Source: Porpolomopsis calyptriformis
Lineage: Eukaryota > Basidiomycota > Agaricomycetes > Agaricales > Hygrophoraceae
Direction: 5' to 3'
NCBI GenBank assembly: GCA_951640195.1
Contig: OX621164.1
Location: forward strand, 1,345,098-1,409,097
Length of the DNA: 64,000 nucleotides
Of this stretch, positions 1 to 64,000 are shown one piece after another (the first letter of the stretch is position 1; each line of letters begins with the position of its first letter). The notes below the pieces were generated by a model. It was not told the origin of the DNA and did no database searches. It saw only the letters and a program-made list of their open reading frames with translations. The position numbers and the translations under genes are program-made.

Positions 1-1080
1 CGTCAAACTTATCGCCCGGGCTCAGATTTGAAAACCTTTATGACCCGTGTGTCGTCGCACTCTACACATTGTTTTAAGCTCCTCAGTTGTCACATTAATT
101 CTAATCACGTCGTCCTGACGTCCCCCGAAGGTGTCTACCCAGCGTTCGGTTTGATTGTTCCCCTTTTCTCAGAGACAGCGCAAAGGGCGATCGTTTCTAT
201 CCCTGTACATTGTCTAGCGTCTCTCTTTCCATGTGTCTCACGGTTGGCCATATTCTCTCCCGTCCACTCATGCTCCCGAGTTGTCGACGTCCACTCCGAT
301 ATACCGGAGGAAGTATCCTTCGTTGTAGGCAACACAGGCGGTCGCTTCGTCCTTTCCCCAGTCCACCGTCTGGGCAGCCAAGACATGGCATGGGAGGTAT
401 CCGTATTATCACCGTATTCACAGGCCGCTCTCACTCGAGATCCCGATACCGCACTCCCCACTCCACCGAGCTCGCCCCGTTTTCGTCCTGTAGCGCACCT
501 TTCCCACTTGTCACCCACCGCTTCATCCGCCATAGTCCCGTCGCTCCAAAATTTCCGCAGCGCTCATGTTGACGAATCTGTTACGTCTTCTGCGTCCGCT
601 GTGATTCCAACACAACCTCGTTTACCACTCCTCGTGCAATTCCTCAAGTGCAGCTTTGCGTTGACCACAGCAGTTTTGACAAGGTTGCTGCGCCTCTTGT
701 TGGGTACCCTTCGCCCAAAGAGGACAGATCCTGCGGATGACCCTGACCTGGATCAACGTACACCGCTCCGTTCCGACCAAGAAGTTGAGGACGACAATCG
801 AATCGTAGTAACCTCTCCGACTTCATCCTCTCACGTGAATAATCCCGCCTTAATCCCAGAGCCACCCAATGATAGGTTGAAGACGATCATTGTTGATGCA
901 CACAGCACGACAGTTTCGCTCCTCCTACGATCTTGTCATGCAAAGGCATCAGTTGATGAGGTTGAGATTGATTCAGGCAGATCGAAAGCGGGCCGTAAAG
1001 TAAGAAAAGTAGAGGAAGGTGTTTTTTTGGTCGAGTTTGACCTCTACGAAAATGGACGCGTCAAGGTGTCTGTACGATGA
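1..1080 (+). CDS. 3' terminal exon of an unrecognised protein gene (partial)
   Basis: The reading frame is open from the first base of the window to a TGA at 1078-1080, about 359 codons, so this is the end of a gene that starts upstream. I do not recognise the family. The protein has a Pro/Ser-rich linker in its middle, one strongly hydrophobic stretch near residue 215-240 (several Leu/Val/Ala) that could be a membrane segment, then an acidic/polar stretch and a basic C-terminus. The codon choice and the absence of stops over 1 kb favour real coding. It is convergent with the translin gene, whose stop is 127 bases away. The function is unknown. Confidence 0.55.
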   Translation, partial: RQTYRPGSDLKTFMTRVSSHSTHCFKLLSCHINSNHVVLTSPEGVYPAFGLIVPLFSETAQRAIVSIPVHCLASLFPCVSRLAIFSPVHSCSRVVDVHSDIPEEVSFVVGNTGGRFVLSPVHRLGSQDMAWEVSVLSPYSQAALTRDPDTALPTPPSSPRFRPVAHLSHLSPTASSAIVPSLQNFRSAHVDESVTSSASAVIPTQPRLPLLVQFLKCSFALTTAVLTRLLRLLLGTLRPKRTDPADDPDLDQRTPLRSDQEVEDDNRIVVTSPTSSSHVNNPALIPEPPNDRLKTIIVDAHSTTVSLLLRSCHAKASVDEVEIDSGRSKAGRKVRKVEEGVFLVEFDLYENGRVKVSVR

Positions 1081-1207
1081 TCACATATCACATCTTTACT
1101 TATTGAATGGCGTGCCTTGCAATATGTATTTCTAGTCTACACTTATCGATTTGTCACTCATACAATCCGCCTGAGTGCAATCGTTGTTACATGATAATAT
1201 TTCAATC

Positions 1208-2240
1208 TTACGACTCAACCCCACCATGGTAGGTTTTTGACGACTTCAGAGTCTTCTCCGTACCAAAGTTGGAGATACACTTGGCGACAATGTCGTCTAG
1301 CGTATCGGGCGGAAGGTCGTATTCCGACCCACGAACAACAATTGCGTAGATAGCTGGATGCATGCGGTTAAGGTGAGCTTTTACAGAGAGCGATTTGAAG
1401 GTTACCATCTTCAATTTTTTGAAGGGACTGAGCGGTTACGGCCTGTTTCTTGGGTAGCCCATCGACAAATGGGGACAGCCGCTCGAAATCTACCAAGTTT
1501 TGTCAATAAAATTTGGATCTAAAAATAACTAAAAAATGCATGCCTGCTTTGCAACCTCGCACAAAAGCACATACTTGGACGGCTCTCGCCCGGCCGCCTT
1601 GTCGGCCAAAGCCGGATATTGCAAATCGCATGAGTTCGCCGGTCAGATCGGAGAGACCCAGAAGGTAATCCGAGATTGGTAAAGGGAAATACTATACAGA
1701 TACATGCTGTAAAAATGTAACATGAGGAGTCGTTATGTACACGCACAAGGATGCCGTCCATATCGGAGAGCGTAACCTGTGCCTGGTGGTATGTGATCAA
1801 GGTCCCGTGCTCTAAGTAGTGGGTAAAACCCAGGGCCTCGATGTATTCTTGCAACCCAGGGGAAATGGAGCGTTGGTACCGCCAGAGGCGATCACCGGCC
1901 AGTTCATCCTTCAAGCCTTTGAAGAGATTTCGAACAACAAGCAATTTTTTGTGAGCTTGCTGGGCGGCTCGCGTGGCCAGGACGCGATGGTCTTCGGAAT
2001 CATCCGTCACAATGCGATGCAAGAGAGAGATGGTTTTCTTGGACAAGTTTGTGATGTCCCGACTGGTCTTGGGTTGAGATGTAAACGTGTTGGGTCTATC
2101 GCCCCGGGTGGTAAACGCACCTTTATGATGCATTCCCGCCTGTCGTTGTGCTCGTCTAGCTCCTCTCTGAAGCGGTCAAAAATATCGATTACAGTCTGTC
2201 TTGAGAGATCGCGTCCGTCCGGGTCAATGATCATACCCAT
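1208..2240 (-). CDS. Translin (single-stranded nucleic acid binding / C3PO subunit)
   Basis: Translin is an all-helical protein that forms octamers and, with TRAX, the C3PO RNase complex acting on tRNA fragments and small RNAs. Joining exons on the minus strand gives an N-terminus MGMIIDPDGRDL, a segment with the family-typical YIEALGFTHYLEHGTLIT, then DYLLGLSDLTGELMRFA, and a C-terminal helix KIEDAIYAIVVRG that aligns with the vertebrate KVEEVVYDLSIRG. At least four introns are visible. One starts after the codons for RRECIIK. The last runs from the GTAACC donor to a CAG acceptor at about 1350 and restores KIED-AIYA. The start is the only ATG before the conserved first helix. It is divergent from the HIT gene, with 98 bases between the two ATGs. 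Confidence 0.85.
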
Positions 2241-2338
2241 ACGTCACGCGTCACGCACAGTAATAATATTGTCGTCACACGCCCCCCGTTGCCCTGAACC
2301 ATCCTCTGCACAGGCTTCCCAACCTTCCTACGGTCGTA

Positions 2339-3287
2339 ATGGCTTTCCCTCCAAAGCTTGGATGTCCCATGTGCGGTATTGTAGCAACCGCTTCCCATAC
2401 AACCCCTGGTTCTCCCCGCTCCCCCTCCTTTCCCCCAGGCTCGACCCAACCTGAAGTCCTGTGGCGAGATGATAATTTCACTGCCTACCGTGAAAAGGCA
2501 CATCCCGTCTCAAGCGCAGGCCACATCATAATAGCCTTCAAGTTTGTGTTTTTTGCCTTATCTTTCTGCAAATCCATCCTTAAATCCACAGTTTGCATGT
2601 CCCCTCTATCTACACACTTGTACGTGATTTTTTGCACAGATTTCGTAAGTCCGTTGACTAACTCTCCTCCCACCTTAGTCATCTACCGATTTACCGCTTC
2701 TCGTCACCGTCAAGAATCTCGCCACACGATTATTATCTGGTTTACTTCCCTCCTCTCCACTTTCCAGCCAAGATCCGACGGCAACCTCAAGAGCTGATAC
2801 CCAAATAGCTCAAGGCAACCCCAAGTTTCGTATTGGTTTTATCACGCCCCCCTTCACGGACAGCAAAATACCTGTCAACGACCACTTGCATGCACATGCT
2901 TATATTGCACCAGCCGATCGTATGGGATGGTGGAGAAGTGTAGGATACGGGCCTCTGGCTTGGTACGCAATCGACGACCTGATAGCCGAAATACGGTGAG
3001 TATCATTACGCTTACCGCCGCTTTCGCCACTCATTGATGGACACAACAGGGAATCAGTTTCTAATAACCGAATCAAGTCTGGCCATGAGAATCGTACTTT
3101 CGCTCCGATCGACGCCGTCCCCCAGGCTGGAGCGCGGGCCGGCACTTCCGATGGTGTCGAAACTTCACGGCCCGGAGTAGGCAATCTTGACCTGGGAGAA
3201 GTTGAAGAGGGCCAAAGGACTCCTTCCACGTTGGCACCACGCAGTCCTTTACTCTCACCGAGTCCGATCCCTACTTTGCGCGTATAG
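2339..3287 (+). CDS. HIT-family (histidine triad) nucleotide-binding protein
   Basis: Four exons (2339-2541, 2592-2619, 2679-2995, 3050-3287) with clean GT-AG borders join into one protein. The N-terminal part has GCPMCGIV, a probable zinc pair seen in many fungal HIT proteins, followed by EVLWRDDNFTAYREKAHPVSSAGH. After the 28-base second exon (NLHVPSIYTL) the chain ends the fold with the triad HLHAHAYIAP, the catalytic HxHxH of nucleotide hydrolases/transferases. A Ser/Pro-rich tail follows. HIT proteins hydrolyse nucleoside phosphoramidates or dinucleotides; the exact substrate cannot be told here. The insertion of about 60 residues between the two HIT halves is larger than in the core HINT family. 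Confidence 0.85.
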
Positions 3288-3474
3288 TTGCGTCGTTTGG
3301 GCACTTGCCTATCATACCTGCCGTTATACAATGTCTTGACAGTCTAGACTTTTTTTACGGTCTATCCTAGTGTTTTATATTCTATTTTGGTGTGTAGTAC
3401 ATCTACTGCGGAATCAGGATGGGTGTACCAGTCGTTCAAGTGTACTATCTTGGTTCCATTCGCCTGCAGTCAAG
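3288..3474. other. Intergenic, convergent 3' ends of HIT and BLM10 genes
   Basis: 187 bases between two stop codons. It is AT-rich in the middle. I see no gene here; it must hold both 3' UTRs and poly(A) signals. Confidence 0.6.
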
Positions 3475-3482
3475 TTATGCAT
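3475..3482 (-). other. 8-base terminal exon of BLM10
   Basis: On the minus strand the exon ending in TCT TAC T is followed by a GTCGGT donor at 3531, a CTGAC branch site and a CTCTCTAG acceptor ending at 3483. The remaining exon is ATGCATAA, which gives Tyr-Ala-stop. Without this intron the reading frame would continue into an unrelated Cys-rich tail and lose the HbYX ending. Confidence 0.8.
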
Positions 3483-6400
3483 CTAGAGAGACGTCAGCCT
3501 GGCTTACAACCTGGACAGCACTGGGACCGACAGTAAGATGATCCAGTTAACAAAGTTGACAACGCGGCTAATTGATCCTCGTTGAACCGTTTTGAATCTT
3601 CGTGCCAGGTGTCCTGATGTGTTTTCTTGAAGTTGCTTGCGCATTTTCTCACAGTGGTGGATATGGGGATCTGGAGCGCAGCTGGTCAGCGATATGTCAT
3701 CGGTGCGGTTCGCGTTAACTCGCAGGATCGTAAGTGTGCTCAGACAATACGTTCGCTAGAAGTTCGGGCAGCCACTTCTCGACGGTATACGGGTAGCTAT
3801 CGACCAGAGCGCAAATACCTAGGATCGCAGCGTGTCGTTGGCGAATAGCTTTGCTGTAATCAGGAGAGTGGCGCGGCGGAATTTGGTTGCTTTTTGCTAG
3901 CCGGACGAATCGATCCTATAGATTCTATTTAGCAGGGTGTTGCCCACTGGACGTGGGAGAAAATTCCAATGTATACCTTCAAGGTGAACACGCTGCGTCG
4001 TGGTGACAAGCGCAAGATCCCAGATAGTGTTCTTTTGAGAGTATAAACGCCAATGAGCCTAGTCAAGACGATTTTTTAACGTACGTCGCAGCCATCTCTC
4101 GCACTTCCACTACTTCATCGTCTAGACATTTACATAGGACCTATAACGTGAGATAAATAATGGTCAACGGAGTAGACTTAATTGTGATACTTACTTCTAG
4201 TATTTCCACCACTTTGACTTCATTGATGAGGGGAACTTGACGGAAATAGAAGACTAAAGAGAACGTAAGAACAAAGAGGGCGACTTCGTTGGCTTAGACA
4301 CACCCTGAACCAGAGGCAAGGCTTTGAGTCGTACTCTCCAAGACTGAATGACTGTTGAGCTAGAGTGATTAACCGATCATAAACAGAATGCCCACAGGTG
4401 AAGTTTGGATTGCCTCGAATATAGCATCCAACAAGGGATTTATCATTGAACGTGGGGGTGTAACTCCACACATCCGCACTAAGAGTACATCGGCGCGAGA
4501 GGCTAGATCATCATTGTCATTGACTAGCAAAGGACGATGAGTCTGAGACAACGCGTCAGAGTTCGATTAACGTACGCTCGGCGAACCGAAAAAGCTCGGG
4601 CTGTTGTGTTGGGTTATTCGAGATCGTCAGCATCCATGGGAACAACGCGACACACCATGAGAGGGAGGATATAGTCAAATGTTGATGCAGCATGAAAGTC
4701 GTGTATTGATTGGAATAGCCACTTGGAGACCGTTATTCCAACCCTAGGAAAGGAAATCAGAATGGGTCTCCCTCTCATGAGCGCAACCAAAATTATCACC
4801 TGTCGTAAGTGGACTGGAAAGCACGGACACCCGGCACTCGTTCATTTCGCCAAATTTTGAACTTTTCAACCAGTTCGTGAACCCGTGATAGGTGGTAACG
4901 CCCATGAATTCCCATGATATCATTATCGATAGGCAAGGTTCTGCACTCTCTGACGAAAACCTCCGCCGTAGGCTCTGATGGTTGAGGCCGCCACTACAGC
5001 GCAGTGTAAATCAACACTCTCACTCCAGGATGGTCCGGCGTACCTTGATCTTGGCTGAAAAGGCCAAGATTTCACCAATATATGCACGAACCTGGAGTGG
5101 AAAAAAAATGAACTAGGTTTGTGATGCAAATATCATTGCGTCAGCTCACATCATCGTGTTCACCAGAAATCTCTGGCCAGCAGCGTTCAACAACTTCATC
5201 TGTCCAAGCGGAAAACTTCCAGTTGAGCTCTTCGTACAATCCTCGGAACAATGACAAGATTTTGATTGCGTCGAAGGAGGATTCACTATTATAATCCATA
5301 ACTTTGAATTCTTCCATGAGATAGTCCACAAGCGGTTGGACACGTCTAGGATCTTTGTGATAGAAAATATACTATTGTGAAAATAGATCATTCAGCCTGG
5401 GTTTTACGCAAACGGGAGGGGGAAATCTTCGCGAACCTCCAAAAACGACGTCCAAATTAACACTGTATCCGACTTGATATTTTGACCAAAGATCTTCTTG
5501 ATCAATGGGGTAAACCATGCCCAGAATCGCTTTTGAGCATCAGACGGCCAATGCTTTGAACCTTCGTCAAGAGAGTGATGTCAAAAAAAAAACGACCATA
5601 ATATGGTCTGTCGATATTCACCGCCAATAATACCCGCAAGCAATTCTGCGGCACCACGTTGTTTGTCCGGTTCAGGGTTCGCAACGAGTTCTTCCACCAT
5701 CGGCCTTACCACCTCAAATGGTTCATCTTCAAGGAGTTGGACTGGTGGATAATACAACTGGTCTCAGGGCGAGAAAGGGAAACACTTTACAGGCAACTTA
5801 CAGATGGACTTGACGCACGAAGCGTTGTCTTGTGAAATGACCTCCTCATTATTCTCTTCCGAGTAGTAATTGGACAATTTCTTCCAAAACGTGGGATCCA
5901 TGGCCAATTCCCGAACAACGTTGACCGATTCTTCGCTGGCTTTGTCCCACGGTTGAAAGGTTGATTGCGACGGATGTGGTGGTCTGTAGAGGTAAACGGA
6001 ATCCTTCCAAGCCAGCCAGCCTTCGGGTGTTCGTTCATAAAATATACTACCCTCCATAACATTTTAGTTTTGGAGCGGGCAACATTGATCCAAACCAAAT
6101 CTACTGACGGTTCTTGGTGCAGCCAATCAAAGGGTTCTTTGAAATCAGCTAGAAATTTGGCAGTGAATGCGTGAGAAGGTTGGATAGATAACTTTTGCTT
6201 CAGTGGATTATGATTACGACCGAGAATCAAGTCCGCCGGGTCCGAGCAAAACGTCCGCAGCTTGATATTTCGCAAACTCTTCAGGACCCCTCGCTGGGCG
6301 TACTGGATTTGAAAAGAGTTAACATCACGTAACATGAATAGTCTGCTTAAACCTTACGTATCGCTATTTGAAATATTCATAAGAGGAATTCACCCGAAAA

Positions 6401-9400
6401 AGGAAAATATGAAAAATGACATACAATCGTAGGATGTGTATCATGGGTCTTCTCCAAGAAAAATTGGACATGCGCTGACATTAACGGGACATCTCGCCTT
6501 GCCAAGGTCCGCAAGCATCGAACGGCGATGATAGCATACCGCCAATGGGTACGGGGCGAGTTGGCAATTTCCAGGAGAAAAGTGGTCTAAAAAGGCGAGA
6601 TGAGTTCCAAAACAAAAACCACCCTTCTCTGTATCACCACGAAGAGCACGCTTACAATGAGTTTAGTGTTTTCATCCACTAATCTCCTGCGTTCAATGCC
6701 TTTCTTTTGACAGCGAAGTGCTATGGCGTTTTCTTCGGCGTTATAAGGTAGATCAGCCTTCAAGTTGGCCAAAACTTCAATCATTGGTTTGTTATTGATA
6801 TCGCAAGCGTTAAAGCATGGCTCGACAAAGGCCTTGAGACCTAGATAATGGTCTTCAGCGACCACGTTCCTTTATTACATACCAGACCGAGAGGCCACAC
6901 ACAATCTTCAAAAACAACCGAAACGCAATCTTGAATCGAGGGCTAAGTTGTGGAGCATCCCGTGTCAAACGAAACCGCGATTTGACGGAACAGGGGCAAC
7001 AGCCGCACCTTTTCATTGTGTTGGCAACCAAACAATCCCTTGAGCAGATCAGCGGAAAATGTCGATTCTACGAGGAGGGAGGAGAGGATTGGAACGATCT
7101 GGAATGGGGAAACATGAGAACGAGAGCTCACCTCCGATAGCGTATCTCCCTGAAAACAATATATCAACAATAGGGTAGTAAATACAGAGGAGGGAACATA
7201 CCGAAAGAGGGTGAGTCAAGCGTCCAGAGTGCTCCCTTCATGCGATCATCCTCGGTTCCCGGTTCCAAAGCCTTGTAGAGGACAGGAAGGGCGCGATATC
7301 GGACACCATCATAGAACTGCACGCATTGAACTCCCTTCAGTAACACGCTTGGCAGGAACCTAACGTGAACTTCATACAGAACATAAATCTTGCAGCAGAG
7401 ATTGACTTGATCTGGTAGCGAACAGATGAATAAAAAGAATATCGAGTAGTAGTCAACGGCAATCGACACATACTCTCTAACTGCAAAAGACACTTGATGA
7501 GTATAATATACGAGGACTGACAACAACAACAAAAAAAAAAAAAGGACACTGACCGATAGCATACTGCCACATGGACCATTCGACCACATCATCAATGAGA
7601 AGATCTTCCAGCGGACCCCGCCTCCGTTCGGCCGAATTCCACCGGAGCCTGGCGGAATGATAGTACCTATGAGTCCGACCCTTCCATCAGCTCACTCCGA
7701 ACGAATAAAATAAATAAAAAAGGGGGTAGAAAATTCCCCGATTCCGACCTTGCTCGGCGAATATAGATAGCCCTCGGCCAAACCTTCTGACGCGCATACT
7801 GACGAGCCATATCCAGCTCGGAATCGTACTGGGATTGGTTAACAAAATACGAGTCTCTACTATCCCCATACTCAAGCATATACGTGCGGACAGCCCTGAG
7901 CTAAGGTGTCCATTGCATTAGCAAGAGCCAAAATTGTTTTTTTTTTTAATTTTAATAAATGGATAAGGTCGAGGGGGACTGACCAACATATTGACGGCAT
8001 CTACCGTATTTTCTTCACCCTGTTGCCGCAGCGAGACCGATGCACGGTGCAAAAACTGGCCAAAGCGGTGACGGAGGGACGTGATGTACTGATACCGTGG
8101 GTCATCAGGGTCGGCAAGAGAAAAACCAGCGTTTAGCGGCTCGATAACGGCTATCATCTCGGGCACTTCATTCCTAACACGACGATATGAAAAGATAGAA
8201 CACGCCCATATTTTTTTCAAACAAGCTGCAAAAAAAACACTCACAGGATATCACTCGTCTTCGTCGACAGAAGCTGTTCCTCTTCGGAAAGTATCTCCTT
8301 CACTAGCGTAGGTATTCCCGAAAAAGCGTTCCGGACAAAATTCAGGTGTCTGGCATCGCCAAGCTCGATCAGCACCCGGCAAAAAAAAAAAAACAAGAAC
8401 AATGAAACCGCAAAACGCAAACTGACCGACAAAAGTCATTACGCCAGACCGCATCCCGTGCAGCTTCTGAGAAAGGCACATTCTTCGGTCCAGATTCGTT
8501 CAGCAGGGGGATTTTGTAATAACTTACGATCATTGAGCAAACCTTCAAGGACAGACAGAGTAGGCTCGATTAGCTCCTTGAATATTTGCAGGGTAAACTC
8601 GATCTCTTCCGAATTAGGGACATGCCACAAAATCTAGTGGGGAAAAAAAAAGGCCAAATCAATTCGAACACTCTCAATTTGAGAATCATTAGAGGGAATG
8701 AGGCTCACTTTCACGTCTTCCGGTTTGTACAATTTCCCCCAGAACCGGTGGTGATTCTGGCGAAATGCTTAAGAACAGAGAGGAAATTTGAATCAAACAT
8801 TAGGTTTTCCCAGAAGAACGAACGAACGAACCGTCGCTGTCCCACTCTTCGGGATTCACAAACTTATTCTCGAGTGGGTATGTATGACTGAGAGTCAAAA
8901 GCAAGCTCGATAGCAGCTTGCCGCTCCAAGAGAAGCCCCGTTTCGAGAACGTCTTGTTGTGAAGAAGCTGGAGGAGTGAAAGGAACTCGTCCTTGTATTT
9001 GAGGACCTTTTTGAAATAATTAAAATTAAAAAAATAGTTCAAAGATAACTTGTACTCACCGCTCTCCCATCACTGCACATTTGGAAATTTTAGAAAGAAA
9101 TGAAGGCCCGATTATGCAAAAAAGAAAAAAAAAATCATGACTCTTACTTGTAAACCGTTCCTCTCATAATGGCCAGATCTAGACCCGACACGGATCAATC
9201 AGAACCAGTGAACACCACAGCAATAACAGACGACGACCCAACTCCAATGAAGAGTAGCATCCGACGGAAGCGGAGACGAATCCGACGTCGTCCTCAACGA
9301 ACTCGCCCCATTCTCGAGCTCCACACGGATGTTCCTGGAACAAAACGGGTAAAATTTGGCGAGCGTCTTCACAGGGTCCGCATTCGCGACGCATTCCACC

Positions 9401-12400
9401 AGCTGATGGATCGCCCGCACCGCATTCGATCGCACGTTCGTGCTCGCGTAGTCGAATACCATGTTTAACACCAGATCGTACAGCGGTTCGGAAAGATGGA
9501 CGCAAATTTGGCTGCATGCGCGAGCCACGTTGTCCACAACATGAACTTGGAGCAAAAGTAAACATTTTACTTTCTTTTTTAAAAAAGCGAACAAAAAAAA
9601 ACGGCAAACCTTCAGTCCCACTACTATTCGTGTTATTCGCTCCCTCATCTGGCAAATTTTCGAGCAACTGGATAACTTGTCGCATGAAGCTATCCACCCA
9701 ATGGGCAAAGCTACCCGTCGTGTCCTTCAGCAGCGCATCTTCGTCCTGATCCGAAAGGCGCGGCTCGGCGTCATGCACCGGCCCGTTCAGCTCCTGGGCG
9801 GTAAAGGTCGGGAGGGAGAGGGGCGGCGTGGGCGGCAAGGTCGGCTCCGAGTCCAGGCGCGCGGGCATCGAGTTGTCGGACGTAGTCAAGTCACCGAACT
9901 TGATATATTGAGACATTTCCACCAGAAATTCCGTCGTGCAGAGCTACGTATTCTATCATTGGGCGAAATCATTTATAAATTATTGAGAACACTGACCGTC
10001 TTTGAAGGATCGTTCTTGAAGTGGGAGAAGTCATCAGTTCCTCATGACAGACGAGAGGAATAAAATATCTCACCACATCAATCCCGGGAATGAGGAGTTG
10101 CAAAATAGGCACCAGATGCTTCGCTCCGGGGTAATAAATGTCTCGAGAGACAATCGCCGGAATAACAGCACGCAGCGCCTTTATGACCGCAATCGTCCGT
10201 TGAGTCTACACGACCAAAAAAAAAAGCAATCTCAATAATGGAAAAAATGTCAGCTGATGAGCACCCACCTCCACAAGGGCCTCGAGCGACGGAACGGCTC
10301 GCTCCAGCACAGGATGGAGAATGAGATCGGGCTCCATAAAGCTCATTGATTGCAGACAGCCCTTGATGTTCGCGACCGTATCCGGATCTTGGGAAAACAT
10401 CGCAAGCAGGGCGACCGTCCGGAGACACTTGACGAGCTCGCGCTTCATTTGTCTCGTCAGTCGGCGATTCTTTTTAGTTGGTTTGGGTTATTGGAAGGGA
10501 CGAGCGGGAAGAAAGAGATACACACCATCGGAGTCTTGCAGTCGGGCTGTAATTCTTCATGCCATCCTATGAAGTATCAATGAGAATAGCCGGGCTGACA
10601 AGGGAGGGAAGGGGAGTTAATTTACGCTGGTTGAAATCGTACACGATGAACTTGATGAACGCGCTCAGCTGAGAAAGGCGATGAGAGGGAGTGGGAGAGG
10701 AAAACGAGCCCGATCAGTACGCGGACGTTGTAAAAAAGACAAGAAAAGAAAAGAAAAAACCCGAAATGGGTACGCACATCCGCCGTCCAAGGCCCAGAAT
10801 TCGAAGGATGAAAGAAACTTTCGGTGGACGCGATCAACCTTGCGAGCGAATCCAACGATTTCGAGCCTGCTAGATACGTTTTGACTTTCGAAGGTAGACC
10901 CTTCCCGAGCGAAGCCGAAAGGTAGTCCGCCACCGTGGTGGTGTGAATCTGGGGGGTGTTCATCCCCGACGGGAGCGGCGTAAAAAACGGTGTGGACGAT
11001 GGAATAGCCGGGCCGTCTGGGGCCATCGAATATACAATGATCTGGGCTAATGACTCTATATAAAATATGTTATGTTGGTGTCACAAAATGAAATCAGGAA
11101 CACTGACGGATTCGCCAAGGGGGTTTCGGAAGACGGCCGATCTCGAAGCCTGCCTGGTTGTCAGCATGAGGTCCTGTGGTCAAAGAACCTGCATCCGCCA
11201 AGGGTATTTCTAATATATAAAAAAGCGCTCCATCGGTCAGTGACGTTTCCAGACGTAATGATAATGGGAACATACCCATGGAGGCGAGACACTTGCACAT
11301 GAGCATATTCCACTCGTGCTCTGTAAATAAACCGACATCCTTGTACAAGCCCGGCCAATGTGCATTTGGTTTATTAAGATCATCTCGATCAAACTGCGGG
11401 CGGAGCTCGCCCTCCGATCGCTCGTCATCCGGGATTTCGTCGATGCGCGCGGGGTCGCTCACGGACGGGTCGAGGTGGAGCTCGGCGAGTTGGGAGAGGA
11501 AGTGGAGCATGCGGTCGTCGTATATGTAGGAGTTTATGGAGTCCCATAGACGGAAGAGCATGGGGAGGTAGGATTGCGGATGGGAGATGGGAAGGAAAGT
11601 TAAAAGGTAATATTGCGATGAGAGAATACTCTGAAAGAGTGGACTGGACATGAGCGACCGAGAGAGAGAGAGAGAGAGGAATGGAACATGCATCTAGATC
11701 TGTCCCGTTGAAGAGAGGAACAAACGTGGAGAGCATTTCATCGATAGCGGCGGGATGGAAGAACCTCCGGGAGCAACTTGCGAGGTTACCCATGTACTCC
11801 GTTAGCTGGCTAGAGGATAAGAAGGCAAAGAAAATGAACCATCGGAGGGAAGGATGAGTATCGAATACGGCGAGAAGGAGTGATATAAATCGCGTACGTG
11901 TATTCAAACTGCCTCCGTCTCAGAAACAGATCCTGGCTGAGGAGAGAATAGATGGGGAGCCAGGGCAGGCGCATGTCCTTGATGGACAGCTTCTTCTCGG
12001 ACTTGAGAAGTGTTTTGAGGGTGTCGACGCAGAGGGCGACGGTGGAGATCGACATCCCGGGTGTGGTAGCGAGGTGGAGATAGAGCTTGGCGAGCTGGAT
12101 CCTCTTCATTTTCGGCATCGGATAGCGCAACATGAGGAAACTGTTTTTATGGGTTAGAGAGAATGCGACACGAGGGCCATGGCGGGGACGCACTAGGACA
12201 ACATGCCGTCCCACTGGACGAGGGCGAGATCGTAATCCTGGGCTTGAACGCACTGGGTGATGCGCATGAGGATAAAGTCCAGCATGCGCTGCATTTTCGC
12301 GTTGGACTCGATCGGGTAGGGCAGCAAGCGAGCGTAGGTCGCCAGCTTGCGCAGCCATCGGTCGTCCGAGTGGGCGATGTCGTCCGGCACGCAGGGAGCG

Positions 12401-12462
12401 GCAACCACGGAAGCGGAGTCCTTGATCGTCAGCGAGGACAGATCGGGGAGCATTGAGCTCAT
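3475..12462 (-). CDS. BLM10: Proteasome activator BLM10 / PA200 (PSME4)
   Basis: A large HEAT-repeat protein that caps the 20S proteasome in the nucleus and opens its gate through a C-terminal HbYX motif. The gene spans 9 kb with dozens of short exons. The N-terminus (start 12460-12462) reads MSSMLPDLSSLTI and then DDRWLRKLATYARLLPYP. The middle contains TVADYLSASLGKGLPSKV and MRQVIQLLENLPDEG, followed by the ICVHLSEPLYDLVLNMVFDYA region typical of the Blm10 mid domain. Near the 3' end RADVLLVRMCGVTPP and KKTHQDTWHED lead into FNEDQLAALSTLLTGSS. A 49-base intron (3483-3531) then joins to an 8-base last exon and gives the family C-terminus SSYYA. The exon borders of the central part were not all resolved, and small errors are possible. 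The 72 bases upstream contain a 28-base A tract. Confidence 0.9.
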
Positions 12463-12483
12463 GATGGTGCTGATGATAAAAAT

Positions 12484-12486
<3 letters not shown>

Positions 12487-12514
<28 letters not shown>
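12487..12514. repeat. 28-base poly(dA:dT) tract between BLM10 and RXT2-like genes
   Basis: An uninterrupted run of 28 A on the plus strand, between the BLM10 start codon (12462) and the stop of the upstream gene (12535). Seen from BLM10 it is a T tract in the promoter. Such tracts exclude nucleosomes in fungi, so it may be the core of the BLM10 promoter. Confidence 0.6.
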
Positions 12515-12534
12515 GATTATAAATTGGAAATATT

Positions 12535-13576
12535 CTAAACATTGGTTGTGCTATTGAAAGCCGCGTCTTGCAACTCTTTAATAGCCTTCGCTCGAACGAT
12601 CTCCCAGACGCCGTTTCTCTGCACACGCACCTCACCCAATCCTTCCCTGATCTCGAGCAGTCGCTCCATATACTCCCGTCCATCATCCTGGAGTTCTCGC
12701 ATCGTCGCCAGACTTTTTTCGAGATTCTCGAGCTGAATTTCGGGGGAGACGATAGGGAGAGGAGGTGGTTCAAAAGCGGAGGAACCTGGTGCAGGCAACG
12801 CCGAGGCCGGTGCTGAAGACGACGAGGTGGTATTGGGATACGAAGATAGGAGATACTTGTAGGTCAAAGGAGTGAGATCGGGGGCACGCGCGAGTCTTTT
12901 CTCCCTTGGGTCTTGTTCGTCCGTGTCATCGTCCTCGTCGTCCTCGAGTTTGGGGACGAGGGCGGGCGGGCTGGTGCGCTTGTCGGGGTCTTCACTGAGG
13001 ACCTGCCATAATCGGCCGAGGGCGCGCTTCATGGTCGTCTCGCCTTCGATAAGGCCGTTGGTGGCATACTCGAGCTCGTCTAGAAGGCCGGAGCGGAAGG
13101 TGTGAGTGACGGCCTTGTCCATGACGAAGGAGGAATAGCTGAGGTGGTGTGAGTTTGGGGGATGGTAGGGAGATGTGAGGGGGGGAGATGGGGAATGGAG
13201 ATTGGGCAGGATGGGTGGTGATGGAGAACGTCGATCTGGTGGGATCAAGAGTTTGATGCGTTTCCGTGCGTGTTCTTCTGTCTGGTAGAGATGAGTATGA
13301 GAAGGAAAAGAGAAGGGATGGGGTAGGTACCTCCCAGTCTTCCATAGCTGGACCCCAGGGGGCGATTTTTCCTCTCCGGATGAATCTGGAGCGTTTTAGC
13401 ACCTTGTTACCCCAATTTCCGTCTTCTGAGTAGAGGTTCTCGTCTTGGTCCGCATCGTGGCCATGGCTAGGGTAGTACCAAGTATTGTCGTCGCCGAGAG
13501 GAAAGAGGGTGGAGGAGATGGGTGTGTCTTCGGGGAGAGGGCGTTTTTGTTGAAGGTCAGAGAATGAAGGTGACAT
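12535..13576 (-). CDS. RXT2 N-terminal-domain-like protein (probable Rpd3L/Sin3 complex subunit)
   Basis: Two exons (13576-13331 and 13281-12535) join at DWE-TEEHARKRIKLL. The conserved block WGNKVLKRSRFIRRGK resembles the N-terminal domain of fungal RXT2-like proteins, subunits of the large Rpd3/Sin3 histone deacetylase complex. The remainder is Pro/Ser-rich, then acidic (DDEDDDTDE), with a C-terminal predicted coiled coil (EIQLENLEKSLATMRELQ). I place the start at 13576 (MSPSFSDLQQ). The in-frame upstream Met at 13636 would overlap the XPA coding region, and its sequence is a shadow of XPA. The family call rests on one block from memory. An RPD3 deacetylase gene lies 4 kb away in the same window. 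Confidence 0.6.
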
Positions 13577-13589
13577 TGTCAGCCACAAC
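13577..13589. promoter_or_regulatory. 13-base gap between divergent start codons (RXT2-like / XPA)
   Basis: The two chosen ATGs point away from each other with 13 bases between them. The 5' UTRs and core promoters must therefore overlap each other's first exons. The alternative upstream start of the minus-strand gene would make the coding regions overlap. Confidence 0.5.
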
Positions 13590-14603
13590 ATGAGCACTCC
13601 GCCACCACCACCACGAGGACCGAACTTGTCGCTCACACCAGAGCAAGCGAGACTGGTTGAAACGAACCGGTTGAAAGGTACGTGAAGATGGATGGAGAAA
13701 TGAAATGCTCATTTTCTATGTAGCTAAGGCGAAGCAACGCGAAAAAGAAGAGGCAAGATTGACGTCTAGTGTAAGGAATGGGAACCAGAAGCGAGGGTTG
13801 GCTGCCCCTACGGGACCATTAAAGCGGGATTCACGGCTGGGAAAGTACTTTGAATATGATCTATCGAAGATGGTGAACTCGAAGGGTGGGTTCCTGGTGG
13901 AGGATGGGAAAGAGGTGGATGAAGAGAGTCGGAGGAAGGAGAAGGGACGGGAGAGAGAGCGAGCGCGGCAGAATGAGGAACCGGGTGAGTGTGAAATTGA
14001 TATGGAGGACGATGATTAAAGGTGGGATTAGGGATGTTCTTGGACAGTGAACTGAACGCGAAATGCAGGGAATGCGGGTCGATGGACGTGGATGAGACTT
14101 ACCGGAGGGTGTTTGGTTGCTTGGTGTGCAAGAAGTGTATGAATGAAAAGGTGGAAAAGTACAGTCTGTTGACGAAGACGGAGTGCAAAGAGGTGAGTAG
14201 AAATGAATTTGGGATACGAAAGACTAAGGACGGTTAGGACTATCTTTTGACTGACGGGGAGCTACGAGACGAAGAGGTTCTGAAGCATCTGCTGAAGGCG
14301 AACCCGCACAAGTCGACGTTTGCGAACATGATGTTGTATGTGCGGTACCAGGTGGAGGAGTTTGCGTGGAAAAAGTGGGGGTCGGCGGAGAGGCTGGACG
14401 AGGAGTATGAGCGGCGACGGAAGGAAAAGAGGAAGAAGAGGAACCGAAAGTTTGAGGAGGGGCTGAGGGAGCTGAGGAGGCGGACGCGTGAAGGGGTGTG
14501 GCAGCGACGGAAAGACGAGGAGCACAGGCATGTTTACAGGGGTGGGAATGGACAAGAGGTTTGCGAGGAATGTGGGTTCACGATTGAAGTAGAAGAAATG
14601 TAA
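13590..14603 (+). CDS. RAD14: DNA repair protein XPA / Rad14
   Basis: XPA is the damage-verification scaffold of nucleotide excision repair. Four exons (13590-13677, 13724-13984, 14032-14192, 14238-14603) give [19 protein letters not shown], a basic linker with [19 protein letters not shown], and then the zinc finger: CRECGS (CxxC) and, 18 residues later, CLVCKKC. The hallmark [21 protein letters not shown] crosses the last intron. A charged helix rich in Arg/Lys/Glu follows. The C-terminus [15 protein letters not shown] resembles the TFIIH-binding end of XPA. The CxxC-x(17,18)-CxxC spacing is normal for the family. It ends 5 bases from the stop codon of the convergent eS27 gene. Confidence 0.93.
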
Positions 14604-14608
14604 ATACA

Positions 14609-14995
14609 TCAGTTCTTTCTACGGAACGAGCAGCCTGAGGAGAATGAGCAAGAGTGATTGTGAAGGAGAGAAAGGTACCTTCGGTCAAGCGTGCTTTGCC
14701 ACCGGTGGGTTGGCAAAGGACGGAGGTGCAAGAGGAGCAGATGACGACGGTTTGAGCGTGTGAGAAGACGGTTGTGATTGCGAAACAGCCTGAATAGAGA
14801 TGAGAATAGATGATGTAGTAAGACGAGTGGTTACCTGGGCATTTCACGTCCATAAAGTAAGAGTTTGGTGACTGCACAAGACGTTTTCGTTTGTGTTTTT
14901 TCGCCTCTTGGTCTTGAGAAGGGTTGAGTAGGTCGATGGCAAGCGTCTGTAGACAATCAGTACCTGAAAACAAAAACCGAGACGAGTACTACCAT
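14609..14995 (-). CDS. RPS27: 40S ribosomal protein S27 (eS27)
   Basis: A small-subunit ribosomal protein with a C4 zinc finger. Exon 1 is the ATG alone (14995-14993). A 46-base intron then leads to [19 protein letters not shown] and [18 protein letters not shown]. Two further introns separate [15 protein letters not shown] and the last segment CSFRRKN. Zinc ligands are KCPGC and CSSC-type pairs around the conserved [15 protein letters not shown]. The length of about 83 residues matches the family. An intron directly after the start codon is common in ribosomal protein genes of basidiomycetes. Confidence 0.95.
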
Positions 14996-15124
14996 GACTG
15001 TTGTTGTTTTAGTTGTTCTAATTAAGGTTAACGTTCGAACCCAACTTGATATAAATTCAAACTCAACCACAATTTCACTCAAACTCAACTCTTACACTCA
15101 CTCCCATCGCAGGTCGATCCTCTC

Positions 15125-15787
15125 ATGTCTCTCATGTCCTCTCTCGCTCTCGCTCACGCCGTCCGCTATCTCACCGCTCCGTTGTCTCCCACTTACTCGC
15201 AGTCCACCATCGCCATCCTCCAACGCTCTTTACTCAACGCGCTATCCGCCTACTTCGCCCTCCACCGCTCCCTCTCCCTCTCACCCCACCGTCTTCCGCC
15301 CCCCCTCGTCTACTCCGCCTGCATCGATTCAGGCGTGCAGTGGTTCGAGTGGATCTCTCTCCTCGGCGGCCGAGAATTCGACCTCCTCCTCATCCCCGGC
15401 CATCTCTCCCTCCGTTTCCGCAACTCTCCCACCCCAGTCACCTTGTGGTCCACAGACCGTCCCCGCCCACCCCCGCTTGACATCGAACCCGACCCGTTCA
15501 TGCACAGGTCCTCTTCCCCGCTCTCCTCAGTGTCCACCCACTCCCGCTCGAGCTCTCGCTCCTCCAACTCGTCCAACTCGTTCCTCTCCGACTCCGCCGC
15601 CACCACCACCTCCTCTTCCTCGATCCACTCCCGTCGCGACCGAGCGAGACATGCCCGTGTCTTTGTCGACACCACCAAGACGAACGTAACCCCCTACGAC
15701 GGAGGCAAGACTACCGTGCTCACTGGCGGTGTCATGCTCGGTGGTCCCCCCAGACCCCCCTTCCTCTTTACTCACGACACCTCATGA
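15125..15787 (+). CDS. BTG/Tob-like anti-proliferative domain protein (tentative)
   Basis: A single uninterrupted frame of 220 codons. The first 100 residues have the layout of a BTG domain: an N-terminal helix starting LALAHAVRYLTAPL, a second helix with LLNALSAYFALH, a VYSACIDSGVQWFEWISLLGGREFDLLL segment where BTG proteins have the box A/B region, then a predicted strand (LSLRFR). The second half is a low-complexity Ser-rich region (SSRSSNSSNS) followed by RHARVFVDTTKTNVTPYDGGKTTVLTGGVM. BTG proteins tether CCR4-NOT deadenylases. The typical aromatic residues are only partly kept, so the family call is uncertain. The high C content (CTC, TCC, CCC codons) suggests strong codon selection. 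Confidence 0.55.
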   Translation: MSLMSSLALAHAVRYLTAPLSPTYSQSTIAILQRSLLNALSAYFALHRSLSLSPHRLPPPLVYSACIDSGVQWFEWISLLGGREFDLLLIPGHLSLRFRNSPTPVTLWSTDRPRPPPLDIEPDPFMHRSSSPLSSVSTHSRSSSRSSNSSNSFLSDSAATTTSSSSIHSRRDRARHARVFVDTTKTNVTPYDGGKTTVLTGGVMLGGPPRPPFLFTHDTS

Positions 15788-15917
15788 TCTCTCTAATTAG
15801 CCATCCTTTTGTTTCATCGGACCTCGTTGCTTTGTTGTTTCCAATAGCTTTTCCTGTAGCACTTTGTTCTCGTTATTAAATTACCTTTGTATTCAATCAT
15901 ATTTCATAATCCCAACC
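15788..15917. promoter_or_regulatory. Gap between BTG-like stop and biotin synthase start
   Basis: 130 bases, T-rich on the plus strand. It holds the BTG-like 3' UTR and the biotin synthase promoter. I see no clear TATA box. Confidence 0.4.
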
Positions 15918-17373
15918 ATGATTCGTGCCAAACAACATATCAGCGACATCTATCAAAGCCCCCTCCTCGACCTCGTCTTTCGCGCCGCCTCCGTTCACAG
16001 ACAGCACCATCATCCCTCAAAGATACAGCTATGCACTCTTTTAAACATCAAGTGTACGTCCTCGCCACACTTTCTACCTCTTTCTCATCCCCTCTTTCAG
16101 CCGGAGGCTGCTCTGAAGATTGTAAGCCCCCCCATCCTCCCATTCCACCCGAGGTACCAACCCCACCTCAGGTTCCTACTGCTCCCAATCCTCCCGCTAC
16201 CCCACCCCCACCCCTGCCTCCCGTCTCCTCGATCTCGCCCCCGTCCTCGATGCCGCACGCAAGGCAAAGGCGAACGGGAGCACACGCTTCTGCATGGGCG
16301 CCGCCTGGCGCGACCTCCACGGTCGCAACCGCTCCTTCGCCCGCATACTCGACATGGTCCGCCAAGTCCGCGCCATGGGCATGGAAGTCTGCACCACCCT
16401 CGGCATGCTCTCCCCCGACCAGGCTCGCCAACTGAAAGAAGCGTCAGTCCCCGTCTCTACCCGATACATCTATTCATCTTTCATTACAGCGGCTTGACCG
16501 CATATAACCACAACCTCGATACCTCCCGAGAGTTTTATCCAAAGGTCAGTACAATCCCCTCAGAACCATCTTATCATTTACCCGCCCCAGGTCATCACCA
16601 CCAGGTCCTACGATGATCGTCTGCAGACGCTCAACGCCGTCCGTGACGCCGGAATCAGCGTTTGCTCAGGTGGAATCCTCGGCCTCGGAGAGTCCGATCA
16701 GGATCGCATCGGGCTCATCTGGGAGGTATCAAAGTACGCCCTAAACACCCCCCAACCTACCGTTTTTCTTATTCCACAATCAGTCTCCCAGACCATCCCG
16801 AATCTTTCCCAGTAAACGCACTCGTCCCAATCCCCGGCACTCCTCTAGAGAATAACGAGGTGTAGAACGACCCCTCTGTCCCCAACCTTCTAGCATGACT
16901 GACCATCCCATCTGGTTCTAGCCAGTACCCTATCACACACTCCTTCGCACGATAGCTACCGCCCGCATCGTCCTTCCGACGACGATCATCAGGCTAGCCG
17001 CCGGGAGGAACACCCTCGCCGAGTCGGAGCAGGCCATGTGCTTCATGGCAGGCGCCAATGCTGTCTTTACCGGTGAACAGATGTTAACCACCCCTTGTCA
17101 GTCTCTCTCTTCATCCCCACCCTTTTTCCCAGTCTGACCACCCTCGTCAATAGGCTCTCCGTGGGACGAGGTAAGTTGCAGCCAAGAAGACCACTACCCA
17201 TGTAAAATAATATTCATTCATAGGACAAGGCTATGATGGATCGTTTGGGATTGCAAGGCATGCAGAGCTTTGAGCAAGAGACTCTCGCTAGAAAAGAACT
17301 CGGTTCGAAACAGAACCGCACTGACAATGAGCAAAGCTCCCCCGAGGATTTGCAATCTCCTGTCATGTCTTAA
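15918..17373 (+). CDS. BIO2: Biotin synthase (radical SAM)
   Basis: It inserts sulphur into dethiobiotin in the last step of biotin synthesis, usually in mitochondria. At least seven introns are visible. The radical-SAM cysteine motif reads CSEDCSYC (CxxxCxxC) and is split by an intron inside the second Cys codon. It is followed by [53 protein letters not shown], the conserved [31 protein letters not shown], and the [2Fe-2S]-ligand region [15 protein letters not shown] with [17 protein letters not shown]. The C-terminal extension after the core is Gln/Ser-rich. The start at 15918 ([20 protein letters not shown]) lacks an obvious long transit peptide; an upstream exon cannot be excluded. It is convergent with the RPD3 gene, 94 bases apart. 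Confidence 0.93.
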
Positions 17374-17467
17374 ATGTGCTCTGCATTAATACAAGTCTAG
17401 TGTACCTCTACACCTAACTGCCCCCTCCCCCCCCAAAAAAAAAACCAAAGAGAAAACACTCTATCCA

Positions 17468-19827
17468 CTACCCGCTCACACAATTCGGCTCCTCGCTCGG
17501 AGTTGAGTCGTTGTCGTCCTCGTCCTCGTCACTCATATCCTCCGTCACCATTCCCACCAACTCATCGGCTAAAAAAGGATTAGGTTCAGCAGCAGCAGCC
17601 GCGGCGGATAACAGCCTCGCCACGGCCGTATGTCCGCTCGGGCCAGCGCCGTGGTGCGCCGCCGCCGCCTGTCCGGAACTCATAATACCCCCGCCCACAC
17701 CAAACTTTCTCGCGCCCCCTACGCTACCGCCATCGCGACCGCCGCCACTTTCGTTCCCGCTCGACACCCCGTTGCTGTCGTTGTCGCGGTGGTGCCGAGC
17801 GTGGTTCCTTCGCCCGCCCTCGCCCTCATCGTCCGAGTCCGACAGCTCCCCGTCCGCCTGCCGTCGCGCGTCCAGCATCTCGCGCGGCCGCCGCACGTCC
17901 GGGGACAAGAACGAGTCGTCCCGGCTATCGTCCAGAATGTCGTCGATCGGCAGCGTCGGTATATCTTTCGCAAGTCAACACATAAAAAAAAACAACCCCC
18001 CCCACTCTTAGGGGGAAAAATGGTTTGGTCACGTACCTGTCATCTGCACACTCGGCGGACCCGCCGTATACCGCAAATTCTCCATGACGATCCTCTTCAC
18101 GCGGTCCAAATATGTTCGGGTATTCGTGTCCTCCGTGTTTGAAGACTTCACATCTAACTCGTAATCTGGTCCGAAATACTCGTAGTATTCGTTAACGGGG
18201 ATATCTATTTATTCCCACCCAGGTCTCAGTAACAGACGCGATAATTTGACCGAGACGGTGGGTTACGTACTCGGTGCGAGTTCTACGCCAGCGGCCAGGC
18301 CAGTTTCATATGCCCACACACGGCTGACATTGCGCATCGTATATCCGCCTCCCCCAAGGAGCAGTAGTGGCTTGTTGAACGATTTGACGAATTTGACGCA
18401 CGCCGCATGTCCTTTGAAATTCGTAGTTTAGCTACATATATCAAAATAAGCGAGGAAGACGGGAGACTCGCCTCGCATCGATAGATTTAGGCAACCCAAT
18501 TTATCACCCGACAGTGAATCGGTGCCACATTGCAGAACGATAGATGACGGGTCGTAAACTTCCATCACTTGTCGAATAACCTGGTGGACGACAAATTAGC
18601 ATTCGCGTGTGTGTGGAACGGGAGGGATTACCGGTTCGAAGACATATTGATAATTTTCATCTGTAATTCCGTCCCTCAATGGGAAATTCAGGGCGAAATA
18701 TTTTCCCTTCCCAATACCAGTGTCCTATATTTGCAGTGTCATCGGTCACACAGTAGGACACAAATAAATTACAAAAAACGTACCCTCAGTTCACCTGTTC
18801 CAGGAAAGTATTCACCATACTTGTGAAAGCTGACGGTCATAACTCGGTCAGTGGTATAAAACGCTTCTTCAACTCCATCTCCGTGATGCACATCTATATC
18901 AATGTACAACACTCTCGAGTGGTAGCTATCTCAGGCATCAGTACCAGTCGCAAAGATTTTAGGACGAGTGGCACAAACCGTAGGAGTTCCAGTATGCCGA
19001 GGACAATATCTAGAGATAAGTGAGCGATAAACGATAAAGAACAGGTTGTTTCTTACCATTGACATAACAGAACCCACTGGCTTCGCTTTTCTTGGCGTGG
19101 TGGAGCCCGCCCGCCCAGTTAATGGCGATATCACATTTGTCTCGACTGAGCCTGGCTGCACCCTCTTTATGAAGACAGGAGGTTAGTTTGCATAAAATTC
19201 GTATTCGAATACGGTTCTTACCCATTGAGCCACCAGCGGATATCGAACAGTAATCAAACAAGCCATCAAAGACAGGACAGTCGTCGCCAACATTATCTGC
19301 AAGGAACGGTCATGAGGTTGAGTGGATCCGGTCGGCGCGCAGAAAGGAGCAAAAGGGACAAGACAGACACTTGTGTTGCTCCTTGATAAAGGAGCTCATA
19401 TTCGTAGGGGTTACCCGACTCAGAAAGTCGACGTATTCATCCGAATGAAATTGCGTCATTTCGCGTTTCGTTGCAGGTTTTGCGCGCTACCAAGAGAGAA
19501 AGGTGAATGGATGGACCGAGCTGGGTTGCCGTCACTCACGAAAATTTCCATTTTCTTGTACAGTCCATAATTCATGACCAGGGAATGACACATCCGGATG
19601 CGGGTTGGCTTCATTCTAGAACAGAAGAGTTTAAGGAGAGGATGCTTATAAAGAATTTCAATCCGCACGGATGTCCAGGGCCATAATGGAATCCCCCAAT
19701 GTCCGAGTCAAAGAAATAGCACTAAGCCGACAAGGTTAAATTACCTCGATAAAATACAACGAAATGTACACAAACATACCACACGTTTTCTATCTTCACC
19801 TTGGAGCGGTGACCATGTTTCTGGCAT
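17468..19827 (-). CDS. RPD3: Class I histone deacetylase, RPD3 type
   Basis: A zinc-dependent lysine deacetylase, catalytic subunit of Rpd3 complexes. Exons join to [42 protein letters not shown], with [17 protein letters not shown] next. The active site has the tandem His in [20 protein letters not shown] and the zinc-binding DIDVHHGDG, followed by [12 protein letters not shown], the substrate-channel segment [17 protein letters not shown] and the glycine-rich [17 protein letters not shown]. The C-terminal tail starts with the Rpd3-typical [20 protein letters not shown] and continues as a charged, Ala- and Gly-rich tail ending [15 protein letters not shown]. The first exon is short and the start at 19827 is the only ATG upstream of the conserved FFDSDIG. 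Confidence 0.95.
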
Positions 19828-19963
19828 GTTCACAAGTGAGTTTGTCTGAAGCGTTGAAGGTGAAAGCTAAGAGCACGTGATATTGTTTACCATTGGCCTT
19901 TCTTTTCAACAAAAAACGTCACTGTGTCGGTCACCTGACTTTCCAGTATCTAGTTTAAATGAG

Positions 19964-20745
19964 CTAGCATTTCGCTCTCTCTAACGTCTTTTCTCGCCCT
20001 TTATAGACAAGTGTCGAAGGGGCATAGCCAAAGTCAGGCTGTACCTTGAGACCCTAAAAACGCGAAGAACGTGAGATAACGACACATTCCACTGTGAACG
20101 GCACGAACAAGCTCTCCCGCGACAACGCGAACCTACAGATAGGGGCACCAAGTTCGATTGCAACAACAGCGATCGGATACTCAAACATACCATTGACCAA
20201 TGATGAATTGCGTGCAGAATCGCAAACCACAGCTGTCCCACGCCAATCGGAATCAATGACAGAAAATGCTCGAGATATCACCCACCTCTCTTCCGAATGT
20301 AGTCTGCAAAATTTGCTCCTGGGGAGTCACGGCATGGAGAGTCATTGGCTCGGCCATGTTCACCGACGGGGCGATATTCTCTAAAGACGCGATAGTTTTT
20401 AAAAGAGACTCGCGTGCGGCCCGTCGACTGTGTTCCATGGGTGTATTTCGGGGACGATCATCATACGAGAGGATATAGGGTGGCGATGACAAGATGCACT
20501 GAAGCAGGATTTCAAAATGATCGCGGACGTGTCTGAGATGCTTTCCTATAAAAACATTTGTCCAGAGAAGGGACAGACGCAAGTGAAGGATATGTACCGA
20601 TAGTGGATCCAGCCACGTATTTGGAATGGACCGCCAGTTGGTCATCACAGGTGGCGACCTTGTCCACGAGATCGACTCCTTGGCGCAGGACGGCAGAAGC
20701 GACAGAGAGGAGGGTTGCCAACTGTGTTGGGTCGGTTCCAACCAT
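19964..20745 (-). CDS. DinB-like (YfiT-type) four-helix protein
   Basis: The DinB fold is a four-helix bundle with three metal-binding histidines, usually in hydrolases or thiol transferases. The reading gives MVGTDPTQLATLLSVASAVL, then STIGKHLRHVRDHFEILLQC with the first His pair, YDDRPRNTPMEHSRRAARE, and the third site EVLWFAILHAIHHWSMVRVV. The C-terminal QPDFGYAPSTLVYKG is shared by fungal and bacterial members I remember. Introns are present near 20560, 20250-20285, after WSM and before GLKVQPD. The stop (TAG) is at 19966-19964. I chose the ATG at 20745 because the frame upstream lacks conserved sequence. The substrate is unknown. It lies head-to-tail with RPD3, 136 bases upstream of that gene's start. 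Confidence 0.7.
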
Positions 20746-21104
20746 TGGGAGGTAATGGTACAAGGTTCGGATGGGTACGGGACCGTGCTTCGCGGACGCT
20801 GGACATACCGCAAAGCTGGTGGACGGATTACAACATCGTCGTTCTCAATCGCTCTAAACGCAACAGCTTCATAAATTTCACCCTCTGCACACAGTAAAGA
20901 ATGTGTCTCTGCCTAATTTCGAAAAGACCAATCGATGCAAGTCGTTCGAACTCAAGGAGAGAATATCTCTGCCGGAGCTTGGCCCAAACGTCCTGGAATA
21001 GGTAACAAAGGGTGAGAGACAGGAAGACTCTGGCATGGACCTCGTTGGAATCCCTGATCAACCGTCATCGTCGCTCCGTTACTTTGCTGACAAAGCCATC
21101 GCCT
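20746..21104. promoter_or_regulatory. Divergent intergenic region (DinB-like / succinyl-CoA ligase)
   Basis: 359 bases between divergent start codons. Minus-strand frames here have no conserved sequence and no plausible intron link. I read it as two promoters and 5' UTRs. No clear motif was recognised. Confidence 0.5.
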
Positions 21105-22835
21105 ATGCTTTCCCTGCGTAAGGCAGCTTTCTTGGCTCGCGTAAGTCATTCAGCACCATCTCGTCGCATAAGCACTAATAACATGTTTTGAAGGCCGTGC
21201 CAGCAGGTCAGAGACGCTTCCTCTCCATCCACGAGTACCAGTCTGTCCAGCTCCTCAACTCGGTCAGTCTCTCAATCTCATCTTATTCACCCGTCCGACC
21301 GACCAGCTTCGACTCTGCAGTATGGGATCCCTACACCAAAGAGCATAGCCGCCAAGTCGCCCGAAGAGGCATTTGAGGTCGCGAAGAACTTTGGTGAGGT
21401 CATCGTGTTCGCTGGGTAAAGATAGATATATATACCTTGGCAGGTCGTAAGAACCTCATGATAAAAGCCCAAGTCCTTGCTGGCGGCCGAGGAAAGGGAC
21501 GGTTTGACAATGGCTTCCAAGGTGGCGTTCACACCGTCGACAGGTGAGACGCAGCGCCCCTTCGCCCGGCTGAAGCCTGATCGTCGTGTAGTCCACAGCA
21601 GGCGAAGGAGTACGCGAGTAAAATGATTGGTTCCAAGCTGATAACAAAGCAGACTGGAGCTACCGGACGGATTTGCAACGCTGTGCGTCTCCAAATGTCC
21701 GTTCAGCCCTTCTCATCTAAAATTTCTCAGGTTATGTTGGCAGAGCGTCGTGATCCGTCTCACGAGTACTATGTCGCCATTCTAAATGATCGCGTTTCGC
21801 AAGGGCCGGTGCTCGTCGTATCGTCTCAGGGAGGAATGAATATCGAAGAAGTCGCAGCCAAGGACCCTGACGCCATCATTACCACCCCAATCGACTTTCA
21901 GAAAGGTCTCGATAAATCAACCGCTCTCGAACTAGCTCAGAGATTGGGGATCAAGGCAAAGGCCTCTCAGGACCAAGCCGCGGGCATTTTTACCCAGCTC
22001 TACAAGATCTTCAAGGACAAGGACGCAACTCAGATTGAAATCAATCCCATGGCAGAAACAGCGGATGGTCAAGTCCTTTGGTATGCCTCCGTCTCTTTTT
22101 TCTCTTGCCTAAATCAACTTCACATTCACAGCATGGATGCCAAGTTCGGGTTTGATGACAATGCTGAATTCCGTCAACAAGATATTTTTGCACTCCGAGA
22201 TATCTCCCAGGAAGAGCCCTCGGAAGTCGAGGCTCAGAAGGCTAACCTCAACTTTATCAAGTTGGATGGTAGCATTGGTTGCTTGGTCAATGGCGCCGGT
22301 TTAGCCATGGCAACCATGGATGTCCTTGCTTTACACGGGGGCAACCCAGCCAACTTCTTGGACGTCGGGGGGTGAGCATCCGCATATACCATCCAATAAT
22401 GCTTCTGTTTCTCATTTGTTCCTTTCATGTCGATCAGTGGCGCCACCCCGGAAACTGTAAAGAAGGCCTTTGAAATTCTCCTAGCTGACACAAAAGTGAA
22501 GAGTATTTTCATCAATATTTTTGGCGGTAAGTCGACCTTACAGTGGCTTTTCTTTTCTTTTTCTTAAAGAAAAAAAAATGATAGGTATCATGCGATGCGA
22601 TTACATTGCCGAAGGAGTGATCAAAGCTACCAAGGAGCTGGCTCTTAATATTCCTCTTGTGGTGAGGCTAAAAGGGACGAAGGAGGCTGAGGCAAAACAG
22701 TACGCTGTTTTTTGTTCGAGACTTCCTCGCCGCTCATATAATTTCAGGATGATCAAAGACTCTGGCTTGAAGATAGTTGCGTTTGATGGGTTGGATGACG
22801 CAGCCGAGCGCGCCGTGCAGCTTGCGAACGCTTAG
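21105..22835 (+). CDS. LSC2: Succinyl-CoA ligase (synthetase) beta subunit, mitochondrial
   Basis: TCA-cycle enzyme converting succinyl-CoA to succinate with ADP or GDP. The first exon encodes [12 protein letters not shown], followed by [17 protein letters not shown], a mitochondrial presequence leading into the ATP-grasp start. Then come [39 protein letters not shown], the ATP-grasp core and EINPMAET (Mg2+ site). The CoA-ligase part has [29 protein letters not shown] and [17 protein letters not shown], which surrounds the phosphohistidine loop of the partner subunit. The protein ends [11 protein letters not shown]. Seven or more introns of 50-70 bases were inferred; the joins keep the conserved blocks in frame. 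Nucleotide specificity cannot be decided. Confidence 0.95.
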
Positions 22836-22964
22836 ATTTTTTTAACAAAAATATACCTTAGACCAGTCCGTTGCTTCACTCGATACCGATGATGAAAGCA
22901 TTCAGGAAAATAGCATACAGTAAAAGGAAGAATCGAAGAAGAAAATGATTACAATCAGTAGTGT

Positions 22965-25900
22965 TCACCAGGTTGGTCGCACAAATGATGTGGATGGGAC
23001 AGGAGCGTATCCGTTGTTATGTGAGGGTGATTGTAATACCGCGGGTTGTTGCATCGGAGAGTGTCCCGAAACATTGTCATTCCGCCTACCAGGTGGCATT
23101 GACATATAGGCATGGCCCTGTGGTAATTGCATAACGGGGGCGTGCATTAGCACGGGGCTTGCCGCATACATGGGGAGGCTCGGATGAGGACTAGCATGAG
23201 ACATCACTGGACTCATGACTGGCATACGTCCGCGTGGTTGCGAGCCATTTTGTTGCGGGGGGTTCTGCACTGTCCCTGGTGGGGGCGGAGCGTAGATTGT
23301 AGGACTCGGTGATGGGTATTGCATGAGGGGGGTGGAATATGGTGACGCCAGCGGTCTTATCATCCTATTGGGATTTTGGGCTTGAGGCCCGGCAGAAAGT
23401 GGCACCCACATGGACTGACCATATAATGGCGCATGGCCGTTGACTGTCATCCTATTGGGGACGGGACTGGTTGTCATAGGATGGGGATACATCATCGGGG
23501 AACTGGGCGACGTCAATATTGGTGAAGAGTATGGCGCGAAAGTTGGCCGCATATTGTGATTTAGCTGAGGAGGGAATGCGTACGCATAACCTGGCTGTCT
23601 TTGAACAAGAGGAGCAGCCATTGGCGTCGGGGAAAGAGGAGTACTGCGGTGAGTCGAGTTAGCCGATGACGACGAAGTTGGAACTTGTTGGAAAGCTCGA
23701 GTTACGTCATGCAAAGACATTCTAGACGGAACGGAAGGAATGGAGGGTGGCGGTGTCTCTCCATCTTCTGACTTGACATCCTGCAGCGTAAATGGCAACG
23801 CAGTTAAATCGTCGGCAATACCTTCGAGCGAGTTCACCGCGGGTAAAACCCCCTTGTCGGGGGCTTGGGACCAAACAGCTTTCAGATGTTCTGGATCAGG
23901 TGGTCTTGCGGGGGACTCTTTAATATTGAAAGAAGTCAGAGGAGATTTGGCCCATGTCGCACTTGCGTGGTGAGTTGGTGGGGTAATGGGTGCACGATCT
24001 GCCTGAGGGGAGACGGTATTAATCTAGTTGCAATGGTGAATGAAGCAGAGTTATGGCTCACAGAATCATCTGAACTTTTACTTTCCGATTTACTCTGAAC
24101 CAGAGAAGGTATTGCAAATTCAGGCGAGGTCGGCTGAGACTTCAACCCATTCAATGTCGACCTGTCAATGCCGGAACCCTGTTCGGTGGTGGATTCAGTT
24201 GCGTTTGGTGAGGATAGAGTAATGATAGGATTCCTCAACGGCGTGGCGTGGGTCTGCAGTTGTTCGTCGAGTTCACTATTGACTATAAACTTGACCGAGG
24301 TGTCTACATCAGTACCAACAACGTCGATGCGAGAATCACGATAGAAAGCAACCGCCGATCCAGCAGGCATCTTTGGCTGGGATTTGGGCCGGACAGAAAC
24401 TGGGGAGCTGTCCCCCTTTGCAGATATAGATACATCTGGCTTAGGAGTCGGCGTAGCGCTAGCCGCATTACTGGGTAGTTCGGGAGGGGGAGATTTACTG
24501 GTCGGGTTAAGAGTTGCATCAGAAGGCGATACCTCTCCCATGTCGTTTTTCAATGAAGGAGACTTGGGTTTTCGCCACGTAGATAGGTTATCAACTCCGC
24601 TTGGTCGTCCAAACGCACCAAGGAATTTTGGCATACCAACATTGGCAGGTAAGTTGGCCTTTGGACTAATGGCTCCGACGATGGTACCCGAGGATTTCAG
24701 TTTCGACGTCGGTAATGAAACCCGGAACTTGTCCTTGCCCTTGTAATACGGCTTTCGGAATAACACATCGTTTAGGGAAAAGTCCCGTCGACTCATACCT
24801 TCGACTGGCGGATCCCATGAAAGGATATCCCATCGTACCTGGCCTGGTGACAATCTGGCCTGGTGGAATTGCCTTTTGTGTAGCGGCGCCAGGCGACGAG
24901 AAACAGCAGGCAACTGGACGAGAATCTTTGGCGGAGAACGAGGTGGTTCGCATCCTGTGACATTGAAGTTTTCTGGAGAAAGGATATCGGCATCGCTCCT
25001 CCGCCCTCTGAGTGCTGGGGGAACCCATTTCAGTTCCTTGGGTGATTTTGGATGAATGTGTGGGGGAGGTAATGACGAGCTAGCCGATGCAATCGATGGT
25101 ACCTCCGCATCTGCTGATCCGCCAACGTGTTGCCCTTTGCTTACATCACCGGACTGCATACCGTTTAATGCACCCTTGATACGGGATAGAGCGTCATCCC
25201 AAGCAGACATGTCGGCTTCTTTGGAGAACGTAGCAGCCCGGGGAGTACGCTGTGACCCAGAATTAGGTTGCGTAAACGTATGGCTAGAGGCTGCACTGTG
25301 ACGACGGTGATCGACAGTGGTCGTTGCATCCTTTACTGGAAAAGGCGGTGGTGTGTGTTGCGTGTTATTCCATGTTGTATCAACGTGACCCGGGAGTTTC
25401 GCATCACTTCCCAACGACTCCGTGAGTTGAGTAGCGTCCGGTCGTTCCTCATTATGCGTAGCTATTGGTGGTTGATTATTCCCAGCATCATGAGAAGTCT
25501 TTCGCTTCCAAGCGGCTCCTCTCCCTCCAGACTCAAACTTATCCTCAAAGTAGTCACTAGCTGTGGGTCGTGGAGGGTATGAAGTATGATCTGGTTGCCC
25601 ATCCTCCGGATCTGGGGTTGTAGAATCGCTTACGCCAAAGAACTTTCCAAGATCCGAGAAATCTACAACTTCGAGTTCCTCCTCGAGATCCACTGTGAGG
25701 GCATCATCGTGATGTAACAATGGAGCAGGAAACGGGACAACGGGATCCATGGCTTGGGTCGGGCGTGTCGTTGCAGAAACGAACGGGCTCGTTTTGCTTC
25801 TCCAAGAGTCAGCTTGCATGGCTGGGGTGGTGGTAGAGGAAGGACCGGCTGACGACTGTGATGTCCTACGCGGTCGAGAAGATTCGAGCGGCTGGCGAGG

Positions 25901-28354
25901 GATACCCTTAAGGGATGGTGGTCGCCGGGGATTATTGCCAGCGGGATGAGACACTGATGAAGTGCGTCGCGAGGCTGTGCCAGGCGGGACTTCATTGATG
26001 GCGTCTTCGATGACCTTGTTGACCTTCCGGTCCAGTTGATGTAAGTCAACACTAGAGATTCAGTAAATTAGAAACATACCTCGGCTTCTGAGGCTTCTTG
26101 CTCCGGTTTGCTGGCTTTCGTTCTTTCAATCTCGGTAGCCTTGATTCTTTCCTCGAGCTCAAGGGCCTTTTTTCTAGCCCGCTCTTTTTCTTTTTCCCGC
26201 TCTTCCTCCTCTTGTTTCCGACGTTCCTTGGCGCGCGCCGCGGCGCTTTGCATGACGTCTTTTCGTACCTCCTCCATGTCCACGTCAGAAATTCCCGACA
26301 AGAGAGGCGGGTTATCGTAAACCGGAACAGTGGCGACTTGTGAGGTGCTTGATGACTGTGTTGGAGAAAGTACAGGAGGATGTCCGAAAGATTCACTGGA
26401 AGTTGGAAACCGCACGTGAGGGTCTAACGGAGGCGGCCGTCTCCGCGGAGGTGACGTGGGTGGCATTTGGGAAAGATGAGGTGGTATTTGTCGTCCCGAA
26501 TCTTTAGTGTGATGTGGAGGAGGTAGTGGAGGCGGGCCCATGATTGACCCCCGCGTCCCTCTATTTCCACCGCCAGGGTCCCGATCGCGTTCCCTATGAC
26601 CAGAGGAAGACATTGAAGGACCAAAAGAACTATGCTGATCTCTGGAGCGCTTTGGATCAAAGGGTGGTCCGTGGGAGGGTGGCATATCATCTCGACGGGA
26701 TGAGTCTCGGTTCCATGAGGACCCTGGTTCGAAACCTCCGGTAGAGCGCAAGGGAAAGTCACTGGAGGAACCCCTTTTCTGCAAAAGCTGTACATTTTGT
26801 GCTTGACCGTGTGGAGGAAAGTCGCGACTACTTCGGGACTCAGTTGGAGAGCTTGACACATCAGATTGGGTCCCCTTCTTTGAAGGATATGGGGGCTGAG
26901 AGGGACGGTGAGATGCATGCACATTGCTATAGGGCTCTAGTCTGTTGGAGCGTTCGTTGAACAATACTCGTGAAGACTCCTGTGATGAATGAGCAGCCTG
27001 AGAAGACGTTGAAGATGAAGGGGGTGGATGTGCATGCCCCGAGAAATCCCGTTGAGGGATTGACGGTGAAGGTTTTGAGCGGGGCCAGCTTCGGTCAAAA
27101 TCATCCGCGAATCTTTCCTCTTTGCTTACCGAGACGTTATACGTCGTTGCCGAAGCATCACCTTGGGAAGAGCCCCCGTCACCTGGATGCAATGATCTTG
27201 AATGGTTAGAGGTAGGTGATGATGATTGAGGGAGTTCAGCAGATTGTATCTTGTACTGCCTGCCATCACCAAATTCGATGACACCATCTAAAAAGTTGTC
27301 GTCGTCTTCTTCCATCTAAAAATATGTAAGATTTATTGGTTTCTTGGATTGATATTTCTTTCGAACAACGGACCTCATCCCAATGATGTGCGTTCGGATC
27401 TAAGTGTACGCCACGGAATGTATCAGCTTCCTCCATTCTAGCTTGTTTATGTGCGGCCACGATGTCTGCGGTTTCCTTGGTATCGTTGAGCTTAGTTTTC
27501 CTGACTGAGGTGGTAACCATTACAAGTCAGATAAAAGGTGCGCATTAGGAATAAGGTACCTTGGGCAACTTCTGCAGCAGTAGGGAAGTCGTTTTGTGAT
27601 CTAACCGTCGAGTTGTGAATATTCGCCGCCGCAGCCTTCACGTTCCCCCAGGCAGGCTTACTGCTCCCCGAACTGTCCTTTTGAGAGGCACCTGCAGATG
27701 CACCGGATGTCGCCATTCGAGGTTGGGGTTGAATGACTTTCCCCACATGAGGAAGCTGGGGTGCACTGGTCAATGGTAGGGGAGCTGGTGCGTTGAGCAT
27801 GGAGGACGCAGTAGGTGGAACGGGGGGTGTTGCAGACGACGGTCGAGACCAACTAGAACCGGTCACAGAAGACGATTGGGGACCCGCTGTTAGTTTGGTT
27901 GTCACCAGACGTGAATGAGGGGTTGTAGGCTGGGCAGTCGGTCTCGCTAGATCGTTGAAGGGTCAGGATGGGTACGAGGTATGGAAGTTAAACACTCACC
28001 GACAGAGGCGCCAGACTTAGCAGCGACCGAACTAGGTGATGGTTGGTTCGAGCCTGAAGCAGACGAATTCTTTTCCAAGAACTTTTTGTTGATATTGACC
28101 GCACTGAATCGTTTTGGCTGGGAGAGGTGGGTAGTGGACGAGCTGGTCAACCCCGGGGGGATGGTGTTGACGGGTGAACGCGCAGGTCCGGGTGAATCGA
28201 CTTCCTGGAGCGAATCAGACGGCAGGTCCTGAGCCTTGCTCTCTTCCAGAGGAGTGTCCTCGGCAGGCACGTTTTCCAGCACGTCCACCACCCCCAAGCG
28301 CTCTGGCTGAGATGGTTCTGATGCCACCGTGGTTCCCCCGTCGGTATCAGCCAT
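22965..28354 (-). CDS. Very large intrinsically disordered protein (PRRC2/BAT2-like layout)
   Basis: About 1,700 residues across several long exons (28354-28000, 27950-27540, 27520-27390, 27315-26068, about 26050-23936, 23900-22965). Short conserved islands sit in Ser/Pro/Gln-rich sequence: QPKRFSAVNINKKFLEK, SKPAWGNVKAAAAN, SQNDFPTAAEVAQ, HLDPNAHHWDE and DDNFLDGVIEFGDGRQYKI. A charged coiled coil (EEVRKDVMQSAAARAKERRKQ and following) is in the middle and a Pro/Met/Tyr-rich prion-like tail (QGHAYMSMPPG) at the end. The N-terminal order (Asn/Lys island, Trp-Gly island, DFPTAAE island) recalls PRRC2/BAT2 proteins, which act with stress granules and translation, but I cannot prove homology. Exon joins are approximate. 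Confidence 0.65.
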
Positions 28355-28646
28355 GGACGCGTCGAAGCGATTGTTGTTTCCGGTATTGTTGATACTTTGT
28401 TCGATAGGATGTGAATCAAAAATTGGGGGGAAGAGAAAGTGTGAAAGGGATGAGAATAGACCTTCAAAAGGTCTGAAAACCACTTACAAGGGAAATGTGC
28501 CCTCAAAGAGGGAAGGTTGGGATTCAAGATGGTGGCAATGAGCGCAATAGGGAAACTTGTCACTTTCCTCCGGTGCTCTTACCGGCCCCGGAGTACGAGC
28601 CCGGCCGATGTCGGAACGTTCAAGTGTGAGATACAAAAATACCGAA

Positions 28647-29434
28647 TTACCCTACAGCAGCCAGTTCAGCTTCCTTTTTATTCAGCCGTTCTATCTCGGC
28701 ATCAAGAGCCACATTAGCCATCTCAATCTGTAGCACACTAGAAATCAGCTCTGTCCAACGTATTTCCAGCGCAGTTAGCTGGCTTCCAGCACGGGTCTGG
28801 ATACCAATGTGAGTGACGCCACACGAAATGAAAGGACGACAGACCTGAGTGTTCTTGCGCTCTCGGTTGACTTCTACGGTAAACTGTTTCAAATCTTCAA
28901 GCGTTTTCTCGGCTTGACTTGCCGTTGATTCTTGCAGGTAATTGTGTATACGCCATGCATTGGGGCCATATGTTTGAAGTAGGGCCAAATTAGTGTGTCT
29001 ATCGACTACTCATGAGCCCTGCCTGGGAGTGTCGCGAGAAAGAACGGACCGTGTGCGTTGGTGCTCTAGCTGAGCATGGGCATTTTTCAACGCCACCTGC
29101 CATCCCTCGTCGGTCGCGGGTACGGAAGTTGGTGCGGGAAGCTGATGTCTGACTGTGTCCAACGGGTGTAACGGTTGTTGGGATTCGACGCGAGCGAGTT
29201 CGGCCTCAAGCAACGGGTGGTTCTGTTATCGACAGTCAGCATATTAACAGTCAGTCCGAATTGAATTTTGCTTGCAGCAAAGAGCTTTGGTGGTGGTGGA
29301 ACTTTAGGGTGTAGTGTCTGGGGAGGTTTTGGTTCTCGAGCCAATTCACGTTCAACCTTTTGCTTTAGAATGGGAAAGAGCTCGAGATCATTGTCGTAGT
29401 AAGGCAGGGAGTCAAAGATTTCGGTGGATGACAT
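28647..29434 (-). CDS. Pre-mRNA-splicing factor SPF27 / BCAS2 homologue
   Basis: Small helical component of the Prp19/NineTeen complex of the spliceosome. The exons give MSSTEIFDSLPYYDNDLEL, HPLLEAELARVESQQPLHPLD, RHQLPAPTS, DEGWQVALKNAHAQLEHQRTR, NLALLQTYGPNAWRIHNYL, and a coiled-coil C-terminus including FTVEVNRERKNTQ, TRAGSQLTALEIRWTELISS and NVALDAEIERLNKKEAEL. These match the order of BCAS2 blocks (DALPYFD, PAPS, AQLEHQ, NAWKVYN, WQRKNMQ, AGSKL). The Met at 29434 is the first ATG; the frame upstream has only TTG. Its start codon is 32 bases from that of the divergent complex I gene. Confidence 0.88.
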
Positions 29435-29466
29435 TAGCAAGGTTCGGCTTCCCAAATTGGCACTTC

Positions 29467-30583
29467 ATGTCTTTCCCGGTCTGCTCGCGGGCTGGCTTCC
29501 GGCTGCTCAGAACTGGCACCGTACTCAATTCGACACGTTCTATCCATTCATCTCCCCCCTTTAAAGGTACGCGAAGGACCTGACTGGTCTGGTGGTTATT
29601 CAACTCATCCCTCAGCCTCATTGCCACCCTTTACCGAGCCTACCTCGCCGAATCCTTCCGATACCAAATATGCCGAAACCACCAAGTCTCTCCACAAGTA
29701 CGGCTCGTACATCATCGAATGCCTCCCAAAATATATCCAACAATTCTCCGTCCTCAAGGACGAACTCACGCTTTACATCCCACCCTCCGGCGTAGTCCCG
29801 GTCCTCACCTTTCTGCGCGATCACTCGCAATGCCAATTCAAAACCGCCGTTGACATCAGTGGTGTCGATTTCCCAGAGAGGGAGAAGAGGTTTGAGATAG
29901 TCTACCACTTGCTGAGCATCAAATATGCCGGGAGGATCAGGGTTAAAACTTACGCAGGAGAGACCGATACTGTACCGAGCGCCACGTCCGTATTTAGAGG
30001 AGCAGATTGGTATGTGACTGATGATTCGAGCCCTATTAGTCGTTTGAAATGACCTTTCGGCAGGTATGAACGAGAGGCTTGGGATCTATTCGGTATATTC
30101 TTCGAAGACCATCCAGACCTGTGTGTGATCCTGTTTTGCGATTCACTCACACCTGTTGAATCATTTCCATAGCCGCCGGATACTTACTGACTACGGCACG
30201 TCTTGTTCAGAATGCCTCTCTTTCTCGTTCTTATCATATCAACAGGATTCGAAGGTCATCCTCTTCGCAAAGATTTCCCTTTGACGGTCCGATTCTGTTT
30301 TGTCGGCTCATAGACTTTGGACTGACATACGCGCCCCCCAGGGCTACTCGGAGGTTCGCTACGACGAAGAGCGAAAACGAGTCGTTTACGAGCCTCTGCA
30401 GATGACCCAGGCCTTCCGGTTCGCTTGCTTCTTGTCGGCGAGCTCACCGAATGCTAATTTATCGATCATATCAGAAATTTCGAATCCTTGTCACCTTGGG
30501 AACAAATTGGTCAAGGCACAGAACCACATAAACCAGATGAACTCAAGCCCATTCCGCCAGAGCGTGAAGAGGTCAAGAAGTGA
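29467..30583 (+). CDS. NADH:ubiquinone oxidoreductase 30-kDa subunit (NDUFS3), mitochondrial
   Basis: Core subunit of the peripheral arm of complex I, between the flavin module and the membrane arm. Exon 1 encodes the presequence MSFPVCSRAGFRLLRTGTV, with NSTRSIHSSPPFK next. Later exons give SLHKYGSYIIECLPKYIQQF, LRDHSQCQFKTAVDISGVD, YHLLSIKYAGRIRVKTYAG, the signature [39 protein letters not shown] and YSEVRYDEERKRVVYEPLQ. The end is ELKPIPPEREEVKK. Six introns were inferred; the one after DYG starts with GC rather than GT (30196-30245). A Met at 29428 in the same frame would overlap the SPF27 start codon, so I prefer 29467. Confidence 0.93.
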
Positions 30584-30663
30584 TAACTCTCGTTCTCATA
30601 AAATGGACCGTAATTTAAAAGACTAAAGTTACACGTAGGAGTAAGTCATCATGCCATGGATTG

Positions 30664-32077
30664 CTAAAGCGGGGCCGCTTTCTCGTCAACGATATCAAGA
30701 TCACCCTCTGTATCGGTTACTTTGGTTGCTGACGCCCCCGTATTGCCCCACCCCATTCTTGCAACGATATATTCTTGACCTATCACTTCCACTCCGAGCC
30801 TGAGGGCTTCTGCTACCAAATCTTCAACCCAATCATACCGATCCCAGAGATCTAACCATTTCCCTGGGACAGACTGAGTGATAGTAGAATGAACCAGTTG
30901 ATGACTGGGATCCATAAGAAGTAAAATGAATCGAAGGCATGAATGAGTGGATGGTTGCTTTTCGGTGGAATCTTCTCCGAGAACAAGTCGTTCAGGGAGG
31001 GCATAGGATGTCGTAAATGGTTGAACTCGAAGGTATACGTTGGAATGGGTGACAGGAGACAAGTTTGATGATGGGTCGTCGGTGTGTGGTTTCGGACTGT
31101 GCTTGATCAGCTCTTGCAACTCAACCTGACCGAAGGTTTATCACAGATCAAGGAAGAGATGGATATGACCATACTTGAGCGAGTTTATAGGCGGCTTCGT
31201 AACTCTCGATCGCATTGAGGTCTCTCGAATCTTGTGCTGTTTCCTTTGGCTTTGATTCTTTGCCTCTGTTGACAACCAGATCTCCACCCTCGACTTGCTC
31301 CATTATCTGAGGAGATATGATGTAAGGCGAGCGCGACAGACGAAAAAAGGCAGGACATACTCTAGAAAGCGCACGGTAAACCAATGACTCGATGCCCTCA
31401 TACCCTTTCAGGTCATGGCTCAGCCAGACTTGGATGACCTCGTGCTCAGATATTGGAGGTGCGACGACATTGAGGATGTCTGTCAGAGTAGAAAGTCCGA
31501 CTCTCTTGAAGTCCTGTCCTAATGAACTAGATTTCAACTGATGGTAAAAGTTGGACAAAGTTGGATAGGCACCAAGCTTTTCCAGCTGAGCTGTCTTGGC
31601 ATATTCTATAACACCCTCACTCCACTTCCGGGCTTGCTCGTTCCTGGGTAAATTTTTGACTTGTTCATCAACAGCTGACTTGGCTTGCTGGAGAGCAGCC
31701 GAAGCGCTGGACCACACAGTACTCCAGCCCCACCCGCCCGAGTCGGATGTTAGTTGAGGCTGGTTAACCCGCTGAGCGGGATCTCCCGCATTCTCAAGCT
31801 TTGCCGCAGATGATCCCGGAGCACCGACCTTCACTCTTTCAACACTTTTTCTGAGAGTGGGTGTGCCGGATCGCGAGAGCGGTCTGTCAAGATGGGATGT
31901 TGTGGTGCGCGTCGGCTCGGTGCTTTTCTGGGTAATTTCCTCGAGGAAGGCGAGGACTTCGGCTTCGCCTTCGTTGGTAGGCTGGGCGCCATTTGAACCA
32001 GGTGGGGGAGAGAGAGAATCTAGGTCATTGAGAAGCTGGAGAACCTCCTCCTGGTTTGATTTGGATGCTGAAGACAT
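30664..32077 (-). CDS. MTC1-family (DUF5427) protein
   Basis: Fungal family named after yeast maintenance of telomere capping protein 1, linked to AP-1 vesicle traffic. The frame has a polar N-terminus (MSSASKSNQEEVLQLLNDL), an EAEVLAFLEEI helix, the hallmark SDSGGWGWSTVWSSASAAL and QQAKSAVDEQVKNLP, then an alpha/beta region with GQDFKRVGLSTLTDILNVVAPP, HEVIQVWLSHDL and GYEGIESLVYRALSR. After two introns it continues with VEGGDLVVNRGKES, VELQELIKHSP, VYLRVQPFTT and VAEALRLGVEVIGQEYIVARM, and ends with an acidic tail. It is convergent with the complex I gene, 80 bases between stops. The molecular role in this fungus is unknown. Confidence 0.8.
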
Positions 32078-32352
32078 GGTAAAGGGCTTTAGATTTTCCC
32101 ACGCTCAGTATCTGTCTGAGTGAAACACGAATTTTAACCTGCTCAGAGACGTCATCAACATGCACGTCATCGTACAGAACACGACGTACGTGGTCTCAAA
32201 AGCACACCAGACAGACGTGATTTAGATTTAGCCACAAAGCAATATGATTAAAGCTCCGCTTCTTTCGGACATGCAATAAATGGTCTAATACGGCTGGACC
32301 CGGAGCCATTAACCCCATCGTCTGTGGAGGAATGGGACCCTTGTCCTCGGGA
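32078..32352. other. Intergenic region upstream of MTC1-like gene
   Basis: 275 bases with no ORF or recognisable element. Expected to hold the promoter of the MTC1-like gene. Confidence 0.4.
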
Positions 32353-33000
32353 TTAGTTCCCCTCGGGCTTCACGTTTCTCATCGATACTTTGCTTCCAAG
32401 GAACAAGGCTCTCCGAGGCCGGGTCGCAATTGAGTCCGGCATCAGCAAGTACAATGGACGTAAAAACGTAAGATTAAGGCCGATTTCAAGAGATCGGTAA
32501 GCGCGATGCTGGAACGGATAAAAGTTTACATTTCCAACGGCGGGTGACATGTTTGCTCGCTTGGACAGGACCTCCACTGCATATTCCGGATGCAGGAACT
32601 TTTCGGCCGACTTGTCCAGATCGAGGTTTTCCAAAATGACGATCACGAGGTCCGGCGGTTTCTGGAAAGTTAATTGTGAACCTGACCACCCAACTTGGGG
32701 AGGCAGGAGCAGTTAAAGGCACCCAATACTCCGCATTGGGGTCGTGTTCAGCAAGGAGATCAGTGTTCTATTCCTTTTCGGTGAGCGTTCTCTAGGTCGT
32801 CCAGCCTGCGGAGTTTGTTCTGTCAAGTCGTGATGGGCACAACCCGATTCGTCTCCGTGCACTGCCTGCAAGGGACGCTGTTGTGAACGGCGACGACTGG
32901 AGATGGGGCAAGTACAAGAGATGCTCGCGTTGGATGTGGATACAGCTCCGTGATGAATCCGGGTTCGGGGAACGTGATTTTTCAATTTACGGTTATAACG
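32353..33000 (-). pseudogene. Decayed or short unrecognised gene, possibly a zinc-cluster protein remnant
   Basis: The minus strand has exon-like pieces with plausible GT-AG joins. One is a fragment with PCRQCTETN followed, in a nearby frame, by KLRRLDDLENAHRKG, which recalls the end of a Zn2Cys6 cluster and its dimerisation helix. Another reads DLLAEHDPNAEYW and joins to KPPDLVIVILENLDLDKSAEKF. The last piece reads PDSIATRPRRALFLG. Stops and frame changes break any long product. It may be a remnant or a poorly resolved small gene. I give no function. Confidence 0.3.
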
Positions 33001-33580
33001 CCACGCAGCTCGGGCATGCCGAGAAGCAAGAACCGGGGTTTTACGCTGTGCTCGAGGCGGCTCGCAGTCTGTACTTGGGAGGGGGATGCTAATTGTTTAG
33101 TACCTTGTTGATCAGCCGGAGATTGCCGAATTGGCCCCAAATAGCAAGTTTGGGCTAAAAGATTGGGACGAATTACCCAAAAAGGCACTGAATTCCGGGG
33201 AAAAACACAAACAGTAGCACGTGGCAACCATATTAAGGCGAATTTGACGGGATGACCCGTTTCCCCCTGCGAACCGACCCATCGCTGGCTTCACTGCCAT
33301 ACTTCCCCTTCACTCCCCTCGAACGACATCCGTTCTGTTTTTACGACCTCTCCACGAACTTGCACGACGATCGTCTTGTCCTTTTCTTCCACCCTTGTCT
33401 TTCAGTTGCTCGACACTCCCCCTATCTCCATTCTTCATTCGTCCTTCAGCCTCAGACAGCTCCTTAAGATAGCGCCGAATCGGCACAATTTCTTCTTCAC
33501 TTTCTTTCACTCTCTCTGACTTTTCTGAGGTATCTCCTTGTATTCTCTCCGTATTCGCCCCTCATTCCAATTCCGTAGAA
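33001..33580. promoter_or_regulatory. Upstream region of the Ras-family gene
   Basis: No convincing gene. From about 33250 the plus strand is C/T-rich (repeated TCC, CTTTC, TCTC), which is typical of pyrimidine-rich promoters just before the start codon in this kind of fungus. The Ras start is at 33581. Confidence 0.45.
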
Positions 33581-34438
33581 ATGGATAACTGGAGGGTTGC
33601 AGTTCTTGGCGACGGTGGGGTGGGTAAGACCGCACTCGCGGTCCAGGTCCGTATCCCCTCCTTTTCCGTTCTCGATGTCTCAACCGAACAACCGCCACCC
33701 AGTTTACCCTCGGCTGTTTTGTCCGTAAGTGAACCAAACAATACCTAGTCAGTTCCGAAGAATTCATCCCGCCTCCATTCCCACCTTTCCTCAGAGGTAA
33801 GCACCCCACCGGATTCATGCCTATCCTTCTGATCTTTCGTCGCCGCAGACTTATGATCCAACGATAGAAGATGCTTATCGAAAGCAGCTAGTGGTTGATA
33901 ACCGCATGTGCCTAGTCGAGGTGATCGATACTGCCGGCCAAGGTGATGTCCATCTCCCCAATCCCTCGCCCCGTTCTCACATCTCCAATCGCAGAGGAGT
34001 ATGCTACGCTCCGTGACCAGTGGGTCCGGTGGGTAATCTCACTCCTCTCTCACTCCTCTCTCCTCATCTTCCGATAGCGAAGGCCAAGGTTTTATACTCG
34101 TCTATTCGATCGCCTCGCGTTCCACATTTGAAAGGCTCGAGAACTTCCGTCAATCCATGATGAGAGTGAAAAGGCAGAAGCCAATCTTCATGCTCGTCGG
34201 CAATAAAGCCGACAAAACATACGAGAGGGAGGTCTCAAAGGAAGAGGGCAGTGCGCTCGCACGCAATTTCGGCTGTGAATTCATCGAAACATCCGCTAAA
34301 ACTTCGCAAAACGTCAACCTTCTCTTCATGAACCTCGTCCGTGCTTTACGACAGACACGAAACATAGAACCCGGCCCAGTAGCTCAAATCAGATCTGGAC
34401 GAGAAGAAAAGAAGAGTAGGAAGTGTATTATCGTGTAG
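33581..34438 (+). CDS. Ras-family small GTPase (RSR1/Ras-like) with CaaX end
   Basis: Membrane-anchored GTP switch. Exons give [21 protein letters not shown] with the P-loop GDGGVGKT, then QFTLGCFV, a 2-base exon, and [20 protein letters not shown] (effector loop). [20 protein letters not shown] carries switch II with the catalytic Gln, LVGNKADK is the base-binding NKxD, and [11 protein letters not shown] is the SAK loop. The tail is polybasic and ends in the prenylation box CIIV. The [13 protein letters not shown] stretch is more like fungal RSR1/Rap than Ras1. Exons: 33581-33646, 33703-33724, 33795-33796, from 33849 on, plus further exons after GQ and after QWVR. Confidence 0.93.
33795..33796 (+). 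other. Predicted 2-base microexon (AG) in the Ras-family gene
   Basis: The preceding exon ends GTC C at 33724 before a perfect GTAAGT donor. The dinucleotide AG at 33795-33796 lies between a TTTCCTCAG acceptor and a GTAAGC donor. The next exon begins ACT TAT GAT at 33849 after CCGCAG, with a CTGAT branch site 19 bases upstream. Inclusion gives FVQTYDPT, the normal length of the Ras effector loop. Skipping it gives an immediate stop (GTC CAC TTA TGA). Confidence 0.65.
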
Positions 34439-34592
34439 GACTTTCATTGGAATTGCTGGGTATTTAGACTCCTTTTTTTTTACCGCCATTTGATGATACC
34501 ACCCGTTTTCTCTTTATGCTCTCGTTCTCTTTCCCCTAGGTTCCTTCCCCCCCCTCCCCCTCTGTTCCAAATCTCTTTCCCATGCTTTTTCC

Positions 34593-35880
34593 ATGCGCTT
34601 TTTTCTGCTCTTTGATGTATCGCATGAAGAAGACAGTTCTGTACTCTGTCTTCCACTGACAATCACAGCGATTGACCTGTGTGATAGACCCCTACCACCC
34701 GATCATGCGAACTGCGCTTCCGATTTGAACTTTCACATCTTTAGTACACGTCCTCAGCGCGATCACCACACCGAATGCGCAGCGGTATAAGATAGCAGCT
34801 AACTGTAGGCCTCGCTGGGAGGCCATGACTTTGACAGTGAACCTTTGCAACCAACCTGATTTCTGGGTACGATCAATACAAGACAATGTCCTCTTTGGTG
34901 TAGAGCGCTCATCCTTGCAACGCAGCGATGTCTTTCGTATGGATTTTGTCCCACATCATTAATGAAGTAACTAACTGTCTTGGTTCCTTAGGTGACATGT
35001 TTTCTTGCTGTGAAAACGGTTCTACGGCGAACGAGGACCTGGACCTTCAAGAATCTGCCAACACATTATCCATTTTGCTTCGTCTCTTGCATGCACCTCC
35101 GCCACCACCGATACTGCTTCCCCATTCGCCAAAGCGCGAAAAATTTACCACCCAAATTCGCGTCCGAGTTTACGAGCCGAGCTCTGTCATCCCGCTTCCC
35201 ATGCTTCCTGGGTTCTTCGCTTTGGCAGACAAATACGTGTTTACAGATCCGATCGTTAGTTCCCTGAACGCCCACCTGCTCGCGAATGCTTCGGTTTATC
35301 CCCTCCAGGTGTACGGCTTCGCTTCGCGGCACGGTTTGAGCGGCATTGCGAATGCAGCTAGCAAATACTTGCTGCATCCTCCCTTATCATCCTATACGGA
35401 GGAAGACGTAAAGGTCCTTCCAAGCGCCGAAGCATATCATCGATTGGTACAATTGCATGCTTTCCGGATCAAATCGATCCGCGAGATACTTCTCGCAGAA
35501 GATATCTTCCCTCATGGCTACGGTGAATGCGTTTCTCACAAGCACAAGACAACCGCACTTTGGGAGCGCGCGAGGGAAGCTTTGGCTTGTAAGGTGGAAG
35601 CCGGTGAGACTTTCCCTCTCCGTGTTTGATATCATCTCGTTCTCATCTATCTCTCCAGGGACAGACGTTGCGGCTGAAATGTCGGCTTTATTGGATAACT
35701 TGGACTCATGTACAACATGCTGCAAGGCTTGCACGGCAGCCATTGAGATGCTTGCAGTAAGTCATTGGACCAATATCATTATTCTGTATTTTCATATTCA
35801 ACAATTTGGGTCACACTTTGCCGCAGTATAAATGTCGGCGGGTTCCAAAAAATATAGACCAGCTGCCTTCTAATATCTGA
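34593..35880 (+). CDS. BTB/POZ-type protein of the basidiomycete family
   Basis: Exons join to CASDLNFHIFKRSSLQRSDVFRDMF, the start of a BTB fold. Next come LQESANTLSILLRLLHAPP, a short Pro run, VIPLPMLPGFFALADKYVF, VYPLQVYGFASRHGLSGIA and ASKYLLHPPLSSYTEEDVKVL. Then HAFRIKSIREILLAEDIFPHGYG leads to a Cys/His-rich end (SCTTCCKACTAAIEMLA) and the last exon YKCRRVPKNIDQLP (35827-35880). Such proteins are a large paralogous family in Agaricomycetes; the partners are unknown. The introns at about 34743-34901 and 34956-34990 are supported by restoring the BTB core. The true start is uncertain: Met 34593 is the upstream ATG in frame. A transposon begins 38 bases after the stop. Confidence 0.75.
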
Positions 35881-35918
35881 GGGATATAACCTTGTTGCAA
35901 ACAAGGTCACTGGATAAT

Positions 35919-35936
35919 GGATGCCTTCCCGTAGGA
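35919..35936 (+). repeat. Left terminal inverted repeat of outer Harbinger-like element
   Basis: Starts GGATGCCTTCCCGTAGGA and is preceded by the target duplicate AAT. Its partner is at 49691-49708. Confidence 0.8.
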
Positions 35937-36641
35937 TTTAGAGTGTGTTGTAAACATAAAACATGACCCAAAATGGCCATGCCATTGTGCCGCTGTCAAA
36001 ATCGGAGTTGAGCTGTCAATAATACCCAGTTCCAAACCTTATATTTGGAGGGGGGGTCAGACCCCCCCTTCTAGTTGTAAACGCGAGTTGTAAATAATTT
36101 TTGAGACTCAGCAAGATCCAAATCATCAGATACGTCCCAAAACATACGGGTCACGTGTGCTCCGCATGTACGACGCATCTCCCTCCCACCTCCCACCCTT
36201 CGTCCCTCCCTGCAAGATCTCGGTGAAGTGCCTCATCGGAGGCTTACTAACTCAGGTGAGCAACCGCCATTCCTAAATTACTTATTTCTTTGTAGTTGCC
36301 ATCAACTAACCGCCGCCCAATTTCAAGAAATGTAGCACGATAACACGGCGGCTTGGTGCGATTGCCTGTATAAAGACGCGAGGGGCATGCAGGGTGAGTC
36401 CCCATCCAATTCACGTCCAACCCACTGATTCAACATGTCTTCCACATCCCAGCAGTTCTATACAGACCCATCTGGGTTTAACTACTCGCGTTTCAGTCCT
36501 GATGGACCATGGACTCTCGTCGGACTCACCCCTTCTGCCCCTACCTCCCTGCCTCCCCTGCCTTCCTTCCAGGATGGGTTCCCCCCCCTCCCCGATTACC
36601 TTTCCACGGCCCCCACCTTGTCCCAACCAACTGGTCGCAAT

Positions 36642-37009
36642 TGTCACGGACACTTTTTTCTTTTTCCTTTTAGTCATACTTGATCAGTCTCCATTCCGTT
36701 TATCCTTCTGCTTTACCATTTTATATATAGACTGATCACATGTACCTTCCTTCCGACTCTTTCACGAGTCACATTCCGTTTCCGCTATTGTTTTCGTGAC
36801 TCTTCACTAGTCACATTCCGGATTCCACTTTGTAATCGTACATACGACTGACTCATGGCGACTCAGGTAGTTAGTATATAAAGCCTGGTCTTTAGTCAGT
36901 AGGATAAGTTCGATTCCTAGTTAGCTCCCCCACTCTTTAGTCGAATTCCATTTCCTCATCAGCCCCTCCAACGCGAGAAGTAAAACCCTTCGACTACCGA
37001 ATCATAACA
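36642..37009 (+). repeat. 5' LTR of the chromovirus
   Basis: 368 bases, starts TG and ends CA. It holds TATATAAA at 36875-36882 and the predicted transcript start near 36906. Several CGTGACTCTTCAC/TTTCACGAGTCAC-like inverted motifs lie upstream of the TATA box and may be enhancer elements. Confidence 0.95.
36875..36882 (+). promoter_or_regulatory. TATA box of the chromovirus LTR
   Basis: TATATAAA lies 31 bases upstream of AAGTTCGATTC, the predicted 5' end of the transcript. Confidence 0.7.
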
Positions 37010-37010
37010 A

Positions 37011-37021
37011 GAATCGAACTT
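37011..37021 (+). other. Predicted self-primer binding site of the chromovirus
   Basis: GAATCGAACTT follows the 5' LTR after one base and is the exact reverse complement of AAGTTCGATTC at 36906-36916, inside the LTR. I see no TGG start as for tRNA-primed elements. Tf1-like chromoviruses prime from the first 11 bases of their own mRNA; the length here is also 11. Confidence 0.75.
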
Positions 37022-37184
37022 CCTTCTTGCGCATCAAACCACTTCCACTCTGGATCCTGCCGAAGACTTAACAAGGTCAATCTTCTCATCTGCAGATTCA
37101 GATACTCCCTTTCAACCAATAGTATTCCAAACCCCCGCACAATCCATCATCCCCCTTTCCCCCTCATCATCATCACTGACATCA

Positions 37185-38609
37185 ATGTCTCAACAAGAGT
37201 ACGAAGCCGATCAATCCGTTCCCGCACCAGGACCCAGTAACATCCCCCCTACCATTCAAGAAGAAGAAGAAGACGTCGTCCCATTTAACATGGAACAAGA
37301 GCTCAGAGATTTAAGAGCACAAATCGACCAGTTCCGCGGTTGGTACTACAGCGAAGTCGACGTCAATGAAGAGCTCCGAAAGGAGCTGAAAGCTCTCAAA
37401 GAAAGTCGACGCGAAGAATCTGAACCAGCCACCCCTCCCCCACGACGACGATCTGTACTTCGGGGACCTGGACTTTCCCCCTCGAACCCTTTCGTTTACC
37501 CCACAAGAAGAACCCAATCCGTCCAGCCTCTATCCCAACCAACCTTTCCCACTCAACTACCCACCCAGACGACTGCTCCCCCCGTACTTCCAGCCCCCAT
37601 CAAAATCAAAATCGCCGATCCGACCGAGTATGATGGAACCTCCGAGAAGCTCGAGGATTTCATTCATCAATGTCGACTCAACTTTGTGGTCAAAGAGTAC
37701 AACGATAAACAGAAGATTATCTATATGCTCTCCTATCTCGGCGACGGCAATCCACGGGCCTGGGGACGACTGTTCACAGAAGGAGTTGACAGGACGAGGA
37801 ATTTCGTATGGGACTACGCAACATTTTTGGACGATTTCAGGGAAGCTTTCGGAAGGATCAACCCAGCGGCGAAGGCGCGGATCGAGCTAGAGAAAGTGAA
37901 GATGACAGGAACGATAGAAGACTACAACCTTCGGTTCATGCAACACGCAGCAAGAACTGAGTACAACGAGACCGCTCTACTTCGGTTTTATAAAGCCGGA
38001 CTCCCCCAGCCGATCCGAACGCGGATCTACTCGATGGACAATATGCCGTCGACTTTGCTGGACTGGACGACGAAAGCGGCCCAGTTCGAAGAACAGTACC
38101 AGGAACAACGAGCCGAACAAGCATTGTGGTCAAGTCGAGATCAAAAAGGAAAGAAGTCTGAAGCCAAATCGAGTCCACGAGGAAACCCTTCCCGCTCCAT
38201 CACCACCACCACCACTTCATCCCCGATCAAACAAGAATCGAGAGAAGCCTCTCTCAAGACAGCGAAACGAGACAACTCCTCCATCACTTGCTACAATTGT
38301 GGCAAAAAGGGACACTACGCCAACGAATGTCGAAGCCCACGTGCTGAAGACGTTCCGGCACGTCAAGAATCCTCAAACTCTACTCGAGGAAAAGGAGGAA
38401 ATCGCGGTCGAGGCAAAGGACGGAATGTCCGAACGATCAATTGGGTCGATACAGAAGAATCGGAAGCGCGGATAGAGGAAGTATCAGAGGACGACGAAAA
38501 GGAAAAAAGGATGGCAAAGGACGACTTGAAGGATATGGGAATCGCAAATTGGAACAAGGAGAGACGGGCTGCGCTAGCTCGAGCGTTAAAAGAGCAAAAG
38601 GATTTTTAG
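37185..38609 (+). CDS. Gag capsid protein of the chromovirus
   Basis: 474 residues from ATG to TAG. An acidic N-terminus with coiled coil (MEQELRDLRAQIDQFRGWYY) and a Pro-rich linker are followed by the retrotransposon gag core (IKIKIADPTEYDGTSEKLED, AWGRLFTEG, FREAFGRINPAAKARIELEK, RFYKAGLPQPIRTRI). A basic linker leads to one CCHC zinc knuckle CYNCGKKGHYANEC near residue 369. The C-terminal acidic and Arg-rich part overlaps pol by 169 bases. It packages the element RNA into virus-like particles. No stop or frameshift is seen. Confidence 0.92.
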   Translation: MSQQEYEADQSVPAPGPSNIPPTIQEEEEDVVPFNMEQELRDLRAQIDQFRGWYYSEVDVNEELRKELKALKESRREESEPATPPPRRRSVLRGPGLSPSNPFVYPTRRTQSVQPLSQPTFPTQLPTQTTAPPVLPAPIKIKIADPTEYDGTSEKLEDFIHQCRLNFVVKEYNDKQKIIYMLSYLGDGNPRAWGRLFTEGVDRTRNFVWDYATFLDDFREAFGRINPAAKARIELEKVKMTGTIEDYNLRFMQHAARTEYNETALLRFYKAGLPQPIRTRIYSMDNMPSTLLDWTTKAAQFEEQYQEQRAEQALWSSRDQKGKKSEAKSSPRGNPSRSITTTTTSSPIKQESREASLKTAKRDNSSITCYNCGKKGHYANECRSPRAEDVPARQESSNSTRGKGGNRGRGKGRNVRTINWVDTEESEARIEEVSEDDEKEKRMAKDDLKDMGIANWNKERRAALARALKEQKDF

Positions 38610-41600
38610 TCCGGCCAAGTGCTAAAAGCCCGAGCACTTTGGCTGTGTCCCACGTATGTGTACCACCATCTATGAAAAGTTTTCGTTTTCTTGGCACACT
38701 TGAACAGGGCAAAGGCGCTCTCGAATTCTATCTTTGGATCACGAGTGCCGACAATCTTCGACGAGTGGCTATCATAGCACTCATTGACTCTGGCGCCTCA
38801 GGGAGTTTTATTGACGAAGCATTCGTTCGTCAAATGGAGATATCGACCTATCAGTTGGATGAGGTTATACCGGTACGAAACGCTGATGGTTCCGAGAACC
38901 GAGGAGGTCCCATCACGCACGATACAGACCTGTTTATTGAGGCACCAGATCTATCCTTTCGAGAACGAATCCGGTTGGAGGTCACCAACTTAGGAAAAAA
39001 GCAACAGGTCATCCTCGGCTTCCCATGGCTTTTGCGACACAACCCCACCATCAATTGGACAAAAGGCACCTTAACTTTTGCGTCTGGTGACACGCTGTTC
39101 AGTAGTATGCGAGTCGGAGTGTTGCCCCCACAGGAAGAACTCTACGTCTTCGATTCGAGTCTGAAACATGACTCCTTTATCCATTTGGTCGGAGTTGACC
39201 ACTCCCGACCAGTTTCCATCGAGGAGGATATCAAATCCTTTATTCCCAGTCGTTATCACAATTTCTGGCGTGTTTTTCATACCGCAGAATTCGACAAGCT
39301 TCCTCCTCGACGTTCTTTTGATCATGCGATCAACCTCTACCCGAACACCAAGTTTCAAGTCGGAAAACTCTATCCCCTTTCCCCCTATGAACAGGTAGAA
39401 CTTAATAAGTTTATTGACGAAAATCTCAGAACAGGTCGGATACGTCCATCGAAATCACCGCAAGCTGCTCCCTTCTTCTTTGCGAAAAAGGCTGAAGAGA
39501 TCAATGCTAAAGGTCTCAGTGCTGGTCTACGTCCCATCCAGGACTATCGCTACATCAACTCAAAAACCATTCCTGATCGTTACCCCCTTCCCCTTCTATC
39601 GGAAATCCTCCAAGTACCGAAGCTTGCTACTGCTTCACTCTTTACAGTCATCGATATTCGATGGGGATTTAACAACATACGACTCAAGGAAGGTGACGAA
39701 TGGAAAGCAGCTTTCATCACCAATCGAGGACTCTTCGAACCGACCGTTATGTTCTTTGGACTACGGAACTCCCCAGCATCTTTCCAACGAATGATAGACG
39801 TTCTCTTTAAAACCGTTCTGGACTCTGGCTGTGTCCACATTTATATTGACGACATTCTCATCATGGGCGACACCCCCGAAGAAATCCGCCACTGGACTGA
39901 CGAAACCCTTAAGCTCATGGAGAAGAATCAACTATCCGCCAAACCCGTCAAATGCCAAATGGAGAAGACCTCTGTTACATACCTTGGTACAATCATCAGT
40001 AAAGGTCAACTCGCTATCAATCCAAAAAAGGTAGACGCCATCATCAATTGGCCGACGCCCCAAAAGCTGCGAGACCTCCAGTCCTTCCTTGGCACCACCA
40101 ACTTCTGGCGTCGTTACATCAAAAGTTTCTCCTCAGTCGTTCGTCCCCTCTGTGGCCTTTTGCGGAAAGACCAACCTTGGGATTGGTCTCCCTTGTGTCA
40201 AAAAGCCTTTGAGCAACTCAAACATCTCGTCACTACAGCCCCTGTCCTTCTTACCCCGCGGCCAGACCTTCCTTACCTCTTGGAGACTGATGCCTCAGAT
40301 TTCGGTATTGGCGCAGTCTTATCTCAGAAACACGACAACGGTTGGCACCCCGTTGGCTTTTTCTCAAAGTCTCTACTCCCTGCCGAGTACAACTATCCTA
40401 CCCATGATCTGGAGATGCTTGCAATCGTCACTTCCCTCAAATATTGGCGTTATCTTTTAGAGGGCGCAAGGGATACTGTGTTGATAAAGACGGACAATTT
40501 AGCGCTCAAGTATTTTATGCAGAACAGATCCCTCTCCAGACGACAAGCACGTTGGATGGAATTCTTAGGCAGATTCGACTTCAAAATCGAGTATTCCCCT
40601 GGAGTCAAAAACAAAGCCGATGGACTCTCCCGCCGACCCGACCACCGTCATACAGAAAAAGAAGAATTAGAAGGCCAAGCCCTCCTCCCCCCTGAACGTT
40701 TCATCAATGCTATCATTTCCATGTCCGAACCTTCCTTTATGTCAAGACTTCGCTTCCCCGACTTCAACGAAATCCCAGAGGACATTCGCATCAAGTTATC
40801 CGATCCCTCTTCCGGCTACTCCTTCACTGACGGAATTGTGAGAGATGCAGGAGATCGTATTGTCGTGCCAGCAGACGTATTGCTACGCACAGAGATAATT
40901 CGATTGACCCACTCCCTGCCCCATGGAGGCCATCCCGGAATCGAGAAGACACGTGAGCTTGTGTTGCGGAACTACACCTGGAGTAGTGCTGCCCCTGACA
41001 TCCGTGTATTCGTATCATCCTGTCCGACCTGCCAACAAGTCAAGCTCTATCCTTCAAAGCCTGCAGGTCTCCTGGAACCCATTCCCCCTTCGTCTCGACC
41101 TTGGGAAGAAATCACCGCCGATCTAATCGTGGAACTCCCCCAATCATCTGGCTACGATGCTGTCTTAGTCGTTGTCGACCGCTTTACCAAGCGCGCTCAC
41201 TTTATTCCGACGACATCAAATATTTCTGCAGAAGGAGTCGCAAAACTCTTCAGGGACAATGTATGGAAACACCACGGCTGGCCAAAGAAGATCATAACCG
41301 ATCGAGGAACTCAGTTCGCTTCCAAATTTGCGAAAGCTCTCAACACTCATTTGGGAATCATCTCCGGTCTATCCACCGCTTATCATCCCCAAACTGATGG
41401 TCAAACGGAACGCACCAATCAAGAACTCGAACAATACCTTCGTTTGTATACAAACTTTATGCAAGACGATTGGTCCAACTGGCTATCCCCAGCTGAATTC
41501 GCTTACAATAACCGACAGCACTCCTCGACGAAACACACTCCCTTTTACCTTGATACTGGCCAACATCCCTTCGTCCCACCTGTCCCTACGGCCCCTACTT

Positions 41601-42169
41601 CCAACCCCGCAGCAGATACCTTCCACGATCATCTCACAGAAGCCCGTGAAGAAGCCACAAAAGCTCTAGAAACAGCGGCCGAAACCATGAAACGCTTCGC
41701 AGATCGCAAACGGAAAGATACCCAACTCCAAATAGGTCAATTTGTTTATCTTGATACTCGTAACTTAAAAACAGGTCGTCCAACCCTCAAACTTGATGTC
41801 CGACGCACCGGACCGTTCAAAATTCTAGAAAAGATCGGAAAAGTCTCTTATCGCCTGGCCCTCCCCTTATCATGGAAAATACACGACGTCTTTCACGTTT
41901 CACTCCTGAGACCCGCTAACATTAACTCCGATCTCCACCCAGAGGAAGTAGATGATAATCTCCGTCCACCTCCGGATGTCATTCAAGAGAAAGAAGAATA
42001 TGAGGTCGAACAAATTCTCCAACATCACGGGTCCACCCGACGTCGTACGTATTTGGTCAAATGGGTCGGCTATCCCATTGAAGAAGCAACCTGGGAACCG
42101 AAGAAGAACCTCCTCCATGCGAAAGAACGAATTCTAGAATACGAACAATCAATTCAAACGGCGACCTGA
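38441..42169 (+). CDS. Pol polyprotein: protease, reverse transcriptase, RNase H, integrase, chromodomain
   Basis: The frame is open from 38441 (first codon TTG, not a true start) to a TGA at 42169, in the -1 frame relative to gag. Domains in order: aspartic protease with ALIDSGASGSF (residue about 115), reverse transcriptase with FTVIDIRWGFNNIR and YIDDILI (about 468), RNase H with LETDASDFGIGAVLSQ (about 615), integrase zinc finger (HSLPHGGHPGIEK, CPTCQQVK) and catalytic D-D-E (ADLIVELP, ITDRGTQFAS, TERTNQELEQ). A C-terminal chromodomain follows (about 1187-1238): YEVEQILQHH, then TYLVKWVGYPIEEATWEP. The chromodomain keeps the three aromatic cage positions expected for H3K9me binding. All motifs are intact. 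Translation could use a -1 slip at the T5 run just before the gag stop. Confidence 0.95.
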   Translation: MGRYRRIGSADRGSIRGRRKGKKDGKGRLEGYGNRKLEQGETGCASSSVKRAKGFLVRPSAKSPSTLAVSHVCVPPSMKSFRFLGTLEQGKGALEFYLWITSADNLRRVAIIALIDSGASGSFIDEAFVRQMEISTYQLDEVIPVRNADGSENRGGPITHDTDLFIEAPDLSFRERIRLEVTNLGKKQQVILGFPWLLRHNPTINWTKGTLTFASGDTLFSSMRVGVLPPQEELYVFDSSLKHDSFIHLVGVDHSRPVSIEEDIKSFIPSRYHNFWRVFHTAEFDKLPPRRSFDHAINLYPNTKFQVGKLYPLSPYEQVELNKFIDENLRTGRIRPSKSPQAAPFFFAKKAEEINAKGLSAGLRPIQDYRYINSKTIPDRYPLPLLSEILQVPKLATASLFTVIDIRWGFNNIRLKEGDEWKAAFITNRGLFEPTVMFFGLRNSPASFQRMIDVLFKTVLDSGCVHIYIDDILIMGDTPEEIRHWTDETLKLMEKNQLSAKPVKCQMEKTSVTYLGTIISKGQLAINPKKVDAIINWPTPQKLRDLQSFLGTTNFWRRYIKSFSSVVRPLCGLLRKDQPWDWSPLCQKAFEQLKHLVTTAPVLLTPRPDLPYLLETDASDFGIGAVLSQKHDNGWHPVGFFSKSLLPAEYNYPTHDLEMLAIVTSLKYWRYLLEGARDTVLIKTDNLALKYFMQNRSLSRRQARWMEFLGRFDFKIEYSPGVKNKADGLSRRPDHRHTEKEELEGQALLPPERFINAIISMSEPSFMSRLRFPDFNEIPEDIRIKLSDPSSGYSFTDGIVRDAGDRIVVPADVLLRTEIIRLTHSLPHGGHPGIEKTRELVLRNYTWSSAAPDIRVFVSSCPTCQQVKLYPSKPAGLLEPIPPSSRPWEEITADLIVELPQSSGYDAVLVVVDRFTKRAHFIPTTSNISAEGVAKLFRDNVWKHHGWPKKIITDRGTQFASKFAKALNTHLGIISGLSTAYHPQTDGQTERTNQELEQYLRLYTNFMQDDWSNWLSPAEFAYNNRQHSSTKHTPFYLDTGQHPFVPPVPTAPTSNPAADTFHDHLTEAREEATKALETAAETMKRFADRKRKDTQLQIGQFVYLDTRNLKTGRPTLKLDVRRTGPFKILEKIGKVSYRLALPLSWKIHDVFHVSLLRPANINSDLHPEEVDDNLRPPPDVIQEKEEYEVEQILQHHGSTRRRTYLVKWVGYPIEEATWEPKKNLLHAKERILEYEQSIQTAT

Positions 42170-42293
42170 TCACTCTTTCACGGTATCAACTCCCCTCGTT
42201 TATATTTTCACTTTTGTCACCTTTTCCAAACTCCGACTCTTCCTTATAATCTCTTTCGTCTCCGTCTTTCACTCTCAAGAAATCGATCTCGCT

Positions 42294-42872
42294 ATGCCCG
42301 CCGAACGCTCACATCAAACTGCCCGCAAGTCTACTGGTGGTCGTCCACCCCGCACTCCTCGCATGTCCACTGGAGGGCAACCCCCTCGTCGCGCCCCCCC
42401 TCCGTTCGCTTCCACCTCCTCCGCTTACGGTGAAGCCGAGCTCGCCGGACAACTCTGGCAGCACAACCGTCGCGCACGAAATCGAGACCTTCCCATATGG
42501 CCAGAGGAAATCGTCGCTCCACCTATCCCGCCCGAGCAGATCATCGAGTCGCTGCAGAAAGATATCGATTATTACAAGAACGAGATCGCAAGACTAAACG
42601 AAGAATTGTACAACCAAGGAATGAGTTTGGACGGAAAGAGAAGAGCGAGTGAGTACTGGCGGGAGCAGGCCAAACACTGGGAGGCGAAGTACGAGGAAGT
42701 CACAAAGGTACTTCCCCATCTTGATTCTCCAGTTCCCCCTGTTTTCCCGGGTCCACTCATCGTCCCCCCCGGTTCGTCGTCGAACCCCATCACCATCCCC
42801 GACGACGGCGATATTTCCCCGGTCGACATTATTTCCCTGTCGACCATCGCCTCCAACAAGGACTCAATCTAG
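42294..42872 (+). CDS. Third ORF of the chromovirus with histone-H3-tail-like N-terminus
   Basis: 192 residues between pol and the 3' LTR, where some elements carry env. Residues 8-16 are QTARKSTGG, identical to H3 residues 5-13, and the match extends as QTARKSTGGRPPR (H3 has KAPR at the end). A second, degenerate unit TPRMSTGGQPPR follows at residues 21-32 with Met at the lysine-9 position. The middle (about residues 83-140) is a predicted coiled coil (IIESLQKDIDYYKNEIARL), and the C-terminus is Pro-rich then acidic. No membrane segment is present, so it is not an envelope protein. I do not recognise a family for the rest. It ends 80 bases before the 3' LTR. Confidence 0.75.
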   Translation: MPAERSHQTARKSTGGRPPRTPRMSTGGQPPRRAPPPFASTSSAYGEAELAGQLWQHNRRARNRDLPIWPEEIVAPPIPPEQIIESLQKDIDYYKNEIARLNEELYNQGMSLDGKRRASEYWREQAKHWEAKYEEVTKVLPHLDSPVPPVFPGPLIVPPGSSSNPITIPDDGDISPVDIISLSTIASNKDSI

Positions 42873-42952
42873 TCCTTCCCCTCCTCCACACCCTTCAACA
42901 CTCTCGAAGCCGCCTCGAATTTCGGGACGAAATTCCTTTTAGTGTGGGTGTA

Positions 42953-43320
42953 TGTCACGGACACTTTTTTCTTTTTCCTTTTAGTCATACTTGATCAGTC
43001 TCCATTCCGTTTATCCTTCTGCTTTACCATTTTATATATAGACTGATCACATGTACCTTCCTTCCGACTCTTTCACGAGTCACATTCCGTTTCCGCTATT
43101 GTTTTCGTGACTCTTCACTAGTCACATTCCGGATTCCACTTTGTAATCGTACATACGACTGACTCATGGCGACTCAGGTAGTTAGTATATAAAGCCTGGT
43201 CTTTAGTCAGTAGGATAAGTTCGATTCCTAGTTAGCTCCCCCACTCTTTAGTCGAATTCCATTTCCTCATCAGCCCCTCCAACGCGAGAAGTAAAACCCT
43301 TCGACTACCGAATCATAACA
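42953..43320 (+). repeat. 3' LTR of the chromovirus
   Basis: Same 368 bases as the 5' LTR by visual comparison. It is preceded by the purine-rich stretch AGTGTGGGTG, a likely polypurine tract. Confidence 0.95.
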
Positions 43321-44524
43321 GCAATGCTGAGAATGACCCGCCGATCCCTCAACATCCGGCGGACCTCACGGTTCCAGCCCGCAAGGTTGGAGGATCGCGT
43401 CGCCGTACTGGAAAGACGAACTCAAAGAAACGACCAGCCCCCCTCAAGAGGGAGGGGGTGATACTTGATCTGTCCGTCTCTGGAGGGAAACGTCCACGCG
43501 GCCAAACAAATGGCGCAGTGAACTACTCTGAGGAGGACATCAACTCCCTCCTTGACTTGGTCGAGAAGCACCTTCCAGTTGGTGCGCGAGGTTGGGCAGC
43601 TGTGTCGGAGGGGTATGAGGCATGGGCGATCGCTAATGATCGTCCTCGCCATTCTACCAGGTCACTCGATATCAAATATAAACAAGTAAGTAATTAATTT
43701 CATTCATTTATTCACTATCTAATGGAACTTTGCCAGCTTGTCCGGATGGAAAAGCCCACTGGTGAGGGTGAATGCCCGCCTGAAATCGAGCGTGCGCATG
43801 CTATTGAGGCCGCCATACTCGAGAAGGCAGGTCTGATGGAGCTCGATGATGAAGACATCGCGCAGATATCCGACGTGGTCGAGATCAGCAGCGACGAGGA
43901 TTTAGTCCCTGTCCACCGTGCCAAGCGCATCAAATGCGAGCCTGTCGAGGGATCGATCCCTCCCAAGATCTCACAGCGCCAGGCCAAGAACGCTGGGCAG
44001 AATCTGCTCCAGATGATCACCAACGTCCTCGATCCCACTGCCCACGCCGCGAGGCAAGTTGCTCGAGATGAGGAGCGCCTCGCTCACTCATTCCAAACCA
44101 CCCAGCTGCTCATGCTTACCACCCAAGTCCAGGATGCGCAGGCGACGATCGAGGTTCTACGAGATCATCTCAGTCAGTCTGAGAGTGCGCAACTCACAGC
44201 TGAACGTCAACTTGATAGAGCAGAACTGCTCTCGATGCTGAAGACCCCAGCCAAGCGCCGACGGTACAACCGTGACGTCAGCTAGTCCCCCCCCTCTCCC
44301 TCTACCGCCTTTGTGAGGCGTAACCGCACGACACATACCACCGCCTCAAAGGCATGCCCCATCCCCACCCCTGATCCAATCCCGGACACCCCTACCCCCC
44401 TCCCGGAAAGCCCTGACAGGCCCGCCGCTGGGCCTTCCAACACGTAGTCACCACTAATGTGGTCTGGTAAGTAAATTTTTTATTTGAATGTTCTCTTTTG
44501 TTACATTTTGTTATGTTTTGTTCT

Positions 44525-44566
44525 CCCCCGCCCCCGCCCCTGCCCCCGCCCCCGCCCCCCCCCCCA
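44525..44566 (+). repeat. C-rich microsatellite (CCCCCG-type) in outer Harbinger copy
   Basis: Runs of five to thirteen C separated by single G or T. The opposite strand has at least four G runs and could form a G-quadruplex. It lies between the Myb-like gene and the transposase. Confidence 0.7.
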
Positions 44567-44684
44567 CGTATTTGTTCAGCAGTAGTATATTTGCACTAGT
44601 CACATCTAATACCAGCATCATCATATACCAAATGTGTGAATGGAACCAAAACATTGTTCCGATATATGAGTGATACAAAAAAAA

Positions 44685-45958
44685 TTAAACTACTACTGAA
44701 CCCATATGAAAACGGGTGACTTGGTCATTCCGATGTACGTCCGCAAAGACCATCTGCTCGAATCCTGACCATACCCTGTCCCCTGCATCCCCTTGCCAGA
44801 TAGGTAAGTATACTGACCTAATCTGATTCAACCCAACTCTCCGGCAGCGAAGATTGTAGAGCCTTGCGCAGGACTCTAGGATGTTGGAACGACGGTCCTT
44901 GTAGGTGATGCTGAGGGGAACCCTGAGTCGGCTGAAGCAACCCTGGAGGGCGCGATTGCCCCACTCAGCAGTCTGTCGGAACGAGAGGAGTTGTCAGTCC
45001 AATGCTAATAGTTGCGCGTGTTGGATGGGATTGGCGGGAATTACTGTGTTATTCTTCAAAGGAGCTCAAATCCAGCTATGAGTCGCAGCAGTTCCGTGAG
45101 GGAACGCTGTATCGGTGACGAGGTAATACCCTTCAGGGGTAAGATCACGTAGCTTGCGGTAAATCGGTCGTGCGACCCGGGAGTCATGCCAGCTGCCGGG
45201 GGCATTCAGCTGGCATGCGATGATTTCACCTGTAAAAAGCATGAGCAATGAATTCACAAAATGAGAGTGCTTACCAGATGCTGCATATGCAAAAACAGAG
45301 CTCACGAAGTGTTCGTGAAGCCAGCCATTGTAGGTAGCGTTCTCAATATCCACATCAGTTGAGGTCTACACTGGCAGATTCAACCCATCCATAGTGCCAA
45401 ATGCACCAGTGAGTAAGGGGTGGCGGGCTACCACCAGTTCATTGAGACACTGGTAGTCATCACCGGCAGGCCACCGAACCTGCGCGTCGGATATCTTGTG
45501 GAGGGTCGCCACGAGAAGTCGGAGGGAAAAATTTAAATACCTTGAGACCATGGTGGGGATAAGTGCAAAGATTTGCATCAATCCAGTGTCGTGTATAGTG
45601 GAATTGAGGTAGTGTAGGATGAGGCCGAGCCCCCCTGCAGCATTGAGAGACCGGGAATAGATTCGTGGTGCGGCAGAAGTGCCGATGTCGCGTCGCGTAA
45701 CTGGGGTTGTGTTCCAGGCAGTAGCAAAGCCACTGCCCAGAATATAATTGAAGGTGATAGTGTTGAAACCCATCGTCGTGATATACGCCTTGTCACAACG
45801 ACTTGCGTATAATTGCACCCAAGGCGTAGCCCAGCGTGGGTTGGGCAGAAGGGCTCGACGCGTAATCCACACATCGCGATCCGCTGGATTTCGATTTGCT
45901 CTTCAGCATCGTCTCCGTCGTCTTGAGCCATAAGAAGGTTGATTAGATCAGCGTCCAT
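44685..45958 (-). pseudogene. PIF/Harbinger DDE transposase, outer copy (degenerate)
   Basis: Cut-and-paste transposase. The minus-strand frame begins MDADLINLLMAQDDGDDAEE at 45958 and then lacks 73 bases present in the inner copy, causing a frame shift. It continues TRRALLPNPRWATPWVQLYA, GFNTITFNYILGSGF, and the first catalytic Asp region GAFGTMDGLNLPV, with a TAG right after it. The next block is ACQLNAPGSWHDSRVARP with LVTDTAFP, and it ends in NQIRSVYLPIW-like sequence. TAG after LPV, TGA after SWI and TGA after ALLALD are shared with the inner copy. Confidence 0.75.
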
Positions 45959-46164
45959 CGATTGAGATCTGGAGGGAGCGTATCGGAGGTAAATGTGGAA
46001 GTGGATGCCTTCCCGTGGTGAATAAACCATTGAAATATGCTAAATTCATTAGGGCGGAGTGTGAAATCAACATTTAGTTTAGAGATCCTAAACCGTAATA
46101 ATAAACATATAAAATATTTTACTTCCACATTTACCTCCGATACGCTCCCTCCAGATCTCAATCG

Positions 46165-47511
46165 ATGGACGCCGATCTAATCAACCTTCTTACGGCTCAA
46201 GACGACGGAGACGATGCTGAAGAGCAAATCGAAATCCAGCGGATCACGATGTGTGGATTACTTATAGTCCACGGCGTGATGGAGGACCAACGACTTCGTG
46301 CGCAAAAGCGTGCACGAAGTCAACATTATTTGACGCGTCGAGCCCTTCTGCCCAACCCACGCTGGGCTACGCCTTGGGTGCAATTATACGCAAGTCGTTG
46401 TGACAAGGCGTATATCACGACGATGGGTTTCGACACTATCACCTTCAATTATATTCTGGGCAGTGGCTTTGCTACTGCCTGGAACACAACCCCAGTTACG
46501 CGACGCGACATCGGCACTTCTGCCGCACCACGAATCTATTCCCGGTCTCTCAATGCTGCAGGGGGGCTCGGCCTCATCCTACACTACCTCAATTCCACTA
46601 TACACGACACTGGATTGATGCAAATCTTTGCACTTATCCCCACCATGGTCTCAAGGTATTTAAATTTTTCCCTCCGACTTCTCGTGGCGACCCTCCACAA
46701 GATATCCGACGCGCAGGTTCGGTGGCCTGCCGGTGATGACTACCAGTGTCTCAATGAACTGGTGGTAGCCCGCCACCCCTTACTCACTGGTGCATTTGGC
46801 ACTATGGATGGGTTGAATCTGCCAGTGTAGACCTCAACTGATGTGGATATTGAGAACGCTACCTACAATGGCTGGCTTCACGAACACTTCGTGAGCTCTG
46901 TTTTTGCATATGCAGCATCTGGTAAGCACTCTCATTTTGTGAATTCATTGCTCATGCTTTTTACAGGTGAAATCATCGCATGCCAGCTGAATGCCCCCGG
47001 CAGCTGGCATGACTCCCGGGTCGCACGACCGATTTACCGCAAGCTACGTGATCTTACCCCTGAAGGGTATTACCTCGTCACCGATACAGCGTTCCCTCAC
47101 GGAACTGCTGCGACTCATAGCTGGATTTGAGCTCCTTTGAAGAATAACACAGTAATTCCCGCCAATCCCATCCAATACGCGCAACTATTAGCATTGGACT
47201 GACAACTCCTCTCGTTCCGACAGACTGCTGAGTGGGGCAATCGCGCCCTCCAGGGTTGCTTCAGCCGACTCAGGGTTCCCCTCAGCATCACCTACAAGGA
47301 CCGTCGTTCCAACATCCTAGAGTCCTGCGCAAGGCTCTACAATCTTCGCTGCCGGAGAGTTGGGTTGAATCAGATTAGGTCAGTATACTTACCTATCTGG
47401 CAAGGGGATGCAGGGGACAGGGTATGGTCAGGATTCGAGCAGATGGTCTTTGCGGACGTACATCGGAATGACCAAGTCACCCGTTTTCATATGGGTTCAG
47501 TAGTAGTTTAA
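46165..47511 (+). pseudogene. PIF/Harbinger DDE transposase, inner copy (three stop codons)
   Basis: One frame from MDADLINLLTAQDDGDDAEE to a TAA at 47509-47511. It contains the N-terminal extension LIVHGVMEDQRLRAQKRARS missing from the outer copy, TRRALLPNPRWATPW, GFDTITFNYILGSGF, the GTMDGLNLPV region, GSWHDSRVARPIYRKL and EGYYLVTDTAFP, and a C-terminal NQIRSVYLPIW. A 45-base stretch after YAASG can be an in-frame intron. The internal TAG and two TGA codons sit at the same places as in the outer copy, so the protein cannot be made at full length without readthrough. Confidence 0.75.
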
Positions 47512-47630
47512 TTTTTTTTGTATCACTCATATATCGGAACAATGTTTTGGTTCCATTCACACATTTGGTATACGATGATGCTGGTATTAGACGTGACCAG
47601 CGCAAATATACTACTGCTGAACAAATACGT

Positions 47631-47665
47631 GGGGGGGGGGGCGGGGGCGGGGGCGGGGGTGGGGG
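47631..47665 (-). repeat. G-rich microsatellite in inner Harbinger copy
   Basis: Eleven G followed by repeated CGGGGG units. It corresponds to the C-rich tract of the outer copy but differs in length, which fits replication slippage after duplication. Confidence 0.7.
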
Positions 47666-47742
47666 AGAACAAAACATAACAAAATGTAACAAAAGAGAAC
47701 ATTCAAACAAAAAATTTACTTACTGGACCACATTAGTGGTGA

Positions 47743-49071
47743 CTACGTGTTGGAAGGCCCAGCGGCGGGCCTGTCAGGGCTTTCCGGGAGGGGGGTAGGG
47801 GTGTCTGGGATTGGATCGGGGGTAGGGATGGGGCATGCCTTTGAGGCGGTGGTATGTGTCGTGCGGTTACGCCTCATGAAGGCAGTAGAGGGAGAGGGGG
47901 GGGACCAGCTGACGTCACGGTTGTACTGTCGGCGCTTGGCTGGGGTCTTCAGCATCGAGAGCAGTTCTGCTCTATTGAGTTGACGTTCAGCTGTGAGTTG
48001 CGCACTCTCGGACTGACTGAGATGATCTCGTAGAACCTCGATCGTCGCCTGCGCATCCTGGACTTGGGTGGTAAGCATGAGCAGCTGGGTGGTTTGGAAT
48101 GAGTGAGCGAGGCGCTCCTCATCTCGAGCAACTTGCCTCACGGCATGGGCAGTGGGATCGAGGACGTTGGTGATCGTCTGGAGCAGATTCTGCCCAGCAT
48201 TCTTGGCCTGGCACTGTGAGATCTTGGGAGGGATCGATCCCTCGACAGGCTCGCATTTGATGCGCTTGGCACAGTGGACAGGGACTAAATCCTCGTCGCT
48301 GCTGATCTCGACCACGTCGGATATCTGCGCGATGTCTTCATCATCGAGCTCCATCAGACCTGCCTTCTCGAGTATGGCGGCCTCAATAGCATGCGCACGC
48401 TCGATTTCAGGTGGGCATTCACCCTCACCAGTGGGCTTTTCCATCCGGACAAGCTGGCAAAGTTCCATTAGATAGTGAATAAATGAATGAAATTAATTAC
48501 TTACTTGTTTATATTTGATATCGAGTGACCTGGTAGAATGGCGAGGACGATCATTAGCAATCGCCCATGCCTCATACCCCTCCGACACAGCTGCCCAACC
48601 TCGCGCACCAACTGGAAGGTGCTTCTCGACCAAGTCAAGGAGGGAGTTGATGTCCTCCTCGGAGTAGTTCACTGCGCCATTTGTTTGGCCGCGTGGACGT
48701 TTCCCTCCAGAGACGGACAGATCAAGTATCACCCCCTCCCTCTTGAGGGGGGCTGGTCGTTTCTTTGAGTTCGTCTTTCCAGTACGGCGACGCGATCCTC
48801 CAACCTTGCAGGCTGGAACCGTGAGGTCCGCCGGATGTTGAGGGATCGGCGGGTCATTCTCAGCATTGCGACCAGTTGGTTGGGACAAGGTGGGGGCTGT
48901 GGAAAGGTAATCGGGGAGGGGGGGGAACCCATCCTGGAAGGAAGGCAGGGGAGGCAGGGAGGTGGGGGCAGAAGGGGTGAGTCCGACGAGAGTCCATGGT
49001 CCATCAGGACTGAAACGCAAGTAGTTAAACCCAGATGGGTCTGTATAGAACTGCTGGGATGTGGAAGACAT
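47743..49071 (-). CDS. Myb/SANT-like transposon protein, inner copy (complete)
   Basis: Two exons on the minus strand (49071 to about 48506, and about 48455-47743, joined at IKYKQ-LVRMEKPTGEG). The N-terminal Pro-rich part MSSTSQQFYTDPSGFNYL leads into SKKRPAPLKREG and the trihelix-like INSLLDLVEKHLPVGARGWAA. An acidic region (LDDEDIAQISDVVEISSDED) with a SUMO-like site IKCEP follows, then a coiled coil (LLMLTTQVQDAQATIEVLRD), KTPAKRRQYNRD and a Pro-rich end. Unlike the transposase it has no internal stop. It is expected to bind subterminal DNA and carry the transposase into the nucleus. Confidence 0.75.
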
Positions 49072-49690
49072 GTTGAATCAGTGGGTTGGACGTGAATTGG
49101 ATGGGGACTCACCCTGCATGCCCCTCGCGTCTTTATACGGGCAATCGCGCCAAGCCGCCGTGTTATCGTGCTACATTTCTTGAAATTGGGCAGCGGTTAG
49201 TTGATGGCAACTACAAAGAAATAAGTAATTTAGGAATGGCGGTTGCTCACCTGAGTTAGTAAGCCTCCGATGAGGCACTTCACCGAGATCTTGCAGGGAG
49301 GGACGAAGGGCGGGAGGTGGGAGGGAGATGCATCGTACATGCGGAGCACACGTGACCCGTATGTTTTGGGACGTATCTGATGATTTGGATCTTGCTGAGT
49401 CTCAAAAATTATTTACAACTCGCGTTTACAACTAGAAGGGGGGGTCTGACCCCCCCTCCAAATATAAGGTTTGGAACTGGGTATTATTGACAGCTCAACT
49501 CCGATTTTGACAGCGGCACAATGGCATGGCCATTTTGGGTCATGTTTTATGTTTACAACACACTCTAAATCCTACGGGAAGGCATCCAGTAAAATATTTT
49601 ATATGTTTATTATTACGGTTTAGGATCTCTAAACTAAATGTTGATTTCACACTCCGCCCTAATGAATTTAGCATATTTCAACAGTTTATT

Positions 49691-49708
49691 TGCCACGGGA
49701 AGGCATCC
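49691..49708 (-). repeat. Right terminal inverted repeat of outer Harbinger-like element
   Basis: Reads GCCACGGGAAGGCATCC on the plus strand up to 49708 and is followed by AAT. It pairs with the left end at 35919. Confidence 0.8.
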
Positions 49709-49711
49709 AAT

Positions 49712-50073
49712 GACAATTATGCTGGACCACGCAATTTTTCGTGGGAGTCTTGGTCTCTTCACTTGTGTTTCTTTTTTTGTTAGTCTCCTGTTTCCATTTT
49801 AGTTCAGTTTATTGTTGTTGTTTTTGGATGGGGTTTGTATGTAATTTCCACTCTTCACACTCTTCACCTCATGTTCTTTACTTCCTTCCACCAATTTTCT
49901 GTTTTCTTATCCAAATGTATCAATTGTTTGTCTTCAAGATGAAGAAACTCACTTGGATGCTGTGTGAACATATGTCATGAATCTGAAATTTGAGACATGA
50001 GGTTGAGTGTGCTATAGCTATCTCTCATGAATGTTGAGCAGATCCTAGCTGATCATGTGTAATATGGTATATA
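49712..50073. other. Short spacer between Harbinger and Helitron insertions
   Basis: 362 bases, T-rich. A small plus-strand frame rich in Phe/Val/Leu has no conserved features. I see no gene; it is probably old host intergenic DNA. Confidence 0.5.
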
Positions 50074-50104
50074 CTAGCAAAGGCGACCCGTGGACACCAT
50101 GGGT
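50074..50104 (-). terminator. Helitron 3' terminus: hairpin plus CTAG
   Basis: An 8-base stem (ACCCATGG pairing with CCACGGGT, one mismatch) with a 3-base loop at 50086-50104 is followed by 8 bases and CTAG. The flanking base is T, as expected for insertion between A and T. Confidence 0.8.
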
Positions 50105-50174
50105 TCTGTATATTTTATTACTCAGCAATTCTTAGGTTTTGAGTTCAGCTTAAATAAATATATTGCAAGTACAA

Positions 50175-51576
50175 CTAATCCAAGAGTACTTCAGGAAATA
50201 CAAAATTTTTAGTTACAGGAGTAGGAGAGGTAGAATCCCAGATAGCTTTTATTCTGTTGACAGAAGTAGCCCTTGAGATAGCAACATAAAATTGACCATG
50301 AGTAAAAACAGGAGAATGAAGATCCAGACCAATATGTTTCAAAGACTGTCCTTGAGCTTTATTAATTGACATAGAGAAAGCATTCCTAACTGCAAATTGA
50401 ACACGACAAAGTTGGAAGGGAATCTGTGCATTAGAAGGATAGCACTTGATTCTAGGTAAGAAAACATGTCTTCCATTATGATCACCTCCAAGAATACGAA
50501 TCTCTAAGACACGATGGCTCATACATGTTATAATTCCTCTTGTGCCATTACAGACACCCTCTGCTGGATTGAGATTATGTAGAACCATAACTGGAGATCC
50601 AGTCTTCAAAGTAAGCTTATGCAAAGGAAGACCTGAGGCATTGATAGTATTAAGATACTCTGTGGGATACATCAACACTGCTCCAGGATCAGCTGTGTCC
50701 TCTTTGATAGAGTCTGCACTATAATACACTCTTTCAGCACCAGGAAATTTGTTGAGAATTTTAGAGTTAAGATTATCAACATCATCATTCCTTACAGAAA
50801 GAATGCATCTTTCCATAAAGTACTGATCAGGGGGGTAAGGCAATTGGTCAATGCCAGGGTATAATGTGTCCACCAAAGACTCCAGAGTATTTTGAGAACA
50901 ACCAAAGTATGGAGGCAAGGTGATATTATTATCAGCATCAGTATATTTGCCATGTCCAACTTCTAATTGCCACTTTGCAAAGTCAGCTTCTTCTTGATTA
51001 CTACCTAAGCGCATATTCATCTTCAAATGGAGGATTTTAAGATGGTGCCAGATGTATGAACTTTGAATGCAAGCATTGACAATGATAGGTCTAGAGCCTT
51101 TGATAATAACAGGGAGGATTTGCTGAAAGTCCCCTCCAAAGACAACAGTTAGACCACCAAATAGTTTGTCTGAAGCTCTAATATCTCTGCAAGTACGGTC
51201 AAAAGCTTCCTGGCAATGTCTATGCTGCATAGTAACTTCATCATAAATGAGGAGAGAAGCCTTCTGAATTAATTCAGCTTCTAAAGAAGTTTTTTTGATA
51301 GCACAGAAGGAATTCTCATTTATATTGATAGGGATTTTTAGCCTAGAATGAGAAGTGCGTCCACCATTTAATAGTAGTGCAGCAATACCTGAGGAAGCAA
51401 CACAGAGAACAATAAGACCTTGAGCACGAAGAGCATAACACAAAGTGTTGTAAACATAAGTCTTTCCAGTGCCACCTGGACCATGGAGGAAGAAACATTG
51501 ACCTGAGTGAGACTCAACAGCATGTAAAATCTGATCAAAGGCAGAGTGCTGATCAGCATTGAGATGAAGAATGCGC
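50175..51576 (-). pseudogene. Helitron PIF1-like helicase domain (3' half of RepHel)
   Basis: Superfamily 1B helicase that unwinds DNA during rolling-circle transposition. From the gypsy border it reads ILHLNADQHSAFDQIL, Walker A GPGGTGKTYVYNTL, CVASSGIAALLL, GGRTSHSRLKIP, Walker B ASLLIYDEVTMQHR, VVFGGDFQQILPVI, then the long insert and motif V/VI regions (LTLKTGSPVMVLHNLNP, GLCNGTRG-like VCNGTRGII, SINKAQGQSL, YVAISRAT). The helicase part itself is open with normal motifs. Removing the insertion makes it continuous with the Rep half across ATERILHLN. It cannot work in its present broken state. Confidence 0.9.
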
Positions 51577-52185
51577 TGATACGTCTGCTTCGTGTATGAG
51601 AACCGAACACAGAACAAGGTGCAAGGACGACTATAAAGAGTCTCGACTCAGCCTATGATCAATAATCGTGGAAAGGGAGTCTTCGATTGTTCGCGAACGA
51701 GATCGATCGGGGAATCGGAAGGATCGGAAAGTCGAAAGAGGAAGTCTTAGAAGATCTAAAGAGGATCTAGACTCGAGAGCGAGAAAGAAGCGAATATCTA
51801 ACTTGTTGGATCACTAGCTACAACATACTGTATATATATCTTCTAGTACAAGGATCCCTTTGAGTGTATATGATAAAAGGGGAGCCTCTCTAATGATCTA
51901 AGGGGAAAGTAGTAAATAGGAATGAAGGGATCGAATGAAAAAGGGAGAAATAGAAGAGAACTGATGCCTTTGAATAGTGTCTTCCCTTTGATATACAAAC
52001 TTTCGTTCGCGTTCGGAAAGCTTCGATCACGTTCGGAGCGTTCGATGATTCTCGAAGTTGTTCGGGACGTTTGGGAGCTATCGGGAGCATTCGGAGGGTT
52101 CGTGTCCGTGTTCGAAGGACTTGGTAGGCGTCTAGTATTCGTATAGTTGAATATACGGTGCTCAGGGGACGGAGGGGTTGTATCA
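51577..52185 (-). repeat. 3' LTR of the degenerate gypsy element
   Basis: 609 bases with TGATAC/GTATCA ends. Sense direction is the minus strand. Confidence 0.92.
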
Positions 52186-52352
52186 TCTCCTCCTCACTGA
52201 AATGTTGACTGTCCTCAGTCAATCACGTGATTTGCCGGTAGTTGCCGAGGCGCGTTTATAAGTGTGACATCTGTGTCACATTCATCTTTAGACACGACCG
52301 TCTTCGAACCGCGTACCACAACGCCAAGAAAACCGCAACAAGCCGTTTAAAA

Positions 52353-53956
52353 ATGACGCAGAACATTATCAATATCGCGAAACAGAAGATTTGCGACCAA
52401 ATGAGGTCGCTTCCGGATGGGGTTGCCGAACCCGAAGATTACAAAATCTGGGGGCAACAGTTTTGCAAGTTACTGGTGAGTTTTTGTTTTTCTAATCGTT
52501 TTCTTCCGCTAATCCATCTTTTAGATCGCATATAATCGGGTCGTAAAGGCCCTGAAGCAAACATCAATGGACGACGAGGTCGTCGCGTGGCAAAAAGAGG
52601 CCCGCGAGACCTTCGACGCTTTCGAAGAGCGAGAGTGGTTGGAATGGGTGGGTGAGCTGCTGATGCCAAGGTTGGCAGAGGTGGCACGTTGCGAGGCCGA
52701 GGAGAAAGCAGAGGCGGAGAGGGTCGAGCGAGAGCGAAGGGCGGAAGAGGAACGCAAGGCGAGGGAGAGGGCGGAGACGTCTGCGCGGGAGGAACGAGAG
52801 AGGGTCGAGCGCAAGGAGTGAGAGGAGCGAGAGCGAGCGGAGCGTGAGGAACGAGAGGAACGAGAGGAGCGCGAGCGGGTCGAGAGGGCGGAGCGAGAGG
52901 TACGAGAGAAGCGGGAGCGAGAGGAGCGAGAAGAACGAGAACGGGAGGAACGGGACGCGGAGGATCGGAAGCGGATGGAGGAAGCCTACGAGAGGCTCCT
53001 CCAGTCGCTTATGGACGGGAAGATCGACGAGGAGGAATTCCGTCGAGAAACGGAAAAGGCGGTGGGCGAGAGTGGGACGAAGGCAGCGGAGGTGTCGGCA
53101 GACACGCCAGACACGACGGGGGGGACGACGGAAATGACGGAGGACGGGAACCAGCCCTCGGTTGACGAAGACGAATCGGCGGCAGCAGCGCAATCGCTGA
53201 CTGCAGAAGAACTGGTCGAGCGGTCGAAGGCGGCGCATCGGGAGAGGATGGCGGCGAAGGGATGGTCGCTCCCTGCGATCACGACGCGGGAGTACCGCAA
53301 GCGAAAGGCGGTAGAAGAGGCTTTGCGCCCGGTCGAGGGCAAAGTAAGTCTCTTTCTTTTTATTTTTTTATTTTATTTTATTTTATTTTTTTTTTTACTA
53401 ACGGACTTCTTTATTTCGCAGTGTGATTTTTGCGAGAAGGTGGGCGCAGAGTGTGAGATCGGCCCCGCGGATCCGTTATGCGCCAAGTGCGTAATGGATA
53501 AGCGCGGTTGCTATTGGAAGGGGGAAACCCGCTTGGGTAAGAAGTTCAAGCCGCGGCCCAAGGGGGAGTCGAAGGGCGCGAACAAGTCGGCGACGGCAGA
53601 GGAATCGAAGAAGGGGGTTCGGAAGTCGGTGAGGGCCGTTTCTCGTAAGTTTTTCCTTTTTCTTTTTGTTTTCTTTATTCTAATCTTTTCTTTCTATAGG
53701 TCCAGTAGTCTATATCGACGAGACGCCGCCTTTTGAGGAGGAGACGGTGGGCGAAGGCTCGAAGGAAACGACGCGGCCGGTCGCGGGTCGGAAAGGGGAG
53801 GGGAAGGCGAAGGCGGTCGATGAAGAGAAATCGCGAGAGGTTTTGGTGGCGATCGCGGAGGAGAAAGCGCGCGTAAAGGCGCAAATCGTCATTCTCGAAG
53901 AGGTTTTGAGGGGTTTAGAAGAGAGGGAAGAGGAGATGGTCTTAGAGAATCTGTAG
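52353..53956 (+). pseudogene. Spliced antisense gene inside the gypsy element: coiled coil plus Zn2Cys6 cluster
   Basis: It lies between the pol end and the 3' LTR but on the opposite strand. Exon 1 starts MTQNIINIAKQKICDQMRSL. Introns (about 52475-52524, 53344-53421, about 53645-53699) have GTGAGT/GTAAGT donors and restore one frame. The middle is a very long Glu/Arg coiled coil, then AAHRERMAAKGWSLPAITT. A cysteine cluster follows that starts CDFCEKVGAEC and continues 8 residues later with CAKCVMDKRGC, giving CX2CX6CX8CX2CX6C, the fungal binuclear zinc pattern. The C-terminus is another coiled coil. One in-frame TGA at 52819 interrupts the first coiled coil, probably from CGA. The role is unknown; DNA binding at the element or gene-silencing control is possible. 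Confidence 0.65.
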
Positions 53957-54191
53957 ACTTGTCTTGAATAATTTGTAGCCTTTAGTCTTTTTCTTATAAT
54001 TTTTGTATTTCTGTGTCTAAAAAAAATGAAGAAAGACTTTGGAATGAAAAAAGTGCGTAGCGATGTGTTACGGCAGGTTACAAGTCCTCGATTACAACGC
54101 TATCGAGTGGTTCGCTAGCTAGCGAACGTTCCATCTCTCTAAGTCGTGAAGTTGATATGTCGAGGAATCGTTCGGGAATTGCGATCGACCT

Positions 54192-57100
54192 TCAAGCGAA
54201 GTACGGGATGACTCTAAACGCGGCGATCGGGCGATGTAAGACGGATCCGTCGAGTTCCGCGACGATATAAGCTTTCCCTAGGTTTCGAGATACCACGACT
54301 AGGGGTCCTAGGTATCGAGGACGCATCTTCCGATTGAGAGACTTCTCGATTTTTGTGTTCCGAATGAGTACGAGATCACCAGTCTTGAAATCGTAGTCGC
54401 GAATGGTCTTCTCGTGTTTCTTCTCGAATCGAACGGCGGATCGTAGACGAGCGGCGAGAACCTTCGATCGGAGTTGGTCTAAATCAGCGTCTCGTTTCTG
54501 TAGGGCGATCGCGCGTTGCGATATTAGATCAGTCGTCGAGAGAACCGAATCTGGAGCGGGAAGGAGATATGTTGCTTCGGAAATATCTAACGGAAGCAAT
54601 GGCTGAGACCCTGTAATGGCGAAGTAGGGTGAGCATCCCAGTCGCTTTCGGGTAGTGACGCGCTCAGCCCAGAATACGGAGTAGGCTCCGATCGACCATT
54701 GTTTCTGATCGCCATCGACGGCTTTGAATAGCGATTGTCGTACGTCGAAGTGAGATCGTTCGACTATTCCGTTCGCGCGAGAGTTGTATCTGCTAATGCG
54801 AATATGGTTGATTCGATAGCGCTTGGCGAGATGATCTACGGCTCCTAAGAAAGCTGTTCTGTTGTCCATGACGATTTCTCGAAGAGAGCCCCATCGACAG
54901 ATTATATCCTCGAAGATCCATTCGCCAATCGATTTCGCTGTTTCCGAACGAAGCATTCAAAATTCGGGATAGTGGGTGAGGGAGCATCGCCCTTGAACGA
55001 TATATCGAAATGGGCCGGATCGGGGCATATACATAGTGTCGACGTAGATTTTGGCGAATAGGGGAGCTGGCGTGGCGACGGTCGGAGGGACGAGGGCTTG
55101 CGTGGTTTGGCGAACCTGACAGGTATGACATGTCCGAACGAACCAGACTATGTCGGGGGCCATATGGGGCCACCAGAAGCGTTCGGAAACGATCGATCGG
55201 GTAGCGAAGATAGCCTTGTGGCCTGTTCGATCGTGAAGTTCCGTCATGATCGCTAATCAGCGATCCGGATCGATGACTAATTTATGAGCTCCTTGTCTAT
55301 CCTTTCGCCATAGTCGGTGGTTGTCGATAAAGAACTCTTCGCAGTATCGTATAAAACTCGCGTAGTCGCTGTCGGACATGTTGCTTGGTCGTTCGAGATC
55401 TGAAAGCCATTTTCGAACGAGGAGAAGTCGTCGATCGTCTTGCTGAGCTGCTTCCGATCGCGGAACGATGTTGTAAGAATCGGTACGTTGGTGGATAGGG
55501 TCCTCCTCCTCCTCACTGAAATGTTTACTCTGCGAGTAAACTGAGGTGGGCATTCGGAGGGTTTTCGTTCGGGGCGCGGGCGAATCGTTGATATGGTGCA
55601 TTAGTCCGTGGACGCGATCGATCCAATCATCGAAGTCTTTATCGATCGGTTCTTCGTCGTCTTGGTCATCGGGCTGTCGGGGGCGTCGAGAGAGACCGTC
55701 GGGACCATGGTTCGAACCGGCGACGTGTACCAAGGTAAAATGGAACATTAGGATCGCTACGATCCATCTGTTAATACTAGCTTGCGGCGCGATGTCTGGG
55801 TTCACTAGCATTCCCTTGATATAGCGGGCGTCGACTTCTATAATGAGGTTCCGCACGCCGATGAGGTAGAGTCGGAGCGATCGCAAGGCTCGATACAGAC
55901 CGTAGATTTCGAGTTTCGGCTGAGAGAACCGTCTTTCTCGATCGTTCAACGTGATTGAACCGAATCGATTATAGTACCGTTTCTTCGGGTCGTCGGGATC
56001 GCATTGGCAGAGATGAAAGCCAACCGCAATATGTGATGTGTCGACGGCGAGTATGACGGGAGCGTCAGAAGTATAATCGAGAACTCGTAGAGCGGGCGAT
56101 TCTAGAAGAGCTTGTTTCAAGTCCTCTTGAGCGGCGAGTTGGTCGGGACCGAATTCGAAGGGCATATCCTTCCTAGTGAGCTTGACTAGGTGGTTCGCTC
56201 GATGCGCGAAGTTGCGAATGAATATCCGAACGACGCCAATAGTGCCAAGGAAGGCTCGAACTTCGGAGAGGTCTTTACAGGGGCCCCAATTTCGGATCGC
56301 AGATACGCGTGATTCGTCGGGTAGTCGTCCTAAGTGAGTACATCGATGTCCAAGAACGGTGGTTTCTTCTGCGCACAAGAACGATTTATAGCCTGACATC
56401 GTTCCACCGCAATATTTCATTCACTGGACTATCCGATTCAGATTCCCGAAGTGTTCCCATACGAATCGTCGAATTCCGTCGTTTTCGGGAATCGTTTCAT
56501 AGGATCCATCGGGGAGTACATATCGAGTCGCGGGACCCTTCACAGGGATATCGTCGATATAGGGGATTGTAAACTCAGGAATCTCCGGTTGGAGGATATA
56601 GGTGACGTCGTCGTGAAAAACGGGCACAGAGTTGGTCCATCCCATGGGTAGGGTAACTAGTCGATGAGCCCCATAGGGTGTCTGGAACGTGGTTAAATCG
56701 CGAGATGAAGGCGCGATCACTCGTTTGTCATATCCGACGTAAAGGTCAAACATAGCGCCGCAGGATCGACCGCCGAACTGTTCGGCCAAGTGTTCGGGGA
56801 TTGGCGTTACTCCCGAATGTCGAATCGTGACTTGATTGAGTGGTTCGAGACTGTGAACGATTCTAAGTTCCTTCCCTCCTTTCTTTAGAACGGTGAACCA
56901 TCGCGATCGGTAGGAGGAGTTCGAGGGTTCGTAGACACCAGCGTCGATTTTTCGCTGGATAACTTTACATACTTCGTGGTAGATCCCTGGGGGAATCGGA
57001 ATATTCTTTTGTACCCAGGGCGTATGTGGTATGACTGGGAGATCGACGGGAGGGAAAAAGTCGGATCTGAAACGTCCTCGTTCGGAGTTGTTCCAGGCGA

Positions 57101-57602
57101 AGGCGAGATCTTGTCTTCTCATGAAATCGTGAAGGAGGGCCCTTTCTTGAGGCCAAAGGAAATCTCCGGGGTGAGCTTTATCGAAAAGCTCCATCCGTTC
57201 GATCGTATATCGTTCGGTCGGGGTAAACGTGGGGGGGTTCGGGTCGAGTGTTGGCATATTCGCGAGTGGATCGCCAAGAATTTTCCGAATGATTCGGAAT
57301 TTGTCGGGGAGTTCAGCTACTACGGAGCGAACTTTCTTCGAGACAGGTTTATATTTCTTTTTCGATGTGAGGAAGGTTGCAATTTCCATCGATCGATCGA
57401 GACGGTTGGAAGCGGAATGTCGATCGCTAGTCGATCGAGATTTAGAGATAAGGTCGGGGAGGTCACAAGCGGATAAATAAGCGTGGGAAACTGTTGAAAC
57501 TTTATTTGTTGCGCATAGAGGCGCACAGGAATTGACAGATAGCATAGACGTAGTGTGGTCGTAATCTAGAATTATCGCGATCTCTCCTTGATCAGGAATC
57601 AA
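54192..57602 (-). pseudogene. Pol (reverse transcriptase, RNase H, integrase) of degenerate gypsy element
   Basis: One minus-strand frame broken by TGA at 56423-56421, 55259-55257 and 54959-54957. Reverse transcriptase: WFTVLKKGGKELRIVHSLEP, LPMGWTNSVPVFHDDV, and the active site IPYIDDIPV. Thumb and RNase H: VRAFLGTIGVVRIFI, APVILAVDTSHIAVGF, VHVAGSNHGPDGLSRRP. Integrase: zinc finger HDRTGHKAIF with CHTCQVRQ, then catalytic core ending [18 protein letters not shown] and a C-terminal [19 protein letters not shown]. The frame is offset by one from the upstream protease. All three stops can be explained by CGA to TGA. Confidence 0.9.
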
Positions 57603-59716
57603 ATCCTCGATGAGCGAAAATCCGAACGGTGCTTCGGTAGTCCTCGTGGAACCGTCGGAATTGTGATGGTTCTTCCGCTATTCGGATCGCAAATGGTGAT
57701 TGTCTGGTTTTCGTCGGTGAAGTTCTTGACGAGGCTTTGAGCTAAAACGTCGAACGGTCTTCCGAGCAGGATATCGTAGGCGGGAGCGCGAATGACATGG
57801 ATCTGGAGGTAGAGGGTTATGTCGCCGATCTGACATGGGACATTCCTTGCGAGACCTAACGATTGGTCTATTTCGCCGTTGGCCGATTGCATGTTGAGTT
57901 GGATAGTTGGGTCGTAGATCAGTCCTAGGTCGTGACAAACGGCTTCGGACATAGCGATTATCTGAGATCCGGGATCGACGATGCATTCGATCGTTTCTTT
58001 ATGATCGATCAACATGACGATCGATTAGAGGGCATGCGATTCCTTTGCGACAGTAACGGTGTGAGGGGTTTCGTCGGACGAGAGAGTGTTTAGATACGAT
58101 TCGTAGGGGTCGGGCACAGTAATGAAACAATCGTCGTCATCGCAATAAGGCAGGGCGTCGTTCGGAATCGCTTCCACTTCGACGGTTTTGACCGCGATCG
58201 GTCGACTAGGCGGCTGAGTTCGTTTAGGGGTTACTGCCTCTCGAACCTTCGATCGAACTTCGGGTGAGAGGGATAACAACTCTTCAGGGGAAAGCGTGAC
58301 GCAAGGGGTTTTCATCGAACGATTATAGACGTCGAAGGCGATCTTGGCGTCTTGGATCGGCGCTTGAGTGTGGTACGAGGGGTCTCTGTCTCTTTTCGCC
58401 ATCGGAGAGCCAAAGTTCCGGATGTGGGGCGGTACGTAGTTGGACTCTTTTGCTTTCGCGAACGGATGTTCCGTTGTAGCGGGTTGAGTCGGGATGGTTG
58501 CGATCGGAGCACTCGATGGTTTGTCGGTTGCTTTCTCTTTGTCCTGTTCTTGTCGTCGAGGCCGAACTATCTCTACTCCATCGAACGTCTTCTTGCTCCT
58601 TAACGCGAAAATCTCTTTTTCGAGAGCAGCGATCTGTTCGTCGGCCGATAGTTGGTAAGTCTCGGTTGCTGGATCGCGTTGGATACCTGCTGAAATTCCG
58701 TACATCATTCCAGCGGTTGGGGTCGGGTTTTGCTTGTACCATTCGTCCATTTGTTCTTTCAAGGTTTTTCCCGGCATTTGCTGGGGGACGAACCTGTCAT
58801 TCGGGAGTACGATCCTTCCTTCGAAGTTCTTCTTGCATCGACCGTTCTGGATATATTCGCGGCAGGTCGGGCAGCTTCCGATGAAGTGATCGGGACTTCC
58901 ACAGAAAACGCAGGTTTTCGGCTCGAATGGGTCAGGAGCGTTGGGTCGTCGTTCCGAAGTTTGTGGTGTTCGAGGGGGCGGGTTTCATTTCGGGGGACCT
59001 CTATTGTCCAGGGTTTTGACCAACGTAGTCATTAGTTTTTCCATGAAGACGCTGAGGTCTTCTTGTTTCGTGGCAGGGGTAGTAGTCGTCGTCGAAGTCG
59101 TCGTTTCGCGTGGTAGAAAGGTGTTCGGAGACGTTCCATATAGAACGAAATGAGCTGCCTCGTTGATATCGTTTACCCCGTAAGGATCGTTGGGGAAGTG
59201 GTCGGGGAACTTGATTTCCAGTCGTCGGACGATTCTAGTCTAGAGTTCGGGTTGGAATCCTCGGACGAAGGCGCGACTTTGTTCTGCTTCGGAGATTCTG
59301 TTCTTTGATCGCAGGAATTTAGTAATCGCAAGGAACGATCGGAAATACGCTCCGAGTTCGTTTGTGTTCATAATCCCTAGTCGAAGCTGTTCTCTGACTA
59401 TCTTGTCCATGTCGGCGATGGACCACTTTCGATCGTCTTCCGATCCTGGGTATAGCTTATAGATGGTGGCGACGAATTCGTCGAACATATGTCCGGCTTG
59501 GAACTCCGTTTGGTATTCCCAGAGTTCGGAGGTATCGATGTCGACGTACTTGCAGGCGTAGGTCTTCTTAGCATCGTCGTCGGTGATGCTACAATTAGCG
59601 AAAAGACCTCTGAGGTCTTGGAAGTATCTTCGAAGTTCTCGTGGTTGTTCAGGGTTGAACTTCGGGGCGGTCGAGTGACCGCGAGCGGGCATTACTAGGT
59701 TTGGTGGGGTCGTCAT
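57599..59716 (-). pseudogene. Gag-protease ORF of degenerate gypsy element
   Basis: One frame from MTTPPNLVMPARGHSTAPKF. The gag core has ELRRYFQDLRGLFANCSI, LWEYQTEFQAGHMFDEFVA and EAEQSRAFVRGFQPEL. A zinc knuckle CVFCGSPDHFIGSC (about 58895) and a linker with EQIAALEKEIFALRSK follow, then an aspartic protease with TIECIVDPGSQIIAMS, where the usual DSG/DTG is DPG. Stops: TAG at 59242-59240, TGA at 58987-58985, TAA at 58027-58025. The TGA is again CGA-compatible. Confidence 0.85.
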
Positions 59717-59963
59717 AGTTGTTGTAGAAATCGATGATAATGAGGAAAGTGATAAGGTAGAGGAGGGTTCGTTGGGGGAGTCGGATTTGTTGATCGAAGT
59801 TGAATTCCGTTTTATTTGAGAGCTGGGAAGTGTTGGTTGGGTCGGATCGATGTTCCGAGTGAATCTATCTCGTAAGGTTGTGCTTCGAGTGACTCGATTG
59901 TGCGTCGGGAACAGCGGTTCGAAGGACTGAGTCGAAGGAATCTTTTAAGATTTTAATAGTAGG

Positions 59964-59981
59964 CCCTCGCGGTGGGCTCCA
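59964..59981 (-). other. Probable tRNA-type primer binding site of the degenerate gypsy element
   Basis: Minus strand reads TGGAGCCCACCGCGAGGG three bases after the 5' LTR end. The leading TGG matches the CCA end of a tRNA primer. I cannot name the tRNA. Confidence 0.5.
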
Positions 59982-59984
59982 AAA

Positions 59985-60593
59985 TGATACGTCTGCTTCG
60001 TGTATGAGAACCGAACACAGAACAAGGTGCGAGGACAACTATAAAGAGTCTCGACTCAGCCTATGATCGATAATCGTGGAAAGGGAGTCTTCAATTGTTC
60101 GCGAACGAGATCGATCAGGGAATCGGAAGGATCGGAAAGTCGAAAGAGGAAGTCTTAGAAGATCTAAAGAGGATCTAGACTCGAGAGCGAGAAAGAAGCG
60201 AATATCTAACTTGTTGGATCACTAGCTACAACATACTGTATATATATCTTCTAGTACAAGGATCCCTTTGAGTGTATATGATAAAAGGGGAGCCTCTCTA
60301 ATGATCTAAGGGGAAAGTAGTAAATAGGAATGAAGGGATCGAATGAAAAAGGGAGAAATAGAAGAGAACTGATGCCTTTGAATAGTGTCTTCCCTTTGAT
60401 ATACAAACTTTCATTCGCGTTCGGAAAGCTTCGATCACGTTTGGAGCGTTCGATGATTCTCGAAGTTGTTCGGGATGTTTGGGAGCTATCGGGAGTGTTC
60501 GGAGGGTTCGTGTCCGTGTTCGAAGGACTTGGTAGGCGTCTAGTATTCGTATAGTTGAATATACGGTGCTCAGGGGACGGAGGGGTCGTATCA
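59985..60593 (-). repeat. 5' LTR of the degenerate gypsy element
   Basis: 609 bases, same length as the partner at 51577, no indels seen between them. Confidence 0.92.
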
Positions 60594-63500
60594 GCGCTCT
60601 GTAGCTAACTGCTGCTGTTCTTCTTGATTGTAATCTAACTACTCCATGATAAGGTGGTTACCCAATATTTGTACCCAATTCATCTGAGATAAAGGCATAG
60701 GAGGAAACTTTTCAAGAGAAGAGCCTTGAGCTTTAAGCAACTGATCCATTAAATAAAGACCATAATCATAAACTTGATCATTAGTAGGATCAGGAATGCC
60801 TTTCTGTTGAAGCTTATAATGCAAATCATCACAAATGGTAGGGCAAAAGTGCTCCCAAAGGGTATGAGGCTCAGTAGGAGTGCCACCAATGAGAATTGTA
60901 ACAAAAAGAGAGCGAAGTTGACTACCAGTTTGCATATGTCCAGCTTCTTCAAGACACTGAATCCATTCACTATCATCCTCTAGAAGACCCATAGCAATGC
61001 ATGCTTCTTTAAAGGTATTATAAGTAACATCATTTACAGTACGTAAATGCTGAAATGATGTAGCACCTTTGACTGCTGTAAGAAGCAAGCGCAGATAAAA
61101 GCAATCTCCAGAGGAAGGATGAACATAGTACATTCGTCCAATAGCAAAAATATTCTTCTTTCTTGGTTTCCACTCTCTTGTCTTTAGATTCCAGGTAAAT
61201 TTCAATGGCATATCCTGGTAGAGAAGTTGACATGCAGCAGGGTATTTCTGATTAGCTTTAAACCAAGCCATCAAAGTACTATCTTTATTAGCACCCTGCT
61301 CTATTACTTCCTGTATAGGAATTGAACTATCTTCTCTCCAAGTCACCAGGTGCTGCCCTTCAAGATGGATGTGAAGACGAACTACAGGAGGCCATTCCAT
61401 ATGCATTGAAAACTGAAAGATACGCCAAATAGCCTCACAAGAGGATACATAGCATGCATCTAGATAATGCTTTATTTCATCCTTGGCTTTCCCAAATTCC
61501 ATAGTAGTGCGATCATGGCCTTTATAAATGTACTTGTAAATGTACTTGATAGCCTTGATAGAGATTACACACTCCATGTTTATATGGCAATGATATTTCC
61601 AGGTAAGCCAAGGACAATATGGAATAACCCAGTGATTATCAACATCTTTATCACCAACTTTGTGAATAACCCCATTGTTACATCTCCTCAAACAGGCATA
61701 AGAGTCTTCAGATAGAGTAGTCTGGTCTCTGAAAGGTTTTGGAAAGTTTTTAGAGCATTTTCCATTAACCATACATGGAGAATGAGGATTCTGAGTACCA
61801 CAGGGACCATGAACCATATGCTTGAGAACTAAAGAATAAAGCTCAGGTTCAGTATCCTTATCTGGGAACTCTGCAGAGATTAAACTATCAATATCTTCTG
61901 CAGTTTTAAGCTTAGAATCCTCATGGAAGAAGATAACCATATGTACATGTGGAAGACCCCTCTTCTGAAACTCTGTAGTAAAGACACAGGCAACAGATTT
62001 GCCAAGGGCACCTTTCTCCAAGTCTTTAATTATAGCAGCAACTTTTAATTTGAAGACACGTGAAACCAAGTCAGGTCTATCAGCAACAGTTTGCCTTGGA
62101 AGCAGTTCAGCTTGTATTTCTGGCCAATTAGGATTGGCAGTAACAGTCATAAAGAGATCAGCACCCTTGAAATGATGATTAATAGCCAAAGCATCCTGAC
62201 AATGCTGGACCATATTTCTACTACTTCTAGAAAAGCTAGAAGGGAGAATAGTACGCTGACCAAGATTATGACTCTCTACTTCAGGATTAGCTGCTACAGC
62301 ATCAACCAAGCCTTTATAAACATCAGAGCGGATAGTGTTTTGATTATTTTTTAACCAGTTTAAGTGAGATTGTTCAGCAGCTGCCCAACAGTCAACAATA
62401 AACTCCTGGAATAGTCTTCCAGCCTTGAAAATATGGTTAGACTCATTGAGTCTAGGATGAAGACGATAGGCAAAGTATTCAATCTGAGACATCTTAGTAT
62501 GCTTTTTTCTAGTTACAATAGCTTGCCCCTCAGCAACAGGCTCTTCACCTAAAGGATGAGCTTCATTTCCCTCTCCAGGTGCATCATTTGTATCACTAAG
62601 AGTCAGCTTTAAGCCTGGATGCCAACCAAGCTGCCCAGTGGGAAAGAGTAAGACAAAATGCAAGGAGTGATATAGAGGGCTAAGCTCATTAATCCTTTTA
62701 AGACCACCACCTTGTCTCCAGAGTAGGATATCACGTACTTCTGTATTCTGGTCACCAGTACCTGGAAGAATAATAGCAATCTCTTTGACAGCAGCATTGG
62801 GAAGATTATAATGTCACTGATCACATACACTATCAAATCTAAGAGCTATTTTGCAGTTTTCTTCTAGAGGAAGGTTTTTAGTCAACTCATAGGCTTGTTT
62901 ATAGAGTTGGACAGAAGGATGTTTACGATAAAGCATATCCTGAAGGATCTGCATAGTAGCTCTATCCAAGTTTGAGTTACTCTGGTGACCTAAGTGATAA
63001 TTTAAAGCAAGGTCTGGGTCATAGATGTAGAGCTGTGAATATAATGGAGGCCTTCCATGAGGAGGAAGAAGAGAACTGGTAATATGGTGAAGTTCTCCAT
63101 GAAGTCGGTAAAGCCATGGGCCATGTCCATCATTAACAGACTTATCAAGCTGAAGGCATTTATAAGCATCTTGCCCTACAGAGGTGAAAGCCAAAGCAGA
63201 GTTGTAATTTCGGATCTTTTCAAGGAACCTTTTGGCACAGTCATCATCACCATAGTATAGCTGATATAGCTCTGGTGGCAAATCTTCAAGCTAGCCTAGT
63301 CTGATTTTACCACTAAAGCAGCACATACCAAACTTAGGAGTAACCAAAGAGGAATGTACTAATTTCTCAGCAACCCAATGTAATGCATGACAATCTGGAC
63401 ATAGAACATTCATAGGGCCTAAATTGTGAACCTCAATCTGGTTTTTGTTGAAAGGATGACATGCTATAGGCAGCCTTGGTTGTGGTAGTAAAGGTGGGAA

Positions 63501-63923
63501 ATTTATAGTCAAATCTTGTTGGTTCAAAGGAGGGGGAGGAGGTGGTGGTAGTGGTGGTAGTGGTGGTAATATAGGTTGTCCCTCATTGATATCCAAATTA
63601 AGCTGAAATTGACCAAAAACTCTTTGTAAAGGTCCTAGATCACTAATAGGTTGGATGGTTCTTCCTCTTCCTCTATTCCCCCCCCCAACCCTCACAGGTA
63701 TAGCAGCAAACTGTGAAGCAGTTGTTACAATAAATGGATCAGGTCCAACAGGTCCTATAGGTCTAGGATGGTGTTGTTGGTTAATAGGTAAAGCAATAGG
63801 AGCAATTGGACCATGCTGAGGCTGAGGCTGAGGAATATGACGCTGCTGAGGACTATCTAACTGACGCTGCTCTCGTTCTCCATGACGTGCAGCACTCCTA
63901 GGAGTCTGCTGATTGGTTTCCAT
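60594..63923 (-). pseudogene. Helitron Rep half of RepHel (N-terminal, HUH nuclease)
   Basis: Starts METNQQTPRSAARHGE at 63923. It has a low-complexity Gln/Pro head, a CPDCHALHW zinc-like site, and the Helitron-like N-terminal domain (FLEKIRNYNSALAFTSVG, HGELHHITSSLLP, FVLLFPTGQLGWHPGL). The Rep nuclease contains GADLFMTVTANPNWPE, the HUH motif RGLPHVHMVIFFHED, and the Tyr region KYIYKYIYKGHD. Stops at about 63291 (TAG), 62816 (TGA) and 60639 (TAG) interrupt the frame; reading through them restores the canonical family order (GQLEDLPPELYQLY, CDQRHYNLPN). It ends at the gypsy insertion and would continue into the helicase at 51576. The protein is dead in this copy. Confidence 0.88.
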
Positions 63924-64000
63924 AAGGAAAGAAAATAATCACAATCTAGGGGTCCCTGCACTGAGCTCTGCAGATCAAGCCAGCCCAGATGTGTATATTC

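Follow-up and report, generated by a model that had tools for sequence, protein, structure and literature searches.

The described systems that we take to be closest in kind to the present element are fungal Ty3/gypsy chromoviruses such as MAGGY and the Tcn1-like elements (see also PMC2864245). The features that it has in common with them are the LTRs, gag, the protease-reverse transcriptase (RT)-RNase H-integrase order, and a C-terminal chromodomain with its aromatic cage. The present element differs from them by the addition of a third open reading frame, ORF3, whose product starts with a tail resembling histone H3 around lysine 9.

Short tails of this kind can be bound by chromodomains. The MPP8 chromodomain was reported to bind the methylated, H3K9-like tails of ATF7IP and GLP with KD values of 193 nM and 337 nM, respectively, which is tighter than its binding to H3K9me3 (PMC7618375), and on this precedent the docking of a chromodomain on a mimic can exceed H3K9me3 binding. 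Short ARKS mimics can also mislead, as indicated by the dispute reported over the mimicry claim for SARS-CoV-2 ORF8 (PMC10833455).

The element and its third open reading frame

The window analyzed here is a stretch of DNA of 64 kb from a genome of 33.5 Mb in 17 contigs. It contains a complete Ty3-type element at positions 36642-43320, with the following features.

36637-36641, no strand: target-site duplication GCAAT, 5' copy (sequence)
36642-37009, plus strand: 5' LTR, 368 nt, identical to the 3' LTR (sequence comparison)
37185-38609, plus strand: gag, Ty3 capsid-like, with a CCHC zinc knuckle (ORF and Pfam)
38441-42169, plus strand: pol open frame, with protease, RT, RNase H, and integrase (ORF and Pfam)
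41999-42148, plus strand: C-terminal integrase chromodomain of the HP1 type, cage Y, W, Y (Pfam, PDB matches)
42294-42872, plus strand: ORF3, accessory protein of 192 aa (ATG-start ORF)
42315-42341, plus strand: H3K9 mimic QTARKSTGG, ORF3 residues 8-16, equal to H3 5-13 (sequence identity)
42342-42353, plus strand: RPPR, ORF3 residues 17-20, resembling KAPR of H3 14-17 (alignment)
42354-42389, plus strand: second, less conserved H3-like repeat TPRMSTGGQPPR, in which Met replaces K9
42531-42722, plus strand: predicted helices 80-107 and 112-143, coiled-coil-like (low-confidence model)
42771-42797, plus strand: ORF3 residues 160-168, in the C-tail, with the strongest constraint of any 9-codon window (substitution counts)
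42953-43320, plus strand: 3' LTR (identical to the 5' LTR)
43321-43325, no strand: target-site duplication GCAAT, 3' copy (sequence)

The original prediction had described an intact chromovirus, and the sequence bears this out: the LTRs are identical at 368 of 368 nt, GCAAT is found on both sides, and gag, pol, and the chromodomain are all present. The gag zinc knuckle and the protease-RT-RNase H-integrase order gave Pfam matches above the cut-off, and the pol open frame overlaps the end of gag in a different frame (38441-38609 region). By its LTRs and duplication, its gag/pol order, and the chromodomain at the C terminus of its integrase, the element belongs to the chromoviruses (Ty3/gypsy). 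It is a recent insertion. ORF3 follows the pol stop (42169) and precedes the 3' LTR.

The insertion site of the chromovirus lies within a palindromic, Harbinger-like element, in one of its two arms; in the other arm the ORF is unbroken (48493-49071, by eye). The large palindrome covers 43321-48869, with 99% between 44531-45863 and 46333-47665 and 98% between 43321-44559 and 47631-48869, and the Harbinger-like element has ORFs with DDE_Tnp_4 and DUF6818. Also by eye, PIF1/Helitron-type helicase-like ORF pieces were seen at 50175-51617 and 60639-62663 (minus strand), with a Ty3-like pol at 54192-57602 between the two.

The ORF3 protein begins with MPAERSHQTARKSTGGRPPRTPRMSTGGQPPRRAP. Translation and alignment confirmed that QTARKSTGG, its residues 8 to 16, is identical to H3 residues 5 to 13. 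Lys12 of ORF3 corresponds to H3 K9, R-K-S/T is correctly spaced within an H3-like sequence, as would be expected of an H3K9 mimic, and the core lies at a nearly equal offset from the N terminus in ORF3 (residue 8) and in H3 (residue 5). Upstream of the core, H3 R2, T3, and K4 align with ORF3 R5, S6, and H7. The match had been predicted to reach H3 P16-R17, and this held in part: P19 and R20 of ORF3 agree with these two residues, but K14-A15 in between is replaced by R-P. A phmmer search of ORF3 residues 1-40 against PDB sequences gave 129 matches up to an E value of 10, with a best E value of 0.007, and the best 60 of the 129 were all histone H3, H3 peptides, or H3 variants or chimeras. By chance, about 2.8e-5 exact H3-tail 9-mers are expected in the six frames of the window. 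A degenerate ARKSTGG pattern searched with zero mismatches in the 33.5-Mb genome found 70 sites, namely 67 ORF3 copies and 3 host H3 genes, and the reversed version of the pattern, used as a control, matched 2 sites genome-wide.

A single-sequence model of ORF3 of low confidence (mean pLDDT, 55), used for helix positions only, has a disordered N-tail, helices, and a disordered C-tail; the body of the protein is probably helical and self-associating. ORF3 matched nothing above the cut-off in Pfam, and with a top 19-residue hydropathy mean of 0.95 it does not have the character of an env-like, membrane-spanning envelope protein. The most constrained window of the protein, residues 160-168 (42771-42797), lies near SSSNPITIPDD. 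We take this region and an IISLS stretch to be possible SUMO-interacting motifs.

One host H3 gene (L010) has a micro-exon of about 25 nt (about 1315-1345), flanked by two introns, which encodes Q5 to the start of G13, almost exactly QTARKSTGG. Two ORF3 variants have 6 of 9 and 7 of 9 codons identical to one or other host H3 gene. Both observations point to an origin of the core as a small H3 exon taken over from the host, and such an origin would be compatible with any function. However, in codon-usage draws scored against the best of three H3 genes, at least 6 matches arose by chance in 13% and at least 7 in 2.6%, figures that do not allow for the several subfamilies, and the H3 likeness continues past the exon boundary (RPPR). 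We regard such a capture as quite unlikely.

Conservation of the core among genomic copies

The genome has 128 matches to ORF3, including fragments and distant coil matches, from which 101 loci were taken. One duplicate (L104) was removed, the 90 loci with a full-length single match were kept, and the 10 without one were left out. Sixty of the 90 full-length copies are free of stops over the first 190 codons. Lys12 is retained in 89 of the 90 copies, including all 60 stop-free ones, and the exact nonapeptide in 65 (50/60 stop-free and 15/30 stop-bearing copies), among which its DNA has 14 synonymous spellings. The youngest clade has the exact nonapeptide in 18 of 18 copies, 16 of them stop-free. 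Ten stop-free copies depart from the nonapeptide: six have R to H, one has R to C, two have G15S, and one has G16S, and all seven changes at R are of the kind that CpG decay produces. Besides the basic residues, the copies also retain Q, T, S, T, G, and G of the core. Genome-wide, old ORF3 copies decay chiefly by R to C/H, i.e., CpG to TpG/CpA, which suggests that the repeats are CpG-methylated.

Over the whole of ORF3, amino-acid changes are fewer than silent ones, indicating a functional gene rather than a fortuitous frame. The core was compared with ORF3 outside residues 8-33, with CpG changes set aside and the very divergent copies L106 and L111 excluded. Nonsynonymous non-CpG changes were found at 2 of 54 possible in the core versus 182 of 1064 elsewhere in ORF3 (P = 0.007; this and the other P values are descriptive because the copies share ancestry), and synonymous changes were not significantly rarer in the core (8/23 versus 149/302, P = 0.20). 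When all changes were counted, the core ranked second by constraint among 182 nine-codon windows, the first being that which starts at residue 160; for changes shared between copies, 9 of the 182 windows were at or below the value of the core.

Transversions were counted in 86 copies, L027 and L097, whose upstream sequence is non-homologous, being excluded as well. The core had 1/54, compared with 12/42 in the seven-codon leader directly before it (P = 1.5e-4) and 30/248 in the gap between pol and ORF3 (P = 0.024); the pol C terminus had 19/384. There was no significant difference between core and gap for shared transversions (1/54 versus 21/248, P = 0.14) or for transitions (P = 0.11 for all and 0.25 for shared). 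Judged from these sequences, the mimic looks selected rather than accidental, because the nonapeptide and its Lys are retained across copies and the core has a deficit of non-CpG amino-acid changes. Purifying selection on the core, the first check proposed with the original prediction, was thus detected in copies within this one genome.

Related copies and other families place the tail in a wider setting. The chimeric copies L085, L086, L087, L092, and L095 have a stop-free ORF3 variant of 75-77% identity with an insertion in its leader; QTARKSTGGRPPRT is retained in four of the five, and L095 differs by one G to S. The chimeric repeat, described here from L085, contains an unassigned open frame of 493 aa, a pol end that is divided between two frames, and an ORF3 of 193 aa, open and with the H3 core. 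After these comes the terminal part of a different Ty3 element, which has an ORF3-like gene of its own. A separate Ty3 family (L114), with a pol end that has no Pfam chromodomain, has an ORF3 of 173 aa that has the helical region in common with the ORF3 copies, at 30-41% identity across about 65-117 residues; the H3 tail is absent from it. Five stretches located 3' of other chromodomains were also examined (L124-L128). Two of them, L126 and L128, represent one abundant chromovirus family with at least 150 matches in the genome and an ORF3 of its own (L126 and L128, from base 342; 245 aa in L128); the N-tail of this ORF3 is basic and rich in Ser, Pro, and Arg, with no H3 likeness. No recognizable ORF3 was found in the downstream stretches of L124, L125, and L127. 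As the tail is missing from both other ORF3-bearing families, it marks one lineage, and since the L126/L128 chromovirus combines a chromodomain with a tail-less ORF3, the mimic and the chromodomain are not obligatorily linked.

Common descent was considered in two cases and found unsupported, with hhalign probabilities of 0.3% for ORF3 and the ORF3 of the L128 family and of 1% for ORF3 and gag.

The basic tail of the L126/L128 family, together with the low-confidence prediction of disorder in the tail of the present ORF3, would suit another explanation, namely, that the N-tail is an ordinary basic disordered patch for nuclear import or nucleic-acid binding, and that its H3 likeness is coincidental. 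This accounts poorly for nine identities at a near-H3 offset from the N terminus, expected at 3e-5 per window, for the conservation of Q, T, S, T, G, and G and not of the basic residues alone, and for the free change of the leader residues just upstream. We therefore find it rather improbable.

Neither ORF3 by itself nor an alignment of nine ORF3 members found relatives in protein database searches at E values of 0.01 and 0.1, and viral contig scans with pol and ORF3 gave no confirmed relative. A relative sharing the core only could escape the protein search because nine residues cannot reach significance in 5.8 billion sequences. With pol, 1031 relatives were obtained at an E value of 1e-30. 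Among the best 120 of these 1031, four had 54-58% identity over 94-100% of pol, and another (P0005) had 58% identity over 77%. The species-named pol relatives among the matches listed were four, from Lyophyllum, Amanita, Agaricus, and Trametes, which makes the host a fungus and probably a member of the Agaricomycetes.

Possible writer and reader of the ORF3 tail

The integrase had been predicted to end in a chromodomain with the aromatic positions of the cage, and we found this to be so: the domain scored 48.8 bits with PF00385 against a cut-off of 25.1, Y, W, and Y are present, and its PDB matches are of the HP1 type (Oxpecker, HP1/CBX1, CDYL, and MPP8). The Y/W/Y cage is intact in 82 of the 90 copies; the remaining eight are made up of three copies that lack a match, four in which a stop stands at W, and one that is not covered at the first Y. 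In the youngest clade, 17 of 18 copies have the cage intact (L027 lacks a match), and it was seen as well in the window element and five aligned relatives (P0001-P0004 and P0006). Full-length chromodomain matches go with 58 of the stop-free ORF3 copies; 44 of these chromodomains are open, and 14 contain a stop.

On the host side, one Pre-SET match was found in the genome, versus zero in the 14 control genomes of the same search. By its Pre-SET match, the corresponding gene is a candidate H3K9 methyltransferase. The host genome also has six DNA-methylase matches, and a chromoshadow search of it, which had no positive control, gave no HP1 match. On H3, the HP1 chromodomain contacts Q5 to S10. 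The writer DIM-5 is reported to contact A7 to G12 and, in vitro, to require R8 to G12 and to tolerate K14R (PMC3248561). Every residue that DIM-5 requires is present in the ORF3 tail, and the footprints of writer and reader combined cover Q5-G12, close to the identity block Q5-G13.

The best explanation, to which we give an even chance of being right, is that the disordered tail of ORF3 is methylated by a host enzyme and docked by an HP1-type chromodomain. A host H3K9 methyltransferase would methylate Lys12, and the methylated residue would be bound by the chromodomain of the element's own integrase or by that of host HP1. Docking would put ORF3 on the integrase or on heterochromatin, and the ORF3 helices might bring the integration complex or particle along. 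A docking site predicts a block limited to Q5-G13 because the contacts of both writer and reader lie within it; H3 T3, K4, K14, and A15, which flank the identity block, are not retained in ORF3. A pure methyltransferase decoy would need the writer part alone. Points against docking include the tail-less ORF3 of the other chromovirus, the chromodomains with a stop (14/58), the missing HP1 match in the chromoshadow search, which had no positive control, and the stronger constraint on residues 160-168.

In a more elaborate form, which we put forward as doubtful, the element would carry both an H3K9-like substrate (ORF3) and an HP1-type reader (the integrase), with the host methyltransferase as the writer, to form a methyl-lysine switch. 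Such a switch would let the element sense the silencing activity of its host. Once methylated, ORF3 would dock on the integrase, with a change in assembly or in the choice of target, or would vie with chromatin for chromodomain binding.

Directly 3' of the mimic region, TPRMSTGGQPPR forms an H3-like repeat with Met24 where K9 would stand. As H3K9M is reported to trap Clr4 and dominantly block H3K9 methylation (PMC5030085), a K9M trap is a reasonable idea, and this second unit may be a natural trap of the H3K9M type. That would be one variant of an explanation in which ORF3 is a decoy that shields the element from silencing by sequestering or blocking the H3K9 methyltransferase of the host, or HP1. 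Met24 is retained in 87 of 90 copies, and Pro at position -2, as in the second unit, is reported to be accepted by SUV39H1 (PMC8303541). The heavy CpG decay of old copies, from which the element seems to live under DNA methylation, and the six DNA-methylase matches are also in keeping with a need for such protection. However, the R-M-S-T-G of the second unit is not conserved as would be expected of a trap: among 12 CpG-prone Arg codons, that of R23, the equivalent of R8, is the least retained (30/60 stop-free copies), whereas R11 of the first unit is kept in 53/60 and shares second place (P = 8e-6, the copies not being independent). The poor retention of R23 lowers the K9M trap as the main explanation. 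In addition, STGG of the second unit is lost from the chimeric variant, writer-only binding leaves the conservation of Q5 and T6 unexplained, and a decoy would presumably be needed at a dose near that of H3. We consider a decoy function unlikely.

If the ORF3 tail is methylated and read by a chromodomain, a mobile element has copied the histone mark site that silences it. This would offer a peptide-level route to how chromodomain elements pick heterochromatin, and also a way into the exploitation of the fungal H3K9 pathway by a parasite.

Comparison with known systems

In line with the original prediction, no described chromovirus pairing an H3 mimic with a chromodomain was found in the open-licence literature, among the matches listed and at the level of titles and abstract starts; in the same literature, among the matches listed, there was no other case of a selected nine-residue H3 copy in a transposon protein. 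A nine-residue H3 copy under selection in such a protein is unusual. Extra ORFs as such have been reported in other LTR elements, as here: bdelloid rotifer elements have one beyond gag and pol (PMC5408684), and an orchid element has captured an m6A demethylase (PMC9289625), with no histone mimic mentioned in the title or abstract start of either report. The H3K9M oncohistone (PMC5030085) shares R-M-S-T-G-G with the second unit of ORF3, a likeness of sequence alone in a unit that is poorly conserved.

SARS-CoV-2 ORF8 is likewise encoded as an accessory protein by a parasite genome and matches H3; its match, ARKSAP, is shorter, it has an ER signal peptide, and its mimicry is reported as disputed (PMC10833455), whereas ORF3 has a nine-residue match and selection across copies. 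ATF7IP, G9a, and GLP, read by MPP8 or HP1, likewise combine a short H3K9-like tail with an HP1-type reader (PMC7618375, PMC9768651). They are host silencing factors whose methylation has been reported, whereas ORF3, known from its sequence, is a candidate substrate encoded by a mobile element that carries a possible reader as well.
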